Assembly: GCA_021413735.1 (NCBI GenBank)
Contig: JAIOPV010000272.1
Span: 1-64,000 of the forward strand
Source of the DNA: Planctomycetota bacterium
GTDB taxonomy: Bacteria; Planctomycetota; Planctomycetia; Gemmatales; Gemmataceae
Direction of reading: 5' to 3'
Length of the DNA stretch: 64,000 nucleotides
Part shown: in pieces, positions 1 to 64,000 of the stretch
How positions within the stretch are numbered: position 1 is the stretch's first letter
Layout of the letters: every line of letters starts with the position of its first letter
Notes under the pieces: generated by a model
The model's database searches: none
The model's input: only the letters and a program-made list of their open reading frames with translations
What the model was told of the DNA's origin: nothing
Translations under genes and position numbers: made by a program

Positions 1-148
1 CTTCGGCGTACTGGGTCGCCTCGATCAGACTCCGGATCTTGGCGAGTTCTTTTTCCTGGTTGGCTGCTGGCGGTTGCCCGACCGCCGACCCAATGAGCAC
101 TGTAATCCCCGCCAGAGCGATAAGCCCGCTCGCCACATGCCGAATCAT
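1..148 (-). CDS. N-terminus of a secreted protein (cut by window edge)
   Basis: Forty-nine codons of a minus-strand gene that runs off the left edge. The start ATG (146-148) is preceded by AAGGAG at a normal distance. The first ~25 residues (basic IRH, hydrophobic SGLIALAGITVLIGSAVG, then QPP) look like a cleavable signal peptide, followed by a charged helical stretch (EKELAKIRSLIE). It lies 92 bp downstream of the large secreted repeat protein on the same strand, so the two are probably co-transcribed. The family cannot be told from this fragment. Confidence 0.7.
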   Translation of the reverse strand, partial: MIRHVASGLIALAGITVLIGSAVGQPPAANQEKELAKIRSLIEATQYAE

Positions 149-240
149 TGGGGCGCTCCTTGGAGGTTGTCTTGGGGAACCTTTAGCGAGCGAGGAGCAG
201 GAACTCCTCGCTCGCGGCGCAGATCGCATTGCTGCGTCGG

Positions 241-3200
241 TCACTCGGGCGCCGGACGTTCGTTGAAGAACTTCCCGCCTGCGTCCTTGTAGCCTTTCTT
301 GATCGCCGGGTACTTGTCGAGGAAGTCGCAATAGCGATTCCACACCTCGGAGTTAATCAACTCGGTGCCCGCCTTGACTGGCACCGGTTTCCCACCGGCA
401 CCGGGGACCATCTTGATCTCGTTGAACTTGTGAAGGTTTTCCAGGTCGAAGACCTTCTTGCCGATCGTCTCGGCGCTCGTCGTGGCTTTCGCGGGATCCT
501 TGATGAGCTGAGTATTGGCCGTCGCCACGACTCGCTGGATTTCAAAGTACGCATCGTAGAAGTGGCTCTTGGCCGCCTTCACTGCCTCCGGCGACGAGTC
601 GGGTTTCAGTTGCTTGATACCAGCCTGAGCGTACTGGAACAGCGTCGTCCACTCCTTGAGAGCTTTGCCCCACTCGGCGTTGGCTTCCTTCGGAGTCGTA
701 ATCGCCGCGGCCTTGAGCTCGTACAACTTGGCGAGTTCCTTTCGGAAATCGAGGCTACCGGAGGCGTAGCCCGGCTTGGCCGAGTCGCCGATGGCCACGT
801 GAAGCATCTTCTCGGCTTCGCCGTAGTCCGCCAGCCCGATGAGGCTCTTGATGATGTACAACTGGGCGAAGCGGTATGTGCCAATTTCTTTGCTAATCTG
901 GCCGCGAACTTCCTGCGGGAAGTCTTCGAGTTTCTTCTTGTCCCAGTCCGCGACGCTTGGTGGCTTGATCTTCCGGAACTCGGCCATCGCGTTCTTGAAC
1001 TCACTGATCTGGTAGAACGTCGTGCCGAGGAACAGGATCGTCGGAATCGGCAGATCCTTGATCGCCGTGAACTCCTTCAGCAAGAGGTTCAACCCAGCGC
1101 CGAGGTCGGCGGCTTCTTTGACCTTGTTGACCTTCTTCAATTCAGAAATCTGTGCGGCCAACTCGCGAGCCATGAACTCCAGTGCGGACTGGTTCGTCTC
1201 GATGCCGCCGCCTGCTTTCTTAAGCAGATCGAGCATCTTCTCGGCTTCGTCCTTGTTGCCCTGAACGCAACGGAGCTTGAACCCAACCATCACGATGTCG
1301 CGGCGAATCCGGTCGATGCCCGCTGCCAGCGCGGCAACGTTTCGCTTCCGCAGCGCGACCGGTTCTGGATCGCCCGCGTCTCCGGGCGTGTTGTCCCACT
1401 TCTTCATGGCCTCGTCGTAGAGCGGCTTCGACACGTCGGCGGTCGCGGTCGTGATGATGCCGCCGGCTTCGTCGAACTTCTTGTCGTCCACCAGAGTCTT
1501 GGCTCGCAGATACAGAGATCGCGTGCGAAGGTCGATTGCCTGGTGGGTCAGTTCGAGGCCATCGAGCGTCGGCTTGCCGTCCTTCTGGCAAACGCTGAAC
1601 GTCGGAATGGCCGCGATCAGATCGTCTGCCACGGCGAGGGCACTGTCGTAACCGGGGGTCTTCTTTTCGGTTTCTTCGTCGGCTCGGCTCTGCGTGAGGT
1701 ACAGGAAGGCCAACCGCAGGCGGCAGCCAACGTAACCCTGAACGTCTTCCTTGCTGGCGGAGAGTGCGGGCTTGTTCACTCGCGACAAATCCCCCACAGC
1801 CTGCCGGAAGACAGCCAGCTTCCGTTCCTTGGACAAAACGATGGCGTCCTTGTCTCGCGGATTGATGAGGCCGCTCGCCACGGAGCCTTCAAACTGCCGG
1901 GCCGCGAGCAAGTTACTGTAGCCCGGGCGAATCTTGGTCAGGATTTGGAACGCCTGATCGAGCTTGCCGTCGTCGCGGAGCAGGAACGCGAGGCGGTGAC
2001 GGGCATTGTCGGTCGCGGAATCGTTCGGGAACTTCTCATCGAGGAACTGAGCGACCACAATCGCCCGTTCCCGGTCGGCCTTGCGAGCCGCAGCAACGGC
2101 CGCAGCAATCGCTTCCTGCTTATCTGGATCAGTACCCGGATCACTCTTAATCTTGGCGGACGCGATGGTGTACCCGTTGAGCGCCATCAACCCGGCGGTC
2201 GCGGCTTTTCCACCTGTCGATTTGACTGTGCGAGCGATGTGTTCGCCGAGCACCGCTGCCTGGTGAGGCATGTCGTTCGTCTGGTAGAAGTACACGAGCC
2301 GCAGGAGGTTGTCGGTGACGTCGGCGGGTGGGTCGCGTTCGGTTGCGAGTTCACGGGCACGTTCGAGCAGAGCGATCACGTGGCCCTTGCGATCTTTGAC
2401 CTCGGCTTCGAGCAGCATGATGTTCGCCTTCTGCTTCGTGCCGATCCAGAACGGAGCTGCGTCGTCTTCTTCGACTTGCGCTCCGTCGAGCGCCTTGTCG
2501 GCGTCGTTCATCTTGGCCATCTGAATGAGCGCGGCCATTTGAGCGGTTTCAAACGTCGGGTACTCGCTCAGTGGCTTGTCGGCTTCGCCCAGCAACCGAC
2601 GCACAACATACATGCGATTCTTGGCTGAACGGTCCGTGTAGTCGTGGTCGAACTGACTGAGCGAGCGATAGCGCTTCTCGGCTTCATCGAAGTGGTTGCG
2701 GGCACCGTCGGGCAGTTTCGCGCCCGGAGCGAGCTTTTGGATGGCAATCATCCCCTCCCGTTGCAGAACGAACGCGAGATAGTATCGGGCGGCGATGACT
2801 TCGGGCGGCGGCTTCTGCGAGTTGCCATAACGGCTTACCCACCCACGAAGCTGTTGCTCGACTGCCGTGAGCTTGGCGGTTTCGTTGGTCAGGATCGCGT
2901 CGAGGTAAGCTCGGCGAATCTGGAAGAATCGCACGAGTCGTTTGCCTTCTTCAGCTTCGAGGCGAGGCTCTTTCAGGATGGCATTGAACTCAGCCAGCGC
3001 GTCGGGGTGCTTGGCCTGGTCGGCGAGAACTTCGGCCATCCAGGCTTTGCCGATCCACACCGTTCGGCTGGTGGGCGGTCCCTTGGCAAGATCCTCGAAC
3101 CGTTTGCGGGCTTTTTCGAGGTAGTTGTCGCGTGCGAGTTGATCCTTGGCATTCGTGAGCACGAATGTGTCCGACAAGTAATACTCGTTGAGGGCAGCGG

Positions 3201-3801
3201 ACAGGTCGGCGTCGAACATCTGGCGTGAGAGGGTCGCCCGTTGCGGGTCGTTCGGGGGCAGCGCATCGAGTTTGGCCTTCATCTGCGTCGCAGCGGCTGC
3301 GAACCGCGTTGATGCATTCAAGAACAGCGGCCGAGCCTTTTCGAGTTCCGCCTTTTGTTTCGCGATAGCGGCGTCGTGGCCCGCGTCGTCCTTCGGAGGA
3401 ACATCCATTCGGCGGGCGCGGTTTAACTGCGACTTCGCTTCGACCTGTGTGAGTTTGGCGAGGGCCAGCGACGCCTCGGAGGCACGCGGATGGTTCGCAC
3501 TCGTGGCGAGAAAGTTATCGAAGGCGACCTTCGCCTCGTTAATCATGCTGGTGCGGGTGCCTTCATCGGGTTCATCTTCGGCCGATTCCAGTAGGCACTT
3601 GGCCCGTTCGAGGGGCAACATCGACTTTTCGGTCGCATTCAGCCGAGGTTCGATTTCTTTGAGATATTCGAGTGCGAGTTCCGGGAATCCGGCTTCGCGA
3701 ATACCTCCAACGAGTTCGAGTGGCGAGGGTGCCTGGGCAGCGGCAGGCCCGGCTGTGGCAAAGAGAATAGCCGCGGACCAGAACAACTGGCGGGACGACA
3801 T
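241..3801 (-). CDS. Large secreted helical-repeat (TPR-like) protein
   Basis: An 1186-residue protein starting at ATG 3801 with GGGAG about 10 nt upstream. A signal peptide (hydrophobic FWSAAILFATAGPAAA, probable cleavage after AQA near residue 23) sends it out of the cytoplasm. The rest is almost entirely alanine/leucine/lysine-rich amphipathic helix pairs with TPR-like spacing, for example ALEYLKEI..RL near the N-terminus and repeated 'A..LAKLYELKAAA' segments near the C-terminus. No catalytic motif was seen. TPR-type superhelices are scaffolds, so a role in assembling an envelope complex is a reasonable guess and no more. The next minus-strand gene (1-148) is also secreted and follows after 92 bp. 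Confidence 0.8.
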   Translation of the reverse strand: MSSRQLFWSAAILFATAGPAAAQAPSPLELVGGIREAGFPELALEYLKEIEPRLNATEKSMLPLERAKCLLESAEDEPDEGTRTSMINEAKVAFDNFLATSANHPRASEASLALAKLTQVEAKSQLNRARRMDVPPKDDAGHDAAIAKQKAELEKARPLFLNASTRFAAAATQMKAKLDALPPNDPQRATLSRQMFDADLSAALNEYYLSDTFVLTNAKDQLARDNYLEKARKRFEDLAKGPPTSRTVWIGKAWMAEVLADQAKHPDALAEFNAILKEPRLEAEEGKRLVRFFQIRRAYLDAILTNETAKLTAVEQQLRGWVSRYGNSQKPPPEVIAARYYLAFVLQREGMIAIQKLAPGAKLPDGARNHFDEAEKRYRSLSQFDHDYTDRSAKNRMYVVRRLLGEADKPLSEYPTFETAQMAALIQMAKMNDADKALDGAQVEEDDAAPFWIGTKQKANIMLLEAEVKDRKGHVIALLERARELATERDPPADVTDNLLRLVYFYQTNDMPHQAAVLGEHIARTVKSTGGKAATAGLMALNGYTIASAKIKSDPGTDPDKQEAIAAAVAAARKADRERAIVVAQFLDEKFPNDSATDNARHRLAFLLRDDGKLDQAFQILTKIRPGYSNLLAARQFEGSVASGLINPRDKDAIVLSKERKLAVFRQAVGDLSRVNKPALSASKEDVQGYVGCRLRLAFLYLTQSRADEETEKKTPGYDSALAVADDLIAAIPTFSVCQKDGKPTLDGLELTHQAIDLRTRSLYLRAKTLVDDKKFDEAGGIITTATADVSKPLYDEAMKKWDNTPGDAGDPEPVALRKRNVAALAAGIDRIRRDIVMVGFKLRCVQGNKDEAEKMLDLLKKAGGGIETNQSALEFMARELAAQISELKKVNKVKEAADLGAGLNLLLKEFTAIKDLPIPTILFLGTTFYQISEFKNAMAEFRKIKPPSVADWDKKKLEDFPQEVRGQISKEIGTYRFAQLYIIKSLIGLADYGEAEKMLHVAIGDSAKPGYASGSLDFRKELAKLYELKAAAITTPKEANAEWGKALKEWTTLFQYAQAGIKQLKPDSSPEAVKAAKSHFYDAYFEIQRVVATANTQLIKDPAKATTSAETIGKKVFDLENLHKFNEIKMVPGAGGKPVPVKAGTELINSEVWNRYCDFLDKYPAIKKGYKDAGGKFFNERPAPE

Positions 3802-4247
3802 GATGGATGCTCCCGGAGCAATGACGGGTGAACGTAGAGAAAGTGGCGACCGTTCTTTGACGGTTTAGCCGATCATTCGGTTCCACCTAATGATTCTGAC
3901 GGGATGAGTGCCTGCGTCAAGAGGCCACTTGTCCGAACGTGCCGAATGTCCGCGGAATGAACAGAGCCTTGCGAGCCACGGGGTTTATCCCCGTGGTCTT
4001 CTCACACGAGCAAAGACCAAGGGGATAAACCCCATGGCTCGCAATCTTCAACTCGGCGAGCAAGTCCATTCTGGGTGTCCAGTTACATTCGCGGCACGGA
4101 ATTTTCAGGTTTTCCGGCTTTGCCGAGTTTACCGCGGATGCTGCGGTCTGTATTGACCCAGTTTTCCCACATTCTTAGAGTGAACATCTTGACCCGGCGT
4201 GTCCGGCGGCGTCAATGCGCACCAGTTCGACGGCAGGAGGACGGCTG
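3802..4247. other. 446-bp intergenic region between the repeat protein and secA
   Basis: The two flanking genes are divergent, so this stretch should hold both promoters. The strongest structure in it is the long inverted repeat at 3971-4042, described separately. A possible 82-codon reading frame starting GTG at 3908 runs through that palindrome and shows no protein-like pattern, so I do not call it. The secA ribosome binding site (CAGGAGG, 4234-4240) marks the right end. Confidence 0.6.
3971..4042. repeat. Long imperfect inverted repeat, REP-like
   Basis: Two 30-bp arms (3971-4000 and 4013-4042) are reverse complements with two mismatches, separated by 12 bp. Each arm also contains its own smaller palindrome, CCACGGGG-TTTAT-CCCCGTGG in the left arm, so the element can fold as one long hairpin or as two small ones. 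This nested design is typical of palindromic repeats dispersed through high-GC genomes. It lies between divergent promoters, not at a gene end, which makes a pure terminator role less likely. Confidence 0.75.
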
Positions 4248-7200
4248 ATGGCGACCGCGACCCAGAAGGCAAATTCCGGCATGGAATCCGGGTTCTTTGA
4301 ACGCATTGGAGACAAGTTCAACTCGTTTGTCGAGGGCTGCGTTGGCCTCATTTCCCGAATGATGGGCGGTTCCTCCGACGAACGAACCGCAAAAGCGCTC
4401 GGCTTCTATCGGCCGAAGGGGGCCGAGGTTCACACCGTCACGCCGGGTTCGGTGCTGTTCAAGATCAACGCACTCGAAGACAAGATGAAGGCGCTGACCG
4501 ACGACGAACTCAAAGCGCAGACGATCAAGTTCCGCGAACGGCTCGCGAAAGGCGAATCGCTCGACAGCCTGTTGCCGGAAGCGTTCGCGGCGTGTCGAGA
4601 AGCTGCCCGCCGCACCAAGAACATGCGGCACTACGACACTCAGATGGTTGGCGGGGCCGTTCTGCACGGTTACCTCACCGGTCGTGGGGCCATCGCCGAA
4701 ATGGTTACCGGTGAAGGCAAGACGCTCGTGGCCACGCTGCCCGCGTATCTGAACGCGATCAGCGGCGAAGGCGTCCACGTCGTCACCGTGAACGATTACC
4801 TCGCTCGCCGTGACTGCGAGTGGATGCTGCCGATTTACAACGCCCTCGGCGTCTCAGCGGCGTACATTCAGTCGGACATCGAGCCGGAAGCCCGTCGCCA
4901 CGCTTACGAGTGCGACATTACCTACGGCACCAGCAGCGAATTCGGGTTCGACTATCTCCGCGACAACATGAAGACGGCCCGGTTCGACGACACCGGCTAT
5001 CACGCTTACTACCGGCAGGTTCAACGCAGCCACAACTACTCGATCATCGACGAAGTCGACAACATCCTGATCGACGAAGCACGAACGCCGCTCATCATCA
5101 GCGGCCCCGCGTTCTCGGACGCCAAACGCTTTGCGGAAGCCGACAAGGTTGCTCGCGCACTCACGGAAATCGAACGCAAGGCCCGCAAGGAGTTGGTCGC
5201 TGAAGGCACCACGGTCAAGGCGACCGGCTCCGAAGGCGACGGACTTATCACCCTTGGACCGATCGACCCGAGCCGCGTTGACCCCGCGAACCCGCCGCCC
5301 AAGGGCGTCTACTTCGAGATCAAGGAAAAGGAACGCACCTGTCACCTCACCGACATCGGCGTGCGTGAAGCGGAAAAGCTCGCGGGCGTCGAGAGCTTCT
5401 ACACCGCCGGGAACATGGAGTGGCCGCACCTCATCGACAACTCGTTGAAGGCGCACCACCTGTATCACCGCGACCGCGACTACATGATCGACAAAGATGC
5501 TCGCGAGAACAACGAGCTGAGCATCGTCATCATCGACTCGCACACTGGTCGCGCCATGTACGGCCGGCAGTGGTCGGATGGCTTGCATCAAGCGGTTGAA
5601 GCGAAGCACATCAAGGACGGCGTGCAGATCAAGCAAGAAACGCAGACGATGGCAACGGTCACGTTGCAGAACTTCTTCAAGCTGTACAAGAAGCTCGGCG
5701 GCATGACCGGCACCGCGAAGACCGAAGAATCCGAGTTCTGGAAGATCTACAAGCTCGACGTGGTTCGCATTCCGACGAACAAGCCGTTGCGTCGAATCGA
5801 GCACCGCGACCTCGTGTACCGCACCGACAAGGAGAAGTGGGACGCCGTTCTGAACGAAGTCGAAGAGACGCACAAGAGCGGCCGCCCCGTGCTGATCGGC
5901 ACCAAGGACGTCGATAAGAGCGAGAAGCTGTCGCTGATGCTGAAGCGTCGCGGCATCAAGCACGAACTCTTGAACGCCAAGCCCGAGAACGTCGGTCGTG
6001 AGGCTGAGATCGTGGCGCAGGCAGGCCGCATTTCGGCGGTCACGATCAGTACGAACATGGCTGGCCGCGGAACCGACATCATCCTCGGCGGCAACCCCGA
6101 AACGCTCGCGTGGGCACGGCTCAAGCAGCTCAAGGACGCCGACAACCGACCGCTGTACCCGACGCGGCTCGAAGTGCCGAACGACGTCTGGACGAAGACG
6201 GTCAGCGAGATCGAGAACAAGGAGAAGATGAAGGAGGAGGGTCGCAAGGTCGCGGAGATGGGCGGGCTGCACATCGTCGGCACCGAACGCCACGACTCTC
6301 GCCGAATCGACAACCAGCTTCGCGGTCGAGCGGGGCGCCAGGGCGATCCAGGCTCGTCGCGCTTCTATCTCTCCTTGCAAGACGACCTGATGCGAATGTT
6401 CGCGGGCGAGTGGGTCAGCGGCGTGCTGACTCGCCTGGGTATGCAGGAAGGCGAGGCGATCGAATCCGGCATGGTCACGCGGCGCATCGAGAAGGCCCAG
6501 AAGAAGGTCGAAGAATGGCACTTCGAGTCGCGTAAGAACCTGCTCGAAGAAGACGAGGTGATGGACCACCAGCGGAAGCGCATCTATCGCGCACGGCAGG
6601 ACGTTCTCGACGGCAAGAACCCGCGTGCTGAGATTCTCAGCATGATTAAGAGCCAGGTCGCGAAGGTCGCCGACCAGTTCCTCGACACCGATTACGGCCC
6701 GGCGAGCTTCGCCGAGTTCGCTGGCAATCGCCTCGGGATGCAGTTCGCCGCCCGCGACTTCCGTGGTTCTTACGCCGACGCCAGCAATGAAGCCGTGGAG
6801 AAGGCGACGAACGAAGTGCCGACCAAGATTCAGGAGTTGGTCGAGGCGAGCCTGAACCCCGACGAAGACCCGAAAGACTGGGCGTGGGGTGAACTGTGCC
6901 GGGCGTTGAACGCGAAGTACGGCTTCAAGTACACCGAGAAGGAACTGAAGAAGATCGACCCCGACAAGCTCACGGAACTGCTTGTCGCTCAGGGCATCGC
7001 GGCGATGAAGGCCGTCGATCTGACGGAAGGGGCACGCTACCTCGAACCGACTTACGGGGCGTCGGCACTCTCCGATTGGCTGCGGCAGAAGTTCGGCGTG
7101 AAGCTGACCATCGAGGAGATCGCGACGAAGACCGGCGGCGACCTTCACGAGTATCTGTATCAGCGGATTCGGAAGGCGTACCGCGAGAAGGATATCGAGT

Positions 7201-8162
7201 TCCCGGTTCGCGTGGCGATGCAGAACTTCATGGCCGAGAAGTCGCAGGGTAGCGGGCCACGGTACAACCGCGAGGGTCTCTATCAGTGGGCCGTCCAGCG
7301 ACTCGGCACCGCCTTGGCTCTGAAAGCGGGTGGACCGAATGCACTGGCGGGCGAGTCCGGGTTCTTCGCGGCCGGAGCCAAGGCAGTTGAAGCAGAGGGG
7401 CTCTCGGAAGAGTTCAGCCGCACGGAGTCACGTAGCAAGCTCCGCGAGAAGTTGCTGGAGATCGCGCCGAAGGCAGTGCCCGCTGGCGACATCGACGAGA
7501 TCGAGAAGAAGGTGAGCGCTGTCTTCAGCGGCGCAAAAGTGGCGGAGGCCGAGGACGCGAAGGAACTGACCGACTGGGTGAAGACGGAACTGGGGCTGAC
7601 GCTCGACCCGGCGAAGATCAAGGGCATGACCCCCGAGGCCGCCCGCGACACGCTGCTGAACGCCTACGACCAGAAGTATCGTCCAGAGATGCACTCGGTC
7701 GAGCGGACGCTGGTGCTGGAGCAACTCGACAGCGCGTGGAAGTCGCACCTGTTGGTGATGGACAGCTTGAAGTCGGGTGCCCGGCTCGCGGGCTACGCAC
7801 AGGAAGACTACAAGATCGTGTTCAAGCGCGAGGGCATGAAGGAGTTCGACGCGATGTGGGCGGGCATTCGTGACCGCATCACGGAGTCGGTGTTCAAGAT
7901 GGAAGAGATGGGCGACGAGGAAGCACAGCAGGCGTTGTGGGCGGGTGCGCGAGAGTCGCACGCGGCAGCGATCTCGGCTGTGCAGGCTCGACAGGCTCAG
8001 GAGACGGAAGCACAGATGCAGACGAACGCGGGCGGCGAGGTCAAGAAGGTGGAGCCGATCCGCAACATTGGTGCGAAGGTAGGTCGCAATGATCTGTGCC
8101 ACTGCGGCAGCGGCAAGAAGTACAAGAACTGCCACATGAAGATGGAGGCCGGCAAGAAGTAA
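4248..8162 (+). CDS. secA: SecA preprotein translocase ATPase, extended form
   Basis: SecA is the cytosolic motor that pushes unfolded secretory proteins through SecYEG. The start at ATG 4248 is set by CAGGAGG seven bases upstream; an in-frame codon at 4215 lacks such a site. The product is 1304 residues against about 900 in Escherichia coli. Visible parts: NBD1 with Walker A GEGKT at 155-159 and the DEVDNILIDEARTPL block, the preprotein cross-linking domain, NBD2 with TNMAGRGTDI, the helical scaffold (LEQLDSAWKSHLLVMD) and a C-terminal zinc-binding tail with Cys1284, Cys1286, Cys1295 and His1296. The extra length is mostly about 250 residues inserted in the helical wing region, between roughly 800 and 1140. 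No secY lies nearby; adk and map do. Confidence 0.98.
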   Translation: MATATQKANSGMESGFFERIGDKFNSFVEGCVGLISRMMGGSSDERTAKALGFYRPKGAEVHTVTPGSVLFKINALEDKMKALTDDELKAQTIKFRERLAKGESLDSLLPEAFAACREAARRTKNMRHYDTQMVGGAVLHGYLTGRGAIAEMVTGEGKTLVATLPAYLNAISGEGVHVVTVNDYLARRDCEWMLPIYNALGVSAAYIQSDIEPEARRHAYECDITYGTSSEFGFDYLRDNMKTARFDDTGYHAYYRQVQRSHNYSIIDEVDNILIDEARTPLIISGPAFSDAKRFAEADKVARALTEIERKARKELVAEGTTVKATGSEGDGLITLGPIDPSRVDPANPPPKGVYFEIKEKERTCHLTDIGVREAEKLAGVESFYTAGNMEWPHLIDNSLKAHHLYHRDRDYMIDKDARENNELSIVIIDSHTGRAMYGRQWSDGLHQAVEAKHIKDGVQIKQETQTMATVTLQNFFKLYKKLGGMTGTAKTEESEFWKIYKLDVVRIPTNKPLRRIEHRDLVYRTDKEKWDAVLNEVEETHKSGRPVLIGTKDVDKSEKLSLMLKRRGIKHELLNAKPENVGREAEIVAQAGRISAVTISTNMAGRGTDIILGGNPETLAWARLKQLKDADNRPLYPTRLEVPNDVWTKTVSEIENKEKMKEEGRKVAEMGGLHIVGTERHDSRRIDNQLRGRAGRQGDPGSSRFYLSLQDDLMRMFAGEWVSGVLTRLGMQEGEAIESGMVTRRIEKAQKKVEEWHFESRKNLLEEDEVMDHQRKRIYRARQDVLDGKNPRAEILSMIKSQVAKVADQFLDTDYGPASFAEFAGNRLGMQFAARDFRGSYADASNEAVEKATNEVPTKIQELVEASLNPDEDPKDWAWGELCRALNAKYGFKYTEKELKKIDPDKLTELLVAQGIAAMKAVDLTEGARYLEPTYGASALSDWLRQKFGVKLTIEEIATKTGGDLHEYLYQRIRKAYREKDIEFPVRVAMQNFMAEKSQGSGPRYNREGLYQWAVQRLGTALALKAGGPNALAGESGFFAAGAKAVEAEGLSEEFSRTESRSKLREKLLEIAPKAVPAGDIDEIEKKVSAVFSGAKVAEAEDAKELTDWVKTELGLTLDPAKIKGMTPEAARDTLLNAYDQKYRPEMHSVERTLVLEQLDSAWKSHLLVMDSLKSGARLAGYAQEDYKIVFKREGMKEFDAMWAGIRDRITESVFKMEEMGDEEAQQALWAGARESHAAAISAVQARQAQETEAQMQTNAGGEVKKVEPIRNIGAKVGRNDLCHCGSGKKYKNCHMKMEAGKK

Positions 8163-8176
8163 GCGGATCTGGTTTC

Positions 8177-8222
8177 GCCGCTTGCGGCGTAGCGCTCCAA
8201 GGAACGCTACGCCGCAAGCGGC
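8177..8222. repeat. GCCGCTTGCGG-type intergenic palindrome after secA
   Basis: The arms GCCGCTTGCGGCGTAGCG and its reverse complement flank a loop of about ten bases, giving an 18-bp perfect stem. It begins 15 bp after the secA stop, where secA converges on the next minus-strand gene, so it can stop transcription from the left. It is one of four related palindromes in the first 20 kb (see 10990, 13915 and 19645). Confidence 0.8.
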
Positions 8223-8236
8223 AAACTCACGACACG

Positions 8237-8260
8237 AGCCGCGGGATCATTCCCGCGGCT
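8237..8260 (-). terminator. Palindrome containing the stop codon of the 8247 gene
   Basis: Perfect 10-bp arms AGCCGCGGGA and TCCCGCGGCT with a four-base loop. On the minus strand the TGA stop of the 172-residue gene (8247-8249) sits at the loop, so the stem overlaps the last codons. A 3' end hairpin for the minus-strand transcript is the simplest reading; there is no long T tract. Confidence 0.55.
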
Positions 8261-8765
8261 TGTACTTTTCTATCGCCCAATCTGGGACGTAGCCCACGGG
8301 CCACATCGGGCCGAACGCATCCGGCGGGACGTTCGTGTCGTCAGTCCAGCCGTTTGCTTTCGCGAGCTTCCGCAAGCGGTCGAAATCGCGTCGAATGAAT
8401 AGCAATTCGCCGGGGTGCGTCGAGACTCGCAGAATGGCGACGGCAGCATCTGCGACGGTATCGGCAACTACCGCAGTCCCCGCGCGTTGGTTGATCGGCT
8501 GCACCCGCAAGGCACATCTCGCGGCGAACGCAGTTCGCGCCGAGAGGGGCAGCTTCGCGATTTCCTTCTCGCTCGGAAGCAACGGCTTCGGCTTCCTGCG
8601 AGTTCTCGGAGGCGGAAGTTGCCCTGGGCTACCGTCGCCAACGGGAATCAACTGCACAACCTTTATCCCCGGAGGAAGCGGAGGGGTAACGGGATAGCTG
8701 ATGTGCGTGTATTCTCCCCCTGGCAACGGGGGCTTCGGTTTTGGATTTGGAATCACAGTTCTCAC
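8247..8765 (-). CDS. Hypothetical protein with proline-rich N-terminus
   Basis: About 172 residues if translation starts at GTG 8765, which overlaps the TGA stop of the preceding gene (GTGA, 8762-8765), an arrangement typical of translational coupling. Longer in-frame starts up to 8900 would overlap that gene by more than 100 bp. The N-terminal third is rich in Pro and Lys (IPNPKPKPPLPGG, TPPLPPGIK). The C-terminal two thirds are a mixed helix/strand domain with LSARTAFAARCALRV, FDRLRKLAKANGWTDD and a WPVGYVPDWAIEKY tail. I do not recognise the family. The coupling suggests it works with the frameshifted neighbour. Confidence 0.6.
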   Translation of the reverse strand: MRTVIPNPKPKPPLPGGEYTHISYPVTPPLPPGIKVVQLIPVGDGSPGQLPPPRTRRKPKPLLPSEKEIAKLPLSARTAFAARCALRVQPINQRAGTAVVADTVADAAVAILRVSTHPGELLFIRRDFDRLRKLAKANGWTDDTNVPPDAFGPMWPVGYVPDWAIEKYKPRE

Positions 8766-9243
8766 TCCACGACGATGTGGTGGCTCGCGACGTGCGTCCA
8801 CCACTCGCCTCGCCAGGTCGGTTGTTGACGACGAACCAACAGTCTGAACTCGTAACGTCCCCGACGGGGAAGCATCAAGTTGCGGATCGGGAACGGCCAA
8901 CTCACCGCAGGCTGGTTGGCGGGAAAGGGCACGTCACCGAGGTCGTATGGGTCCAAAGGCATCGAGCCTGCGGGATGCGGGACTGGTGTCTCCGACCCAT
9001 TGTCGTTCAGGGCGAACACCAGCAACCCGAATCGGCGGGTCACCGACGTTCTGCCACTGCGACGGTAGAATCGTAGAGCCACATCTCTTCGAGACCAAAC
9101 GGCGGTTCAGCCGCAGGATCGCCGATTTGGAATGTGTAGCTCACTCCTTCGAGAGTGAATGGTAAACGAAGCGTCGCACCTGGGCCGCGTGGGCCTTCGG
9201 GTGAAGCGTGTCGGCACGCCAAGAATACCACGACCTCGAACAT
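8762..9243 (-). pseudogene. Frameshifted small gene (two frames of one protein)
   Basis: The upstream half reads from ATG 9243 (MFEVVVFLACRHASPEG ... GLEEMWLY) and stops at 9040. The downstream half continues in another frame as ALRFYRRSG ... RFGLLVFALNDNG ... GRYEFRLLVRR ... HIVVE and stops at 8762. Both halves read like parts of one compact beta-rich domain ending in a YEFRLLV strand, and the total length (482 nt) is not a multiple of three. The shift lies near 9060-9080, where one frame gives EEMWLYDS and the other ALRFYRR. Either the gene is a recent pseudogene, it uses programmed frameshifting, or an assembly indel is present. The coupled downstream gene looks intact. Confidence 0.5.
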
Positions 9244-9390
9244 CGGGGTGGTCCTCCCAAACACCGAATCCATAATACCCGATCGGTGGGATTTCGCGAG
9301 CGGCCAAACCGCAGCCACTCACCTTGCGAATCGCTCAGCGGCTGACACAATACGCTGATTACTCCCAAACCCTCCCAACCCCAAACACCC

Positions 9391-10068
9391 ATGCGACTCG
9401 TTCTCGTCGGACCACCCGGCAGCGGCAAAGGCACTCAGGCCGAACGGTTGGTCAGCGAGTTCGGGCTGACGTACATCGGCACCGGCGTCATGCTCCGCGA
9501 TGCCATCGCTCGCGGCACCGAAACCGGCAAACACATCGAGCCACTTCTCAAGCAAGGGTTGCTCGCGCCCGATCCCATGGTGAACGAAGTCGTCGCGGAG
9601 TTGTTCCGCAGCGAAGGCCGCCCGACCTGCTTCGTCATGGACGGCTACCCGCGAACCTACTCGCAAGCCATCGCGTTCGATGCGTTGCTGAAACAGCAGT
9701 ATCTATCACTTGATGCGGTTGTGAATCTCACGATTCCTGACGACGAAGTGGTGCGGCGGATCAGCGGTCGGCGGTGCTGTCCGAGCCTACAATGTGGCAT
9801 CTGCTTCAACGTGAATTTCCGACCGCCGCAAGTGTCCGACAAGTGCGATCGCTGCGGCTCAACCCTGATCCTTCGAGACGACGACAAAGAGGAAACCGTG
9901 CGTCGGCGGCTCGGCGAATTCCACAAGAACACAGACTCGCTGTTAAGCCACTACCGGCAGAAAAAACTCGTCCGCGATGTGTCCGCGACCGACCCCGTGG
10001 ATGTGATCTTCGAGAACATCATCGCGGCGCTCAGGGGCGACCCCGATGGGGTTGCCGCTAAACATTGA
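9391..10068 (+). CDS. adk: Adenylate kinase
   Basis: Interconverts AMP + ATP and 2 ADP in the cytoplasm. The 225-residue protein has the P-loop GPPGSGKGT at 7-15, the AMP-binding MDGYPRT segment (family consensus LDGFPRT), and a zinc-type LID domain with Cys pairs in GRRCCPSLQCGIC and KCDRCG. The LID cysteine spacing is slightly irregular compared with the usual CPxCG. Translation begins at ATG 9391 just after a C/A-rich leader without an obvious Shine-Dalgarno site. map follows after 71 bp on the same strand; adk-map order is common in bacteria, usually with secY in front, which is absent here. Confidence 0.95.
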   Translation: MRLVLVGPPGSGKGTQAERLVSEFGLTYIGTGVMLRDAIARGTETGKHIEPLLKQGLLAPDPMVNEVVAELFRSEGRPTCFVMDGYPRTYSQAIAFDALLKQQYLSLDAVVNLTIPDDEVVRRISGRRCCPSLQCGICFNVNFRPPQVSDKCDRCGSTLILRDDDKEETVRRRLGEFHKNTDSLLSHYRQKKLVRDVSATDPVDVIFENIIAALRGDPDGVAAKH

Positions 10069-10139
10069 CGCAATTCCACTCCCTGAACTCCGCGTTCGTA
10101 TAATTCCGCAATCCGAATTCCACTCTGCGAATTTCCACG

Positions 10140-10982
10140 ATGCTCCGCGCGAACAACAACCGTCCACCCGAACTGAAATCCGATCGCGAAATTCAATTGA
10201 TGCGTGAGGCCGGCAAACTCGTCGCTCGCGCTTTGCGGATTTGCCGCGAGATGGCCAAACCGGGCGTGAAGACCATCGACATCGACCAGGCCGTCGAAGC
10301 GTTCTACACGAAACACGGTGCCGTTCCGCTGTTCAAGGGCTATCCGGGGAAGACGCCGTTTCCGGCGGTCACGTGCCTGAGCGTGAACGAACAGGTGGTT
10401 CACGGCATCCCCGGTCAGCGGGTGCTGAAGGAAGGCGATCTGTTCAAGGTCGATACGGCGTGCCGGCTCAACGGTTGGTGCGCCGACCGTGCGATCACGA
10501 TTCCGATCGGCACCGTTTCGCCCGAGAAGACTCGGCTTCTCAAAGTCGGCCTCGAAACGCTTCAGATCGCAATTGATCTGCTGCCGAAACGCCGCTGGTG
10601 GAGCGAAGTCGCCAGCGCGATGCAGCGGCACGTCGAGCAAGCCGGGTTCAGCGTGGTGACGGCATACGTTGGGCACGGCATCGGTCGCACGATGCACGAG
10701 AACCCGCAGGTCCCGAACTACGTGGATCGCGAGACTCGTAAGACGGATTTCAAGCTGGAGGCTGGGCTGACGCTCGCCATCGAGCCGATGGTGAACATGC
10801 GGCGTGCTGAAGTGGACACGCTCGGCGACAGTTGGACCGTCGTGACGCGGGATCGGATGCCGAGCGTGCATGTCGAGCACACGCTGGCGTTGACAGCTCA
10901 GGGCGTGCAAATCATCACCGCCGACGAAGGCGCATTCGACGACGAACCAGCCACAACACCGGAACCCAAACCAGCGAGTTGA
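10140..10982 (+). CDS. map: Type I methionine aminopeptidase
   Basis: Removes the initiator methionine from nascent proteins. The 280-residue product keeps the five metal ligands of the pita-bread fold: Asp105 and Asp116 (VDTACRLNGWCAD), His179 (GHGIGRTMHENP), Glu215 (IEPMV) and Glu246 (VEHTLAL), plus the substrate-contacting His88 in NEQVVHGIP. A 30-residue acidic/proline-rich tail (EPATTPEPKPAS) follows the catalytic domain and has no role I can name. It is probably co-transcribed with adk, and the run ends at the palindrome at 10990-11045. Confidence 0.95.
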   Translation: MLRANNNRPPELKSDREIQLMREAGKLVARALRICREMAKPGVKTIDIDQAVEAFYTKHGAVPLFKGYPGKTPFPAVTCLSVNEQVVHGIPGQRVLKEGDLFKVDTACRLNGWCADRAITIPIGTVSPEKTRLLKVGLETLQIAIDLLPKRRWWSEVASAMQRHVEQAGFSVVTAYVGHGIGRTMHENPQVPNYVDRETRKTDFKLEAGLTLAIEPMVNMRRAEVDTLGDSWTVVTRDRMPSVHVEHTLALTAQGVQIITADEGAFDDEPATTPEPKPAS

Positions 10983-10989
10983 ATCACTG

Positions 10990-11045
10990 TTTTTGCCGCT
11001 TGCGGCGTAGCGTTCCAGGGAGCGCTACGCCGCAAGCGGCAAAAA
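10990..11045. terminator. Bidirectional palindromic terminator, GCCGCTTGCGG family
   Basis: Arms of 27 bp (TTTTTGCCGCTTGCGGCGTAGCG... and its complement) with one mismatch surround a two-base loop. T runs at both ends mean that either strand gives a stem followed by U residues. It sits exactly in the 66-bp gap between the convergent map and alcohol dehydrogenase genes, which fits a shared terminator. Confidence 0.85.
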
Positions 11046-11048
11046 CCC

Positions 11049-12254
11049 TCACCACGCCGCGCGGTAGATGTCGAGGATTTCGCCCTCGTTCTGCGGCATC
11101 CGGGGGTTCACTCGCATCAGGCGTTTAATCGCGAACGCCTTCGCCGCGAAGCCCGACAACATCTCTTCCTTCACGCCGAGATCACGCAACCTCAGCGGGA
11201 TGCCGATGTCTTCTCGCAACTTCTCAATCCCGCGAATCGCGGCCTCGGCTGCTTCTGGCACGTCATCGTTGTGAGCGTTGCCAAGGAGCTGGCCGATCTG
11301 TGCTGTCTCCGGCACGCGATGCAGCAGGTTGAACCGCATGACGAACGGCAGCAACAACCCGTTCCCCGCGCCGTGCGACACGTGAACGGCCCCGCCAACC
11401 GGATACTCCATCGCGTGAACCAACGCCACGCCCGCGTTCGAGAACGCCAGCCCGCCGAGCGTTCCCGCGAGCGCCATGCCATCGCGAGCTTCGAGGTCGT
11501 TGCCGTCCTTCACCGCACGCCGCAGAAACTTCCCCACAAGCGTGATCGCACGCTGTGCCATCGCGTCGGCCATCGGGTTCTTGCCCTGATAGACCGACTT
11601 CTCACCGCTCGGCAACGGGAACATCTCGTTGTCCACGGCACAGAAGCCTTCGATGGCGTGCGTCAGTGCGTCGATGCCAGAATCGGCCGTCACCTTCGGC
11701 GGGCAACTCACCGTGAACAGCGGATCAACGATCGCGAAGTTTGGTCGCAGGAACGGGCTGAGGCACGATACCTTGATGTGGTTCGCGGTATCGGTGAACA
11801 CGGCAGCGGGCGACACTTCCGAGCCGGTGCCCGCCGTGGTCGGAATGCAAATCAACGGCTTCACCGGCCCCGGCACACGGCTATCGCCAGGGTAATCGAG
11901 CGGATCGCCGCCATGCGCGAGGATCATGGCGACGAGCTTCGCCGTGTCGATGTTGCTGCCGCCGCCGAGACCGATGATGACGTCCGGATTGCTGGCCCGT
12001 GCTGCCGTGATGCATTCGCGAACCAGCTCCACGCCCGGTTCCGGCGTCACCTTGTCGTACACATCGAAGGCCACGCCCGCAGCCTGAAGCGGTTCCACGG
12101 TCTGCGCGAGAAGTCCGGCCTTCACGAGAATCGCGTCGGTGACGATGAACGCTCGCTTCGCCCGAACTCGTTCGCAGGCGTCTTGCAGGTGGTGCCGAAC
12201 CGCGTGCCGACCGAAGAACAGCGTGCCCGCGGAGGAGAAGGACCAAGTTCTCAT
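11049..12254 (-). CDS. Iron-containing (group III) alcohol dehydrogenase
   Basis: A 401-residue NAD(P)-dependent dehydrogenase of the Fe-ADH family. The N-terminal half is the dinucleotide-binding part with GLGGGSNIDTAK; IPTTAGTGSEVSPAAVF follows. The helical C-terminal half has the metal site, with Asp and His in GIDALTHAIEG and His residues in HAMEYPVGGAVHVSHGAGNG. The length is typical. The substrate cannot be read from sequence: members act on ethanol, butanol, 1,3-propanediol, lactaldehyde or hydroxyacid-type substrates. The short insert around FPLPSGEKSVYQGKN is seen in a subset of the family. It is divergent from mog, with a 128-bp gap containing G-rich and C-rich tracts that could hold both promoters. 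Confidence 0.92.
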   Translation of the reverse strand: MRTWSFSSAGTLFFGRHAVRHHLQDACERVRAKRAFIVTDAILVKAGLLAQTVEPLQAAGVAFDVYDKVTPEPGVELVRECITAARASNPDVIIGLGGGSNIDTAKLVAMILAHGGDPLDYPGDSRVPGPVKPLICIPTTAGTGSEVSPAAVFTDTANHIKVSCLSPFLRPNFAIVDPLFTVSCPPKVTADSGIDALTHAIEGFCAVDNEMFPLPSGEKSVYQGKNPMADAMAQRAITLVGKFLRRAVKDGNDLEARDGMALAGTLGGLAFSNAGVALVHAMEYPVGGAVHVSHGAGNGLLLPFVMRFNLLHRVPETAQIGQLLGNAHNDDVPEAAEAAIRGIEKLREDIGIPLRLRDLGVKEEMLSGFAAKAFAIKRLMRVNPRMPQNEGEILDIYRAAW

Positions 12255-12382
12255 GAGGGGATGGGGGGCAGGGGATAGGGGTTAGAAAGGCCGTGGCCGT
12301 GTCTGTGGTTATATAATCTCCACATCGCGATTGGGCTGCTTCTGCTGTTCTATCCCCTATCCCCTAGCCCCTGTCTCCTCAT

Positions 12383-12907
12383 ATGCGAATCGGCATCCTC
12401 ACCATCTCTGATCGGGCCAGCCGCGGGGAATACGCCGATAAAGGCGGACCAGCCATCATCGAGTTTCTGCGTGAGGCGCTGAGTTGCGAATGGCAACCGC
12501 ACGCTCTCATCATCCCCGATGAGCAAGATCAGATCGAAGCGACCCTGAAAGCGCTCTGCGACGACGAGGGCTGTTGCCTGGTCGTCACCACCGGCGGCAC
12601 CGGTCCGGCGAAACGCGACGTGACGCCCGAAGCAACCGTCGCGGTGTGCGAGAAGATCCTGCCCGGCTTCGGCGAACTGATGCGGGAAGTGTCGCTGAAG
12701 TCGGTGCCAACGGCGATTCTCTCGCGGCAAACGGCGGGCACTCGCGGCAAGTCGCTGATCGTGAATCTGCCCGGAAAGCCGACCGCGATTCGCGAGTGCC
12801 TGCTCGCGGTGATGCCCGCAATCCCGTACTGCATCGACCTGATCGGCGGGCCATTCCTGACGACAAACGAATCCGTGGTGAAGGCGTTCCGACCGAAATC
12901 TGCGTGA
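12383..12907 (+). CDS. mog: Molybdopterin adenylyltransferase (Mog)
   Basis: Adenylylates molybdopterin before molybdate insertion in molybdenum-cofactor synthesis. At 174 residues it has the usual length. TTGGTGPAKRDVTPEA is the MPT/nucleotide-binding signature, and PGFGELMREVSLK, PTAILSRQTAGTRG and LIVNLPGKPTAIRE follow the Escherichia coli Mog pattern closely, which separates it from MoaB-only relatives. No other cofactor genes lie in the window. The prenyltransferase-fold gene starts 39 bp downstream on the same strand, so they may share a transcript. Confidence 0.92.
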   Translation: MRIGILTISDRASRGEYADKGGPAIIEFLREALSCEWQPHALIIPDEQDQIEATLKALCDDEGCCLVVTTGGTGPAKRDVTPEATVAVCEKILPGFGELMREVSLKSVPTAILSRQTAGTRGKSLIVNLPGKPTAIRECLLAVMPAIPYCIDLIGGPFLTTNESVVKAFRPKSA

Positions 12908-12946
12908 CGCTCCTCTTCGCGTTGCGGCTAAACAATGGGGTGTGAC

Positions 12947-13864
12947 ATGCGATTGTCATTCGCGTTGATGTTGGCGTTCGTGCCGTCGGTCGCGTTCTCG
13001 CAGACGAAAGATATCGACGACGCGATCAGGGCGAAACTCCTGACCGCGAAATGGGTGCTCACTCAGGAATCGCCAACGGGCGGATTCTACGTCGGGCCGC
13101 TGCCGCCAGAGGTCGCGGATCGATCCAAACCGCAGCTCCGAGCAACCTCAGCAGCCGTGCGGACGCTGAAATATCTGGGAGTCGAGATTCCGAACAAGGA
13201 CAAGCACACGACGTTCGTGCTGAAATGCTTCGATCCCACGACCGGCGGCTTCGCGGAACCGGGCGGCAAGCCCGACGTCACGATGACGAGCATCGGCGTG
13301 ATGGCTGCCACGGAGTTGAACATCCCGCACGAGAAGTACGCGAAGTCGATGGACTATCTCAAGGAGAACGCGAAGACCTTCGAGGATGTGCGCATCGGAG
13401 CTGCGGCAGTTGAAGCGTGGGGCGTGAAGGATTGCCCGTTCGATCTGAAGCCGTGGCACGAGACCGCCATCAAAGACATCAGCACCAAGTTACCAGCGAT
13501 CAACAACGGTGGAGCGCGAGCGATTGGCTCCATTACGGCGTTCACGCTCAGGCTTGGCCTCGGCAAAGAAACCGACTCGAAGCCAATGGCGATCGCTCAA
13601 CTGATGGATCGCGGTCAACTCGCGGACGGCGGATGGAGCAAGGAAGGTGAGAAAGCGTCGGACATCGAAACGACGTACCGCGTGATGCGGGCGTACATGC
13701 TGCTGAAGGAGAAGCCGAAAGACGTGAAGAAGGTTCGCGAGTTCGTTGAGTCGCATCGTAACAAGGACGGCGGCTACGCGACCAAGCCCGGCGACAAGTC
13801 GAACATGGGCGGCGTGTACTACGCCACCATCATCACGAAATGGCTCGACGCGATGGAGAAGTGA
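12947..13864 (+). CDS. Secreted prenyltransferase/squalene-cyclase-fold repeat protein
   Basis: A 305-residue product. I chose ATG 12947 because it starts directly with a signal peptide (MRLSFALMLAFVPSVAFSQ); an in-frame ATG four codons earlier would add MGCD in front. The mature part contains alpha-alpha-barrel repeats of the prenyltransferase/squalene oxidase type, visible as WVLTQESPTGGFYVGP, CFDPTTGGFAEPGG, RGQLADGGWSKEG and ESHRNKDGGYATKPG. The DxD-type acidic active site of terpene cyclases is not obvious and the protein is exported, so a binding role is as likely as catalysis. Many planctomycetes have such exported toroid proteins of unknown job. Confidence 0.75.
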   Translation: MRLSFALMLAFVPSVAFSQTKDIDDAIRAKLLTAKWVLTQESPTGGFYVGPLPPEVADRSKPQLRATSAAVRTLKYLGVEIPNKDKHTTFVLKCFDPTTGGFAEPGGKPDVTMTSIGVMAATELNIPHEKYAKSMDYLKENAKTFEDVRIGAAAVEAWGVKDCPFDLKPWHETAIKDISTKLPAINNGGARAIGSITAFTLRLGLGKETDSKPMAIAQLMDRGQLADGGWSKEGEKASDIETTYRVMRAYMLLKEKPKDVKKVREFVESHRNKDGGYATKPGDKSNMGGVYYATIITKWLDAMEK

Positions 13865-13914
13865 CGAGGCGAGAAGTTGCTGGAATGAGTCGCAGATTCG
13901 GGTTCTTGGTATTA

Positions 13915-13960
13915 GCCGCTTGCGGCGTCACAGGCTGCGGCCTGCGAAGCCGCAAGCGGC
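13915..13960. terminator. GCCGCTTGCGG-family palindrome between convergent genes
   Basis: 21-bp arms GCCGCTTGCGGCGTCACAGGC and GCCTGCG...AAGCGGC pair with two mismatches around a four-base loop. It lies in the 106-bp gap between the convergent prenyltransferase-fold gene and the small membrane protein, again at a shared 3' end. The core matches the palindromes at 8177 and 10990. Confidence 0.75.
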
Positions 13961-13970
13961 GAAGAGCAAA

Positions 13971-14480
13971 TCATGCTGTCGCAACGCGGCCAGCTTCCTT
14001 GTCCTTGCGAGCCTGGACAAAGGAGTTGATGCACAGCGCCAGGAAGAACAGCGACGTGATGGTCATCAGGTATCCCGCCATGACCGCCGCTTCCCCAGTG
14101 TCGTTGTGACGCATCATCACGGGAATCATCCCGCCGATGGAGCCAAGAACACTCGCCAGCGCGGCTGCGTGCATCGCATGCTTGCGGGAATCAGGCGCGA
14201 CAATCGAGGCGATCCCCGCCAGCAGGATGACTGCTCCGATGCCTGCTGGAATCAGGCTGGTTGGTGCGTGGGGTCTAGCAGGGTCACGCACTGCCTCGCC
14301 CTCCGCAACGTAACGATCTCCGTTAATGATGACCACTGCGGGGGGTTGGGCTTGTCCGCCGCCCAGCATGTGGGGAGCGAAGTAAGCAAACACTCCCAGT
14401 GCAACGAGCGTGATTCCGAAGATCACGGCCATCGTTGGCATTGTGGATGCAGGGGCCGGTGCTGGCGAGGGCATCGACAT
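13971..14480 (-). CDS. Small membrane protein with four predicted helices
   Basis: A 169-residue protein starting at ATG 14480, with CGGAG about 9 nt upstream. A short Pro/Ala-rich head precedes hydrophobic segments around residues 16-40 (MAVIFGITLVALGVFAYFAP), 75-93 (SLIPAGIGAVILLAGIASIVA), 101-120 (AMHAAALASVLGSIGGMIPVMM) and 129-153 (VMAGYLMTITSLFFLALCINSFV). A soluble loop of about 35 residues between helices 1 and 2 contains AVVIINGDRYVAEGEAV. No family recognised. It is in line with the 92-residue gene upstream (46-bp gap), so the two may form a transcript. Confidence 0.7.
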   Translation of the reverse strand: MSMPSPAPAPASTMPTMAVIFGITLVALGVFAYFAPHMLGGGQAQPPAVVIINGDRYVAEGEAVRDPARPHAPTSLIPAGIGAVILLAGIASIVAPDSRKHAMHAAALASVLGSIGGMIPVMMRHNDTGEAAVMAGYLMTITSLFFLALCINSFVQARKDKEAGRVATA

Positions 14481-14525
14481 GGAGGCTCTCCGTTGGGTGA
14501 TTAGTCGCGATGGGCGTGGTCATTA

Positions 14526-14804
14526 TTAGCACGCATCCGCCATCGCCGCCAGCACTCGTTTCACAAGTTCGTCTGATCCTTCGAGATCAATGTCCCACGC
14601 ATCGACGAAAACTGTGAAGATGTCGATGCCCATCCGGAAACGCAGCAACCCCGTCGGCAGCGGCACTTCCATGTCGAATTCGTCTTCCGGAAATGCTCCG
14701 AGTTGGGCGAACGCTTCGAGCAGCGCGGCCTGAGTTGCGTAGTCTTCGCGTGGGCAGATATCGACGCGCATTTGTGTTATCGCTCCGCGTCGCGACTGAT
14801 CCAT
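14526..14804 (-). CDS. Small acidic hypothetical protein
   Basis: Ninety-two residues from ATG 14804. A second in-frame ATG at 14771 (MRVDICPRED) has CGGAG upstream, at a rather long 11-nt spacing, and would give 81 residues. The protein is acidic and compact (FPEDEFDMEVPLPTGLLRF, MGIDIFTVFVDAWDIDLEGSDELVKRVL), suggesting a small alpha/beta domain. No known motif. A 131-bp gap without recognised features separates it from the end of the P450 gene. Confidence 0.5.
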   Translation of the reverse strand: MDQSRRGAITQMRVDICPREDYATQAALLEAFAQLGAFPEDEFDMEVPLPTGLLRFRMGIDIFTVFVDAWDIDLEGSDELVKRVLAAMADAC

Positions 14805-14935
14805 GCACCCGCTGTTTGCAGTTCCCCGGTGGGGAAAAGGTCATTGGAACAGGCCCGGAATAACTTCCCGGTATTGGCTTTTGGTTTTGACCTCCCCCAC
14901 AAGAGGGAACCACGGTTTCCCAAAAACCACGGCGA

Positions 14936-17900
14936 TCAACTGAACACGTCCTGCGAGTACCGAATGCTCTTCTCCAGTTCGGTCAGCCATTCCTGAACCT
15001 GATCCGCTGTGCAGCCGGTCAGTTCCTGGTGCATCCGCCCGAATGTCTCTCGCACGGCGGGGGCCATGTTTCGACCGTCACCGCACACATAGATGCGTGC
15101 CCCTTTCTCCATCAACCCCATGACCTCAGCACGGTCTTGCCACAGCCGATGCTGAACGTGCCGCACCTCGCCGTTTGGCACCGCCGAGAATGCCATCCGC
15201 AACTTAACGATGCCTTCAGACTCCCACAGTTGCAGTTCGTCCTTGTAGAGGAAGTCTTCGTCGGGGTGGTGGCAGCCGAAGAAGAGCAGGGCGTCGCCCG
15301 GTTGCCCCTCGTCGGCCGCACGCAGGGCACGCTCCTGAAGGAAGCCACGGAACGGTGCGACACCCGTGCCCGCACCCACCATGATGATCGGCGTTTCGAG
15401 CGTGTCGGGGAGGTGGAACGCCGCCTGCGACGGGCGAGCCGTGACGGCGACCTTCATGCCCGGCCGTGCGTTCGCGAGGTAGTTCGACGCCACCCCGCGG
15501 AACACGCCATGCCCCGACCACGCCGGAGCGGATACCACGGCGATCGTCACCGTGCAATGTTCTGGGCTCCATCGCGGCGACGACGAAATCGAGTATTGTC
15601 GTGGTTTCAGCGGCGGCAGCATTTCCAGCAGCGAACCGAACGCCACGTCGCACGACGGGAACCGCTCCAGCAGATCGGGCACGCTCACTCGCTTGCCCAG
15701 CACCTCCGTCGCGTACAGCTCATCCGAATCCGCCAGGGCTTCGAGTGCCTTCTTCTGCTCCGGGTCGGATGTCGAAGCAACGAGCTTCTTGATCTGCTGG
15801 CGGGTCGCGGGCAGGCCAAGTTCAACGAAGCTGGCAAGCAACTCGCCCGCCAAGACCGGTTGCCCCGTCGGGAAGAACGTCTGCGTGCCGGTCGAGGAGC
15901 GAACAATCACCTGAGCATCGTAGGCCAGCCCGAAGCGTCGCAGCACTCGGCCAACACTCTCGGCCGGGTTCGACGGCAGCACGCTTACGTAATCCCCGGC
16001 TCGGTACGTGACGCCAGCCGGCAACGCGATCTCGATGTGCCGCCGCGAGCGACCGGCAGCCGCGGCTTCGGCGCTCGCGAGTTCGTGGTTGTCGATCACC
16101 TCGCCGCGCTGGAGGTTGTTCTGCCGCAGGATCGGATCGCGGGCCCCTTCCACGAATTCCAGATCGAGCTTCGGTGCCGGTGCCGCCTGCACTTCCTGCC
16201 GACCAAACGCCGACCCGATTGCCGTCCAGAACGGTACGTACCACTTGTCGAAGTCGCCGAAGAAGTCGCCGCGAGCGTCGGCCGCACCGCGATCAAGCAA
16301 CCGTGTCGCCCCAACCGCGCTAAGCTTCTCGTCGATGAGCTTCGGGATGGCCTGGTACGTCCGCGACCAGTCCTTGTTACCGCAACCGAACACCGCGAAC
16401 TTGACGCCAGTCAGCGCCCCCGCCGCGAGTCCGTTCATCCACGTCACGAACTCCTTGGCGTTGTCGGCAGGGTGCCCCTCATACGACGCCGTGACGATGA
16501 CAACCGCTCCCTCTTTCGGCAGGTGCCCGGTCGCCGAATCGAGCGTGCCAATCGACGACGCATACCCCTGTGCCTTCGCGTCGGTGGCGATTCGCTGGGC
16601 GAACGCCTCGCACGATCCGCTGTTGGAACCGTACAGCACCTTCAGCGGAATCCCCACTGCGCCTACGGGAGTCGCTGCTATTGGTTGTGTGGCGGGAGTC
16701 GTTCCCGGCGCCGCGACAGTCCCACGAGCGATCACGACATCGCGCCGCTTCGCCTTCATGAAGAAGCCATCCGGCTTGATTGTCAGCACTTCCTTGATCT
16801 TGAGTTTGTACGCGGGGTCAGCCTTCGACAGATCGAACCGCTGGAGAATGCCGGCCATCGCGAGCATGGCTTCTTGCAGTGCGAACGGCCTCCCGATGCA
16901 CGCTCGCTGACCGTTGCCGAACGGCTTCCACGCATTCGGTGGCAACTTCTCGAACAACTCCGGTGCCATGCGGTCCGGCTTGAACAGTTCGGCATCATCG
17001 CCCCAGACCTTCGGGTCGCGGTGCAGCGACGGTAGCAGCACGAGAAGCGTCTGACCTTTCCGCACGGGGTAGCCGCCGATAGTCGTTTCGTCTTCGTATG
17101 GCTGCAACGCGAAGGCTGGTGCGGTCGGCCACAGCCGCAGTGACTCCTTGAAGATTTGGTCGATATAGACGAGCTTTTGCAGGTGTTCGTAACGCGGGAT
17201 TTCGTTGCCGAGAACGCGGTCCACCTCGGCCTGTGCTTTCGCCAGAATCTCTGGGTTTTCCAGCATTTCGTAGAAGGTGAATGTCAGCAGACCGCTCGTT
17301 GTTTCGTGTCCGGCGGTCAGGAACGTGGTCATCTGGCAACGAATGTTTTCATCGCTCAGTCCGCGGCCGGTCTTCGGGTCGCGCCCCGCGAGCATCAGCG
17401 CGAGCAGGTCTTTCTTGCCGGCAGCGGTTTCGCCCTCGGCCTTGCGATGCGCGATCACTTCGTTCGCGGTCTGGTGCATGAGTCGGATGTCCTCGGCACG
17501 CTGGCGAGCCTTGAACACCATGAGCCGCGTCATCAGTGCGGGTCGCCGCGATCGCGGGCCCGACTCCAACAGCACCCGACCCATCGCGTTGATGTAGGGG
17601 TGCAGTTCCTTACCGTAGAAACTGTTGAATCGGTAGCTGAACGCACACAGTGCGATGGTGTCGAGGGCGAGGCGGGTCATCTGGTCGGCCACGTCGATGC
17701 GGCCGCCGTCGCCGTGCCTTTCCCAGTGCAGGAGCATCTGCTCGGCGATATCCCACATCGGGTCGAACAGGTTGCGGAGCGAAGCCGGGCCGAACGCGGG
17801 CATCAGGATGCGATGAGCCAGCCCCCAGTTCGGTTCCTCGGTGCGTGCTGTGAAGAGACCATCGCCGGACACTTCCCGCTGCTGCAGCAAGATGCCGTGA

Positions 17901-18112
17901 ACTTGTTTGTCGAATCGTGTTTCGTCGCACAACTCGTTTACGAGTTCCTGCGAACTCACAACGATGAGTTCCTTCCCTGGGAACTGGAGCTTGTAGATCG
18001 GGCCGTATTCCTTTGCGAGTCGCATCATCGACTGCATCGGGGCCTTCGAGTCCATCTCGGAAGCGTTGCCGAAGAGCAGGTGCGGCTTCGGCTGGGGAAT
18101 CGTTTTGGTCAA
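14936..18112 (-). CDS. Self-sufficient cytochrome P450-reductase fusion (CYP102 type)
   Basis: A 1058-residue fusion like Bacillus P450 BM3: a P450 hydroxylase carrying its own electron supply. I chose TTG 18112 because it has CCGGAG six bases upstream and gives an N-terminus (TKTIPQPKPHLLFG) that matches where BM3 begins; an in-frame TTG at 18136 lacks a binding site. P450 domain ~1-450: I-helix AGHETT, ExxR in KESLRLWP, heme loop FGNGQRACIGRP with Cys405. FMN domain from ~490 (LYGSNSGSCEAFAQRI). FAD/NADPH reductase from ~650, ending with CGDGRNMAPAVRE. CYP102 enzymes typically hydroxylate medium/long fatty acids near the omega end; the substrate here is unknown. It follows the DUF1254 gene after 46 bp. 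Confidence 0.95.
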   Translation of the reverse strand: MTKTIPQPKPHLLFGNASEMDSKAPMQSMMRLAKEYGPIYKLQFPGKELIVVSSQELVNELCDETRFDKQVHGILLQQREVSGDGLFTARTEEPNWGLAHRILMPAFGPASLRNLFDPMWDIAEQMLLHWERHGDGGRIDVADQMTRLALDTIALCAFSYRFNSFYGKELHPYINAMGRVLLESGPRSRRPALMTRLMVFKARQRAEDIRLMHQTANEVIAHRKAEGETAAGKKDLLALMLAGRDPKTGRGLSDENIRCQMTTFLTAGHETTSGLLTFTFYEMLENPEILAKAQAEVDRVLGNEIPRYEHLQKLVYIDQIFKESLRLWPTAPAFALQPYEDETTIGGYPVRKGQTLLVLLPSLHRDPKVWGDDAELFKPDRMAPELFEKLPPNAWKPFGNGQRACIGRPFALQEAMLAMAGILQRFDLSKADPAYKLKIKEVLTIKPDGFFMKAKRRDVVIARGTVAAPGTTPATQPIAATPVGAVGIPLKVLYGSNSGSCEAFAQRIATDAKAQGYASSIGTLDSATGHLPKEGAVVIVTASYEGHPADNAKEFVTWMNGLAAGALTGVKFAVFGCGNKDWSRTYQAIPKLIDEKLSAVGATRLLDRGAADARGDFFGDFDKWYVPFWTAIGSAFGRQEVQAAPAPKLDLEFVEGARDPILRQNNLQRGEVIDNHELASAEAAAAGRSRRHIEIALPAGVTYRAGDYVSVLPSNPAESVGRVLRRFGLAYDAQVIVRSSTGTQTFFPTGQPVLAGELLASFVELGLPATRQQIKKLVASTSDPEQKKALEALADSDELYATEVLGKRVSVPDLLERFPSCDVAFGSLLEMLPPLKPRQYSISSSPRWSPEHCTVTIAVVSAPAWSGHGVFRGVASNYLANARPGMKVAVTARPSQAAFHLPDTLETPIIMVGAGTGVAPFRGFLQERALRAADEGQPGDALLFFGCHHPDEDFLYKDELQLWESEGIVKLRMAFSAVPNGEVRHVQHRLWQDRAEVMGLMEKGARIYVCGDGRNMAPAVRETFGRMHQELTGCTADQVQEWLTELEKSIRYSQDVFS

Positions 18113-18158
18113 GGGCGTCTCCGGATGAACATTCAAGGTGTCGAAATCGAGAATGAGG

Positions 18159-19616
18159 TCACTTCACCGGTGTAATCACCGGGCGAGGATACGCGGTCGG
18201 ATCGGTCAACGATCGGACCATCGCTTCCCCCGGCACGTAAGAACGGATCGTCAGGTAGAACCCGCCGGGAGGAGAAGGAAGCCAGTTCGCTTCCTTGCCT
18301 GCGCCTGGACTGTCTTTCTGAACGTAGATCGTCAGCGATCCGTCGGCGTTGAGCTTCATGTCCTTATTGTCGCTGCCGAGACAGTAGCGTTCGAGCTTGT
18401 TCGGAACCGTGTAGTTGTTCGACAGGTCGTACATCGTTAGCGACCAGAAGCCAGGCTTGCGGAACGGCGGCGGTTCCTTGAACGTCACAGTATACCGCTT
18501 CGCTCCGGTGAGGGCTTCTTCGTTTCGGTCGCGGTACGCCTGCAAGTAGACAGCCTCGCGGGGCACGTTCGCAGTGAGTGAACTGCGAGCGATGACAGCA
18601 CGCGACAGATACTGTGTCTTGAACTCGCCGGTCCACGGTGGCGAACTGAACCAGCCCCCGACATACAGTGCTCCTGGCGACGCGGTGTGGTTCAACACCT
18701 CGGGAACATCCGTCGCGGCTTTGGCCATCGCCTTGAGCGTGATCGGGTCGACAGTCGACCGATCCCAGACCTTACCTTGCTCGAGTCCGAGCGTCTTGAA
18801 CATCGGCACCAGCGCCGCGATCTGCTCCGCAGGCGGCGGGTTCTCATTCATCGCGTTCGAGAGGATCTCCCAGAACTGGAGCGGATCTTTGAAGTCGAGC
18901 ACGCTGGCCGAGAGCTTTGGGTTGGTCAGCATCGGGGCCGCGTAGTTGTATTTCAGCGGTGGCAGAGCGGGCTTGTCGGTGAACTTGGCCAACCCCTGAA
19001 CCGTGATGCCGTTCAGAACCTTCTGCGCTTCCGGCAAGTCGGGCTGGTTGATGAGATGCACACGCGGTTGAATCAGGATCCATCGTGTCGGCGAGTCGAT
19101 CCGCTTGACGCCCGCTGGAAGTTCGCCCTTCCACCCAGGCGCAACGAGCACGAACTTACCGCCTTCGTAACCGGTCGCAGTGCCGCCCGCGTAGGCGAAC
19201 GTGTTCGTCCACAGATCGACGATCTCGACCATGTAGTACCGGCCACGCGAGTCCGGCACCGTGAGGATGATCGGCTCCGGGCCGAGATCGAGGAACCCGA
19301 AACCATAGACGGTGTTCACGTTTGGAGTGACGTAGCCGGCTTCCTCGGACAGCTTCGGCGTGGAGATGTTCTCCATTCGCCAGAGCGAGTTCGGTGCGGC
19401 CTTCGCAGTCGGGCAGAGCGCGTCGTTGTATCGCAGGTTGTACATCACCACGAGCGGGTAGCCCCAAACCGCGGCATCGACTGCCGTCGCCGAAGCAAGC
19501 GTTTCGCGAGCGTGATTTCGTGCGGTTGTGGGATCAACCTTCTTCGGCGGCTCAGCCCTGAGCGTGACGCCCATCCCGACGACAGCAACAAGCAAAGCAG
19601 CGTGACGTGTTCTCAT
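18159..19616 (-). CDS. Secreted DUF1254/DUF1214 protein
   Basis: 485 residues from ATG 19616, which has AGGAG seven bases upstream and opens a signal peptide (MRTRHAALLVAVVGMGVTLRA). The N-terminal domain is DUF1254 (AVWGYPLVVMYNLRYND, VTPNVNTVYGFGFLDL, PDSRGRYYMVEIVDLWTN) and the C-terminal one DUF1214 (TVTFKEPPPFRKPGFWSLTMYD, DGSLTIYVQKDSPG). These domains form jelly-roll proteins found in many bacteria without an agreed biochemical activity. It is the first gene of a probable pair with the P450 downstream; the pairing does not by itself tell the function. Confidence 0.88.
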   Translation of the reverse strand: MRTRHAALLVAVVGMGVTLRAEPPKKVDPTTARNHARETLASATAVDAAVWGYPLVVMYNLRYNDALCPTAKAAPNSLWRMENISTPKLSEEAGYVTPNVNTVYGFGFLDLGPEPIILTVPDSRGRYYMVEIVDLWTNTFAYAGGTATGYEGGKFVLVAPGWKGELPAGVKRIDSPTRWILIQPRVHLINQPDLPEAQKVLNGITVQGLAKFTDKPALPPLKYNYAAPMLTNPKLSASVLDFKDPLQFWEILSNAMNENPPPAEQIAALVPMFKTLGLEQGKVWDRSTVDPITLKAMAKAATDVPEVLNHTASPGALYVGGWFSSPPWTGEFKTQYLSRAVIARSSLTANVPREAVYLQAYRDRNEEALTGAKRYTVTFKEPPPFRKPGFWSLTMYDLSNNYTVPNKLERYCLGSDNKDMKLNADGSLTIYVQKDSPGAGKEANWLPSPPGGFYLTIRSYVPGEAMVRSLTDPTAYPRPVITPVK

Positions 19617-19644
19617 GGATGAACTCCTGAGTTTCCAGGTCTCC

Positions 19645-19690
19645 GCCGTTTGCGGTTTCGCAGGCGTTGGCCTGCGAAACCGCAAACGGC
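19645..19690. repeat. Palindrome related to the GCCGCTTGCGG family
   Basis: Perfect 21-bp arms GCCGTTTGCGGTTTCGCAGGC and their complement with a four-base loop. The core has T for C at two positions compared with the three sites to the left. It lies between the end of the MFS gene and the start of the DUF1254 gene, both on the minus strand, so here it is a candidate terminator or attenuator and not a convergent 3' end. Confidence 0.75.
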
Positions 19691-19694
19691 GATA

Positions 19695-21206
19695 TCACTT
19701 CTTGCGGGATCGCATCATGAAAATAACGGCGACCAACCCAATAGCCGTCACGCCGGTGCCCAGGAAATAGCCGTCGGCGATACTTTGCGCTGCGGATTGT
19801 TTCAGTTCGTCGAGAGCTATGGGCCATCGGTCGCGGACCGCGTGAGCATCCTTTTCTTGCCCACGAATCGTACCGAGAAGCAGCGGCTCCAGTTCCGCAC
19901 GCTCCACAGCCGAGTGGGTGTTGCGATCAGCGATCGGTCCAAGTTGCGGCAACTCCTGAGCGGCGATCATCATACCGATCACAGCCATGCCCATCGCGTT
20001 GCCAAGCTGACGTACCGTGTCGAGCAGCCCATACGCCTGGCCGCGTTCGGAGGCCGGTACGCGAGACATGCCATCAGTGTAAGTCTGCGGGAGTGTCAGC
20101 CCAAGCCCCGCGCCAATCATCACCATGCACGGTGCGACCCAGGTGAAATTGCGAGTCGGAAACGTCTGCGTTTCCAGCAAGAAGCCGAGCGTAATCAGTG
20201 TCATCCCAAGGACGACTGGTACCTTCAGCCCGAATCGGTCGAACAGGAGCCCGCCAACCGGAGCCATGAACATCCACGGGATCAGCAACAACAGCATCGA
20301 CAATCCAGCCTGCATTGGCGGGAAGTGCAGAATGCTTTGCAGGTAGATCGCGATGAACGCCGACTGGCCGATCAATGCGAACTGAGCGCAATACAGCACG
20401 ATCGCGTCGGCGGCGAACGCTCGGTTGAAGAACATGCGAACATTCAGCAGGGGTTCGGCGAGTCGAAGCTGGATTGTCGCGAACGCCGCGAGAATCAGTA
20501 CGCCAACCGCCATCAGTCCGAGGGTGATGACGGGTGAAACATGCGTTCCGTGGCTTTCCTGCAAACCATAGACGAGACTCGTGATGCCCGCCATCAGTAG
20601 CAGCGTGCTGCCAACCCGAAACGACTGGACGGCAACAGGTGGATCGAAAGGCTTGGCGACCCGCACGAGCACGAGAACAACGACCGAGATGGGTATGCTC
20701 ACGAGGAAGACCGCTCGCCAGCCGATGAACTCGACGAGGGCTCCACTGATGATCGGGCCCATCGCCATGAAGATGCTGCTGATGCCAGTGTAGATGCCCA
20801 TTGCCCGGCCGCGTTCCTTGGGGTCGAACGCTTCGGTCACGAGGACCGCGGCAGCAGGCATCATCAGTCCGGCTGCCACTCCTTCGAGAACACGACCGAT
20901 CACCAGCACGGTGAAATCCGGAGCCGCGGCGCATGTGATTGAGCCAATGACGAACAGGAGCAATCCGCCAGTGAAGACGCGAACTCGGCCGAAGCCGTCC
21001 CCAAATCGTCCGCCGGCTGCCACGGTGGTAGCCAGGGCGAGAGGCAACCCCGTGACGACCCACTGAAGGTTGCTCTGCGGCAGCGAAAACGCACGCTGGA
21101 TGCTCGGCAGCGCAACACTGATACCGGTGCCGTCGATCATGAACATCGACAGTGCGCCGGCCATGGCGAACAGCGTCCACCAGCGGCGAGGGTCGGGGTT
21201 GGGCAT
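19695..21206 (-). CDS. MFS exporter, DHA2 (14-helix) family
   Basis: A 503-residue inner-membrane drug/proton antiporter-type protein. The DHA2 hallmarks are visible: MFMIDGTGISVALPSIQ in helix 1, LQWVVTGLPLALA in helix 2, the motif A region (GGRFGDGFGRVRVFTGGL) and motif C-like MAMGPIISGALVEFIGWRAVFLVSIPISV. A second half with AQFALIGQSAFIAIYLQ, GGLLFDRFGLKVPVVLG and the C-terminal helix before MMRSRKK completes about 14 helices. Family members export drugs, dyes or metabolites; the cargo is not predictable. No regulator sits beside it. Confidence 0.92.
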   Translation of the reverse strand: MPNPDPRRWWTLFAMAGALSMFMIDGTGISVALPSIQRAFSLPQSNLQWVVTGLPLALATTVAAGGRFGDGFGRVRVFTGGLLLFVIGSITCAAAPDFTVLVIGRVLEGVAAGLMMPAAAVLVTEAFDPKERGRAMGIYTGISSIFMAMGPIISGALVEFIGWRAVFLVSIPISVVVLVLVRVAKPFDPPVAVQSFRVGSTLLLMAGITSLVYGLQESHGTHVSPVITLGLMAVGVLILAAFATIQLRLAEPLLNVRMFFNRAFAADAIVLYCAQFALIGQSAFIAIYLQSILHFPPMQAGLSMLLLLIPWMFMAPVGGLLFDRFGLKVPVVLGMTLITLGFLLETQTFPTRNFTWVAPCMVMIGAGLGLTLPQTYTDGMSRVPASERGQAYGLLDTVRQLGNAMGMAVIGMMIAAQELPQLGPIADRNTHSAVERAELEPLLLGTIRGQEKDAHAVRDRWPIALDELKQSAAQSIADGYFLGTGVTAIGLVAVIFMMRSRKK

Positions 21207-21691
21207 CTGTTATCTCAGAAGAACAAAACGTGCAAGATTCTGTATGCGGTGAGCCGGACCATGTCTTTGTACTGTGGAAGGGCACGACCCCGTCAGTGAA
21301 CCGCGATTACCTCAAAATTCTCGGCAACACCACGACCGCTCTGTTCCGAAATCGATTCTTCGAGGGCCTCAGGTCGAAGCTGCGTACATGACGCCAAACC
21401 CATTCGACCCAAGCCCAAATCCAAGCGTCCTCACGGTGGTCAACCCGGTCATACCAGAATGACCCACAAATACCAAATGTGGAACGATGCTTTCACTGCG
21501 CGGCCATGCTACGATCAAACCCGCCGGCCGGCGCTGGTGTTGAGCTGCCCCTCTTGGTAGAATGACACGAATCTGTGACACGTTTTCTGAAGCAATTTCG
21601 ATTCTCTCTGTAGTGCCACATTTCCCTTGCGTAATAATTTCGAGTTCGCTGGAGTGCTCTCCACGATCTCAAAGATTCCAGGGTATCCGAA
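21207..21691. other. 485-bp intergenic region with no recognised feature
   Basis: The MFS gene (minus) and the next plus-strand gene point away from each other across this gap. It has a lower GC feel than the region to the left, with no long palindrome, no tRNA-like sequence and no open frame with convincing protein features on either strand. Promoters for both neighbours are expected here but cannot be pinned down by eye. Confidence 0.4.
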
Positions 21692-22198
21692 ATGATCAGC
21701 GAGATTGTCATCGGGGGACGCTCGTTTCGAGTTGTTGATGATGCGAGCAAGCTGATCGGAGCCGCTGCCCTCCAAGAGGCGGGACGAGTCTCCGAGGCGG
21801 AATTCCTCTATCGTTCGATCGGGCAAGATGCTGCGGGGAGAGTTTGCGAAAGACAACCTGCCCGAATTGTTAATGGGATCGTCGTCCCTTGGCCATCAAT
21901 TCGACTCGTGACTGCCGTTCACCAGGAGAAAGGTAAAGTGGTCAACGTCGTGACCGAGTTTGACGGGATTTCGAGCGTACGATGGTCTGAAATGAGCGAC
22001 GCTCAGCGTGTGTTGGCGGAGAAGTTGGTTGCCGAGATTCACGCTGCGGATATCGAAGTTGCTCAGGCACCGGAATGCGTCCGAAACCAGTTCTGGCAAA
22101 CGCTTCCGGACGGAATTAATCCCTCGGATTACGCACAGGTGGTAAGAGACTGGCTCGAGGCGGCGCGGCGTGATGTCGCAGAATTAGGACTGGCCTAA
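21692..22198 (+). CDS. Hypothetical protein upstream of the NRPS locus
   Basis: 168 residues from ATG 21692; the leader before it (CCAGGGTATCCGAA) has only a weak binding site. The sequence reads like a real soluble alpha/beta protein: MISEIVIGGRSFRVVDDA, AGRVSEAEFLYRSIGQ, RLVTAVHQEKGKVVNVVTEFDG and a helical C-terminus ending in VVRDWLEAARRDVAELGLA. I recognise no family. It is on the same strand as the first NRPS gene but 239 bp before it, with a hairpin in between, so membership in that transcription unit is uncertain. Confidence 0.5.
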   Translation: MISEIVIGGRSFRVVDDASKLIGAAALQEAGRVSEAEFLYRSIGQDAAGRVCERQPARIVNGIVVPWPSIRLVTAVHQEKGKVVNVVTEFDGISSVRWSEMSDAQRVLAEKLVAEIHAADIEVAQAPECVRNQFWQTLPDGINPSDYAQVVRDWLEAARRDVAELGLA

Positions 22199-22373
22199 CA
22201 CGGTCGCCTCGTGAGAAGAATTCACTTCAACCGATCTCATCGTCGATGAGACTGGCACAAAGTTCGCTACATTTCCGAACAGGTCCTTGCCTCTGGAGTA
22301 TCCTCGCGGGCCTTGGAACAACAGTGGTCGGCCTCTCACACCGCGCACTCCTCCCTCTGTGATCCAAGTCAAA

Positions 22374-22418
22374 GCAAAATTTGTAATGGCGAACCCAAGG
22401 GGCCATCACAAATTTGCC
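22374..22418 (+). promoter_or_regulatory. Leader hairpin just upstream of the C-A-T-TE NRPS gene
   Basis: Two 17-bp arms (22374-22390 and 22402-22418) pair at 14 positions around GAACCCAAGGG and end 19 bp before the NRPS start codon. The arms are AT-rich (CAAAATTTGT / ACAAATTTG), unlike the GC palindromes elsewhere. It could be an operator for a dimeric regulator or an RNA leader structure that affects translation. No T run follows, so a simple terminator is unlikely. Confidence 0.4.
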
Positions 22419-22437
22419 TTGTCGCCGAGATAGACTT

Positions 22438-25400
22438 ATGACCGTTCGCCCTCCAGGTGCTGCGGATGCGAAGGTCCGAATCGCCTGGAGCAATCAGCCT
22501 GCGATTCCTCTTGACGGGTCACGGGATCATCTCCCCACAACCGCAGGCCAGCGTCGCCTTTGGTTGCTCGACCAAATTATTTCCAACCCCGAAGTCTATA
22601 ACGTCTACTTTTTGCTCCGCCTTCGAGGCAGGGTCAATGCCCTCGCCCTGCAGCGGAGTCTTGCGACTGTGGTCGCTCGCCACGCAGCACTGCGCACTCG
22701 ACTCGTCAATGTCGAGGGAATCCTTTCCCAACTGGTAGAGCCTCCGAGTTCGGTGGAGTCGCCAGTCATTGACCTTCGAGCGCACCCCGCAAGTGAACGG
22801 TTTGAGGACGTACGAGAAAGGGTTCACACTGACTCGAAACGACGGTTCGATCTGGCCTCCGGCAACCTCTGGACTGTTCAACTCTACTTACTGGAGGAAG
22901 AAGAGTCCCTGCTTTGGGTGAACTTCCACCATTCGATTATGGATGGTTGGGCCGTGAGCATCTTTTTTCGCGAACTGAGCCAGTGCTACGAGGCATTCTG
23001 CGTTGGGCGTGAGCCATCGTTGTCGATATTGCCGATCCAGTTTGGAGACTTTGCCGCGTGGCAACGTGAATACGCGAAGACTCCTGAATTTCAGCATCAA
23101 TTAGAGGGATGGAAGACTCGGCTGAACCTCCCGCTACCGCCCCTGGATCTCCCAGTTAGCAAAACACGCCCGACCTCGCAAACCTTTCTCGGTGCCACCC
23201 ACAAGTTCGCATTCCCGTCAGAGTTGGTGGTGGCGATTGATGAACTCGCGAGGCGAGAATTGGCGAGCCGATTTCTGGTTGGGTTGGCAGCATTTCAGTC
23301 GATCATGCACCGTTATACAAGGCAGGAGGATCTGCTCATTGGCGTCCCGGTCGCCAACCGTCAGCGACCCGAGACCCGCGAAATCATTGGGTTTTTTACC
23401 AACACATTGGTGTTCCGCACGAATCTCGGAGGCAATCCGACATTTCGCAATCTCCTTGCACGAACACGTCGGACCCGCGACGAAGCATTCACAGGCTCCG
23501 ACATCGACCTGGAATCACTTGTCGAGGCAATTCAACCAGCCCACGACCCCTCACGCCAACCATTCTTCCAGGTCGTGTTTCAGTATCAGAACATCGCGAT
23601 AACCCCCGATCGAATTGGTTCCCACACCGCTGAGGTCGTGCCCGTTCACAATGGCACCGCGATGTTCGATCTGCGGATGGTGCTTGAGGATTCCTCGGAC
23701 GGGGGCCTCTGGGGATGGATCGAATTTAACACTGCTCTCTTCGATAGCCCCGTCATTGAACGGCTCGCGAACCACTACCTGACATTCCTCCAGGCAGCTT
23801 GCACAGAACCGGACAAGACAATCGGTGAGCTGCCGCTGTTGACACTCAGCGAGCGGGAACAACTCGTAATTGGGTGGAATAACACACTGGGTCAATACCC
23901 GATGGATCTCTGCATCCATCAACTCTTCGAGGAGCAAGTTCGTCGTCAGCCCGATGCTGTGGCGGTGATCGCGAATGGTCGCAAGTGGACCTTTCGCCAA
24001 CTGAACGAGAAAGCCAATCAACTCGCTCGGCATCTCCAGTCTCAAGGGGTCGGGCCAGGCACCTTTGTTGGAGTTTGTCTCAAACGATCCCCGGAAATGA
24101 TGACGGCGATCTTGGCTGTACTCAAGGGGGGCAGTGCGTATGTGCCCCTCGACTCAGTGTACCCGCGTGACCGGCTGGCGTTCATGCTGGGAGACACGAA
24201 AGCCGCAGTCGTGTTGACGGAGCAGTCTTTAATCGAACGCCTACCCGAAGGGGCGGCACAATACCTGTGCCTGGATCTGATTGGAACCGAGTTGGATCGG
24301 CTCGATACCGAGAACCTCGGTCCCGTGAGCACGCCCGATGACCGTTGTTATGTGATCTACACTTCAGGCTCGACTGGCAGACCAAAGGGGGTTGTCCTGC
24401 GACACCGAGCTGTGGTGAATACCCTTGACTGGGTCAACACAACGTTTGGAGTTGGCCCATCCGATCGTGTGCTATTCGTGACTTCGTTGAGCTTCGACCT
24501 CTCCGTCTATGACATTTTTGGTGTGCTCGGCGCCGGTGGCTCTGTTCGCGTTGCCGACGAGGAAGAACTTCGCGATCCCGTTGAACTCATGCGAATCCTG
24601 CGGACCGAGCCAATCACAATTTGGGACTCGGCCCCTGCTGCCTTGCAACAGTTGGCTCCGTTTTTCGCACAGGATCGGGGCGGTCAACTCAGGCTGGTGA
24701 TGCTCTCAGGCGACTGGATTCCGGTATCGCTACCGAATCTTGTGCGCGCTGCATTTCCGCAGTCCAAGGTGATGAGTTTGGGAGGTGCGACCGAGGCCGC
24801 AATCTGGTCGAACTGGTACCCGATCGGTCATGTCGATCCATCATGGCCGAGCATCCCTTACGGCAAGCCTATTCGCAATGCCCGCTACCACATCTTGGAT
24901 GATCGACTCCAACCCGTTCCAGTGGGTGTCCCCGGAGAGCTACACATTGGCGGTTTGGTGCTGGCCGATGGGTACTTGAACCGCCCGGAACTGACGGCCG
25001 AACGGTTCATCCCCGACCACCTCACTCCGACTTCGCCTCCTGAACTTGGCCTCCCAAATGCGCCCAGGCTCTACAAGACTGGCGATCTGGCACGTTACTT
25101 TCCAGATGGGAACATCGAGTTCTTGGGTCGAATCGATCAGCAAGTGAAAGTCCGCGGCTACCGGGTTGAACTTGGCGAGATCGAGACTGTGCTCGCTCAA
25201 CACCCCGCGGTACGAGAGGTTGTCGTCAAGAATCACCGGGATGACGCGGGGCATGTGTACCTGGTGGCGTACCTCGTGTTGCGACCGTCGCTCGCGCTGA
25301 ACTCGGCCGAACTCGCGAAATATCTCAAGGCCAAACTGCCTGAGTACATGGTTCCGTCGCAGTTCATGGTCCTTGAGTCCTTGCCGTTGACTCCCAATGG

Positions 25401-26520
25401 CAAACTGGACCGTGCTGCGCTCACGCCACCCGAACTCGTAGTCACCAAGTCAGAGACAGAATTTAAACTACCGACAAATGACGCCGAGAGAGCATTGCAA
25501 GCGATCTGGGAAGAAGTTCTCAAGGTCCGACCCATCAGTGTGACTGATAGCTTCTACGACCTCGGTGGTCACTCGCTGATGGCCGCTGTCCTGATGGCTC
25601 GTGTTGAATCTCAGCTCGGGCACCGACTGCCGCTTGAGTTGTTGTTTTCCACCCCCACAGTGCGCGGGCTTGCAACGCTGATCCAACGCAAACTGGAACT
25701 GGGCCGTGGCTGCCTGGTCCCTCTTCAAACCGAGGGGATAAAGCCGGCGCTGTTCCTCATCGCGGGGGCAGGGGGGCACGTGTTCGCGTTCCATCAATTT
25801 GCGAGGTTACTCGGCTCCGACCAACCAACTTACGGTTTGAAAGCTGTCGGGGTGGATGGGTCGGAGCACCCGCTGGAGAGCATGAAGGAGATTGCATCTC
25901 GGTATCTGAAAGAGATCCTCCACAGCCGTCCGAATGGCCCGTTCATCATTGGAGGCTATTCGATCGGAGCGATCATCGCCTTTGAACTGGCTTTGCAGTT
26001 GCGGGCGGCTGGTATGGAAGTGCCTCGCGTAATCGTGTTCGACATGTTGGCACCGGGCTATCCGCGAAAGCCCGCGTTACCGCGACGCACCTGGTCTCAC
26101 TTGGTCCGTTTCGTGATGTCGCGAGGCAAGATTGCCTATCTCAAGGATCGGTATCGCCGGCTACGGGGGCGGGTGCTTGGGTTGTTGAACCTGCATCGAC
26201 TCGATGCCCCCGGCGTGCCTGGCATGGACGTGGTCCCTCAAGAGAATCTCAAGCGAGTTTGGGGCGCTCTCACAAAAGCCCACGAACATTACTGGCCGTC
26301 GGGCATGTACGATGGCCGCGTGGTTCTCTTCGCCTCCAACACTCCCGAGGACTGGCCCGGTTGTGTCTTCGACGACGACGCCAAGGGATGGAGTCGCTGG
26401 ACAACCGGAGGCGTCGAGATTCACACGGTGCACGCCGGGCACCTCGAAATGTTCCACGAGAGCAATCAGCGTGTCATTGCGGCGCTGTTGCGCGAAGCGA
26501 TCGCGAAGATCGGCAAGTAA
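22438..26520 (+). CDS. Single-module NRPS, C-A-T-TE, cysteine-like A-domain pocket
   Basis: 1360 residues from ATG 22438. Order: condensation domain ~30-460 with canonical HHSIMDG at 164-170; adenylation domain ~480-1000 with YTSGSTGRPKG from 641, YKTGDLARY and NGKLDR; carrier domain with GGHS (Ser1046 is the phosphopantetheine site); thioesterase with GGYSIG (Ser1175) and the catalytic-type His in HAGHLEMFH near 1335. Aligned by eye to GrsA, the ten specificity positions read D-L-Y-D-M-S-L-I-W-K, close to the cysteine code D-L-Y-N-L-S-L-I-W-K; LSGDWIP and LGGATEAAIWS are also typical of Cys-activating domains. The C domain is not the heterocyclising DxxxxD type. A GH-like lipoprotein gene follows after 17 bp. 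Confidence 0.95.
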   Translation: MTVRPPGAADAKVRIAWSNQPAIPLDGSRDHLPTTAGQRRLWLLDQIISNPEVYNVYFLLRLRGRVNALALQRSLATVVARHAALRTRLVNVEGILSQLVEPPSSVESPVIDLRAHPASERFEDVRERVHTDSKRRFDLASGNLWTVQLYLLEEEESLLWVNFHHSIMDGWAVSIFFRELSQCYEAFCVGREPSLSILPIQFGDFAAWQREYAKTPEFQHQLEGWKTRLNLPLPPLDLPVSKTRPTSQTFLGATHKFAFPSELVVAIDELARRELASRFLVGLAAFQSIMHRYTRQEDLLIGVPVANRQRPETREIIGFFTNTLVFRTNLGGNPTFRNLLARTRRTRDEAFTGSDIDLESLVEAIQPAHDPSRQPFFQVVFQYQNIAITPDRIGSHTAEVVPVHNGTAMFDLRMVLEDSSDGGLWGWIEFNTALFDSPVIERLANHYLTFLQAACTEPDKTIGELPLLTLSEREQLVIGWNNTLGQYPMDLCIHQLFEEQVRRQPDAVAVIANGRKWTFRQLNEKANQLARHLQSQGVGPGTFVGVCLKRSPEMMTAILAVLKGGSAYVPLDSVYPRDRLAFMLGDTKAAVVLTEQSLIERLPEGAAQYLCLDLIGTELDRLDTENLGPVSTPDDRCYVIYTSGSTGRPKGVVLRHRAVVNTLDWVNTTFGVGPSDRVLFVTSLSFDLSVYDIFGVLGAGGSVRVADEEELRDPVELMRILRTEPITIWDSAPAALQQLAPFFAQDRGGQLRLVMLSGDWIPVSLPNLVRAAFPQSKVMSLGGATEAAIWSNWYPIGHVDPSWPSIPYGKPIRNARYHILDDRLQPVPVGVPGELHIGGLVLADGYLNRPELTAERFIPDHLTPTSPPELGLPNAPRLYKTGDLARYFPDGNIEFLGRIDQQVKVRGYRVELGEIETVLAQHPAVREVVVKNHRDDAGHVYLVAYLVLRPSLALNSAELAKYLKAKLPEYMVPSQFMVLESLPLTPNGKLDRAALTPPELVVTKSETEFKLPTNDAERALQAIWEEVLKVRPISVTDSFYDLGGHSLMAAVLMARVESQLGHRLPLELLFSTPTVRGLATLIQRKLELGRGCLVPLQTEGIKPALFLIAGAGGHVFAFHQFARLLGSDQPTYGLKAVGVDGSEHPLESMKEIASRYLKEILHSRPNGPFIIGGYSIGAIIAFELALQLRAAGMEVPRVIVFDMLAPGYPRKPALPRRTWSHLVRFVMSRGKIAYLKDRYRRLRGRVLGLLNLHRLDAPGVPGMDVVPQENLKRVWGALTKAHEHYWPSGMYDGRVVLFASNTPEDWPGCVFDDDAKGWSRWTTGGVEIHTVHAGHLEMFHESNQRVIAALLREAIAKIGK

Positions 26521-26537
26521 TCTCAGGAGAGCCTACG

Positions 26538-28097
26538 ATGCGAGCAACACCGACCTCCAACGGCAGCCTGAGTAGTATCCTCGCAGTGTGCCTATTCGGT
26601 GGCATTGTGGGGTGTTCTCCCGCCCCCTCCGCGAACTCCACTGAGGGCGCCATCGACGCACCTCCAAGGCATTCCGTCTCGCATGGTTTGGGTCTCCACC
26701 TGGCTGCGGTTCAGGATTGGTCTCGGGAATGGGCGTTCGTGGACGCCTTCAAAGGGGCTCGCGAATGGACCCCCGTCGGTGGGGACGGGAAGCTAGCGTT
26801 CGACAAGAATGGCAACCCTCTGCTGGGTTCCGGACAAACTGCGTGGACTCTTCTCCTCCGCGAACTTGGTGGCCACTATCCGGCCGGCAAATACACCGTG
26901 ACCTGGAAAGGGACTGGTGAGTTGGAGGCTCGGCGTTGGGATGTCACTCGTGTGATCGCGACCGCGAAGGGTCGTGCTGAGATCGACGTCCGCCCGGATG
27001 ATGGAGGCATCCAGATTGATCTTAAATCGACTGACCCCAAGGATCCGATCCGGGAAATCCAGGCGTGGATGCCGGGGTTCGAGAACGCCAAATCGCCGTT
27101 TCATCCGCTGTTTGTCAAACGCCTCACACCGGCGAAGGTCGTCCGGTTCATGGACTGGCAACGGACCAACAACAGCACTCTCTCGAAGTGGGCCGACCGA
27201 CCCAAACCCACCGATCCCACGTATGCCACGGAACGCGGCGTCCCTGTCGAGATCATGGTTGCGCTGGCCAACTCAGCCAAGGTCGATCCATGGTTCTGCA
27301 TGCCCCACCTGGCTGACGACGACTACGTGAAGAACTTCGCTCGCATGGTCAAAACCGAACTCGACCCAAGCCGGACGGTGTATGTGGAGTTCAGTAATGA
27401 GGTCTGGAACTGGCAATTCAATCAAACATCCTGGGCTCGCGATCGAGGCAAAGAGCGCAAGCTTGGTCAGCCAGAACATGCGAGGTGCTACTCCGAGCGA
27501 GCCATTGAGGTCATGAAAATCTGGGAGCAGGAGTTTGGGCGAGATCGGCTCGTTCGCGTCCTCGGGTCACAGGCGGCGGTGCCATGGTTGACTGAGCAAA
27601 TCCTCACCTGGAAGGATGCCTATAAGCACGCCGATGCTCTCGCGATCGCTCCTTACTTTGGACACGAATACGGCGACCCGAAGAAAGTCGATGCCACAGT
27701 GAAAATGTCTCCGGCCCAATTGCTGGATGCGTTGGACAAGGAGATTGATGGGCCGAATCGGGACGTGATCAGGAAACAAGCAGAAGTCGCGAAGAAGTAC
27801 AAACTCGGTCTCATCGCCTATGAGGGCGGTCAACATCTCGTGGGGCACGGTGGCGCGGAGAATAACGCCGACCTCATGAACCTGTTCCATGCGGCGAACC
27901 GAGACCCACGCATGTATGACCTCTATGCCAAGCACCTCCGACACTGGGCTGATGCCGGAGGTGAACTGTATGTGCTCTTCAACTATGTCACGGCCCCTGG
28001 GAAGTGGGGCTCATGGGGGCTTTTGGAGTATCAGGATCAACCCATTACCGAGGCCCACAAATACCGGGCATTCGTGGACATCGGGAGCAAACGATAG
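26538..28097 (+). CDS. Lipoprotein with glycoside-hydrolase-like domain
   Basis: 519 residues from ATG 26538, with CAGGAGA upstream and only 17 bp after the NRPS stop, so it is almost certainly co-transcribed with it. A lipoprotein signal ends in IVGC (Cys26). Residues ~50-180 form a beta-rich domain with KYTVTWKGTGELE; residues ~195-500 look like a TIM barrel with RFMDWQRTNNST, VYVEFSNEVWNW (Glu288) and LIAYEGGQH (Glu429). Those two glutamates sit where GH-A-clan enzymes have the acid/base (strand 4) and nucleophile (strand 7); that assignment is my inference. The same domain occurs in the convergent 1396-residue neighbour. The substrate could be the locus's own polysaccharide. Confidence 0.8.
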   Translation: MRATPTSNGSLSSILAVCLFGGIVGCSPAPSANSTEGAIDAPPRHSVSHGLGLHLAAVQDWSREWAFVDAFKGAREWTPVGGDGKLAFDKNGNPLLGSGQTAWTLLLRELGGHYPAGKYTVTWKGTGELEARRWDVTRVIATAKGRAEIDVRPDDGGIQIDLKSTDPKDPIREIQAWMPGFENAKSPFHPLFVKRLTPAKVVRFMDWQRTNNSTLSKWADRPKPTDPTYATERGVPVEIMVALANSAKVDPWFCMPHLADDDYVKNFARMVKTELDPSRTVYVEFSNEVWNWQFNQTSWARDRGKERKLGQPEHARCYSERAIEVMKIWEQEFGRDRLVRVLGSQAAVPWLTEQILTWKDAYKHADALAIAPYFGHEYGDPKKVDATVKMSPAQLLDALDKEIDGPNRDVIRKQAEVAKKYKLGLIAYEGGQHLVGHGGAENNADLMNLFHAANRDPRMYDLYAKHLRHWADAGGELYVLFNYVTAPGKWGSWGLLEYQDQPITEAHKYRAFVDIGSKR

Positions 28098-28106
28098 TCT
28101 CAGGTC

Positions 28107-31100
28107 TTACCGTGGGGTGTAGGTCCAACTCAGGATGTCGAGATTTCCGGCCGTTGACCCTGTGCCCCCAGTGAACCCAGCGTAGGCGGTTGGTCCAGCC
28201 ACCGCTGCGATGTTGACCTTGGTGTTAAAGGTCACGGACTTGGCAAGTGTCACATCCGTCAGCGTCACTTTGAGAGTCGTTCCGTCGTAGCTCATCTGCG
28301 ATCGGAAGATGTGCCCACTGCGAAGATTCAACCCGGTGCCTGCCAAACTCAGTTGGTTGACGATCTGGCCCTCCGAGTCCACAGCGATTCGTCCGTTCAC
28401 GACATCGAACCGAACCGCCACGCCGGGCCGAATGTTCGTGAAGCCGTGTCCTTCGTTCCAGTTGCCGAGAGCGGTCGTCCCCTGGCTTTGCAAGGCGAAG
28501 GTGAAGCCGTTGCCGATGTTCGCCGAGTTTCCACCAATCGCACCAAGCCGGAACCGGAACGAGTTATTGAACTTGGTTACCCCAACCTTTGTCTGCGTGA
28601 AGGCGCTCCCGGCCTGATACTGACCGTTGACCAACCGCAGCGAAGTTCCCGCCATCGTTGCGGCCCCGTTGCGAGTCAGGCTCGTCAAGGATGTTCCCAC
28701 TGGCAGCGCGATGGTGATTGCGGACGTTGCTGTCTTGCCCGCAGCGGCGGCGGTCACGCTGGCAGTCCCGGCGGTCGCTGGAGCCGTGTACACACCAGCC
28801 GCCGAGATAGTCCCCGCACCCACCTCGGACCACGTGACACCACTTGGGGTCATGGCATTGCCGAACTGATCGGTTCCACTGGCCACGAACGCCTGGGTGG
28901 CATTCGCTGTCAGTGAAGTGGTCCCTGGAGTGACCACCAGACTCGTGAGCGTCTGGGCGACAGTGACAGGAACTTCGCTGTTTGCCGTGAGGCCGCTCGC
29001 ATCGGTTGCCTTCACATGGAGAACGTAGTTGCCGGCCTGGCTGAAGGTGGCAGTCGTTGCTTTGCCCGCGTTCGAGCCCGAGTAGGTGAAACTCACAGCA
29101 CCAGGCCCGGAGGCCATCCACCAGGTGTAGGTCAAAGTGCTCTCGCCGCTGTCATCCGTGCCTACCGCCGTGATGTTCACGGTCTTGCCGGTAATCGGTG
29201 AAATTGGCGCGGTGATTGCAACTGTAGGAGCCTGATTCGGCAGCGGCGAAACCGAAAGCGGAGGCGACACAGGTGGGGGTGACACAGGTGGCGAAACTGG
29301 CGGCGAAACCGGCGGCGAAACCGGCGGGGAGACTGGCGGTGAAACCGCGCCGCCATTCGGAGCATCAAACTTCAGCGAGTAGAGCGTGTAGCCCGCGTTC
29401 ACGATCCGAACACGGACAACGTTCAACCCTTCCTGGAGTTTCACAGACAGAGGCACCGAGTCCGCGAAGTCGTTCGGCGACCACTGGCTATCGTAATTTG
29501 GACCCGTCACAGGTAGCGTGAGTGTGCCCGCGTCCTGACCGTTCACCAGAATCTGAATCTGACCGCCCGCATCCACAGCCGCATACCGGACGCTCAGTGA
29601 GTAAGTCCCAGACTGCGGTGCTCGCACCATGTAATCGCGGGTGTCGTCGTTCTTCAGATAGCGTGGATAGGGGTCTGTGGTTGTGGCAGCGCCGACCGAG
29701 TTCGTTGCCAGCACTTCGCCGCTGATCGCGGTTCCAATCGTCGGAGCGACCACTGGAGCCTGCTGCACTTGCTGAATCCCCAGAATCTTCGGAGCGCTCA
29801 GGTTGTTGATGTCGTTGGTCATGCCCCAGGTGCCATACTGCGTGTCGTAGTTCGTCGGACCGGCCATGAACCAGTTGAACAGGCCACCACCACGAGCGTA
29901 CCAGTCGTTCATGTACTTCACGGTCAGGTCTTTGATCCGCGGATCAAGCGATGCGGCCTTCTTCGCCGCGATGTTGTTCGGGCCGAATGTATCCGGGCCA
30001 CCCTCGTAAGCCAGATTCGCCAGACCATAGTAGGTCGAGATCGCGGCTGTCTGGTCGAGGACCGGATCGTTTGCGTCGATCGCTTTTGAGAGGTCCGCGA
30101 GAATCTGATCGACGGACAGGTTGGTCTGCTGGTCGTCGTCGCCAATCGCGAAGTAGGGTGCGCCCGCTGTGCCATAGAGGAACTGCTTCGGATCGCCGTA
30201 GGTCTTCTGGATGAAGTCCAGTTGCGTCTGGAGGATGTACGGCACTGCCACCTGCGTGGCGAGAACTGGCCGAACCTGATTACCAATCGCGTCCTGGCCC
30301 CAGACCGTTGCGAACGTCTTGCTGATCTCCGTGATGCGGCGAGCAGTGCGGCGGAAGGCCCAATCCCACTGGTTCGCAGCAGCAGTCTCGCCGGGGTACG
30401 CCAGGTTCGACCCGCCGGCCTGCACTTCCGCGAGGGCAGCCTGCATGTTCACGTTGCTCTGCGAGAAGCCACCGTTCCACACCTCGTTCGAGTACTCCAG
30501 ATACACAGCACGGTCTGGGTTCAGCGACGACTTCAGCAAGTTCGCGAGCTGCGTGACGTAGGCGTCGTTCGCCCCAACTGGAATGTTGATCCACAGATCC
30601 TTGCCGGTGAGGTTGGCGAGTTGGATTGCGTATTCCCAGGCCGCACCCTTATCGGTCGATTGAATGGCGTCGGTCACCTTGGCGCGAGCGCCCCAGTTCA
30701 CCACAGCGTTGTTGTTCGTCTGGACGAAGTCCATGAACCGCAGCGTCGTGTAGGGCTGAATCGTTTTCAGGAAGTCGTTCGTAAATACCTGCGTGGTGTC
30801 CGCGGCGTAGCCTGGGCGAATGAGCTTGATGTCTTTCACTCCGGTGCCGACGTTCTTGAAGTTGAGCCCCAAGTACCAGCCGCCGTCCGAGTCGCTCGCG
30901 TTCAAGGTCACGTCAGCGGTCGTCTGGTTGGTGGCTGCGTTGTACACGACGTTGGAGACTCCACCCTGGCCCGCCCACATGGAGAGGTCCGCCTTGCCGG
31001 TGAACGACAGCTTGTAGACGCCGTTGTAGATGTGAGCGGTGTTCAAGAAACCCGACTGGAGGATGGTGTAGAAGTCCTGGGTTGGCCAGCCGTTTGCATC

Positions 31101-32297
31101 AGTCATTGCCGGTTGCCCGGTGCTGATGCTGGTGAACTCGCGAGCCTGCTTAATCATGTCCACAAAGACATTCTGCAACGACCAGTCTTTGATGCCGTCG
31201 ATGTTCGCACCGACCGGCACGGTCGAGGCAGCCGTGACGCTGCTGTACTTCCCGATCGCAAGTCCAGAAGTCGAACCGGTCACGAGTCCGCCGTGAGCAT
31301 CGCGGTTCATCGTCGGACTCGCCGTGCCAACCAGCTTCCAGGTTCCATCGGCCCCGGTATCGGAGACGTAGCCCGAGATCAGTGTGCCGTTGCGAATCAG
31401 CTTGACCCAGGGTTGCGCACCCACCGCGACGGCGGCGCTCTGAGTGACCCCCACTCCCGACCCTTCGCGAGCTAAGAACACGGCCTGCCCTGCTGTCACG
31501 GTGACGGACGCGAAGGCATCGCTGGCTCCCGTTCCCGCCCGGAACATCACGCCGCCTTGTGCGCCGGTGCCGGAAAGAGAATCGACTCGGGCGATTACGT
31601 TGGCATCGCCCATGATGGTCTGATAGGCAAAGTGAGATAAATCAGCGGCGCCGGCGAGCGAACCGGCACCGCTGACGGTATAGACGCCGGTCGTGGCAGT
31701 CAGAGACCCGGCAGCCGTGGGGCTGCCAATGTCTTGATCTAGCCAACCGTTATCGGCGTATACCTGACTTGTGGGGATCACAGCATTCGGCGTCGAAGCG
31801 CTGGACCACGCCAGCTTGATGTTCGACGCGCCCGTGCGATCCACGTATTCGAGTTTCAGATCGTAGACTTCGCCAGCCGTGAGGCTGATCGTTCCTGTCC
31901 AGGTGTTCGCGGTGGTGGCGGAAGCCGAGTCGATCAACTTCTGGCCGTTCACCCACAACCGCACCCCTTCATCCGCCGTCACCGAGAATGTGTAAGCCTC
32001 GGTGTACTGAGCCTGCACCTGCCCGGTCCAACGCACCGAGTACCCGTCGGCCGGCAGAGCCGCGACCGGAGCTGCAGTGCCCCAGTTGAAGTTGACGCTG
32101 GCATCGGTGCGAGTCGCGGCGAGTGTGGAGAAGTTTGAATCGCTGTAGTAGTTCGCAACGAGACCGGTTCCGATTCCCAAAGCTGCGGGGACTTCTCGGC
32201 ACTCGAGTTGCTCAACTGAAAGTAAGCGAGGGTTGGTACGAATTGGCTGAGTCGTTTGGAAGAGGCTGGCCACCCAACGGGACAGAAAACGACGCAT
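28107..32297 (-). CDS. Large surface protein: PA14, GH-like, lectin domains
   Basis: 1396 residues from ATG 32297 (CCGGAG upstream; 60 further upstream codons look untranslated). The N-terminus carries LLSVEQLECREVPA, a motif near the start of many planctomycete exported proteins. Then: PA14 (~50-190, GLVANYYSDSNFS, FSVTADEGVRLWVNGQ); a concanavalin-like DUF1349-type domain (~200-330); a GH-like barrel (~440-850) with RFMDFVQTNNN, EYSNEVWN (Glu605) and LAYEGG (Glu765); a CBM6/35-like domain (~880-1000); a SPPV-repeat linker; PKD- and Big-like domains; and a C-terminal legume-lectin-like domain (GNGFTFALQSQG, VAVRFDVVNGRIAVD). Three or four carbohydrate-binding modules make a surface role with polysaccharide likely. 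It ends 9 bp from its convergent paralogue. Confidence 0.85.
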   Translation of the reverse strand: MRRFLSRWVASLFQTTQPIRTNPRLLSVEQLECREVPAALGIGTGLVANYYSDSNFSTLAATRTDASVNFNWGTAAPVAALPADGYSVRWTGQVQAQYTEAYTFSVTADEGVRLWVNGQKLIDSASATTANTWTGTISLTAGEVYDLKLEYVDRTGASNIKLAWSSASTPNAVIPTSQVYADNGWLDQDIGSPTAAGSLTATTGVYTVSGAGSLAGAADLSHFAYQTIMGDANVIARVDSLSGTGAQGGVMFRAGTGASDAFASVTVTAGQAVFLAREGSGVGVTQSAAVAVGAQPWVKLIRNGTLISGYVSDTGADGTWKLVGTASPTMNRDAHGGLVTGSTSGLAIGKYSSVTAASTVPVGANIDGIKDWSLQNVFVDMIKQAREFTSISTGQPAMTDANGWPTQDFYTILQSGFLNTAHIYNGVYKLSFTGKADLSMWAGQGGVSNVVYNAATNQTTADVTLNASDSDGGWYLGLNFKNVGTGVKDIKLIRPGYAADTTQVFTNDFLKTIQPYTTLRFMDFVQTNNNAVVNWGARAKVTDAIQSTDKGAAWEYAIQLANLTGKDLWINIPVGANDAYVTQLANLLKSSLNPDRAVYLEYSNEVWNGGFSQSNVNMQAALAEVQAGGSNLAYPGETAAANQWDWAFRRTARRITEISKTFATVWGQDAIGNQVRPVLATQVAVPYILQTQLDFIQKTYGDPKQFLYGTAGAPYFAIGDDDQQTNLSVDQILADLSKAIDANDPVLDQTAAISTYYGLANLAYEGGPDTFGPNNIAAKKAASLDPRIKDLTVKYMNDWYARGGGLFNWFMAGPTNYDTQYGTWGMTNDINNLSAPKILGIQQVQQAPVVAPTIGTAISGEVLATNSVGAATTTDPYPRYLKNDDTRDYMVRAPQSGTYSLSVRYAAVDAGGQIQILVNGQDAGTLTLPVTGPNYDSQWSPNDFADSVPLSVKLQEGLNVVRVRIVNAGYTLYSLKFDAPNGGAVSPPVSPPVSPPVSPPVSPPVSPPPVSPPLSVSPLPNQAPTVAITAPISPITGKTVNITAVGTDDSGESTLTYTWWMASGPGAVSFTYSGSNAGKATTATFSQAGNYVLHVKATDASGLTANSEVPVTVAQTLTSLVVTPGTTSLTANATQAFVASGTDQFGNAMTPSGVTWSEVGAGTISAAGVYTAPATAGTASVTAAAAGKTATSAITIALPVGTSLTSLTRNGAATMAGTSLRLVNGQYQAGSAFTQTKVGVTKFNNSFRFRLGAIGGNSANIGNGFTFALQSQGTTALGNWNEGHGFTNIRPGVAVRFDVVNGRIAVDSEGQIVNQLSLAGTGLNLRSGHIFRSQMSYDGTTLKVTLTDVTLAKSVTFNTKVNIAAVAGPTAYAGFTGGTGSTAGNLDILSWTYTPR
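29260..29345 (-). repeat. 12-bp tandem repeat encoding the SPPV linker
   Basis: About seven imperfect copies of GGCGGCGAAACC (plus-strand reading) lie inside the large surface protein gene; one copy carries three extra bases. On the coding strand they give repeated Ser-Pro-Pro-Val, a stiff extended linker between the carbohydrate-binding domain and the PKD/Big domains. The near-identical units make length variation by slippage likely. Confidence 0.85.
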
Positions 32298-33038
32298 CGA
32301 AAAACTCCGGAATCGGTGCAGGCGAAAGAGGCACGCCGGAACGCCCTCAACAAAGGGGTTCTGACGTGGAAGCCAAATGAGCGAAGGGGCGAGCAAGTAC
32401 GAGGCGTCCCGATGCGGCGCAAAACGCCACATTGAAGGCAGTTCGGGGCGAACTTTGAGGGGCGAGAGCCTTCCCAAAGGAAGGTGGGCGGAAAGTGTCT
32501 CGGCGAAATCTCAGTCGAGAGGCCGCGAAGTCAAAACCAAATCCATACCGTGGTTATTACCACAGTTTCAGCCGTCATCTGATCTCCAACGCTTCGAGGA
32601 CGACGAGCGGGAAACGTTAGAGTCCCAAATTAATAGAACAGAAAAAAGGTGAAATCCGACCTGAAATTGGCATCCGAGTCTGCTTGTGACGATTTTGCCT
32701 GAAAATCTAGGCGTTTTGGGGGAATACTGAGGGGCAAAAATCTTTCAAATTTTTCCTGCCCGATCTGATTTCATCTCAATTATCCCCAGGTCCACTACTC
32801 TCCGCCGGGATGTGAACTCTCACTTCAAACATTAAAAAAGCCCAATTTGCGCAGGCTCTTGCCGTGATCCGAGAACACCACTTCTCAAAATTGTTCTGGG
32901 GGCATATTGTCCTGCCAGCATGAATTGCGTTTGCGGTGCGATTATTGGAAGTGATAACTGAAGGCCGGAGAGTTTCGGCTGGCGCGGTTCCGAGCTGAAT
33001 TGATGGTTCCGAACGTGGCGTGCGAACAGCGTCCGGAA
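32298..33038. other. 741-bp intergenic region between the surface protein and the A-T-TE NRPS
   Basis: This is the longest gap in the window and it is clearly more AT-rich than its surroundings, especially 32620-32900. It must hold the promoter of the surface protein and the 3' end of the long minus-strand run. A probable terminator lies at 32834-32860. A 91-codon frame on the plus strand at 32377-32652 is charged and patternless and is not called. No RNA gene was recognised. Confidence 0.5.
32834..32860 (-). terminator. Probable intrinsic terminator of the polysaccharide/NRPS operon
   Basis: Read on the minus strand: AAGAGCC, a loop of about 11 bases, then GGCTTTTTT. Seven base pairs including one G-U, with the 3' arm running into a six-T tract. 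It lies about 180 bp after the A-T-TE NRPS stop and before the surface protein gene, so it probably ends the transcript that starts near 48 kb. Confidence 0.55.
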
Positions 33039-35855
33039 TTAAACGCGATCCCATTTCTGCGACTTGTCGGCTCGTTCAATCGAAGCAACCACCTGCCGAG
33101 CCAGCGACTCGATGTTGCTTTCGTGAAAAATTTCCAGATGGCCGAGCGGAACGGTGTGAACCTCGACCAAGCGGTTGGTGTACTGCTCCCAACCAAGATC
33201 CGCGTCAACGTGAACGACACTTTCCCACACGTCTATCGGCAACTCAGAACGAAACAGTGTGACGCTTCCGTTGAGCCGTCCTTGTGGGTGATATCGTCGC
33301 GTCGCTCGTTGCATTGCCAACCAGACGGCGCGGATTGATTCTTGAGGCAGCGAGTCGAGCCCTGGGTGATAGGGGAAGAGAACTCGTTCGAGCCCAAGGA
33401 GCCGCAGAACACGGTTGCCGATGTTGCGGAACCGTTGGGCCGCATATCGGAAACCACCCTGTCGGCCAAATAGATTGCGAAGGTGAAGCCGAAGTCGTCG
33501 CAAGGTTGACAGCCGAGTCTGATAGCCCGGCGCCGGCATATCAAAAACAATTACAAGCGGCACCGTGTGGCCAAGAGCCTCAAGTTGGAACGCAACCTCC
33601 AAGGCAACATGGGCTCCGACCGAGTAGCCAGACACGACGTATGGCCCCTGTGGGCGAGCAGCGGTGATCTCGCGAACGTACTCCGCCGCTATCTCCTCGA
33701 AGGACTCCAGCGGTGGGCGGTTCCCATCGACTCCGATCGCTTTGAGTCCATACACCGGATAGTCCGCGCCGAGAAGTTTGGCGAACTTCTGGAATGTAAA
33801 CACATGACCACCAACGCCAGCGATCATGAATAGAGGCGGTTGAGTGCCCTCGGTGTGAAGTGGTACGAGCGAGTGCTCGGAACCAGCCTCCAACCCGTGC
33901 TGAATGAGGGTCGCCAACTTCTCGACCGTGTTCGCCTCGGACATTGCTCCAAGCGGGATCGTAAACCCCAATTGCTGACGGATGCGAGACACAATCTCGG
34001 CTGCTTGGAGCGACGATCCGCCAAGTTCAAAGAAGTTGTCCGTGACACCAAACCCGAGGCGACCAAGAACCTCCGTCCAGATACTCAGCACATCTTTCTC
34101 GGCATCGGTTCGGGGCTGAACACTTTCCTGATCGGAAGTGAAGAGAGCAGGCTCAGGAAGATTTCGGCGATCGACCTTGCCATTGGAGGTCAGTGGAAGG
34201 GCATCCAGAAATGTGATCGACGCTGGAGTCATGTACGCGGGCAGATGCTTGCGCAGGTGTTGACGGAGTGTCTCAGGGTTCTGCTGTTCCCCCGCTCTGA
34301 GCACAACATATGCAGCCAACTGTGGGGGCTGGCCCCAAACCTTCACGGCCGCGGCAGCGATAGCGGGATGGGAAGCGAGCGCCGATTCCACCTCCCCGAG
34401 TTCGATCCGGAAGCCACGAATTTTTACCTGATCGTCACGCCGACCCAGATATTCAAGCACGCCATCCGCGCGCCAACGCGTCAAATCGCCAGTCTTGTAC
34501 ATTCGCGCGACGTGAGACACGAAGGGATCGGGAACAAACCGTTCTTCGGTCAACTCGGGACGATCAAGGTAACCAAGAGTCACTCCGTCGCCACCAATGT
34601 ACAACTCGCCGACTTCCCCTGGTGGGACAAGTTGCATTGCGTCATTCAGGACATAGAGCCTGGTGTTCGCGATAGGTTTGCCAATCGGAACGTCGCCAGT
34701 TTCGGGATCGTTCGAGCCGTAGTCGTGGACACAGCAACCCACGACGGTTTCGGTCGGTCCATACTCGTTGACCACGCGAGTCTGTGGAGCGTGTCGTCGC
34801 CACCATGCAGCCGCAGCGGCTGGCAGAGCCTCACCGCCAACAACGAGAACCCTGGCCAAACCTGCCGCTTGACGTGGATCAAGGGTTCGACTCAGAATCG
34901 AGAGGTGAGCAGGTGTGAGCTTCAACAGTGTGAGATCGCGATGGCGGGTCAATGCGTCCAGCAGGGCATCGACCCCCGCATCATCCGGCAGAAGGTGGAC
35001 CGGCTTACCGACGATCAAGGGGACGAGCAGACTGGTCACAGTGAGATCGAAACTGAGAGGCGAGTGAACCAAAGAGCCAGTTCCTTCGTCGGCGTTGTAG
35101 GCTCGCGCTGCCCATGTGAGATAGTTGACCAGACCCCGGTGATGGACCATCACGCCTTTCGGGCGGCCCGTCGATCCGGAGGTATGGAGGACATAGGCCA
35201 AGTGATCTGGGCCGCAGCTCACGTCGGGAGGTGTTGACGGCAGCCTGTTCAGAGAGGCAGTTGAGGAGTCGAGATTGAGAACCGGAACACCTTTGGGTGG
35301 AACAACGATCCCACTCGCAGACTCCACCCCCAACACGGCACGAACATTCGCATCCGCCACGACGAATGCCAGTCGCTCCGGTGGATGGGAGAGATCCAGA
35401 GGGACATAAGCAGCTCCAGCCTTGAGCACCCCCATTAACCCGGCGACGAGGTCTGGGGACCGTCCAAGTGCGAGCGCAACACGATCATTGGCTCCGACTC
35501 CGAGGTTACGGATCGCATGAGCAATGCGATTCGCTCGCGCGTCCAGTTCGGTGAATGTTTGGGATGAATTGCCGGCAGTCACAGCAACGTCATTCGGAGT
35601 TCGCGTGACCTGTGCTGCGAAGAGATCGTGAGTACAGAGATTTCTGGGATAGTCCGCTGCGGTCGCATTCCAGTCTTCAAGAAGCCTCTGTCGGTCGGCC
35701 GGCCTCACAAGGTCAAACGGGTCAGCGGCAGCCTCCAAGGGGGCTGTAGGATTGGTGAACAGGCCTGCGGTGGCAACGACTCCAAGGCCAGTATGACCGG
35801 ATAAGTCGTTCGCCGCCGCGCCGTGAAGAGTGTCGTTGTGATTTGGAGTTCGCAT
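33039..35855 (-). CDS. NRPS-like A-T-TE protein, asparagine-like A-domain pocket
   Basis: 938 residues with no condensation domain. Adenylation domain ~55-560 (LHTSGSTGRPKG, NEYGPTETVVG, YKTGDLTRW, NGKVDR), carrier domain with LGGSSL (Ser615), thioesterase ~650-930 with GYSVG (Ser745) and the His region in HTVPLGHLEIFH. By eye the specificity positions read D-L-T-K-V-G-E-V-G-K; the usual asparagine code is D-L-T-K-L-G-E-V-G-K and the aspartate one D-L-T-K-V-G-H-I-G-K, so Asn is the better fit. Without a C domain it could load one amino acid and let the TE hydrolyse it or transfer it to a sugar or amine. It is the last gene of the polysaccharide run, 136 bp after glmS. The start at 35855 lacks a clear Shine-Dalgarno site. 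Confidence 0.93.
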   Translation of the reverse strand: MRTPNHNDTLHGAAANDLSGHTGLGVVATAGLFTNPTAPLEAAADPFDLVRPADRQRLLEDWNATAADYPRNLCTHDLFAAQVTRTPNDVAVTAGNSSQTFTELDARANRIAHAIRNLGVGANDRVALALGRSPDLVAGLMGVLKAGAAYVPLDLSHPPERLAFVVADANVRAVLGVESASGIVVPPKGVPVLNLDSSTASLNRLPSTPPDVSCGPDHLAYVLHTSGSTGRPKGVMVHHRGLVNYLTWAARAYNADEGTGSLVHSPLSFDLTVTSLLVPLIVGKPVHLLPDDAGVDALLDALTRHRDLTLLKLTPAHLSILSRTLDPRQAAGLARVLVVGGEALPAAAAAWWRRHAPQTRVVNEYGPTETVVGCCVHDYGSNDPETGDVPIGKPIANTRLYVLNDAMQLVPPGEVGELYIGGDGVTLGYLDRPELTEERFVPDPFVSHVARMYKTGDLTRWRADGVLEYLGRRDDQVKIRGFRIELGEVESALASHPAIAAAAVKVWGQPPQLAAYVVLRAGEQQNPETLRQHLRKHLPAYMTPASITFLDALPLTSNGKVDRRNLPEPALFTSDQESVQPRTDAEKDVLSIWTEVLGRLGFGVTDNFFELGGSSLQAAEIVSRIRQQLGFTIPLGAMSEANTVEKLATLIQHGLEAGSEHSLVPLHTEGTQPPLFMIAGVGGHVFTFQKFAKLLGADYPVYGLKAIGVDGNRPPLESFEEIAAEYVREITAARPQGPYVVSGYSVGAHVALEVAFQLEALGHTVPLVIVFDMPAPGYQTRLSTLRRLRLHLRNLFGRQGGFRYAAQRFRNIGNRVLRLLGLERVLFPYHPGLDSLPQESIRAVWLAMQRATRRYHPQGRLNGSVTLFRSELPIDVWESVVHVDADLGWEQYTNRLVEVHTVPLGHLEIFHESNIESLARQVVASIERADKSQKWDRV

Positions 35856-35991
35856 AGTAATGAAGGACCAGCGATTGCTACTTCAGATCGGCGAGGATGG
35901 TTGCAATCACTGTGCCAACAGGACGTTTGGCGAGTCCCGACACGAGATGTGGCTGAACAAAATATGGGCCTGCATCACGACCTCATTTCGG

Positions 35992-37824
35992 TCATTCCAC
36001 GGTGACGCTTTTCGCGAGGTTCCGGGGTTTATCGACATCGCAGCCACGCAGGACTGCGATCTCGTAAGCCAGCAATTGGAGTGGGATAGCCGCGACAATC
36101 GGTTGGAGGTACTCGGGGACATCGGGAACAGTGATGACATCATCGGCGACCGCCGCAACATCTCGATCGCCTGGACTACAAACAGCGATCACCGGCCCTC
36201 GCCGAGCCTTGATCTCCTGCATGTTGGACATCACCTTGTCGAATACGTTGCCTCGCGGTACCAGGAAGACGCTCGGAGTGTGTTCGTCCACCAATGCGAT
36301 TGGCCCATGTTTCATCTCGGCAGCGGCGTACCCTTCTGCGTGAATGTAGCTGATCTCCTTCAATTTCAACGCCCCCTCGAGCGCAGCCGGGAAAAGATAT
36401 TGGCGTCCCAGATACAACACGTTGTTCGCCTCTGCGTACTTCCTGGCAATTCGCTTCACATGATCGTGGCAGGTTAATGCCTGCCGAAGCGTGTCGGGAA
36501 GCGCCCGCAACTCCGCGATGATCCGTTGCCCCTGGGTGGTGGACAAATGCCGTGTGCGTCCCAAATACAACGCGAGCATCGCCAGCACCGTGACCTGCGA
36601 TGTAAATGCCTTCGTGCTTGCCACCCCAATCTCGGGGCCAGCGTGAAGATAGACGCCACCACACGCTTCACGGGCAATGCTGCTGCCAACGACATTGCAG
36701 ATCGCGAGCGTGGTATGACCCATCCGATTGGATTCACGCAATGCGGCGAGCGTATCGGCTGTTTCGCCTGACTGCGTGATTGCCAACACGACCGTGTTGC
36801 GATCAATCGGCGGATTGCGGTAACGGAACTCGCTGGCGTATTCCACCTCAACCGGCAAGCGGGCAAGTTCCTCGAAAAGATATTCCCCAACGAGGCCCGC
36901 GTGATAGCTTGTTCCACAACCGGTGATGATGATGCGGTTGATCTGCCTCAGTTGCTGAGGCGTGAGGTTGAGACCGCCAAAGTGGGCCGTGGCGTCGTCA
37001 TCGGCAAGTCGGCCTCGCATGGCATTCGCGACCGTGTCTGGCTGCTCGTAAATCTCTTTCAGCATGAAATGTGGATAGTCACCCAACTCCGCACCGCCAT
37101 CACCCAGGCATTGTTTAATGTCATGGACTGATGCAGAGACCGGCGTGAAGTTCTGATCGCGAACTTCCCAATCCTCGCTGGTCAGAGTGCAGATTTGTCG
37201 GTCGTTGAGATAGACCACTTTGTCCGCGTAGCCAGCGAGTGCGTTCGCGTCAGAGGCCAGGTAGGAGCCGTCTTTGCCAACCCCGATAACCAACGGGCTT
37301 CCCAGTCTCGCCCCCACGATGACACCCGGCTCCTCTTTGGACATCACCGCGATGCCATACGTCCCTTTCACGAGCGATAACGCTTGTTGAACAGCCTCCG
37401 CGAGATCGCCGTGGTAGTAGTTCCCGATGAGATGGGCGAGAACCTCTGTGTCGGTGTCGGAATTGAACTTCACGCCTTGCGATTGCAGTTGTTGCTTGAG
37501 CAGCGAGAAGTTCTCGATCACACCATTGTGGATGACCGCGAGAGTCCCGGTGCTATCCATGTGTGGGTGAGCGTTGCGATCCGTTGCACCACCGTGGGTG
37601 GCCCAGCGAGTGTGGCCAATGCCATGGCAACCCGGAGCCGGACGCGCGGCAACGAGCTTCCCGAGTTCGGCCAACCGACCAGCCTTCTTGCGAAGATGGA
37701 ATTCATTGCCCGTGCCTGTCACCATGCCAGCGCTGTCGTATCCGCGGTACTCCAGCCGACTCAGACCTGCCAACAGAATGGGTGAAGCCTCACGACGTCC
37801 CGTGAAGCCAACAATCCCACACAT
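35992..37824 (-). CDS. glmS: Glutamine-fructose-6-phosphate aminotransferase
   Basis: Makes glucosamine-6-phosphate, the first step to UDP-GlcNAc and other amino sugars. The start at ATG 37824 is certain: it exposes Cys2 (MCGIVGFTG) as the N-terminal nucleophile of the glutaminase domain and has TGGAGG upstream. At 610 residues it matches Escherichia coli GlmS. RWATHGGATDRNAHPH belongs to the glutaminase half; two SIS domains follow (GCGTSYHAGLVGEYLFE, ITQSGETADTLAALRE), and the C-terminus ends in PRNLAKSVTVE as in the family. Its place inside the polysaccharide run suggests a dedicated copy that supplies amino sugar for the polymer. No glmS ribozyme was recognised upstream. Confidence 0.97.
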   Translation of the reverse strand: MCGIVGFTGRREASPILLAGLSRLEYRGYDSAGMVTGTGNEFHLRKKAGRLAELGKLVAARPAPGCHGIGHTRWATHGGATDRNAHPHMDSTGTLAVIHNGVIENFSLLKQQLQSQGVKFNSDTDTEVLAHLIGNYYHGDLAEAVQQALSLVKGTYGIAVMSKEEPGVIVGARLGSPLVIGVGKDGSYLASDANALAGYADKVVYLNDRQICTLTSEDWEVRDQNFTPVSASVHDIKQCLGDGGAELGDYPHFMLKEIYEQPDTVANAMRGRLADDDATAHFGGLNLTPQQLRQINRIIITGCGTSYHAGLVGEYLFEELARLPVEVEYASEFRYRNPPIDRNTVVLAITQSGETADTLAALRESNRMGHTTLAICNVVGSSIAREACGGVYLHAGPEIGVASTKAFTSQVTVLAMLALYLGRTRHLSTTQGQRIIAELRALPDTLRQALTCHDHVKRIARKYAEANNVLYLGRQYLFPAALEGALKLKEISYIHAEGYAAAEMKHGPIALVDEHTPSVFLVPRGNVFDKVMSNMQEIKARRGPVIAVCSPGDRDVAAVADDVITVPDVPEYLQPIVAAIPLQLLAYEIAVLRGCDVDKPRNLAKSVTVE

Positions 37825-37867
37825 TGGCAGTCCTCCAGGCTGAAATCGAGCAATCTTCACGACGCAG

Positions 37868-38317
37868 TCAAACCGCAACTGGCTCCTCGATGACCATAAA
37901 CCCACAGCCCTCATAGAGAGGTCGGAGTTCCGATTTGCTCGTGAGCATGACGTATGGCACACCGCGTTCAAACGCTTGATTCAAAGCCTCCGCGACGAGT
38001 GCAGTTGCGATTCCCTGGCCACGCGCATCGGGCCGGACCACGACGTAATCGAGTTGCCAATTCACGGGAGCGTTGACCAGGAGAAACCCATCTACTGAGC
38101 CATCTGCTGCACGATGGAGGCACACGAACCGAACTCCGGACCAGATTGCGAGGAACTTGGACCGAGTCCGGAACTGCGTTGCCACGAGATCCCAGAGTTG
38201 CTTGCAAGCCGGCTCGTCCGTGAGGAAGTCCGATACCGGCAGGAAGTCGATGGGTGTCTGAACATGCTGTCGTTGAACTGGCCGACAAATGTATTGGATC
38301 TCAGATTGGGCTGTCAT
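37868..38317 (-). CDS. GNAT-family N-acetyltransferase
   Basis: 149 residues from ATG 38317, with AGGTG upstream; a longer frame to 38419 would overlap the glycosyltransferase gene. The acetyl-CoA-binding GNAT core is visible as QLDYVVVRPDARGQGIATALVAEALNQA (the RGQGIA turn) followed by VPYVMLTSKSELRPLYEGCGF. The N-terminal half (FLTDEPACKQLWDLVATQFRTRSKFLAIW) would shape the acceptor site. It sits 43 bp before glmS in the polysaccharide run, so acetylation of an amino sugar or of an amino-acid substituent is plausible, but GNAT substrates cannot be read from sequence. Confidence 0.88.
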   Translation of the reverse strand: MTAQSEIQYICRPVQRQHVQTPIDFLPVSDFLTDEPACKQLWDLVATQFRTRSKFLAIWSGVRFVCLHRAADGSVDGFLLVNAPVNWQLDYVVVRPDARGQGIATALVAEALNQAFERGVPYVMLTSKSELRPLYEGCGFMVIEEPVAV

Positions 38318-38382
38318 TGAAACACCTGGATAGATGAGCGGAGAGGTGTTGGTGGTTGTTCTGCAATTGTGATGCCTGAGTT

Positions 38383-39579
38383 TCATTTGCAACTTGGTTC
38401 GCGCTGGGTCCGAACCCAATCCGTCTGGGGCTTCGCAAAAAAACCGAGATAGAGCGGGATCTTCCTCACGACATAGAGAGGAGTTCTGAGCAGAGTTCCC
38501 AGTGGAAGTGTTGCGCGACCAAATCGCATCCAGGCTGAGGTCAACCCCATGACTGCGAAGGCGATCATAGTGGCAAGTACGACTGCGGGGACCGGCGATC
38601 CCCAGAGGAGACCCCAGGCAATGAGCACAGCGAGACTCACTCCGGACACCATCAGCAATGCTGACAGCGGGGGCACGCCGAGTTCCAATGCCAGCGCCAA
38701 CGGTGCCAATCGACCTCGGATCGCTGCCCGAAGTAATCGCGGAACTCCAGCAAGAATCACCTGTAAATGTCCATGTTCCCAGCGCCGTCGCTGAGTCCCT
38801 GCCGCCTGATCCGCGAGCGGGAACTCGGCGTCCACCTCGACATCAGGGGCGAACATGGGTGAGTGTCCCGCAATCACGAGATCGACCGCGAGTTGCATAT
38901 CCTCGACGATGTGACCATGACCGAGTTTCGCCTTTGCGATGATTTCCCAGGGAAACGCCATACCCGTTCCGGTGAGCAAACACGGCAGTCCAAGTCGGTG
39001 GAGGCCCAGGGGGCGGACGACATTCTTGATGAGGAAAGCGAACGCCGCTATGCGACGTTCTGCTCCCGCTCCCGACGGCGGGTTCATGCGATACGCGGCT
39101 TGAATCGGTCGCTGGTGGGTAAGTGCTCGCTCGACGAGCCGAGCCAATCCACCCGGAGCGAGCACACAATCTGCATCGAGAATCACCACCACGGCGGGTG
39201 GATTTGAGCGGAGCGAGTCGATGCCGAACGCGAGAGCGTATCCCTTCCCACGACGAGATGCATCGAACCGTTCGACAACATCAACTCCATGAGCGAGGAC
39301 AATATCGCGAGTGCGATCAGTGCAGTTATCCGCAACGACTAACACCCGGTCTTCTGGTCCAAGGTTCATTGCGACGGCGTTAAGAGTGCGAGCCAGCCCC
39401 AACTCTTCGTTGTGTGCGGGGATCAAGACCACGCACCTCGCGCGCGTGGTCGTTTGCCGCTTTGGGGTGCGGATACGCCTGCAGCTCGCGACAAAGCACT
39501 CGATTGCGAGGATGCCGAGAGGGACCGAGCAGACGACGGCGAGGGTCCACGCGACCGGTTCGAGCAAGTCCCAGTTCAT
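38383..39579 (-). CDS. Membrane GT2 glycosyltransferase (processive type)
   Basis: 398 residues. An N-terminal helix (VAWTLAVVCSVPLGILAIEC) anchors a GT-A domain: VVLIPAHNEELGLARTL, DNCTDRTRD, VVVILDADCVLAPGG (DxD type), VEDMQLAVDL (ED) and QRRRWEHGH (Q/RxxRW). C-terminal helices follow (LSALLMVSGVSLAVLIAWGLLW, VVLATMIAFAVMGLTSAW). This set is typical of cellulose-synthase/hyaluronan-synthase-like GT2 enzymes, so it may add repeated sugars, not just one. Its ATG overlaps the stop of the GT4 gene (ATGA at 39576-39579), and AAGGGTG precedes it. Confidence 0.93.
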   Translation of the reverse strand: MNWDLLEPVAWTLAVVCSVPLGILAIECFVASCRRIRTPKRQTTTRARCVVLIPAHNEELGLARTLNAVAMNLGPEDRVLVVADNCTDRTRDIVLAHGVDVVERFDASRRGKGYALAFGIDSLRSNPPAVVVILDADCVLAPGGLARLVERALTHQRPIQAAYRMNPPSGAGAERRIAAFAFLIKNVVRPLGLHRLGLPCLLTGTGMAFPWEIIAKAKLGHGHIVEDMQLAVDLVIAGHSPMFAPDVEVDAEFPLADQAAGTQRRRWEHGHLQVILAGVPRLLRAAIRGRLAPLALALELGVPPLSALLMVSGVSLAVLIAWGLLWGSPVPAVVLATMIAFAVMGLTSAWMRFGRATLPLGTLLRTPLYVVRKIPLYLGFFAKPQTDWVRTQREPSCK

Positions 39580-40838
39580 TGCGTCACCCTTGCCGGCGCG
39601 AGTGGTGGGTCGGATTCAATCGCTGTGTCGCGAGTGGGCGCGGTCGGAGCCGCAAAGAGAGCTGCCAGTTTACTGGCCTCGTGCGCCGCATTGTGGGCCA
39701 ACTGAACAGCTTCCGATCCCGCGATTCCCATCGTTTCCAGTTCGTCAGGTGTGTACTCCAATGCTTGCGTGAGAGCTGCAACCAGTGCCCCAAGATCACC
39801 CGCAGGGACGAGCCAGCCGTTCACTCCACCACGAACCAATTCCGGAATCCCCGCGACGTATGTCGTCACGACGGGGCGACCCATTGCGAGTGCTTCCATG
39901 AGCACCACGGGCAGACCTTCCGCGAAACTTGGAAGTACAACCACCCGCGCTGAGGCAATCTCGCGACGGACCGCGTCGTTACTAAGCCAACCCGTGATGC
40001 GAACTCGATCCTGAAGACCATGCTCCCGAATCGCGTCTTCGATCATCGGCCGCATGGGCCCATCACCAGCGAGAATCAATTCGAAGTTGTGACCCATGGC
40101 CGCAAGCCGAGCGGCCGCCGTGATGAGCAAAAGTTGCCCCTTTTGTTCGGCAAGACGCCCAACGCAGACCAAACGGGTATTGCTCGATATGGGGAGTGGT
40201 CCACCTTCAAGGAATGCCGCATCAACACCGCAGCGCACGATTCGGATCTTGCTCCAGTCTTCCAGGCACGCCCATCGAAAGAGCTGACTTCGCCCAAACG
40301 AACTGATGGCCACCACAAACTCAGCTCCGGCGATCTTTTCGCGGAGTGAGAGGGCATCTGGGCGGTCGAATTCTTCAGGCCCATGCACGGTGAAGCTATA
40401 CGGCGGACCACCCAGGATGCGAGTGAGAAGAGCAACCGCAGCCGGGTTGGTGCCGAAGTGCGTGTGAAGGTGAGTTGCGTGGCACTCGTGGAGCCAACGC
40501 ACGAGCAGACAAGCCTCAGTGAGATAGATGAGATGTCGCAGGCGACGGTTCGCAGCACGGCCCATTCGCCACGCAGTAGCAAACGCTCGGACCCATCGCA
40601 CGGGATGTCGGAAGAACATTGCAATCCCTGCAATCACCAGCGAAATCTTACTCACTGAGAGAATGCTCCGGGTGCGGCTGCATTCCTCAATGTCGGCTGG
40701 GTCAACGACATCCTTCCCAGGTGGACGAATTGCGAACCGACACACGCTCACCCCGGCGGCTTCCACCCCAACGATCTCACGCCGGATGAAGCTATGACTG
40801 ACATGCGGATACTGGTTGACCAGATAGGCGACGATCAT
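39576..40838 (-). CDS. GT4 (GT-B fold) glycosyltransferase
   Basis: 420 residues from ATG 40838 (MIVAYLVNQYPHVSHSF); an in-frame ATG at 40877 would overlap the upstream gene by 13 bp and start in non-conserved sequence. GT-B pattern: N-terminal acceptor domain with THLHTHFGTNPAAVA and FTVHGPEEFD; C-terminal donor domain with LVCVGRLAEQKGQLLLI, LILAGDGPMRPMIE and the EX7E-like PSFAEGLPVVLMEALAMGRPVV. Such retaining enzymes transfer a sugar from an NDP donor to a growing lipid-linked chain on the cytoplasmic side. The C-terminal 40 residues after LAHNAAHEASKLAALF are disordered. Confidence 0.93.
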   Translation of the reverse strand: MIVAYLVNQYPHVSHSFIRREIVGVEAAGVSVCRFAIRPPGKDVVDPADIEECSRTRSILSVSKISLVIAGIAMFFRHPVRWVRAFATAWRMGRAANRRLRHLIYLTEACLLVRWLHECHATHLHTHFGTNPAAVALLTRILGGPPYSFTVHGPEEFDRPDALSLREKIAGAEFVVAISSFGRSQLFRWACLEDWSKIRIVRCGVDAAFLEGGPLPISSNTRLVCVGRLAEQKGQLLLITAAARLAAMGHNFELILAGDGPMRPMIEDAIREHGLQDRVRITGWLSNDAVRREIASARVVVLPSFAEGLPVVLMEALAMGRPVVTTYVAGIPELVRGGVNGWLVPAGDLGALVAALTQALEYTPDELETMGIAGSEAVQLAHNAAHEASKLAALFAAPTAPTRDTAIESDPPLAPARVTQ

Positions 40839-40864
40839 GTTGTGTTGGGTGAAATAGAGCGGGG

Positions 40865-42991
40865 TCAGGAGCACCATTCGATTGCCGCACGACGCACGCC
40901 CTCGGTCAGCAGCACTTCTCGGTCCGATACGGGAGCCCAACCGAGAATTCGTTTTGCTTTTGAGCAGTCATAGCGGGCGCGATAGGTGCGGCTCTTCCAG
41001 TCGCGGTAACTTGGGAAGCGGCGTTCCGGATGGCGGATTAACCGCTTCACAACCCACTTTCCCATGTCACCCGTGTAGAACCGCAACGGAGAACTCGGTT
41101 GCACGTCGATCCAGGTGCCCAGAGCTTCGGACATGGCCGCAAGGTATTCGCGTGGTGTGACGCTCGCATCGGCCGCGAGATTGAAGGACTCCCCCTCGAT
41201 CCCTTCAACATCCAGGCACCGAATCAGTGCGGCAGCAACGTCGTCGGCGAGGATGAGAGGAACTGCGTTCGTGCCATCGCCCCACAAACGGCAGGTGTCG
41301 GGCGAAGCCCAGGAGCCGATGCCCCAGTGGTGGGGGTCGCCACCCGGACCAATCACGATTGCGGGGCGGGCCACCACAACAGGCAAACCGCGTTCCCGTT
41401 GAAGAGCGTACAGCACTCGCTCGGCTTCGACCTTGGCCCGAGCATACAAGTTGCGGCGGTGGATCATTGGGTCAAGCGGCGTGGCCTCCGTGATCACCTC
41501 ATCGCGACCGCTGTAATAGCTGTCGGTTGTGCCGGTGTAAACGAGTCGGCGAACGCTCGCAGCGAGGCACGCTTCACCCACGGCACGCGTGACACCAACA
41601 TCATCCCGGAGATACTCGGACCACGTTCGGGACTGCGACCGTGCGAGATGAACAACGGCAGGCACACCCTCCAAGGCTCGTGTGAGATCGGCGGATCGAG
41701 ACAAATCGCCTTGGGCCACCTCAACGCCGGCTTGGCGCAATTCCGCAGGGACCGAGTTCGGATCACGTGCGAGTAGTCGGATTCGCCTGCCTGCACTCAC
41801 CATCCGTCGGACTAATGCTCGCCCAATGAAGCCAGTGCCGCCGAGGATCAGTACTTCCGGTGAAGACGCAGGGAGTATCGCGACGGGATGAGCGGTGCGA
41901 ATTGGAGTCGCCTCTGTTGAGGCAAGACCCGCGGCCTGGATAATGTCGTGGCATGTCCGCACGACAGAGGTCGCGAACTTCGCGGTCAACCGCGGGTCTG
42001 AGACGTGCGGCAAGTCCGCGTAGAACCGTCGAATTGCACGAGAAATGCTCATCCCAAACAGATTGCCATCGCGGGTGAGTCCAACTTTTGAAAATGCGTA
42101 GCGAGCCAGCGTTCCGCGAGCTTGTCGGAGCGTTGTGCGAGCCTCCCGGCGAGTGCGGACATAGCGGTCGAGGTCAGGAGGCAAGTGAGTTCGCCGTCGC
42201 AGGATGTAGGTGCCAGCCTCGAAATCAATGGTCGCGGTGCCAGCCGAACCCCGCACTTCGACACGATGCTCGGAGAACCCAGGGCCGAATGATGCCAGTG
42301 CGTCCACACACACTCGGCCGTGGAAGCTGCGGATGAGCCACCGCCGATAGAACTTCACACCGTTCGGCAAGAGAATCGGATCGAGAGCCTCGGCCTGAAC
42401 TCGATCCGGCACACCGGCGAGATCGAGCATATGTGCCGCAATGTGCGGCCCGACTTCAAGCATGATGTTCCCAGGCTGGCGGAACACCCACGCCCCGAAT
42501 GGCCCAGCGCGAAGTTGACCAAACTCCTTCGCCCAGATCACCGTGATGTGTTCAATACGTCCAAGGCGTCCGGCTGCAAGATCGGCCTTGAACTGCTCGT
42601 ATCCAGGCGTGAACAGGAAATTGTGACCAATCGCGAGCTTGTTGTTCGCCCCCTCCAAGTCAGCGAGTTGTTGGCACTCGTCGGCACTCACACCGAACGG
42701 CTTCTCAATGTAGGCGGCCACGCCGTGCTGATGGAGTATTCGCGCGGCATCTAGGTGCGCGGCCGGAGGAAGCAGAACGTGAACGGCGTCGAGGGGGCCG
42801 GTTGCCAACATGGCTTCGAGCGAGGTGTGCGTTTGCTCTGCACCGCAACGTCGAGCGAGTATGGCAGCACGTTCCGCACTTTGATCGCAGACCGCAACCA
42901 CTTGGGCACCTGGCACGGATTGGAGTGCTTTGCAGTGCCAGTCCGCGATGTACCCCGCACCGAGTAACCCCACGCGAAAGCTGGAGGACAT
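40865..42991 (-). CDS. Fused Gfo/Idh/MocA oxidoreductase and NAD-dependent epimerase
   Basis: 708 residues from ATG 42991, with AAGGGGA upstream; the ATG overlaps the stop of the preceding gene (TAATG). Residues 1-345 are a Gfo/Idh/MocA oxidoreductase: Rossmann motif GLLGAGYIADWH, AYIEKPFG (the EKP signature) and EVGPHIAAHMLDL. A short linker (ASTEATPIRTAHPVA) leads to an extended SDR from ~380: GGTGFIGR at 384-391, VVHLARS, YTGTTDSYYSG, YARAK (YxxxK) and VARPAIVIGPGGD. Both halves usually act on sugars or NDP-sugars as separate proteins. The fusion suggests successive oxidation/reduction and epimerisation or dehydration steps on one sugar precursor for this polymer. Confidence 0.93.
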   Translation of the reverse strand: MSSSFRVGLLGAGYIADWHCKALQSVPGAQVVAVCDQSAERAAILARRCGAEQTHTSLEAMLATGPLDAVHVLLPPAAHLDAARILHQHGVAAYIEKPFGVSADECQQLADLEGANNKLAIGHNFLFTPGYEQFKADLAAGRLGRIEHITVIWAKEFGQLRAGPFGAWVFRQPGNIMLEVGPHIAAHMLDLAGVPDRVQAEALDPILLPNGVKFYRRWLIRSFHGRVCVDALASFGPGFSEHRVEVRGSAGTATIDFEAGTYILRRRTHLPPDLDRYVRTRREARTTLRQARGTLARYAFSKVGLTRDGNLFGMSISRAIRRFYADLPHVSDPRLTAKFATSVVRTCHDIIQAAGLASTEATPIRTAHPVAILPASSPEVLILGGTGFIGRALVRRMVSAGRRIRLLARDPNSVPAELRQAGVEVAQGDLSRSADLTRALEGVPAVVHLARSQSRTWSEYLRDDVGVTRAVGEACLAASVRRLVYTGTTDSYYSGRDEVITEATPLDPMIHRRNLYARAKVEAERVLYALQRERGLPVVVARPAIVIGPGGDPHHWGIGSWASPDTCRLWGDGTNAVPLILADDVAAALIRCLDVEGIEGESFNLAADASVTPREYLAAMSEALGTWIDVQPSSPLRFYTGDMGKWVVKRLIRHPERRFPSYRDWKSRTYRARYDCSKAKRILGWAPVSDREVLLTEGVRRAAIEWCS

Positions 42992-43986
42992 TACACTGTC
43001 CCCTTCGATTTGTACTCGATGATTCTGGTGGGGAGACCGCGTGCTTGCCCGAGGTAAAACTTGACCAGGCCCAGCACCTGGGGAACTCTCCCAACAACGC
43101 ACGAGGTCGCGTATGCGAGGGCGTGACTGCGGTGGAATCCACGCTTTCGGAGTCCACGATAGGTGCGAGCCAGTTGAAGTGGATACAAGGCGAAGAGCCC
43201 GAGACTGAGGCCCCCGGTCGGCCAGGCAAGGGCTGCCGCAGTTGCGGGAACGCCGAACCCCCACACAACAACTCGTCGGCGTTCGCGGACAAAGTGCCGT
43301 TCCGGCCCGCGACCATGCAGCGCAGCTCCATTGGCATACGCGAAGCCGCATCGGACCGCTCGCTTCCACCACTGACCCGCTCGTGTCATGGCCGCGTCGT
43401 GTGTCGCCATGTCGTCGACGAGCCGGACGATCTTCCACCCGATCCGACGCAGACGCAGGCAGAATTCATCGTCCTCGGCAGCGATCAAGGTGGGGTTGTA
43501 TCCTTCAACTTGGTTCACTGCCTCGACTCGCGCAAATGAGTTCCCGCCGCACGCCTTGATCTCGCCGAGTGGGATATCCCATTCAATGTCACAGAGACGG
43601 TTGTAGATTGAAGCTTCTGGAAACCGCTCCCGCAGACGACCACAAACGGCACCCAACTCGGGCCGGCGGTCCAACTCCTTCGCGGCTTGTTCCAACCAGT
43701 TCGGAGCGACCTCACAGTCGCCATCAAGGAACTGCACGTACTCGACGTCCGGACTCATGTCGCAAAGCCGGGCGAATCCCGCATTCCTTGCACGGGCAGC
43801 TGTGAACGGAATCGACATATCGAGTTCAACGACCTCGGCTCCCAACGCCCGAGCGGCAGCAACACTGCCATCTGTCGAACCGGAGTCCACATACACAACG
43901 ACCGCTCGGCCGATGACGGACTGGAGGCAACGGACAAGTCGTTGCCCTTCATTCCGGCCGATGGCGACGACCCCCACGCGACTCAT
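42991..43986 (-). CDS. GT2 family glycosyltransferase
   Basis: 331 residues from ATG 43986, with CCGGAG upstream. GT-A domain: VGVVAIGRNEGQRLVRCL, YVDSGSTDGSV, VQFLDGDCEVAPNW (DxD) and AAEDDEFCLRLRRIGWKI. A hydrophobic C-terminal region (VVVWGFGVPATAAALAWPTGGLSLGLFALYPLQLA) suggests membrane association. NRLCDIEWDIPLGEIKACGGNSFARVEA is the usual acceptor-site block. It transfers an unknown sugar during repeat-unit assembly. A 120-bp gap separates it from the membrane polymerase/ligase gene upstream; downstream it is coupled to the fused oxidoreductase-epimerase. Confidence 0.92.
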   Translation of the reverse strand: MSRVGVVAIGRNEGQRLVRCLQSVIGRAVVVYVDSGSTDGSVAAARALGAEVVELDMSIPFTAARARNAGFARLCDMSPDVEYVQFLDGDCEVAPNWLEQAAKELDRRPELGAVCGRLRERFPEASIYNRLCDIEWDIPLGEIKACGGNSFARVEAVNQVEGYNPTLIAAEDDEFCLRLRRIGWKIVRLVDDMATHDAAMTRAGQWWKRAVRCGFAYANGAALHGRGPERHFVRERRRVVVWGFGVPATAAALAWPTGGLSLGLFALYPLQLARTYRGLRKRGFHRSHALAYATSCVVGRVPQVLGLVKFYLGQARGLPTRIIEYKSKGTV

Positions 43987-44106
43987 TTTTGGGCTCCGGT
44001 TCAAGGCACGAGCACGACGGAATGACTTGCGTGCAAAACCGATGCCCACACAAGCAGATTCACTTTGCGACAGCGATTTTGTCCCGGCTTGCGAACTCAA
44101 CAGACT

Positions 44107-45666
44107 TCAGCATTGGGAATCACGCCGCACACGGCTCGCTGGCCGTTCGCGAGTCCGGAGGATGCGTGCAGCTTGCCGAATGGGACTCACACGCCAATGT
44201 CTACGCGGTGTGGTATCCACTTCTGAAATGGGAGCAGGGGTTTCGGTTCGTGGGAGGCCAGCCAAGCCGCCGGCCAGGAGAATGTAGACCGGATTCAACA
44301 TCGCATTGAGAAGGGAGTCGATTGTGTAGAGACTGAGAATGACAGCTCCCACAGCGAGCGCCGCTCCCTCGGGTTGTGTCCAAGGCCGTGATCGGTGATT
44401 CACCAGCAGCCGAATCACCGGAAGAAGGAACACTAGCCCGAGTGTTCCAAGGCCAATCAATCCACGCTCGCCGAACGTGATAATCCACAGTCCATCCGCG
44501 ATGGTGACAGCCTCACCATAGTCGTCGTGAACGCGGCTTCGCCCCCATCCACCCCACCCAACGAGCGGCCGCTCAATTGCCTTGGCGATCAGCAAATCCT
44601 CATTTTCAAGTCGAAATTCCAGCGATTGACCCCGGTCCGCTCCGACAGTGTTGCCTGTGATCGCCACGATTCCCTGAACATCCCAAGAACCCTCAATCCG
44701 GGCAGCAGCATACAGAGGCGGAAGGCACAGCAGGACGAGCACCGGAATCGGGCGACTGATCGTTCGCGAAAGCAGGAGCGTTCCGAACCCCACGAACCCA
44801 AGTGCCAGAGCACCGGTGGACCTGCACAAGAGCGACGTGAGGCACAACGGAATCACGATCCACAACCCGCTTACCCACCTCCCACGGCGAATCCCCACAT
44901 CTCGGAGCGGCCCCACGAGCCACAGCCACGTTGCGGATAGAGCACCGACCATCATCCAGAATCCAAGCGCGAGACCGTGCTGGAAAAACACCATCGGCCG
45001 ATACCCATTGAACCGGATGCTTTGCAAAAAATCGTGCTGGTGGAACCCATACACCCATCGGTGGAGTTGCGGGCTGACGACCATTTCTAGAAGGCACAAG
45101 GGGGCATAGAGGGCCGCACCGATGATGATCGCGAGGATCAGATCGCTCACTTTTCGGGCGTCTGTGATGTAGAGGCGAGCGAGAAGGTAGGGCACACCCC
45201 AAAGAAAGACTTCGTCCACGGAGCGGAGTATTCCGTCGTACAAATCGGACGAATCCAGCAGCGAGACCGCGTTCCTCAGAACGCCATTCGACATCGGAAC
45301 GTAGCGTGAAACGGGATCTTCGTACAGGAGGCTATTCGTCACTGAGGTGAGAACCGGCCCCACAGTCCACGCGATCATCGGGAGGTCGAACCAGCGAGGC
45401 CGTGCTGGCAACCAACGACGTCGGTCATACAGCAACGAGCCGATTATCAATCCGAGGCCAATCACGTTCGGTTTGGTCAGCTTGATTCCCGCCACGCTCA
45501 TGGGAGGCGGAACCCCCTCGATGTATTCCGTGGATCCCAATTCCGGCAGAAATAGCATTCCGAGGACGTAGGCTCCGATCACGAGGCGATGCCCCGGATA
45601 GCGAGAAAAGAGTATCACGCCCAGAGCCAGCGTCAGGATTAGTGCGACGTTGCAAAGAGGGATCAT
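44107..45666 (-). CDS. Wzy/WaaL-type polysaccharide polymerase or ligase
   Basis: 519 residues from ATG 45666, which overlaps the flippase stop (ATGA). About 10-12 hydrophobic helices are visible, with a large periplasmic-type loop holding GLALGFWMMVGAL and the segment IERPLVGWGGWGRSRVHDDYGE, which resembles the RPxxGxG region of O-antigen ligase/polymerase proteins. SGFGERGLIGLG-like residues (TFGERGLIGLG) follow before the last helices. Family members join lipid-linked repeat units into polymer or onto an acceptor. Sequence cannot tell polymerase from ligase; its position beside the flippase favours Wzy. The tail is basic (RHWRVSPIRQAARILRTRERP). Confidence 0.82.
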   Translation of the reverse strand: MIPLCNVALILTLALGVILFSRYPGHRLVIGAYVLGMLFLPELGSTEYIEGVPPPMSVAGIKLTKPNVIGLGLIIGSLLYDRRRWLPARPRWFDLPMIAWTVGPVLTSVTNSLLYEDPVSRYVPMSNGVLRNAVSLLDSSDLYDGILRSVDEVFLWGVPYLLARLYITDARKVSDLILAIIIGAALYAPLCLLEMVVSPQLHRWVYGFHQHDFLQSIRFNGYRPMVFFQHGLALGFWMMVGALSATWLWLVGPLRDVGIRRGRWVSGLWIVIPLCLTSLLCRSTGALALGFVGFGTLLLSRTISRPIPVLVLLCLPPLYAAARIEGSWDVQGIVAITGNTVGADRGQSLEFRLENEDLLIAKAIERPLVGWGGWGRSRVHDDYGEAVTIADGLWIITFGERGLIGLGTLGLVFLLPVIRLLVNHRSRPWTQPEGAALAVGAVILSLYTIDSLLNAMLNPVYILLAGGLAGLPRTETPAPISEVDTTPRRHWRVSPIRQAARILRTRERPASRVRRDSQC

Positions 45667-47153
45667 GACTGCCCTCTCTCCGTGGCCGTTCGGCACTTCA
45701 CCATCCGACAGCGAATCCAACTCCGACCATTCTCAGGCCCGATCCACACCGCGGAGATACTGGCCCAGATCAGGATTTGGATTGTTCCACCAGCGATGGG
45801 GACAGCAATCTTGCCCGCCTCTCCGGAAAATTCCTCCACCAACAAGTACAGGCCCAGGAGCCCTCCGACGAAGAGCGTCAGGGCAATGTCCTCGGCGACT
45901 ACTTTGAGCCCCGCACGCTTGAGAAATATGGCGATCACGCAATAACGGATCAATTCGCCAGCCGCCACACCAAGTATCAGTCCGGGAATTCCGCCGATTG
46001 AGTATCCACCGAGCAACAACCCAGGCACACACAGGAGCCGCACCCCCTGAGCGGTTGCCAAGGCACGAGTTTGACCAAGGGCGAGCAGAGCCAGTTCGCC
46101 TGGAATGATGAGCGAGGTGACCCACGCGGACACAGCAAGAAGTCGAATGAAGCCGGCAGCGGCGGCGTACTGATCGTTGTAAAGGAACCGAACAAACGCC
46201 GGGCCAACACAAGCCATTCCCGTAATTAGCAGGCCAGCGGCGAGTATCAACGCCCGATGGGCCCGCAGAAATACCAGAGCCATTGGTTGCCCCTGCCGCG
46301 TCGCGTCGCTCATCAACGGAAACACGAGTTGAGCGCCCAACGCCGCCAGGACGCCAGCAGGCAGGGCCGCGATGACCACCGCGATGTGATAGACGCCGAG
46401 TACATCGAGCGACAGTTTCCCGACGATCAACCGATCTGCTTGAGCCGCGAAAAACGTACAGCCACTACTCACGAAAACCCAGCCCCCGAAGCGGATCAGC
46501 TCGCGCTGCGCCTCAGCGTCCCATGCGAATCGGTGGCGGACAAGAGCCCTCAGGGTGTAGCTGAGGACGACTTCTCCGATCGCCGCAACCACAGCACACA
46601 TTGCGATCACAGCGAGTTCCAAGGTTCGGGCTTCACCACCCGGCCAACGCTCACGAATGAAGGCGATGACCACCAACACCGTTGTGTAAGCGCCGATGTA
46701 GACCCCCACTTCCCGGCGAACGAGTGGTCCACGCCGAACGTCGCGGCTATACGTCCACAGAGCTGTTGAAGAGAAGCCTGTGATGAAGGCCGCCGTCCCG
46801 GTGAGTGGGATCAACCAAAGCAAAGCTGGCTCGGCGTAAAACGCGGCCATCGGCCACGCCAGAAGTGCTGACCCGATCCACAAGACAGTTCCACGGATCA
46901 CTTGCACGGTCCACGCCGTGTTCAGAAAGGCGACGTCTCCACCGCGTGCGTGCTGGATGATGCACTGTCGGATTCCCAGATCTGAGAACATCTGAATTCC
47001 CTGGGCGATCAAGCCCACGAGAGCCATCACCCCCAGTACTTTCGGAGCCACCATCTGGGCCAGTGCGACGTTGAAACCAAAACGAAATACCTGCGACGCC
47101 GCGTAACCGCCCACGGTCCAGACTGTCCCACCAACAACTCGCCCTCCACTCAT
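45663..47153 (-). CDS. Wzx-type oligosaccharide flippase (MVF/PST family)
   Basis: 496 residues from ATG 47153, overlapping the stop of the GT2 gene upstream (ATGA). Twelve to fourteen hydrophobic helices; the N-terminus VVGGTVWTVGGYAASQVFRFGFNVALAQ and LGIRQCIIQ match the polysaccharide transporter family, and the QADRLIVGKLSLDVLGVYHIA segment in the middle is characteristic. It would flip undecaprenyl-linked repeat units across the inner membrane. Together with the adjacent Wzy-type protein it marks the locus as Wzx/Wzy-dependent and not ABC-exported. Confidence 0.92.
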   Translation of the reverse strand: MSGGRVVGGTVWTVGGYAASQVFRFGFNVALAQMVAPKVLGVMALVGLIAQGIQMFSDLGIRQCIIQHARGGDVAFLNTAWTVQVIRGTVLWIGSALLAWPMAAFYAEPALLWLIPLTGTAAFITGFSSTALWTYSRDVRRGPLVRREVGVYIGAYTTVLVVIAFIRERWPGGEARTLELAVIAMCAVVAAIGEVVLSYTLRALVRHRFAWDAEAQRELIRFGGWVFVSSGCTFFAAQADRLIVGKLSLDVLGVYHIAVVIAALPAGVLAALGAQLVFPLMSDATRQGQPMALVFLRAHRALILAAGLLITGMACVGPAFVRFLYNDQYAAAAGFIRLLAVSAWVTSLIIPGELALLALGQTRALATAQGVRLLCVPGLLLGGYSIGGIPGLILGVAAGELIRYCVIAIFLKRAGLKVVAEDIALTLFVGGLLGLYLLVEEFSGEAGKIAVPIAGGTIQILIWASISAVWIGPENGRSWIRCRMVKCRTATERGQS

Positions 47154-48223
47154 CGAATTACCTCTGGTGAGAGTGCAGAGTGACGCGTCAGAAAGTTGTA
47201 GCGCACGAAATCTCTCAGCAAGTATGGAGGGTCCTGCTCGGGTTTCCCCTGGAGTCGTCGCCGCAGCAACCACGTCGCACGAGCGAGAGTCCATCCCAGC
47301 GAGGCCAACCAGGTTCGCCCCCATCCGAGATGCTTGAGGAAGTACCGTCTCCTCGCCGCGAGCCAGTACGTTGGTATTTGCCGTTGTTGCTGTTTCGAAT
47401 TATTCATGCCTGTCGCCTGGCCCACGAGATGAACGACTCGGCTTTCTGGGACATACCAGCATTCCCACCCAGCCGTGCTGGCCCGTCGGCAGAAATCAAC
47501 CTCCTCGAAATACAGGAAGTACCCCTCATCCAGAAACCCAATTTGCTCGAACACGGCCCGACGTACCAACATGCTCGCCCCTGAGACCCAGGCCGCGGAG
47601 TGTTCTTCTTCCCGAACGGCTGGAGCCACAACAAAGCGGGCCAGCAGACGACTCACGAGGCCGAGGCGCAACCCGTTCTCAAACTCCGCAGCCATCCCCG
47701 GAAAGCGAAACGCAGAGCGTTGTGGAGTCCCATCTGGGTTCTCAAGACGGCTCCCAGCGATGCCTGCGCGCGGATGGGCTTCGAGGAACGCTACCAGCGA
47801 GCGAATCGCCCCAGGCCGAACAACGGTGTCCGGGTTCAACAGCAGGACATACTCCGACATGGCTTCCGATGCGAACACATGGCGGAGAGCAACGTTGTTC
47901 CCAGCAGCGAATCCCCCATTGCGCGACGCGACAAGCAGCTCGACCCAATCACCCCAGCCGTTCTCCTGCACCGCCACACGGAGGCGATCCGCCGAGCCGT
48001 CGGGCGAAGCGTTGTCCACCAACATCACCTTGACGCCTCCCTCTTGAACAACGGACCGGAGACAGTCAATCACGAGATCGGCTGTGTTGTAGTTGACGAT
48101 CACCACCGTCACACGAGGTGAGCACTTCTCGCTTGTTTCCTGGGTAGCAGTGGCCCGCGATGTGCATGCTCGCGAGCCGTTGTCGGTTTCATTCTCACGC
48201 TCACGTTGGAGATCGCCGGTCAT
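47150..48223 (-). CDS. GT2 glycosyltransferase, rhamnosyltransferase-like
   Basis: 357 residues, the first gene of the minus-strand polysaccharide run. After a poorly conserved 35-residue head comes a GT-A domain: VTVVIVNYNTADLVIDCL, MLVDNASPDGSADRL, ASRNGGFAAGNNVALRH, LLLNPDTVVRPGA, WVSGASMLVRRAVFEQIGFLDEGYFLYFEEVDFCRRA and the closing VVHLVGQATG. This is the WbbL/rhamnosyltransferase-type pattern, though the sugar is not proved by it. The start ATG (48221-48223) overlaps the divergent WecG-like start in a CATG tetramer; an internal start after the head would relieve that. Confidence 0.93.
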   Translation of the reverse strand: MTGDLQRERENETDNGSRACTSRATATQETSEKCSPRVTVVIVNYNTADLVIDCLRSVVQEGGVKVMLVDNASPDGSADRLRVAVQENGWGDWVELLVASRNGGFAAGNNVALRHVFASEAMSEYVLLLNPDTVVRPGAIRSLVAFLEAHPRAGIAGSRLENPDGTPQRSAFRFPGMAAEFENGLRLGLVSRLLARFVVAPAVREEEHSAAWVSGASMLVRRAVFEQIGFLDEGYFLYFEEVDFCRRASTAGWECWYVPESRVVHLVGQATGMNNSKQQQRQIPTYWLAARRRYFLKHLGWGRTWLASLGWTLARATWLLRRRLQGKPEQDPPYLLRDFVRYNFLTRHSALSPEVIR

Positions 48224-49010
48224 GTCTCTCTCGTCGAAAGTTGGACTACCCCCACCCGTCAAGATTTGGGGGCTGCCTCTCACTCCTCTAACCTTCAATC
48301 AGACTCTCGATGCCATCCAAGGGCTGATCGCTGTCAAGGAACCCGCCATCGTCATCACTGCCAATCTGCACTACGCCATGCTGTCGGCCCAGGAATCCGA
48401 CTTGCCCCAGATCAATCAGAATGCGGCGTTCATCGTCGCGGATGGAGCTCCACTTGTCTGGGCTTCCCGACGCTCTCGGACGCCGCTGCCCGAGCGAGTC
48501 GCAGGGTCCGATCTCGTCCCGGCCCTGTGTCGCCGCATCGCCCCCAACCATGGTCGCGTGTTTCTCCTCGGTGGTGCGCCCGGCGTGGCGGAAGCAGCCG
48601 GGAAGATTCTCATCGAGCGGTACGCTGGCTTGCAGGTTGTCGGAGCAGAGACGCCTCCGTTTCGGCCACTCTCGGAGGTCGAAACCGCCGACCTGCTCGT
48701 TCGCATCCGTCAAACCAAGCCGGATGTTCTGTTCGTTGCATTCGGACAGCCAAAGGGAGAGCGATGGCTGACCTCTCATCTCCATGAACTAGGAACGCCA
48801 GTATGCCTTCAGATCGGCGCTTCGTTTGACATGCTTGTCGGTCGGGTTCGGCGTGCCCCCAGGTGGGTTCAACGTCTGGGATTCGAGTGGGCCTGGCGCA
48901 TCGCCACGGAGCCGCGTCGTCTTGGTCCACGTTACGCTCAGGACGCCTGGTTCCTCATCCGGCAACTCTTCTTCCGTGCTCGTCGCAGTCGAACTGTTCG
49001 CGGGAACTAG
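48222..49010 (+). CDS. WecG/TagA/CpsF-family glycosyltransferase
   Basis: 262 residues from ATG 48222, with GGAG about 12 nt upstream. The GT26 family pattern is clear: VKIWGLPLTPLTFNQTLDAI at the start, ITANLHYAM, AAFIVADGAPLVWASR (DG block), RVFLLGGAPGVAEAAG, VLFVAFGQPKGERWL and the C-terminal GASFDMLVGRVRRAPRWVQRLGFEWAWRIATEPRRLGPRY. These enzymes add ManNAc(A) or a related sugar to a lipid-linked first residue. Residues 190-262, which include the conserved C-terminal block, lie antisense to the end of the Wzc-like gene. Confidence 0.95.
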   Translation: MSLSSKVGLPPPVKIWGLPLTPLTFNQTLDAIQGLIAVKEPAIVITANLHYAMLSAQESDLPQINQNAAFIVADGAPLVWASRRSRTPLPERVAGSDLVPALCRRIAPNHGRVFLLGGAPGVAEAAGKILIERYAGLQVVGAETPPFRPLSEVETADLLVRIRQTKPDVLFVAFGQPKGERWLTSHLHELGTPVCLQIGASFDMLVGRVRRAPRWVQRLGFEWAWRIATEPRRLGPRYAQDAWFLIRQLFFRARRSRTVRGN

Positions 49011-51104
49011 TATCTCTTCGGAGAAGGGGAGTGCTTCCTCTTCTCCTTTCGCCGCTCGCACGATGGCACCGACCCAGGGAACACCCGCCTTCCGAATCGA
49101 AGCCACCGCACTCTTTGCCGTGGCGGACTCTTCACAACCGCGGCCACAAATCACGACAGCACCATCCGCATAGCTCGCCAAAATCTCGGACCCGAGCGAC
49201 CGATCAAGTGATGGGCCGAGCAGAAGCACCCGATCCCACTGTTCGGCAAGTCGGACGAGGAGCTTTTGCATCGCCGCGGACGCGAGTAGGTCCGGGTCAG
49301 GGAAGCACTCGCCTGGCGGCAGATAATCCAGACCCGAGAGATCGGTTTCACGGATCAACGCAAGCTCGTCTGATACCTGACTCCGAAGGTAATTCGTGAG
49401 ACCAAAATGGACTTCTGGGGCAATGTGAAGGGGGTCGGAACTTGGGGTTGGGCAGACCTCATGAATGCGGGCATCGAGGATCAACACCTCTTCACCGGCC
49501 AAGCTCAGGTAGCGGGCGAGTTGCCAGACCACGTCCTCGGACTGAACTGATTGATCCGCAGAGGCGCACAGGATCAACCCACCCGATTGGCGGATGGAAT
49601 CTCGAAGCTGAAGCGCAAGCCGACGAGATTCCGTCGCTGCACGAATAGTTCCGGTCGTGTCCGCCTCGACCCTTGCCAGAACGGGAAGGCCATAGGTTTG
49701 TTGCGTGACTGAGCGACCCTGTGTGAGCCAGGCATGCCCCATGATGCCGACCAGGAAAAGCGACATCAGCCCTGCGAGTGTGAGCACCCCGAGTGTCTTG
49801 CGGTTGGAGGTGGGTTGAACTCCGACTGCGGCAGGTTGAGCGACAATAAACTCCGAGATTGCCCCATCACGTAACCGCTCCAGAGCCTCAATCCGAGCTC
49901 TCACTCCGCGATATTCGAGTTCCGTCAAATCCACCTGCTTCCGAGCCGCTTGTTCGATCCCACTGAGTTCGCCAATCCGAACCAAATCCCGATGGTTGTC
50001 ATCCATCCCCTGCTTGATAACAGCTGCTTTCGCCTCAAGTTGCCCTTCTTCCTCCTCCATCCGAGCAATGACAGTGCGAGCGTGACGAAGTGGTAGCTCG
50101 GCCATCTCCAGTTTGATTTCCTGAGTCGCCTTCACTGCGCTGGCGTGACGCACAACCAGCAGATCGAGTTCCCCGCTCAGACGCGAGTGGTCCAGTCGCG
50201 ATCCCACACCGCTATCGAGGAGCTTTTGAGCGTTCGCGAGTTCTTGCTTCTTGGAATCGATCTCAACATCAATCTCCTTCACCCGATCCTGGTGGACTCG
50301 AACCGAATCGAACAACGCCTGCTTTCGCTCGCGGTACGTGGCATCTTCGTCACTCAGAGGTTTCCCCGCGGCTGCGGCTTTCTCGATAGCCTTGGCCCGA
50401 GCCAACTCGCGGCGGCACACGTTCAGCTTTTCGGCGATGTGATTGGACTCCGTGGTCAACGCCGTTGCAGCGGCTCGGTTCCGCTCGGTTTCTGCAACGA
50501 GCCGAGGTTGGTTGATTCGATCTGGAAGCGCCGAGTAAGCTGCACGGGCGGCGTCCACCTTCCGTTTTTGATCCCCGACTTCATTTTGAAGGACGGTCAG
50601 AGTCTCACGAATCTTGGCTCGGCGAAGTTCCGATGTGTCCCGGATGTAGGCATCCATCAATCGATCCACAATCGCTCGACCAGCCTCCGGATCGGGCCAG
50701 TCAACCGAGAGGCGAACAGCGTCCACATTGGCTTGCTGATTCACCTTCAGAGATCGTTCGAGAGTCCGCACTGAGACCGGCAAATTGAGGTCGCGGGCAA
50801 CCTGTTCGAGTCGCTGCGGCGACTTCACGAGGCTAATCAACGTCTGGGGACTGGGAGGAGTGTAATCCCCATGGGAAAGGCCGCCCAACGAGAGCGGCGT
50901 ATAGATGATTGTCCCTTCCACCGGCCACAGTTTTTGGCTGCAAGTGAGGGCAACCGTGGCGGCCGCTGTCGCCGAGAAAATGAAGCAAAACAGCGTGATT
51001 TTCCAACGGCGAAGAGGGGCCGAGAGAAACGCTGGAAGCGCTTCCGAGCGGTCGGAGTTGCTGTCCAAATCCGACGGGACGGGCATTCCCTTAGGTTGAA
51101 TCAT
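48789..51104 (-). CDS. Wzc-like chain-length protein with degenerate kinase domain
   Basis: 771 residues. Helix 1 (~34-53, WKITLFCFIFSATAAATVALT) and helix 2 (~450-471, LGVLTLAGLMSLFLVGIMGHAWL) flank a long periplasmic coiled coil, the Wzz/Wzc design that sets chain length. The cytoplasmic part (~480-690) has the bacterial tyrosine-kinase fold order, but the Walker A loop is gone (ASADQSVQSEDVVWQLARYL where GxGKST is expected). VLILDARI replaces the A' motif and RVLLLGPSLD the Walker B. The C-terminus has no tyrosine cluster. It is probably a structural co-polymerase without kinase activity. The last 73 residues are a low-complexity tail antisense to the WecG-like gene. Confidence 0.85.
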   Translation of the reverse strand: MIQPKGMPVPSDLDSNSDRSEALPAFLSAPLRRWKITLFCFIFSATAAATVALTCSQKLWPVEGTIIYTPLSLGGLSHGDYTPPSPQTLISLVKSPQRLEQVARDLNLPVSVRTLERSLKVNQQANVDAVRLSVDWPDPEAGRAIVDRLMDAYIRDTSELRRAKIRETLTVLQNEVGDQKRKVDAARAAYSALPDRINQPRLVAETERNRAAATALTTESNHIAEKLNVCRRELARAKAIEKAAAAGKPLSDEDATYRERKQALFDSVRVHQDRVKEIDVEIDSKKQELANAQKLLDSGVGSRLDHSRLSGELDLLVVRHASAVKATQEIKLEMAELPLRHARTVIARMEEEEGQLEAKAAVIKQGMDDNHRDLVRIGELSGIEQAARKQVDLTELEYRGVRARIEALERLRDGAISEFIVAQPAAVGVQPTSNRKTLGVLTLAGLMSLFLVGIMGHAWLTQGRSVTQQTYGLPVLARVEADTTGTIRAATESRRLALQLRDSIRQSGGLILCASADQSVQSEDVVWQLARYLSLAGEEVLILDARIHEVCPTPSSDPLHIAPEVHFGLTNYLRSQVSDELALIRETDLSGLDYLPPGECFPDPDLLASAAMQKLLVRLAEQWDRVLLLGPSLDRSLGSEILASYADGAVVICGRGCEESATAKSAVASIRKAGVPWVGAIVRAAKGEEEALPFSEEILVPANSSTATSTEEELPDEEPGVLSVTWTKTTRLRGDAPGPLESQTLNPPGGTPNPTDKHVKRSADLKAYWRS

Positions 51105-51479
51105 CGTCGTTATGCCACGGTAGGAATTATTGCCGGCGTGTATCTCTCAAGCTCCCGCCTGCCGTGGCGGGATCACGACCGTTTCCCGCACAAGGCGTGC
51201 CGATCAAGACTCACGGATTTGGCCACACGAGTGGTGACGGGAATGTCGGATCGGCGGTTTTGATGCGCCCACTTCTCAACTGATGGAATGGTGGTGCCCG
51301 CCATCAAGCGACACTTGTTCTGGCTGGAAGGTACTCTGTGCCAAGCAGCCATAAACTCCGTTGAAAGACGGGAAAACTGAGGCTGTTGGCATGAAGATCG
51401 CGTCCAAGCCGAAAAGCCTGCGTTCCCCTGCCCGCAGCAGCGGAAGAGAAAACAATCGTCCTAAAAAACGAGAATATAT
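51105..51479. other. 375-bp divergent intergenic region in the polysaccharide locus
   Basis: Separates the Wzc-like gene (minus) from the priming transferase gene (plus), so both promoters should be here. A perfect 7-bp hairpin TCCCGCC-TGCCGT-GGCGGGA lies at 51153-51172 near the Wzc-like side. The right end turns AT-rich (AAAAAACGAGAATATATATG) up to the start codon of the next gene, compatible with a -10 region, but no -35 partner is clear. Short frames crossing the region show no protein pattern. Confidence 0.45.
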
Positions 51480-52262
51480 ATGCACACCAACCTCTGCTTG
51501 GCCACTTCTGACATCTCAGACTTCTCCCCCATGTCGAATCCTCCCAATGTCATTGATGGGTTGTCGATCCGTATCTCCGAGCACTCTTCCTCCATCCTCG
51601 CAGGTCTGGAACGGGCACGCATCTGGTACACCCGAGTGGTCTGCACGACACAACGTCACCTCTCCGCACGTCTGAAACGGGCCGGAGACTTCGTTGGAGC
51701 AGTCACATTGCTTCTGGTTCTCAGTCCGCTTTTGCTCGTGATCGCGGGACTCATCAAACTTACCGACGGTGGTTCTGTGCTGTTCTGGCAGACTCGCGTT
51801 GGTCGTTGGGGCCGCCCGTTCTGGTTCCCCAAATTCCGATCAATGGTTGCAAACGCCGAGCAACTCAAAGCCCGACTGCTGGCTTACAACGATCATGGCA
51901 ACAGCGTGACATTCAAGATGAAACGTGACCCGCGAGTGACCTGGATTGGGCGAATCATTCGCAAGGCGAGCATTGATGAGTTGCCCCAACTCTGGTGTGT
52001 GTTGAAAGGCGAGATGTCGCTGGTTGGTCCTCGACCCCCGGTGCCGCAGGAAGTGGCAAAGTACACCATGAAGCAACGCCGACGGCTGGAAGTGTCCCCA
52101 GGGCTCACCTGCCTTTGGCAGATCAGTGGACGTGGTGATTTGCCGTTTCCTCGGCAAGTTGAACTCGACATTGAGTACATCGAAACGCAATCACTTTGGA
52201 CTGACCTGCGGATTCTCGTGAAGACCATACCGGCCGTCGCCCTTGGCCGCGGTGCCTACTAA
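51480..52262 (+). CDS. Priming sugar phosphotransferase (polyprenyl-P, WcaJ/WbaP type)
   Basis: 260 residues from ATG 51480, with a possible alternative ATG at 51531; neither has a good binding site. It transfers a sugar-1-phosphate from a UDP-sugar to undecaprenyl phosphate, the first step of repeat-unit synthesis. Only the catalytic half of long WcaJ proteins is present: one re-entrant/transmembrane segment (LLLVLSPLLLVIAGLIKL), LFWQTRVGRWGRPFWFPKFRSM, DELPQLWCVLKGEMSLVGPRPP (the catalytic Asp-Glu pair) and SPGLTCLWQISGRGD. The 65-residue head has no membrane helices. Next gene starts 31 bp downstream on the same strand. Confidence 0.95.
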   Translation: MHTNLCLATSDISDFSPMSNPPNVIDGLSIRISEHSSSILAGLERARIWYTRVVCTTQRHLSARLKRAGDFVGAVTLLLVLSPLLLVIAGLIKLTDGGSVLFWQTRVGRWGRPFWFPKFRSMVANAEQLKARLLAYNDHGNSVTFKMKRDPRVTWIGRIIRKASIDELPQLWCVLKGEMSLVGPRPPVPQEVAKYTMKQRRRLEVSPGLTCLWQISGRGDLPFPRQVELDIEYIETQSLWTDLRILVKTIPAVALGRGAY

Positions 52263-52293
52263 TGCCAGTCTCAACACAGCAGGGGTTCGCACC

Positions 52294-53367
52294 ATGAAAG
52301 CCTTGTTGCTCGTCCCTGGGCAGGAGAGCACTCCATGCCCAAGGGTGCCATGCCTGGCGTTGTTTCCACTGTTGGATCGCCCATTTCTCCAGCACATTGT
52401 TGAAGCGATTGCCAGGCGAGGCATCCGCGAAATTCTGCTCGTTCACGGCAGTGGGTCCGAAGCGATCAAGCAATTTCTGGGGGACGGAACAAGGTGGGGA
52501 TGCAAGTTCTCCTTTCACCAAGTAGCCGACTCAAGCCACCCTGAACCTGAACTGCGAGCAATGAGTGCTCTCAAGGGGCCAATTCTGCTTGGTCGCGCAG
52601 ATCAATTGCCTCCGCTGCCCACAGTCCTTCGTCAGTCTGAGCCAGGGCTCCTGTTCGTAACGGAGGGCAACTGGACGGGCTGGGCCGTGTTGAGCGATGC
52701 AGCGCTTCTCAGCGTGGGGGTCGGTTCGTCCCTTGCTGAACATCTGATTTCTCACGAATTGCCGCAGGTTGATGTTGGGGAGTCGATTATTCTCCGCACG
52801 CTTGCGGATGTGCCTTCCGCGCAGCGTCTCCTCCTCCTCGCTCAATTCGCGGGAGTCCTTGTCCCAGCACATGAAACTCGACCAGGGTTTTGGATGGGTC
52901 GTAACGTGCGGATCGACTCAAGCGCGAAGTTGGTGCCTCCCGTTTTCATGGGAGATAATTCAGTTGTCGCCTCTGGGGCGAAGATTGGCCCAGGGGCGGT
53001 TATTGGGGCCGATTGCATGCTCGGCCGAGATTCTAGTGTTCAAGAGACAACTGTGTGCGCGGGAACCTACGTTGGGCCAGGCGTGGAGCTCAACGGGGTG
53101 ATTGTCGACGGCCGAAGCCTTGTGAACCCGCAGCAAAAAACGACTGCAATTGTTGATCGACGCCTCCTTGACCGTCTTTCGCCTGGGGTTCCGCTGTCAG
53201 GGAGTGTTGCTCTCCTGCTCGCGGGGATCGCGGCTGTTTGTGCTGTACCGGTGGTCGTTGCAACCGCCCTCTGGCGCCGCCGACGCACTCGTCCTCTCCC
53301 CATTTCATCGAATTTGCCTGGAACCAAAGACGATGTCGTTGCGGACGGAAATGCGCGAAAACCGTAA
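52294..53367 (+). CDS. Nucleotidyltransferase-like/left-handed-helix protein, membrane-anchored
   Basis: 357 residues from ATG 52294, with AGGGG upstream. The N-terminal part follows the sugar-nucleotidyltransferase fold (MKALLLVPG ... LFPLLDRPFLQHIVEAIARRGIREILLVHG), but the catalytic GxGxRxxP loop is replaced by QESTPCPRVPC, so activity is doubtful. Residues ~215-290 are hexapeptide repeats of a left-handed beta helix (AKLVPPVFMGDNSVVASGAKIGPGAVIGADC). Near the C-terminus a transmembrane helix (GSVALLLAGIAAVCAVPVVVATAL) and an arginine cluster anchor it to the inner membrane. A scaffold or regulator of sugar activation at the membrane would fit. Confidence 0.75.
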   Translation: MKALLLVPGQESTPCPRVPCLALFPLLDRPFLQHIVEAIARRGIREILLVHGSGSEAIKQFLGDGTRWGCKFSFHQVADSSHPEPELRAMSALKGPILLGRADQLPPLPTVLRQSEPGLLFVTEGNWTGWAVLSDAALLSVGVGSSLAEHLISHELPQVDVGESIILRTLADVPSAQRLLLLAQFAGVLVPAHETRPGFWMGRNVRIDSSAKLVPPVFMGDNSVVASGAKIGPGAVIGADCMLGRDSSVQETTVCAGTYVGPGVELNGVIVDGRSLVNPQQKTTAIVDRRLLDRLSPGVPLSGSVALLLAGIAAVCAVPVVVATALWRRRRTRPLPISSNLPGTKDDVVADGNARKP

Positions 53368-53391
53368 CCACTCAGTCCGAAGGATTCGCCG

Positions 53392-54159
53392 ATGATTCCG
53401 CTGTATTGGAAGCATGCTCTGATCAGAACGCCGTTGGAACGACCCGCAAAGCAACTCCAGCACATATTGAAAATGTGGCGAGTTCTCCGCCATCCTGGGC
53501 TTCATAACATTTACACCGAGGAGTATGAAATCGAGAAACTCTTCGATATGGTCCTGCGTCCGAATTCTAATTGCGTTGATGTTGGCGCTCATATCGGTTC
53601 GACACTTAGCTCTATTATTCGTCGCGCTCCGAACGGCAAGCATATTGCGGTTGAACCTGTATCCCGCAAGGCCGAGTGGCTGCGTTTGAAGTTTCCCGAA
53701 GTCGATATCCGAGCAATCGCTCTCGCAGACACCCCAGGAACCAAACGGTTCCTCGAATGCAAAGAATGCTCGGGCCTGAGCCGCCTCTTGCCTTCTGGCG
53801 CACCTTGCGAGGGTGAAACCACAGTCGTATGCGACTGCCTGGACAACATTATCGACCCACACCGGCGCGTGGACTTTGTGAAGATTGATGTTGAAGGTGC
53901 GGAACTTCTTGCGCTTCGCGGCGGATCTTCGCTCCTGCACCGCGATCACCCAATCATTCTCTTTGAAAGCTCACCAGAGGGTGGTCGGAAATTTGGCTAT
54001 AGTTGCGACCAGTTATTTCGCTTATTGAATGAGAGATTCGGCTACTCGATCTACCTTATCAGAGATTTTCTGAAAGGTCGAAATCCCATTGCCGTGGACA
54101 CATTCATTCACAGTCATAACTATCCATTTCGAGCGATGAATTACGTTGCAGCCGTGTAA
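53392..54159 (+). CDS. FkbM-family methyltransferase
   Basis: 255 residues. The S-adenosylmethionine-binding block is CVDVGAHIGSTLSSIIRRA, with IAVEPVSRKAEWLR as the next acidic loop and VDFVKIDVEGAELLALRGG as the FkbM signature. Family members O-methylate sugars or polyketides; in polysaccharide loci they usually cap or decorate residues. It follows the nucleotidyltransferase-like gene after 24 bp. Base composition is visibly lower in GC, with many A/T third positions (for example around 53560-53640), unlike the genes to its left, which hints at separate acquisition. Confidence 0.93.
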   Translation: MIPLYWKHALIRTPLERPAKQLQHILKMWRVLRHPGLHNIYTEEYEIEKLFDMVLRPNSNCVDVGAHIGSTLSSIIRRAPNGKHIAVEPVSRKAEWLRLKFPEVDIRAIALADTPGTKRFLECKECSGLSRLLPSGAPCEGETTVVCDCLDNIIDPHRRVDFVKIDVEGAELLALRGGSSLLHRDHPIILFESSPEGGRKFGYSCDQLFRLLNERFGYSIYLIRDFLKGRNPIAVDTFIHSHNYPFRAMNYVAAV

Positions 54160-54199
54160 TTTCAATCCCATCCTGTCCGACGATACTAGAGAAAATCCC

Positions 54200-55210
54200 A
54201 TGCTAGCACAAGCTCAAAGTGTTGCAGCTCCACTCTGTCCCATCACTGGCGATGAGATGCGATTTTGGCTCCATGTCCCTTGTGATTGGCGACGGCCGCA
54301 AGTTGCGGAATCATATAACGTGTACTGGTCCGATGCTGCTCACTATGGACAACTCTTCCCGCGTCCTTCGCGATCAGAAGTTGCTTCGTATTACGACATC
54401 GAATACTACACTCATGCGGATGAATCGCAGCCTCGTGTACCCCGGAAAGCTGGCTTCTTTGGCCGCCCTCGGGAACATCTCGCATGGCGCCGCGATGTTG
54501 GAACCGACCTCACTGCGGCTGCACTCTCGAAGTGGCTTCCAGTCAGCGGCCAGGGAAGCGTGTTAGAGATCGGTTGTGGGGATGGCAAATTGCTGTCTGA
54601 GATGATCGCAAGCGGCTGGGTTGGTGTTGGTGTGGAGCCCGACTCACAAGCTCGCAAAGTGGCGATTGCCCGAGGCTTGGAAATCCACAATGGAACCGCC
54701 GAAGACCCTCCGCCAGCACTGACGACAGGGCAATTTGATTCGGTCGTCATGCAGCATGTGTTAGAACATTGCCTGGATCCACTTCAGGCCATCCGTACTG
54801 CTGCATCTTTCACCAAGCTCAATGGTATTGTTATTGTTGAAACTCCTAACAATACAGCAACAAGCTGTCGCATTTCTGGCGCGACTTGGCCTTGGCTCGA
54901 TGTGCCACGGCATCTCAATTTCTTCACTCCGAAAAGCCTTTCCGCGATGTGCCAAATGGCTGATTTGGAGATCATCTCAATTGAATATACTGGATATATT
55001 CGTCAGTTCCAGACTACCTGGATCGAGATGCAGCAGTCGATTATTGACGCATTTTCGAATCGCCCGGAACTATCCGCCTCGCTGTGGAGTTACCGTCATC
55101 ATTCACAATGGAATTTACTCATCCAGACGATGTTCTCCCGCCCGGAACTCAAATACGACTCCGTCCGCATCGTCGCCCGGCGAACGACTGCATCGGAATC
55201 CTCAACGTAA
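54200..55210 (+). CDS. Class I SAM-dependent methyltransferase
   Basis: 336 residues from ATG 54200; an in-frame ATG at 54146 would overlap the FkbM gene. It starts with CPITGDEMRFWLHVP and a Tyr/Trp-rich region (YNVYWSDAAHYG, YYDIEYYTHADE), then the methyltransferase_11/23 core: VLEIGCGDGKLLSEMI, VGVEPDSQARKVA, FDSVVMQHVLEHCLDPLQA and IVIVETPN. The C-terminal third (WLDVPRHLNFFTPKSLSAMC) is typical of sugar-modifying members. A second methyltransferase next to the FkbM gene suggests two distinct methyl marks on the polymer or its end. It shares the lower-GC composition of its neighbour and closes the locus on this side. Confidence 0.9.
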   Translation: MLAQAQSVAAPLCPITGDEMRFWLHVPCDWRRPQVAESYNVYWSDAAHYGQLFPRPSRSEVASYYDIEYYTHADESQPRVPRKAGFFGRPREHLAWRRDVGTDLTAAALSKWLPVSGQGSVLEIGCGDGKLLSEMIASGWVGVGVEPDSQARKVAIARGLEIHNGTAEDPPPALTTGQFDSVVMQHVLEHCLDPLQAIRTAASFTKLNGIVIVETPNNTATSCRISGATWPWLDVPRHLNFFTPKSLSAMCQMADLEIISIEYTGYIRQFQTTWIEMQQSIIDAFSNRPELSASLWSYRHHSQWNLLIQTMFSRPELKYDSVRIVARRTTASESST

Positions 55211-55367
55211 GACTCCTCCGAACTATTGCGCACATCTGTATGCAATTATGAGCGTCGAAGCGTAAGCTCGGCAGGCGGTGGTTCACAAACTGGACTCGGC
55301 ACACGGTGAGTGGTACACTTGTGGTCTGCCTTCCGCCACTCATCCCGCCCGCCTACGGCACGCTCTC

Positions 55368-57905
55368 ATGCGAAGCGCAATCTCTGCCGGCTTGCTTTTG
55401 ATGTGGGGCGCAAATCCCGCGACGGCCGCCGATCCCGTTACGTTTGAACAGCACGTTCGACCAATCCTCAAGGCGTACTGCCTCGACTGCCACGGAGCCG
55501 GCGACAAGATGCCCGGTGGTCTCGATCTGCGCTTGAAGCGATTCGCACTCGCTGGCGGGAAAAGCGGTCCTTCCATCGTGCTCAAAGAACCCGCCAAGAG
55601 CCTGCTCATTGAGCGGATGAAGTCCGGGGAGATGCCGCCCGTCGGAAAGAAAGTGCCTGCCGAGCAGATCGCGATTATCGAGAAGTGGATTGCCGCTGGT
55701 GCTCCAACTGTGCGTGACGAACCCGCGACGCTTCCCGCTGGTTTGGGCATCACCGCCGAGGAGCGAGCATACTGGTTCTATCAACCACTCCGCCGACCCA
55801 CTGTGCCCGAGATTCCCGAGGCGAAGACCGAACTCCGCTCCGAGATCGACGCCTTCGTGCTGGCGAAACTTCGTGAGAAGGGGCTGAGCTTCAACCCAGA
55901 CGCCGACCGTGCCACACTGATTCGCCGGGCCGCGTTCGACCTCACCGGACTGCCGCCCACCCAGAAGGAAATCGACGAGTTCCTCGCCGACACTTCACCC
56001 AACGCATACGAGAAGTTGCTCGATCGGTTGCTCGCTTCGCCTGCTTACGGCGAACGCTGGGGTCGGCACTGGCTCGACACCGCCGGATACGCCGATAGCG
56101 ATGGAGATGGCTCCGTGGACACCGTGCGGCCGTATGCGTGGCGATACCGCGATTACGTCATTCGCGCACTCAATGCCGACAAGCCGCTGAACCGTTTCGT
56201 GATCGAACAACTCGCGGGAGATGAGCTCGTCCCGCGACCGTGGTCGAACCTCAAACCGGAACAGATCGACCTGCTCGCCGCCACCGGCTTCCTTCGCACC
56301 GCACCCGACGGCACCGCGAGTGGAGGCACGCCAGCCGACGCCGAACAGGTCGTCACCGACACGTTGAAGATCGTGACTTCCAGCCTGTTGGGCACGTCCG
56401 TCGGTTGTGCTCAGTGCCACGATCACCGTTACGATCCAATCCCGCAGGCGGACTACTACCAACTGCGTGCGGTCTTTGAACCGGCGCTTGACCCTGGCAA
56501 GTGGCGTCGCCCTGCACAACGCACGGTGTCCCTGTACACAGACGCCGATCGCACGAAAGCTGCCGCCGTTGAGGCCGAGGCCGCGAAGATGCAGGCCGAC
56601 TTCAATCAGAAGCAGACCGCCGTTGTTCGCCAGGTATTCGAGATGGAATTGGAGAAGTTCCCCGCAGATGATCGACCCAAACTGAAGGCAGCGTTCGACA
56701 CCGCCGAAAACAAACGAACCGCGGAACAGAAGAAGCTCGTCGTCGCGAATCCGAAACTGAACGTCACGCTAAATGTTCTGTACCTGTACAACATCAAGTC
56801 GACCGATGAACTGAAGGCGATGCAAGCGAAGATTCAGGCGAAACGTGCCGAGCGCCCGGTCGAGGAGTTCGTCGCGGTGATGGCGGAAGTTCCTGGCCGT
56901 GTACCAGCCACGAAGCTGTTTCACCGTGGCGACGCGAGACAGCCCAAAGGGGCCGATTTGCTGCCTGCCGACCTCACAATCGCGGCACCCGATAGCAAGC
57001 GGTTCGAGATCGCCTCGAAGGACGGGAACACGTCGGACACGGGGCGCCGGCTTGCGTGGGCCAATCACCTGACCGACGGCACGCACCCGCTGTTCGGCCG
57101 CGTCATGGCGAACCGAATCTGGCTGAATCACTTCGGTCGCGGGATCGTGGACACCCCCGGCGAGTTCGGCAAACTTGGTCAACTTCCGACGCATCCCGAA
57201 TTGCTCGACTGGCTCGCGATGGAGTTGCCACGCCAGGATTGGAGCCTCAAGAAGTTCCACAAGCTCATCATGATGTCCACCGTCTACCGGCAGTCCTCGA
57301 AGCGAGAATCGGCGAAGGACGCGGTTGACCGTGCGAACGCACTTTACGGACGTTTCCCCGTGCGGCGGCTCGAAGCGGAAGCCCTGCGAGATCGCATGTT
57401 GCTGGTGGCGGGCCGGCTCGACCGCACTCTGTTCGGCCCAGCGGTGACGGTGGTCGAAGACGCTGCCGGACAGGTTGGAACGCCGGACGATAAGCCACGC
57501 CGCAGTGTCTATTTGCAGGCACGCCGCACCAAACCGGTCGCCTTCCTGACGGCGTTCGACGCCCCCGCTGGCGAGTTGAACTGCGAGCGCCGCAACGCCA
57601 CGACCTCATCGCCGCAATCGCTGATGCTCCTGAACAGCGACTTCGTGCGGAAGCAAGCCGGCCACTTCGCCGCCCGCGTGAAAGCCGACACGAAGACCGA
57701 CACGACACCCGAGCGACTTGTCACGAAGACATGGCACCTCGCGTACCTGCGTTCGCCCACCGCAGACGAGTTACGCATCGGCACAACCTTCCTCAAGAAC
57801 CAGACGACGGCACTCGGCGGGAAGGCGAAAGACCCCGAGCTTGCCGCGCTCACGAACCTCTGCCAGCAACTCCTCGCCTCGAACGAGTTCCTTTATGTCG
57901 ATTGA
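55368..57905 (+). CDS. Secreted cytochrome-domain DUF1549/DUF1553 protein
   Basis: 845 residues from ATG 55368, which opens a signal peptide (MRSAISAGLLLMWGANPATA). A planctomycete-type cytochrome C domain follows (VRPILKAYCLDCHG, heme CxxCH at about residue 42, ending in AIIEKWIAAGAP), then DUF1549 (DAFVLAKLREKGLSFNPDADRATLIRRAAFDLTGLPPT, GERWGRHWLDTAGYADSDG, VGCAQCHDHRYDPIPQADYY) and DUF1553 from ~555 (HPLFGRVMANRIWLNHFGRGIVDTPGEFG, VRRLEAEALRDRML, PQSLMLLNSDFV). A CxxCH also lies inside DUF1549. Genes of this type are expanded in planctomycetes and nearly always sit before a DUF1501 gene, as here, overlapping by 11 bp. The reaction is unknown. Confidence 0.95.
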   Translation: MRSAISAGLLLMWGANPATAADPVTFEQHVRPILKAYCLDCHGAGDKMPGGLDLRLKRFALAGGKSGPSIVLKEPAKSLLIERMKSGEMPPVGKKVPAEQIAIIEKWIAAGAPTVRDEPATLPAGLGITAEERAYWFYQPLRRPTVPEIPEAKTELRSEIDAFVLAKLREKGLSFNPDADRATLIRRAAFDLTGLPPTQKEIDEFLADTSPNAYEKLLDRLLASPAYGERWGRHWLDTAGYADSDGDGSVDTVRPYAWRYRDYVIRALNADKPLNRFVIEQLAGDELVPRPWSNLKPEQIDLLAATGFLRTAPDGTASGGTPADAEQVVTDTLKIVTSSLLGTSVGCAQCHDHRYDPIPQADYYQLRAVFEPALDPGKWRRPAQRTVSLYTDADRTKAAAVEAEAAKMQADFNQKQTAVVRQVFEMELEKFPADDRPKLKAAFDTAENKRTAEQKKLVVANPKLNVTLNVLYLYNIKSTDELKAMQAKIQAKRAERPVEEFVAVMAEVPGRVPATKLFHRGDARQPKGADLLPADLTIAAPDSKRFEIASKDGNTSDTGRRLAWANHLTDGTHPLFGRVMANRIWLNHFGRGIVDTPGEFGKLGQLPTHPELLDWLAMELPRQDWSLKKFHKLIMMSTVYRQSSKRESAKDAVDRANALYGRFPVRRLEAEALRDRMLLVAGRLDRTLFGPAVTVVEDAAGQVGTPDDKPRRSVYLQARRTKPVAFLTAFDAPAGELNCERRNATTSSPQSLMLLNSDFVRKQAGHFAARVKADTKTDTTPERLVTKTWHLAYLRSPTADELRIGTTFLKNQTTALGGKAKDPELAALTNLCQQLLASNEFLYVD

Positions 57906-59346
57906 CACACTGCCCGCAACGCGGCGAGCGTTCCTCACGGACACCGCGGCCGGTGTCGGTTTCTACGCACTCGCGCACTTGCTTCAGCGCGACGGGTTGC
58001 TCGCCGTCGAAGGGCCAAGCAAGCCGGGCGAGAATCCGCCGCTGAGCCTCGCCGCCAAGAAGCCGCACTTCGCTCCGAAGGCGAAGGCGATGATCTCGCT
58101 GTTCATGCACGGCGGGCCGAGTCACGTCGATCTGTTCGACCCCAAGCCGGAGTTGACGGCGCACAGCGGCCAGGAATATCAGGGCGACGTGAAGTACAGC
58201 TTCGTGAACCGTGCGAGCAAGAAGCTGTTCGGCAGTCCGTGGAAGTTCGCGAAGCACGGCAAATCTGGCACCGACGTTTCGGAGCTGCTGCCGCACACGG
58301 CCGGCATCGTGGACGATATCACCGTAATTCGGTCGATGCACACGGGCTTCAACGGGCACGAAGTGTCGATCCGGTACTTTCACGGCGGCATCGCTGGCAT
58401 CACCGGTCGCCCGACGATGGGAAGTTGGATCGTCTACGGACTCGGCAGCGAATCGCAGAACTTGCCCGCGTACATGGTGCTGTCCGATCCGGCTGGGCCA
58501 CCCGTGGACGCGGCGCACAACTGGAACTGTGGCTTCTTGCCGCCGCTGTATCAGGGCACGGTTCTTCGCCCGCAGGAGCCGCGAATCCTCAACCTCGACC
58601 CGCCGCCCGACGCGGCCGGCGACATCCAGCGACAGAACCTCGACTTCCTCGCCGCACTCAACAAGCAGCATCTCGCGGCCCGCCCCGGTGAGGCCGATCT
58701 CGAAACGCGCATTGCGAGCTACGAACTGGCCGCTGCAATGCAGACTGCGGCAAAGGAAGCGCTCGATGTGTCGCGCGAGCCGGAGCGCGTGCGGAACCTG
58801 TACGGCCTGGACCGCCCGGAAACGCGAGAGTATGGCACCCGCTGCTTGATCGCACGGCGACTCGTCGAGCGTGGCGTGCGGTTCGTGCAGATCTTCCTCG
58901 GGAACCAACCGTGGGACACGCATACCAACATCCGCACCGGGTTGCCCGCGATCTGCAAGCGCACGGATCAGCCTGCCGCGGCGCTCGTGAAAGATTTGAA
59001 ACAGCGAGGGTTGCTCGATTCGACGCTCGTTCACTGGGGCGGCGAGATTGGCCGGCTGCCCGTGTGCGAGGGCGAGCTGAACGCCACTGCGGGCCGCGAC
59101 CACAACGGCCAGGGCTTCACCTGCTGGCTCGCGGGTGGCGGCATCAAGGCCGGCATGACTTACGGCGCGACTGACGAGGTCGGTCACAAGGCCGCCGAGA
59201 ACGTGGTCACACCGAACGATTTCCAGGCAACGATTCTGCAACTCCTCGGCATCGACCACGAGAAGCTCGTCTATCACCACGGTGGGAAGGCTCAACGCCT
59301 GACCGACGGACGCCCGGCTCGCGTCGTGAAAGAGATCCTCGCCTGA
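57895..59346 (+). CDS. DUF1501 (sulfatase-like fold) protein, TAT-exported
   Basis: 483 residues from ATG 57895, inside the end of the preceding gene. ATRRAFLTDTAAGVGFYALAHLL is a twin-arginine type signal. The DUF1501 core is visible: MISLFMHGGPSHVDLFDPKPEL, ITVIRSMHTGFNGHE, RRLVERGVRFVQIFLGNQPWDTHTNI, LVHWGGEIGRLP and GRDHNGQGFTCWLAGGGIKAG. The family belongs to the alkaline-phosphatase/sulfatase superfamily in fold terms, and the Asp/His positions (DTH, RDHN) fit a metal site, but no substrate is established. It forms the usual pair with the upstream DUF1549/DUF1553 protein. Confidence 0.95.
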   Translation: MSIDTLPATRRAFLTDTAAGVGFYALAHLLQRDGLLAVEGPSKPGENPPLSLAAKKPHFAPKAKAMISLFMHGGPSHVDLFDPKPELTAHSGQEYQGDVKYSFVNRASKKLFGSPWKFAKHGKSGTDVSELLPHTAGIVDDITVIRSMHTGFNGHEVSIRYFHGGIAGITGRPTMGSWIVYGLGSESQNLPAYMVLSDPAGPPVDAAHNWNCGFLPPLYQGTVLRPQEPRILNLDPPPDAAGDIQRQNLDFLAALNKQHLAARPGEADLETRIASYELAAAMQTAAKEALDVSREPERVRNLYGLDRPETREYGTRCLIARRLVERGVRFVQIFLGNQPWDTHTNIRTGLPAICKRTDQPAAALVKDLKQRGLLDSTLVHWGGEIGRLPVCEGELNATAGRDHNGQGFTCWLAGGGIKAGMTYGATDEVGHKAAENVVTPNDFQATILQLLGIDHEKLVYHHGGKAQRLTDGRPARVVKEILA

Positions 59347-59376
59347 CCGCTGCGGCAGCTTGCCCAAGGGAACACC

Positions 59377-61077
59377 ATGAGACGATGCCTTTCCGTGATG
59401 GCGTGTTCGCTCGTTGTCATGAGCGCGTTGACCCACGCCGCCGAACCCGCGATGAAGCCAATTCCGGGGGTCGGCCCCGCAGGCGAAATCGCGAAACTGC
59501 ACACGGGCTTCAAGTTCACCGAAGGCCCCGCCGCCGACGGAAACGGGAACGTGTACTTCTCGGACATCCCGAACAACCGCATTCACAAGGTCGATGCCGA
59601 CGGCAAACTCTCGACGCTGTTGGAGAACAGCGAGGGCTGCAACGGTCTCATGGTCGATGCTCGCGGTCGGCTCATCGCCTGCCAGGGGAACGCGAAAAAG
59701 CTGATCGCACTCGACGTCGAGACGAAGAAGATCAGCGTGCTGTCGGATGGATTCGACGGCAAACCGCTCGGCACTCCCAATGATCTCGTCATTGACCGTA
59801 CCGGCGGCATCTACTTCACCGCACCGGATATCTCGGCCGTGTTCTACCTTCCCTCCGCGGGCAAAGCTGTTCGAGTCCTCGACGGATTACCGCGGCCCAA
59901 TGGCGTTCTCCTCAGCCCCGACGAGAAGATTCTGTACGTCCTGCCGTCGGGTTCGGCGGATGTGCTGGCGTACCCCATCGAACGGCCCGGCACGATCGGC
60001 AAGGCGAAGGTGCTGTGCAAACTGGAACAGAACCCCAAGCAAGCGAGTCGGCTCGGCGGCGATGGACTCACCCTCGACACACGCGGCAACCTGTACCTCA
60101 CGAAACCCTCGCTGAAGGCGATTCAGGTGGTCAGCCCCGAGGGGAAGACGTTGGGGCTGATCGAATTTCCCGAGGAGCCGTCCAACTGCACGTTCGGCGG
60201 GAAGGATTTGAAGACGCTGTACGTCACCGCCCAGAGTTCGCTCTACACCGTGAAGATGGAGGCGACGGGTCACCGTTTCGGCGCGACGCGGAGCGAGGAG
60301 CCATTGCCCGAGGCGTGGGACTACACCACCGCGATGAAGAAAGTGGCCGGCAAGTTTCGCGGGAACGAGGGCGTCGTGATTCACCTCGGCGGGTCGATGA
60401 CCATCGCGAACCCTTACGGCACCTGGCCTCGCAGCGGGAAGGGCAAGACACCCGACGATACCGCGATTCTGAAGTGGATGCACACCGAGGCGAAAGACAA
60501 GACCGACGGTTGGTGGCTGTGCCGCACGGAACTCGAACACTATCGGGCGTACACGTCCGAGAGCGGATTGAAGTCGGCCATGCTATTCGACGGCGGCAAG
60601 CGTGGGCTGCCCACCCTGGAGAAACTGCTCGACGAGTACAAGCCGCGAATGGTGACCATCGAGTGCGGCATCTACGACGTTGAGGACGGCGTTTCGCTGG
60701 ACGATTACCGCAAGAACATGGGCAAGGCTCTCGATCTGATTCTGGATCGCGGAGCGATTCCCGTGCTGAACACGATCCCGCCTTTCAAGGCTCAACTCGA
60801 CCGCACGAAGCAGTTCAACGACGCGCTGCGGGAGTTGTCGAAGGAACGCGGAATCCCCGTGCTCGATCTGGAGCGAGAAATCTTCACGCGTCGTCCCGAG
60901 GACTGGTTCGGCACGTTGGTGGATCGCATCCACCTGACTGCGGGACAAAATGGCGGCAACCCCGGCGCTGAACCAACAGCGGAGAATCTGCGGAAGAGCG
61001 GCTACCAACTCCGAGGCTGGCTGACAGTTCGCAAGGTCGCGGAGATCAAGCGGCGTGTGTTGGACGATCAACCGTGA
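59377..61077 (+). CDS. SMP-30/gluconolactonase fused to SGNH-like hydrolase
   Basis: 566 residues, with a signal peptide (SVMACSLVVMSALTHA). Residues ~30-305 are a six-bladed SMP-30/gluconolactonase propeller (FTEGPAADGNGNVYFSDIPNNRIHKVD, GTPNDLVIDRTGGIYFTAP, RPNGVLLSPDEKILYV). Residues ~330-566 look like an SGNH/GDSL hydrolase: HLGGSMT with Ser340 at the nucleophile position (GGS in place of GDS), TIECGIYDVEDG for the GxND block, and VDRIHLT for the DxxH end. Lactonase and esterase activities in one exported protein would suit release of acyl groups or opening of sugar lactones. It follows the DUF1501 gene after 30 bp on the same strand, so it is probably co-transcribed. Confidence 0.85.
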   Translation: MRRCLSVMACSLVVMSALTHAAEPAMKPIPGVGPAGEIAKLHTGFKFTEGPAADGNGNVYFSDIPNNRIHKVDADGKLSTLLENSEGCNGLMVDARGRLIACQGNAKKLIALDVETKKISVLSDGFDGKPLGTPNDLVIDRTGGIYFTAPDISAVFYLPSAGKAVRVLDGLPRPNGVLLSPDEKILYVLPSGSADVLAYPIERPGTIGKAKVLCKLEQNPKQASRLGGDGLTLDTRGNLYLTKPSLKAIQVVSPEGKTLGLIEFPEEPSNCTFGGKDLKTLYVTAQSSLYTVKMEATGHRFGATRSEEPLPEAWDYTTAMKKVAGKFRGNEGVVIHLGGSMTIANPYGTWPRSGKGKTPDDTAILKWMHTEAKDKTDGWWLCRTELEHYRAYTSESGLKSAMLFDGGKRGLPTLEKLLDEYKPRMVTIECGIYDVEDGVSLDDYRKNMGKALDLILDRGAIPVLNTIPPFKAQLDRTKQFNDALRELSKERGIPVLDLEREIFTRRPEDWFGTLVDRIHLTAGQNGGNPGAEPTAENLRKSGYQLRGWLTVRKVAEIKRRVLDDQP

Positions 61078-61271
61078 TCGCTTGTGTTGCTCACTCCGAT
61101 TAACAGATTGACAAGTCGCTTGCTTATCGGCTTTCACCATACCTTCGCGCTGCTGCGGAGGTATGATTGCTTTACCCACCGGGCGGTATTCGCCCTTAGC
61201 GTTTCGCGACGGACGACACCCCAAATAAGTCTTGCCGCATTCACGCACTGCGGAGTTCGCGAGGTTCAACG

Positions 61272-62879
61272 ATGCGACGAGTCCGAACGCTTGCCATCGC
61301 GACAGGAATTCTCGCCTCGCTGCTGTGCGAACTGCGTCAGGCTCGCGCGGCCGAAGACACGGTTCGTCAGTTCATCGACACCGAGTTGAAGGCCGGTTGG
61401 CAGAAGAAAGGGATCACCCCCGCACCGCGATCCCCCGACGCCGAATTCCTTCGCCGCGTCTATCTTGACCTCGTCGGCACCGTTCCCACTTACGACGAAA
61501 CCGTGGCGTTTCTTTCCGACAAGGAACCCAAGAAGCGCGAAAAGCTGATCGACAAACTGCTCGCGGAGCCGCGTTTCGCACGCCATCAAGCCGACGTGTG
61601 GGATCTCGTACTGTTCGGTCGGCACCCTGGAAACATCGACGCCACCCGCAAACGCGACGGCTTCAAGGTCTGGCTCACGAAGCAATTCGCCGACGGCGTC
61701 GCCTACGATCAACTCGTGCGGGAACTGCTTCAGGGCGAGCAACCCGGAAGCGAGCTGTTTCAGGTTCAGTTCCGCAATCAGCCCGAAGAGGCAACGATCG
61801 CCGTCAGCCGAATCTTCCTCGGCACGCAGCTCGGGTGCGCGAAGTGTCACGATCACCCCTACGACAAATGGACGCAAAAAGACTTCTACGGCATGGCGGG
61901 CTTCTTCGTGCGGATCGTCGTCGAAGAGGCTACGGCTGGGAACGTTAAGACGTACACCATCGCGGAGAAAGCCAGCGGCGAAGTGCTGTTCAGCGGCGCT
62001 GCGAAGGATCAACAACCCGGCAAGAAGGGCGAGCCGGTGAAGCCGCGATTTCTCGGCGGCACGGACCTCGCGGAACCACCCACACCCAAGGACGTGAAGG
62101 AACCCGCGCCGAAGGCCGGGACCAAGCTCCCGAAGCCGCCGTTTTCACGCAAGCAGAAACTCGCGGACTGGGTGACGTCCACGGATAATCCGTTCTTCGC
62201 GAAGGCGGTCGCGAACCGCGTTTGGGCGCAGTTCATGGGTCGCGGCATCGTTCACCCGATCGACGATTTCCAGAGCGAGAATGTTCCGTCGCATCCGGCG
62301 TTACTGACGGCGCTCGCGGAGCGACTGACCGCGAAGAAGTTCGATTTGAAGTGGTTGATTCGCGAGATCGTGAACAGCGAAGCGTATCAGCTCGCGGGTT
62401 CCGGTGCGGTGACGGATGCGTTGCCCAAAAGTTTCGAGCGGGCACGGGTTCGTCCGCTGATCGCTGAGGAGATTGTGCTCTCGCTGCGAACCGCCACAGC
62501 CTTCGACCTTGGCAGCAAGCCCGACGAGAAATCGCTGAACCCAGACGATTACTTCCTGCGCCACTTTGGCGAACCCACGAACGGTCAGGGTGACTTCCAA
62601 GGAAGTCTCAGCGAGCATCTGTTCTGGAACAACGCGGAACAAGTGCGGGTCTTCGCTCGTCGCAAGAAGGGCAACCTCACCGATCAACTGCTGACTTCAA
62701 CCGACCCGTGGGAGAAGCGAGTCGATCGCCTGTTCCTCACGCTGTTGAACCGCCCAGCGAAGCCAAACGAGATCGCGAAGTTTGTGGAGTTCCTCAAGAG
62801 CGATCCGAAGCCCGACGCCCGCGTTGAGGATGCCGTCTGGGTGTTGCTGACGAGTTCCGAGTTCCGATTCAACCATTAG
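61272..62879 (+). CDS. Secreted DUF1549/DUF1553 protein without cytochrome domain
   Basis: 535 residues from ATG 61272 with a signal peptide (RTLAIATGILASLLCELRQARA). DUF1549: FIDTELKAGWQKKGITPAPRSPDAEFLRRVYLDLVGTVP, ARHQADVWDLVLFGR and LGTQLGCAKCHDHPYDKWTQKDFYGMAG, which keeps one CxxCH. A Pro/Lys-rich linker (PTPKDVKEPAPKAGTKLPKPP) leads to DUF1553 (NPFFAKAVANRVWAQFMGRGIVHPIDDFQSEN, RVDRLFLTLLNRPAKPNEI, DAVWVLLTSSEFRFNH). It is shorter than the 845-residue relative because the N-terminal cytochrome C part is missing. A 194-bp gap precedes it, so it starts a second module, with the DUF1501 gene after it. Confidence 0.95.
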   Translation: MRRVRTLAIATGILASLLCELRQARAAEDTVRQFIDTELKAGWQKKGITPAPRSPDAEFLRRVYLDLVGTVPTYDETVAFLSDKEPKKREKLIDKLLAEPRFARHQADVWDLVLFGRHPGNIDATRKRDGFKVWLTKQFADGVAYDQLVRELLQGEQPGSELFQVQFRNQPEEATIAVSRIFLGTQLGCAKCHDHPYDKWTQKDFYGMAGFFVRIVVEEATAGNVKTYTIAEKASGEVLFSGAAKDQQPGKKGEPVKPRFLGGTDLAEPPTPKDVKEPAPKAGTKLPKPPFSRKQKLADWVTSTDNPFFAKAVANRVWAQFMGRGIVHPIDDFQSENVPSHPALLTALAERLTAKKFDLKWLIREIVNSEAYQLAGSGAVTDALPKSFERARVRPLIAEEIVLSLRTATAFDLGSKPDEKSLNPDDYFLRHFGEPTNGQGDFQGSLSEHLFWNNAEQVRVFARRKKGNLTDQLLTSTDPWEKRVDRLFLTLLNRPAKPNEIAKFVEFLKSDPKPDARVEDAVWVLLTSSEFRFNH

Positions 62880-62920
62880 ATAGTGGCGTCGGAAAGTATC
62901 GAACACGGCGAGGTGGCCTG

Positions 62921-62982
62921 GTCCGAGTCCGAGCGCCAGGCGAGGATCAAGCGTGCCCCTCGCATGGCGCTCGGGCTCGGAC
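62921..62982. repeat. Inverted repeat between DUF1553 and DUF1501 genes
   Basis: 18-bp arms (62921-62938 and 62965-62982) of GTCCGAGTCCGAGCGCCA type pair with one mismatch around a 26-base loop, within a 176-bp gap between two same-strand genes. It differs in sequence from the GCCGCTTGCGG family. It may limit read-through or protect the upstream mRNA end. Confidence 0.65.
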
Positions 62983-63055
62983 AAATTGTACTCAACGATG
63001 TCGTTCATTCTGCTGCCGGTCCGAATCCAGAGCACCGACCAGCCGGGAGTATCCC

Positions 63056-64000
63056 ATGAATCCGATTTGTCGCGTGGGCGAACACCTTAGTCGCCGGGCG
63101 TTCCTCAAAGGGGCGGCCGTCACCGGCAGCGGTCTCATCCTCCCCAACTGGGGCGGGTTGGCTCACGCGAAGTCAGCCGCGGAGGGTGCCACCAAAGCCA
63201 AGAAGCGTTGCATCCTGCTGTGGATGAACGGCGGCGCAAGCCAGATCGACACCTTCGACATGAAGCCCGGTCGCCCAACTGGCGGCCCATTCCGACCGAT
63301 TCAATCGAAGGTCACCGGGTTGCAGGTGTGCGAGTATCTGCCGAAGGTCGCGGCGGTGGCCGACAAACTCGCAGTGATCCGCAGTATGCAGACGCACTCG
63401 CCGGACCACCCGGACGGCATCTATCACATGCACACTTGCTACAAGATGTCGGAACGCACGCCGCACCCCGAACTCGGCGCTGTGATCGCGAAGTTCAACG
63501 GCGATCAGGCCAGCGACCTGCCCACATTCGTTCGCATGGGGTCGTGCGGCAACGCTGGTTCCGGTTACCTCGGGCCAGCACACGAACCGTTCGGGCTTGG
63601 TCGCGATGGCAAACTCGGCTCGTTCTCGACGCCGTATCTCGCGGACGACGCCGAGAAGAAGCGAGCCGAGTTGTTCCGGTTCGTGGAATCCGAGTTCGCG
63701 GCGGATCACAAGGCCGAGCCGTTCGAGAGTCACCGCACGGCGAAGGAACGAGCCTGGCGACTCCTCCGAGCCAAGACGGTGTTCGACATCTCGAAGGAAT
63801 GGCCAGCCGCGAAGGAACGATACGGCGACAGCGAGTTCGGTCGCGGGTGCCTCATGGCTCGCAAGCTGGTCGAAGCCGGCGTTCCGTTCGTGGAAGTGGG
63901 GCAAGAGAACTACGACAGCCACGCCGACAACTTCGTCTGTCACAAGGCGAACATGCAACTGCTCGATCCGGCGTATAGCGGGTTGCTGACCGATCTCGCG
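63056..64000 (+). CDS. DUF1501 protein, TAT-exported (cut by window edge)
   Basis: 315 codons from ATG 63056, with CCGGGAG seven bases upstream; the gene runs off the right edge. It opens with a twin-arginine signal (SRRAFLKGAAVTGSGLILPN) and the DUF1501 start (RCILLWMNGGASQIDTFDMKPGRP, KLAVIRSMQTHSPDHPDGIYHMHT). Later blocks (CLMARKLVEAGVPFVEVGQENYDSHADN) match the family's metal-site region. It is more distant from the 57895 copy than expected for a recent duplicate. It pairs with the DUF1549/DUF1553 gene 176 bp upstream, the normal partner order. Confidence 0.95.
   Translation, partial: MNPICRVGEHLSRRAFLKGAAVTGSGLILPNWGGLAHAKSAAEGATKAKKRCILLWMNGGASQIDTFDMKPGRPTGGPFRPIQSKVTGLQVCEYLPKVAAVADKLAVIRSMQTHSPDHPDGIYHMHTCYKMSERTPHPELGAVIAKFNGDQASDLPTFVRMGSCGNAGSGYLGPAHEPFGLGRDGKLGSFSTPYLADDAEKKRAELFRFVESEFAADHKAEPFESHRTAKERAWRLLRAKTVFDISKEWPAAKERYGDSEFGRGCLMARKLVEAGVPFVEVGQENYDSHADNFVCHKANMQLLDPAYSGLLTDLA

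Follow-up and report, generated by a model that had tools for sequence, protein, structure and literature searches.

Two NRPS genes and two genes for glycoside hydrolase (GH)-like surface proteins lie as mirror images beside a polysaccharide locus in a planctomycete of the family Gemmataceae, and the question that they raise is whether an assembly line for peptides has anything to do with the making of a polymer. We analysed the surrounding 64,000 nucleotides (contig JAIOPV010000272.1, positions 1 to 64,000), called the window below. From the sequence alone, an original prediction had proposed that the locus makes a polysaccharide or glycolipid modified with an amino acid and displays proteins that bind or cleave it.

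Genes of the NRPS/GH block

The four genes at the centre of that prediction are all present with the domains and strands it had given them, as judged by Pfam and ORF positions:

22438..26520, + strand: NRPS1, C-A-T-TE, ATG start (Pfam Condensation, AMP-binding, PP-binding, Thioesterase)
about 22522-23868 (C), 23926-25404 (A), 25492-25683 (T) and 25747-26478 (TE), + strand: domains of NRPS1
26538..28097, + strand: GH1, clan GH-A-like lipoprotein candidate, ATG start
28107..32297, - strand: GH2, exported, with PA14, GH-like domain (31214-29823), PKD and lectin-like parts, ATG at 32297
33039..35855, - strand: NRPS2, A-T-TE (Pfam)
about 35621-34176 (A), 34094-33903 (T) and 33836-33087 (TE), - strand: domains of NRPS2

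In NRPS1 the motifs HHSIMDG (C), LGGHS (T) and GYSIG (TE) are intact, as is the C-terminal His; NRPS2 retains LGGSS (T) and GYSVG (TE), and Asp and His are also found in the TE domains. From these motifs, both proteins are predicted to be thiotemplate NRPSs whose TE triads are ordinary and complete. GH1 starts 17 bp past the NRPS1 stop codon and has a signal peptide with a site that by eye is lipobox-like (LFGGIVGC). In GH2 the GH-like region covers residues about 422-885, and the Pfam match to an L-type lectin was sub-threshold. The GH2 N-terminus, LSVEQLECREVPAA, resembles the leader that is common in large planctomycete surface proteins.

GH1 and GH2 are convergent, with the predicted 9 bp (28098-28106) separating their stop codons, and the expected common domain was borne out by 31% identity over 481 columns (E 2e-53). 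The two NRPSs had been said to share a T-TE half. These halves are indeed alike, yet the alignment (42% identity) spans 892 columns and therefore the A domain is common to both as well. Within the whole 9.8 Mb genome, GH1 and GH2 are the only two copies of the GH-like domain, no further NRPS carries a TE of this type, and other A-domain proteins are distant.

We extracted the 10-residue specificity codes with GrsA as the reference, for which the procedure returned the expected DAWTIAAICK. The codes were DLYDMSLIWK for NRPS1 and DLTKVGEVGK for NRPS2, which we take to resemble known Cys and Asn codes, respectively. The earlier guess of Asn and Cys activation fits these predicted specificities. 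Six relatives (G022, G094, G029, G040, G071 and G067) keep the Cys code as DLYDMSLIWK, DLYDFSLIWK, DLYDLSLIWK or DLYNMSLIWK. In G022 the code of the second NRPS is Gly-like instead, indicating that the NRPS2-type partner varies.

The GH-like domain

Searches with the GH-like domain gave no Pfam, NCBIfam or significant PDB sequence match. The AF2 model of GH1 (pLDDT 95.8, pTM 0.94) was compared using VIA, in which bacterial heparanase/beta-glucuronidase of GH79 (Z 24.2, rmsd 2.8, 285 aligned) and arabinofuranosidase of GH51 (Z 24.1, rmsd 3.4, 294 aligned) were tied, at identities of 10-12%. The candidates for the catalytic Glu residues are residue 288, within SNEVWN, and residue 429, within YEGG; all homologues keep SNE and nearly all keep YEGG. 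The modelled GH1 domain is a predicted clan GH-A TIM barrel of unassigned family with both catalytic Glu residues, an Asn-Glu acid/base and a Glu nucleophile on later strands, and the hydrolase is probably active.

Homologues of the domain were found in Planctomycetota, Cyanobacteria, Armatimonadota, Chloroflexota, Acidobacteriota, Lentisphaerae, Verrucomicrobia, Spirochaetes and Proteobacteria. The original prediction had allowed that such proteins may also occur alone. Of the 80 best GH loci, about 66 have at most one polysaccharide gene in the flanking DNA examined. The other roughly 14 show at least two, a proportion indicating that the family has other settings too.

The polysaccharide locus

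The predicted polysaccharide genes are real and extend from 38383 to 55210 (Pfam, NCBIfam). They are given here with the gene that lies between them and NRPS2:

35992..37971, - strand: glucosamine-6-phosphate synthase-like protein (GATase and two SIS; Pfam)
38383..39579, - strand: GT2a glycosyltransferase, nearest NCBIfam EpsU, below cut-off
39576..40940, - strand: GT4 glycosyltransferase, nearest NCBIfam EpsE, below cut-off
40865..43438, - strand: Gfo/Idh/MocA oxidoreductase fused to NAD epimerase (Pfam)
42991..44100, - strand: GT2b glycosyltransferase, our marker for the polysaccharide locus
44107..45720, - strand: Wzy candidate by position and conservation in related loci, with no Pfam or NCBIfam match
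45663..47324, - strand: Wzx flippase (Polysacc_synt_3; Pfam)
47150..48298, - strand: GT2c glycosyltransferase (Pfam)
48789..51104, - strand: Wzc/PCP-like chain-length protein with degenerate tyrosine-autokinase similarity, all matches below cut-off
51480..52262, + strand: initiating phosphoglycosyl transferase (Bac_transf; Pfam)
52243..53367, + strand: hexapeptide-repeat acyltransferase candidate
53392..55210, + strand: FkbM and class-I methyltransferases

Parts of a Wzx/Wzy pathway are thus present in the initiating transferase and the Wzx flippase. The true start of the Gfo/epimerase gene is probably downstream of the ORF start, since the ORF overlaps GT2b; relatives of this fusion lie near GT2b in G022, G071, Hyphomicrobium and a Pirellulales MAG. 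No match to an OPX outer-membrane exporter came up in the window genes scanned, small ORFs aside. The window proteins scanned gave no match to a PKS or KS domain, though related loci have one, nor did an exosortase turn up there.

Two other groups of genes lie in the window. PSCyt1/PSCyt2/PSD1 and DUF1501 genes (55278-62879) are typical of planctomycetes and apparently unrelated to the polysaccharide locus. At 14936-18136 there is a cytochrome P450 fused to a flavodoxin/FAD/NAD reductase, with a CYP102-like architecture. This gene is found in only this genome among 95 of the family (E 1e-60) and so was probably acquired recently; its presence in 1/95 genomes also made it of no use as a negative control for co-occurrence.

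Origin of the mirror layout

The mirror layout had been treated as a unit, and this did not survive comparison with the closest relative, G022, where the parts sit at four separate places: GH1 at C3:345 kb, GH2 at C3:3.20 Mb, the polysaccharide operon at C2:1.79 Mb, with the same gene order from GT2a to methyltransferase as in the window, and two NRPSs in tandem at C3:3.69 Mb, adjoining GNAT, GT2 and DegT aminotransferase genes. A recent inverted duplication was ruled out. The members of each pair diverge from each other far more than from their G022 orthologues (identity about 70% for GH1, 66% over 1164 aa for GH2 and 66-79% by domain for NRPS1), and the block contains no long inverted repeat. 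The inverted repeats that we found are short and 70-89% complementary, the longer ones lying between homologous NRPS domains. From the scatter in G022 together with the divergence of the pairs, we conclude that the block is arranged locally and did not come from a palindromic duplication. On the sequence comparison, the mirror symmetry is not ancestral and its neatness is an accident.

Co-occurrence of NRPS, GH and polysaccharide genes

The queries were GT2b, the NRPS2 thioesterase and GH1, and the samples were the 95 genomes of the window's family and a phylum sample, 391 further genomes taken evenly across the phylum. A TE was called strong at E below 1e-25, a stricter threshold picked after seeing the data. 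Within the family, 16 genomes have GT2b and 11 have a strong TE, and all 11 of the latter are GT2b-positive (Fisher p 6e-11; by genus, 9/9 and p 1e-6), where the p values here and below take genomes as independent, which they are not. At the looser threshold of 1e-20, 11/14 TE genomes are GT2b-positive (p 2e-8). The weaker genomes (G036, G092 and G093) have other NRPS types, with different codes and architectures, and lie outside the GT2b-positive set. Strong homologues of GH1 behave similarly, with 9/10 in GT2b-positive genomes (p 9e-8; 4e-4 at the genus level).

One of the outcomes that the original prediction had named as speaking against it, relatives with the polysaccharide genes but no NRPS or GH-like gene, is seen in part: five family genomes (G006, G012, G026, G043 and G090) have GT2b but lack a TE of this type, and most of the best GH loci show fewer than two polysaccharide genes, as given above.

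In the phylum sample, GT2b occurs together with the TE in 18 genomes (p 2e-12) and with GH in 14 (p 2e-6). The genes lie within about 35 kb of each other in 10 of the 18 for GT2b and TE and in 7 of the 14 for GT2b and GH; the corresponding linkage p values, 1e-12 and 8e-9, assume uniform placement and are a guide only. All three are within 25 kb in G353, G370 and G411. In G022, G071, G094 and G040, by contrast, the NRPS gene is distant from the polysaccharide locus. A mirror-tree test of TE against GT2b divergence across genomes found no clear correlation (Spearman 0.04) that would point to common transfer of the two.

The expectation that NRPS, GH-like and polysaccharide genes are linked beyond chance is thus upheld by the phylogenetic profile and by physical linkage in distant lineages. 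We consider a functional link between the NRPS and the polysaccharide to be likely, and it is more likely than not that GH1 acts on the same polymer.

An exchangeable assembly line in related loci

In the Spirochaetales MAG L293, a single strand carries Bac_transf, Wzx, Wzy-like, glycosyltransferase and GH genes, a further glycosyltransferase, an A-T-TE protein (835 aa), a C-A-T protein (1028 aa) and a glutamine-amidotransferase protein. In L324, the run also holds an A-T-KS-AT-TE protein. In Hyphomicrobium (L321/L274), A-T-C-A-T-TE adjoins GT2a, GT4 and Bac_transf, with GT2b, Wzx and GH further along the same contig; the GH gene is found in 2/249 genomes of this order, a rarity that fits arrival as an island. 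Neorhizobium (L323/L309) has a similar GT/GH locus with Formyl-A(LLM)-T and KS, where LLM is an inserted luciferase-like monooxygenase.

Within the planctomycetes, the distant G370, G411, G353 and G429 have Formyl-A(LLM)-T followed by KS-AT-KR-DH-T-TE, and in G334, G148 and G158 the slot holds KS-AT-KR-DH-T-TE. In G026, FkbH-T-TE adjoins GT2b-GT4 (FkbH recognised by eye; Pfam finds T and TE only), and in G029 a Cys-type C-A-T-TE lies 1.5 kb from a GT2a homologue. The slot modules are interchangeable (Cys or Asn NRPS, FkbH-T-TE, or NRPS plus PKS), usually ending in T-TE.

Some loci were noted individually. Inside the polysaccharide locus of L149 (16583-19849), a domain that by eye is FkbH-like is fused to T-TE, which suggests that glycerate may be loaded. 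L222 (11141-19999; genome G314) has an FkbH-like protein, a stand-alone A, a T-TE protein and a P450 beside GT2b. The NRPSs of L211 (13095-17840) and L323 (1655-6289), in planctomycete and Neorhizobium polysaccharide loci, have an N-terminal formyltransferase, a luciferase-like monooxygenase inserted in A and Gly-like codes, and lie beside KS-containing genes.

What the assembly line may make

Our preferred reading, to which we give a probability of roughly 0.4, is that the Wzx/Wzy exopolysaccharide locus of the window includes a clan GH-A hydrolase, together with an exchangeable assembly line that makes a substituent or a partner molecule of the polymer. NRPS2 would load Asn and NRPS1 Cys, with NRPS2 acting before NRPS1, and the single C domain of NRPS1 would couple Cys with an acyl or aminoacyl donor from upstream. 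The TE would then pass the product to an acceptor, most likely one of the polymer's sugars or sugar nucleotides, creating an (amino)acyl substituent. GH1, probably a lipoprotein facing the periplasm, might trim or proofread the polymer as it grows, in the manner of PslG with Psl, and GH2 would be its secreted relative with carbohydrate-binding modules.

Co-occurrence so far above chance suggests that the enzymes either furnish the slime with a component other than sugar or produce a molecule that is used together with it. Since very different acyl-making modules lie beside the same glycosyltransferases and hydrolase, the module is most easily seen as supplying a variable non-sugar group. That the NRPS product becomes part of the polymer is possible, at somewhat less than even odds. 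Counting against it, no enzyme that transfers the product onto the glycan was identified, and the TE domains may merely hydrolyse.

Nearly as likely as a polymer substituent is a free molecule that serves the same lifestyle. The NRPSs would then make, for example, an acyl-Cys, an Asn-Cys or a cyclic thiolactone, acting as a biofilm signal or metallophore that never joins the polymer and is co-selected via surface life. This tentative alternative agrees with the ordinary, complete TE triads and with NRPS genes that are often far from the polysaccharide locus, and it has a planctomycete precedent in the stieleriacines, a biofilm-active class of N-acyl amino acids (PMC7293339). It accounts less well for a presence that follows one glycosyltransferase-defined type of polysaccharide instead of NRPSs at large, for the single-strand operon with glycosyltransferases and GH in L293, or for FkbH-T-TE in the same setting.

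Chance neighbourhood, in which rearrangement put the NRPS/GH block beside an unrelated polysaccharide locus, would fit the four separate places in G022 and the many GH relatives outside polysaccharide loci in the DNA examined. The co-occurrence in the family (p 6e-11) and the repeated linkage in other classes and phyla have already largely refuted it, and we consider it improbable. An assembly line whose lipid or peptide product anchors, primes or caps the polysaccharide instead of substituting its repeat unit, as that of a capsule-cluster PKS might, is slightly less probable still: PKS modules fill the slot in several planctomycetes and passages of PMC3908369 place type I PKS in wcb/rkp capsule clusters, but a long lipid is not what the Cys and Asn codes or the size of a single module would lead one to expect, and the window proteins scanned include no PKS.

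Relation to known systems

Among described systems, Eps of Myxococcus xanthus is a Wzx/Wzy exopolysaccharide whose locus includes a glycosyl hydrolase, EpsB, of obscure biochemistry (PMC7484181). The window has glycosyltransferase and Wzx parts in common with it, along with candidate Wzy-like and PCP-like parts, and a hydrolase candidate, GH1, likewise accompanies the locus; in contrast, the text of PMC7484181 has no NRPS. The near NCBIfam relatives EpsU (188/700 bits), EpsE (212/400), EpsD (43/370) and EpsV (23/800) all miss their cut-offs, and a search for the EpsD family in control genomes, M. xanthus not being among them, also gave only matches below cut-off.

Passages of PMC6813494 describe PslG of the Pseudomonas aeruginosa Psl system as a membrane-associated glycoside hydrolase with two catalytic Glu residues that acts during polymer synthesis. 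GH1 resembles it as a candidate membrane-associated hydrolase with two catalytic Glu candidates, whereas the gene set differs, and those passages describe no NRPS for Psl. By analogy with PslG (PMC6813494) and EpsB (PMC7484181), GH1 may have a role in polymer synthesis or turnover.

In the rkp/wcb capsule clusters, the type I PKS RkpA/WcbR is encoded among genes for capsule biosynthesis and export, according to passages of PMC3908369. An assembly-line enzyme is thus encoded within a polysaccharide cluster there as here, although it is a PKS instead of an NRPS, and a gene of the GH1 family is unmentioned in those passages. Exosortase A exopolysaccharide systems also tie an AMP-binding enzyme, the AMP-forming ligase TIGR03098, to an exopolysaccharide; unlike them, the window shows no exosortase among the genes scanned, and NRPS1 (239.6 bits) and NRPS2 (223.2 bits) stay below the 592.35 cut-off.

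Assembly-line enzymes in capsule clusters (rkpA/wcbR, PMC3908369) and AMP-forming ligases with exosortase loci (NCBIfam TIGR03098) are therefore already known. Literature searches for NRPS or luciferase-monooxygenase NRPS in planctomycete exopolysaccharide loci found no description, and the literature searched describes neither the NRPS form nor an exchangeable slot, nor a tie to the GH1-type hydrolase family or such a spread over phyla. A wider reading, which we hold to be rather unlikely, is that at least Planctomycetota, Spirochaetota and Alphaproteobacteria share a widespread exopolysaccharide system with a dedicated, unnamed clan GH-A hydrolase family and a standard slot for a swappable NRPS/PKS/FkbH line, whose TE would transfer a non-sugar acyl or aminoacyl group, containing Cys in the window's family, onto the polymer.

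If true, this would be a bacterial route for decorating surface polysaccharides with assembly-line products, and it would join natural products and polysaccharides, two fields that are annotated apart. The unnamed hydrolase family could be a tool for the study of biofilm polymers. An exopolysaccharide bearing thiols from Cys, if that is what these planctomycetes make, would have metal-binding, redox and cross-linking properties.

Follow-up and report, generated by a model that had tools for sequence, protein, structure and literature searches.

Exopolysaccharide operons commonly hold a hydrolase or a lyase, as exemplified by PslG, PelA and similar proteins, and relatives of the gene pair described here are placed in such operons as well, in certain planctomycetes and also on plasmids of alphaproteobacteria. 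PslG is a member of family GH39. The present family differs from the PslG/PelA type in that it matches neither PF01229 nor another model, and the associated biosynthetic clusters differ too. In the window, i.e., the whole stretch of 64 kb that was analysed, ORF calls give two convergent genes, A and B, whose stop codons are 9 nt apart. The pair and its parts are as follows.

26538..28097, + strand: gene A, lipoprotein with a GH-A-type barrel, 519 aa
26769..27068, + strand: β-sandwich of A, placed after strand 1 and before strand 2 of the barrel, residues ~78-177 (strand order from AlphaFold2, AF2)
27399..27401, + strand: codon of Glu288 of A, predicted acid/base, 3 residues past strand 4 (AF2 model and alignment)
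27822..27824, + strand: codon of Glu429 of A, predicted nucleophile, 2 residues past strand 7 (AF2 model and alignment)
28107..32297, − strand: gene B, multidomain protein with a putative catalytic core homologous to A, 1396 aa
31797..32168, − strand: PA14 domain of B, residues 44-167 (PF07691, E 3.5e-27, passes the Pfam cut-off)
29748..31214, − strand: core of B, residues ~362-850 (homology to A; the folded model is that of A)
30483-30485 and 30003-30005, − strand: codons of Glu605 and Glu765 of B, within its core
28959..29237, − strand: PKD domain of B, residues ~1021-1113, after a Ser-Pro-Pro-Val linker (PF18911/PF22352 over cut-off)
28152..28679, − strand: L-type-lectin-like C-terminal domain of B, residues 1207-1382 (PF18483, E 1e-6, under the curated cut-off)

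An earlier note had described the two as convergent paralogues, which is borne out by their opposite strands and by a BLASTP alignment with 31% identity over 481 columns; at an E value of 2e-53 this likeness is not due to chance. Both proteins contain RFMD (A203/B520), TNN (A210/B527), SNEVWN (A286/B603, providing Glu288 of A and Glu605 of B) and AYEGG (A427/B763, providing Glu429 and Glu765), with the two glutamates separated by 141 residues in A and 160 in B, and every position, order and spacing given in that note is exact.

The AF2 model of the A core (pLDDT 93.5, pTM 0.93) is a (β/α)8 barrel of eight strands alternating with helices. A fold without a barrel had been named as the outcome that would speak against a GH-A-like domain; a barrel was obtained, and its best structural matches are enzymes of clan GH-A, i.e., GH51 (Z 25), GH79 (Z 25), GH5 (Z 22) and GH164 (Z 21), at 8-12% identity. 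The 50 rows displayed by VIA-align consist of GH51, GH79, GH5 and GH164 enzymes (Z 20.7-25.3), and the absence of a family from these rows does not exclude that family. Among predicted viral structures, the A core found general barrel matches only. In the predicted model, the strand before N287-E288 is formed by residues 242-246 and the strand before E429 by residues 385-388 (model numbering). Three features of clan GH-A are present in it: a barrel, a Glu at the acid/base position, with Asn before it, where strand 4 ends, and a Glu at the nucleophile position where strand 7 ends. The proposed placing of the glutamate pair at the acid/base and nucleophile positions thus agrees with the model, and Glu288/Glu605 are the predicted acid/base and Glu429/Glu765 the predicted nucleophile; R203, N287, Y373 and Y428 would complete the site.

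The first Glu is present in 22 of 22 relatives and the second in all rows reaching its position, and both are invariant columns in an alignment of 51 rows. In the largest alignment R203, E284, N287, E288, W290, N291, Y373, Y428 and E429 are identical in all 110 relatives. That A or B might be related to GH-A barrels but bind sugars without catalysis, a reading with nothing direct in its favour, appears highly improbable, since both glutamates and the seven further motif residues are unchanged in 110/110 rows although many relatives are merely 22-30% identical to A.

The earlier note could not assign a CAZy family, and the same holds here, as the barrel finds no match in searches of Pfam, NCBIfam, PHROGs or PDB sequences. 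For both GH51 and GH79, the Pfam model is unmatched in sets of 22 and 51 members and no PDB sequence matches over the barrel. PF00150 (GH5) is matched by none of 51 members at E 0.01, and hhalign against a small set of nine GH5 proteins from related genomes gives no match (probability 0.1%); PF01229 (GH39) is found in 0 of 51 members and has no place in genome G000 either. Matches taken as chance are those to a GH1 model (one of 22 members, E 0.083, plus three weaker ones), to DUF6392 (one of 51 members, E 0.0005) and of two TatD-type nucleases to A (E 1.4). Because no library match covers the barrel, A and B look like members of a GH-A family that lacks a model in Pfam, NCBIfam, PHROGs and PDB sequences, CAZy and dbCAN lying outside this comparison; a CAZy family with neither a PDB entry nor a Pfam or NCBIfam model would escape the sequence searches used. 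Neither the string SNEVWN nor the accessions and locus tags of homologues on plasmids were found in open-access full texts, and the parts of the open-access literature seen on planctomycete exopolysaccharide glycoside hydrolases, new clan GH-A families and planctomycete phage depolymerases hold no description of the family; as only open-access papers were covered, such absence is weak evidence. No reported activity was found for any enzyme of the family.

A carries the lipobox IVGC with Cys26, read by eye, in agreement with the proposal that one copy is a lipoprotein. Its inserted β-sandwich, modelled alone (pLDDT 91.4), has a porphyran-binding CBM as top fold match (Z 6.3, weak) and no Foldseek match with E < 0.001; as all CBM-like matches are weak, no CBM family is claimed. 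A scaffoldin domain matched the sandwich at E 0.0025, but at 0.19 with a larger alignment, and was taken as chance. For B, PA14, CBM-like and lectin domains had been proposed, of which PA14 is firm, while the CBM-like and lectin labels are likely but weaker, because PF18483 and a CBM35-like match (E 0.06) fall under their cut-offs. The N-terminal region of B contains the motif LLSVEQLECREVPA, which has the same form in the orthologue of the nearest relative, G013.

Next to the pair, at 38-52 kb of the window, is an exopolysaccharide cluster of the Wzx/Wzy type, which together with its flanking genes is composed as follows.

22414..26520, + strand: NRPS-like C-A-T-TE gene, the immediate upstream neighbour of A
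33039..35855, − strand: NRPS-like A-T-TE gene upstream of B
within 38383..44100, − strand: glycosyltransferases GT2 (38383-39579), GT4 (39576-40940) and GT2 (42991-44100)
40865-43288, − strand: fused Gfo/Idh-epimerase
44107-45720, − strand: Wzy/O-antigen-ligase-like protein (no Pfam match, named by look)
45663-47324, − strand: Wzx-type flippase
47150-48298, − strand: GT2
48093..49010, + strand: WecG/TagA/CpsF glycosyltransferase (PF03808, E 8e-58)
48789-51104, − strand: Wzz/Wzc-like protein (no Pfam match, named by look)
51480..52262, + strand: initiating sugar transferase (PF02397, E 4e-64)

Gene A starts 17 nt past the stop of the upstream NRPS-like gene and is preceded by AGGAG. Between the pair and the exopolysaccharide cluster lie an NRPS-like gene and glmS, and the window pair is linked to the cluster by neighbourhood only. 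Besides the window, G402 and a plasmid of Parasedimentitalea also have NRPS genes adjoining the family gene.

We consider it most likely, with a probability of roughly 0.62, that A and B are exported, probably retaining GH-A glycosidases which trim or release the exopolysaccharide of their own cell, the substrate and the bond being inferred. Anchored in a membrane through its lipid, A would shorten, proofread or set free the product of the neighbouring Wzx/Wzy-type cluster. B, equipped with PA14, PKD and lectin-like modules, might attack this polymer or a related one at a greater distance, either at the cell surface or in the matrix. Such modules are also typical of secreted degraders, and A and B could instead digest algal, plant or other bacterial polysaccharides as food, the link to exopolysaccharides being incidental. 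Most planctomycete copies are indeed not beside exopolysaccharide genes, and a Paracoccus plasmid copy (L135) is located among transporter genes and genes of uronate catabolism, near uxuA and L-idonate dehydrogenase. However, no transporter or catabolic cluster is seen beside the pair in the window, and several distant lineages place the family gene inside exopolysaccharide operons, which makes such a catabolic role unlikely.

The link to exopolysaccharide loci is strongly supported. The family gene is situated within or beside an exopolysaccharide operon in L158, L189 and L192. In L192 (G027), genes for GT4, GT2a, the family protein and a PF02397 transferase follow each other on one strand, GT2a overlapping the family gene, and in L158 (G467) the order is transferase, family gene, GT2b. 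The rhizobial plasmid loci L138, L200 and L205 have GT2a, GT2b, GT4 and/or the Gfo/Idh-epimerase fusion in common with the window, at 35-51% identity. Seven of 46 genomes have PF02397 within 25 kb of the family gene, with 1.6 expected (simulated P 0.00085); this test covered 46 of the 57 family genomes and 63 places, genomes G043, G074, G095, G206, G235, G236, G241, G318, G370, G437 and G469 as well as short fragments or second copies being left out, G000 falling 137 bases outside the limit and PF13440 not being among the tested models. Of 24 genomes with the A/B family, 14 carry the GT2a of the window, against 21 of 99 overall (P 2.6e-6); when only genomes of the same family as the window are counted, the figures are 8 of 10 and 14 of 61 (P 3.7e-5). 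The PF02397 and GT2a counts both ignore shared ancestry within groups; enrichment and co-occurrence alike argue against the catabolic role. Some observations count against the own-exopolysaccharide reading: for planctomycete copies, any of nine window markers is found in only 8 of 40 family regions of up to 20 kb (controls 0 of 20), the family gene of G013 lies away from its exopolysaccharide cluster, and the plasmid copy L202 is among other metabolic genes.

The A/B family, found in 57 different genomes, is widespread and apparently unnamed, with relatives also on alphaproteobacterial plasmids, in a cyanobacterium and in phages; the Shinella copies have, as judged by eye, MDRRTFL-type Tat-like leaders, which, like the lipobox of A, speak for export. 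A tree of 110 different sequences out of 136 near-full domains, obtained by a quick method with SH-aLRT support only and with seven long branches unsure, places a well-supported clade in uncultivated phages. The phage-borne copies fit cleavage better than the formation of bonds. Retaining GH-A sites are generally able to transglycosylate, and the operon positions would be compatible with enzymes that re-join exopolysaccharide chains or attach them, e.g., to the cell surface, but no feature of sequence or structure was found to favour transfer over hydrolysis, and such a role is quite improbable. Glycosidases trimming the cell's own exopolysaccharide remain the preferred reading. A more far-reaching version, tentative and rather doubtful, would be that A and B represent a new CAZy-level GH-A family for one exopolysaccharide type made by a conserved glycosyltransferase module shared horizontally between Planctomycetota and Alphaproteobacteria, that phages, probably of planctomycetes, took up the enzyme as depolymerase against the same polymer, and that the NRPS genes point to an amino-acid- or peptide-decorated polymer; phage and host would then possess sister versions of one enzyme. 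The phage copies offer a route to asking whether planctomycete phages need polymer cutting for infection. If the preferred reading is right, this is an additional glycosidase family whose predicted active site is clear and whose model is confident, and its candidate substrate is the polymer that the neighbouring cluster makes. It would then give an entry to planctomycete exopolysaccharides, on which little was found in the parts of the literature seen, and a tool to cut them.

Among known enzymes, the GH51 α-L-arabinofuranosidases (PDB 2y2w, 1pz2) share the (β/α)8 barrel with the A core and come first in the fold comparison, with Z 25.3 and an rmsd of 3.1 over 301 residues, although identity is 10% without a sequence match and, unlike GH51, the A core has a β-sandwich after strand 1, while in the modelled part no further domain follows its barrel. 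The GH79 β-glucuronidase/heparanase structures 5bwi and 7psh (Z 24.6 and 23.4), the former indistinguishable from GH51 at the resolution stated, have a similar barrel, but differ in domain arrangement and show 9-12% identity and no sequence match. GH5_4 endoglucanases (6q1i, Z 22.2) and the GH164 β-mannosidase (6t6g, Z 21.3) likewise share the barrel with the A core, whereas identity is ~9-10% and neither PF00150 nor the GH5 proteins compared by hhalign are matched.

Genes A and B stand convergently between two NRPS-like genes:

22414-26520, NRPS-like gene flanking the pair
26538-28097, + strand, gene A, 519 aa
28107-32297, - strand, gene B, 1396 aa
33039-35855, NRPS-like gene flanking the pair

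The two-gene description of the earlier note, with its motif order and glutamate positions, holds on re-reading. RFMD, TNN, SNEVWN and AYEGG start at residues 203, 210, 286 and 427 of A and at 520, 527, 603 and 763 of B, placing the glutamate pairs at Glu288/Glu429 (spacing 141) and Glu605/Glu765 (spacing 160), and BLASTP aligns the two proteins at 31% identity over 481 columns (E 2e-53). Among the accessory domains of B, PA14 exceeds its Pfam cut-off, as does PKD, but the CBM-like and lectin-like matches fall short of theirs. As the start of A lies 17 nt past the stop of the upstream NRPS-like gene and AGGAG precedes its ATG, A may be co-transcribed with that gene.

The A and B cores have no Pfam or NCBIfam match, a search of PDB sequences with A gave no convincing one, and neither did the barrel, as alignments of 22 (A1) or 51 (A2) relatives, against Pfam, NCBIfam, PHROGs and PDB-sequence profiles. 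The family is without assignment in all libraries searched, CAZy/dbCAN lying outside this set. An AlphaFold2 model from A2 is nevertheless confident (pLDDT 93.5, pTM 0.93); in model numbers (A residue minus 39) it comprises:

11-15, barrel strand 1
39-138, inserted beta-sandwich, between strands 1 and 2
162-164, barrel strand 2
211-216, barrel strand 3
242-246, barrel strand 4
299-304, barrel strand 5
328-331, barrel strand 6
385-388, barrel strand 7
436-441, barrel strand 8

In this model Glu288 (model 249) lies past strand 4 and Glu429 (model 390) past strand 7, bearing out the proposed GH-A-like barrel with a conserved glutamate pair. The predicted layout is that of clan GH-A, and fold and clan membership are supported by the model. 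R203, E284, N287, E288, W290, N291, Y373, Y428 and E429 are invariant across 110 relatives. The beta-sandwich, also confident when modelled in isolation (pLDDT 91.4), weakly resembles CBM-like domains (best Z 6.3).

The pair adjoins an exopolysaccharide cluster at 36-55 kb, recognized as such from glmS, four GT-family proteins, a fused Gfo/Idh-epimerase, Wzx flippase, WecG, a PF02397 sugar transferase, a hexapeptide protein and two methyltransferases; Wzy-like and Wzz-like proteins were named by look. Two fusions were recorded in the window:

40865-43288, Gfo/Idh/MocA oxidoreductase fused with NAD-epimerase
14936-18136, - strand, ORF read by eye as a self-sufficient, CYP102-like P450-reductase fusion

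NRPS matches also lie close to the family gene in the planctomycete G402 (L186), and NRPS/PKS-type genes near that of a Parasedimentitalea plasmid (L203), which together with the window suggests a polymer decorated with peptide or amino acids. A and B are most likely exported glycosidases cutting exopolysaccharide.

Of 99 relatives, 24 have the family, as do 40 of 392 genomes sampled from the phylum. Its copies in planctomycetes are mostly distant from exopolysaccharide genes, as would be expected under the main rival explanation, that the family digests foreign polymers. One or more of nine window markers occur in 8/40 family-gene regions versus 0/20 control regions. Of 46 genomes, 7 have a PF02397 gene 25 kb or less from the family gene, where 1.6 would be expected (simulated P 0.00085), and 4 have one at 5 kb or less (0.32 expected, P 0.00033). 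The exopolysaccharide link in planctomycetes is partial; where it holds, packing is tight. Locus L192 carries GT4, GT2a, family gene and sugar transferase on a single strand, GT2a overlapping the family gene. L158 reads transferase, family gene, GT2b, and L189 reads GT2c, family gene, WecG, transferase. With phylogeny ignored, GT2a of the window, sought across 99 genomes at an E threshold of 1e-30, is found in 14/24 family-bearing genomes versus 21/99 overall (P 2.6e-6), and inside the window's own family of genomes in 8/10 versus 14/61 (P 3.7e-5). The nearest relative, G013, encodes GT2a (75% identity) on a different contig from its family gene; no more than 10 kb from that GT2a lie a PF13440 flippase gene and a PF02397 transferase gene. 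Adjacency is thus unnecessary for co-occurrence.

Plasmid copies (25 records) are mostly alphaproteobacterial, with one cyanobacterium among the named ones. Regions of 14 records were inspected by annotation, or by tblastn for four unannotated ones. In nine, counted without control regions, at least two exopolysaccharide-type genes lie close by (L132, L136, L138, L139, L200, L201, L203, L204, L205), in three a single one (L133, L134, L137) and in two none or a GT25 alone (L135, L202). One plasmid copy set among uronate-catabolism genes again fits digestion of foreign polymers. The exopolysaccharide reading draws on Shinella (L138, L200), where GT2b (50-51%), GT2a (44%) and GT4 (39-40%) resemble those of the window and stand beside a Gfo/Idh-epimerase fusion 35-36% identical to the window's over >740 residues, and on Neorhizobium (L205; GT2a 50%). 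In L136 the family domain forms part of a protein whose annotation reads family 16 glycosylhydrolase. The Paracoccus copy (L135, 12016-13683) is labelled 'ABC transporter substrate-binding protein', probably in error.

In a tree of near-full domains, A joins Gemmataceae copies first and more copies from planctomycetes and Rhizobiaceae next (25 rows, SH-aLRT 99); B clusters with proteins of planctomycetes, long in many cases (11 rows including three from IMG/VR, SH-aLRT 98). G013 has separate orthologues of A and B (74% identity each) at different places; the duplication is therefore old, and the convergent arrangement is unconserved.

Two family queries found no record with the family among INPHARED phages. 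IMG/VR gave 102 confirmed stretches, kept as 79 loci; 19 rows form one clade (SH-aLRT 100), sister to planctomycetes G259 and G402, a placement suggesting planctomycete hosts. The C-terminal half of PolA of phage L039, adjoined there by ThyX, an SbcD-like protein and a UDG-exonuclease, has a close match in 14/79 loci, and terminase (PF03237) occurs in 13/36 records tested; several contigs are therefore genuine tailed-phage fragments. In the uncultivated tailed-phage clade L023-L053, the family gene lies in some records beside split PolA, ThyX and SbcD-like genes; others carry terminase on the same record, about 2-5 kb off in the few measured. Other contigs may be bacterial, such as L051 (beside DUF1800). 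A 284776-base IMG/VR record holds the family domain in a protein 1893 aa or more long, next to a tail-fibre-like protein (L080), as well as a second copy (L058) and terminase.

A retaining mechanism would follow from what is known of the clan: cleavage by double displacement, in which Glu429 would be the nucleophile and Glu288 the acid/base. The membrane would be A's site of action and the matrix B's; substrate, bond and these separate roles are what we infer. As PMC9894940 describes for PelA and PslG, enzymes of this kind govern chain length and release.

The structure prediction and fold comparison proposed earlier yielded, by VIA-align (Z gaps below 1 being ties), high-ranking matches to GH51 2y2w (Z 25.3, rmsd 3.1, 301 residues), GH79 5bwi (Z 24.6, rmsd 3.0, 287 residues), GH5_4 6q1i (Z 22.2, rmsd 3.2, 291 residues) and GH164 6t6g (Z 21.3, rmsd 3.4, 272 residues), all at 8-12% sequence identity to A. 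The top Foldseek row is a GH53 beta-1,4-galactanase (E 1.1e-7).
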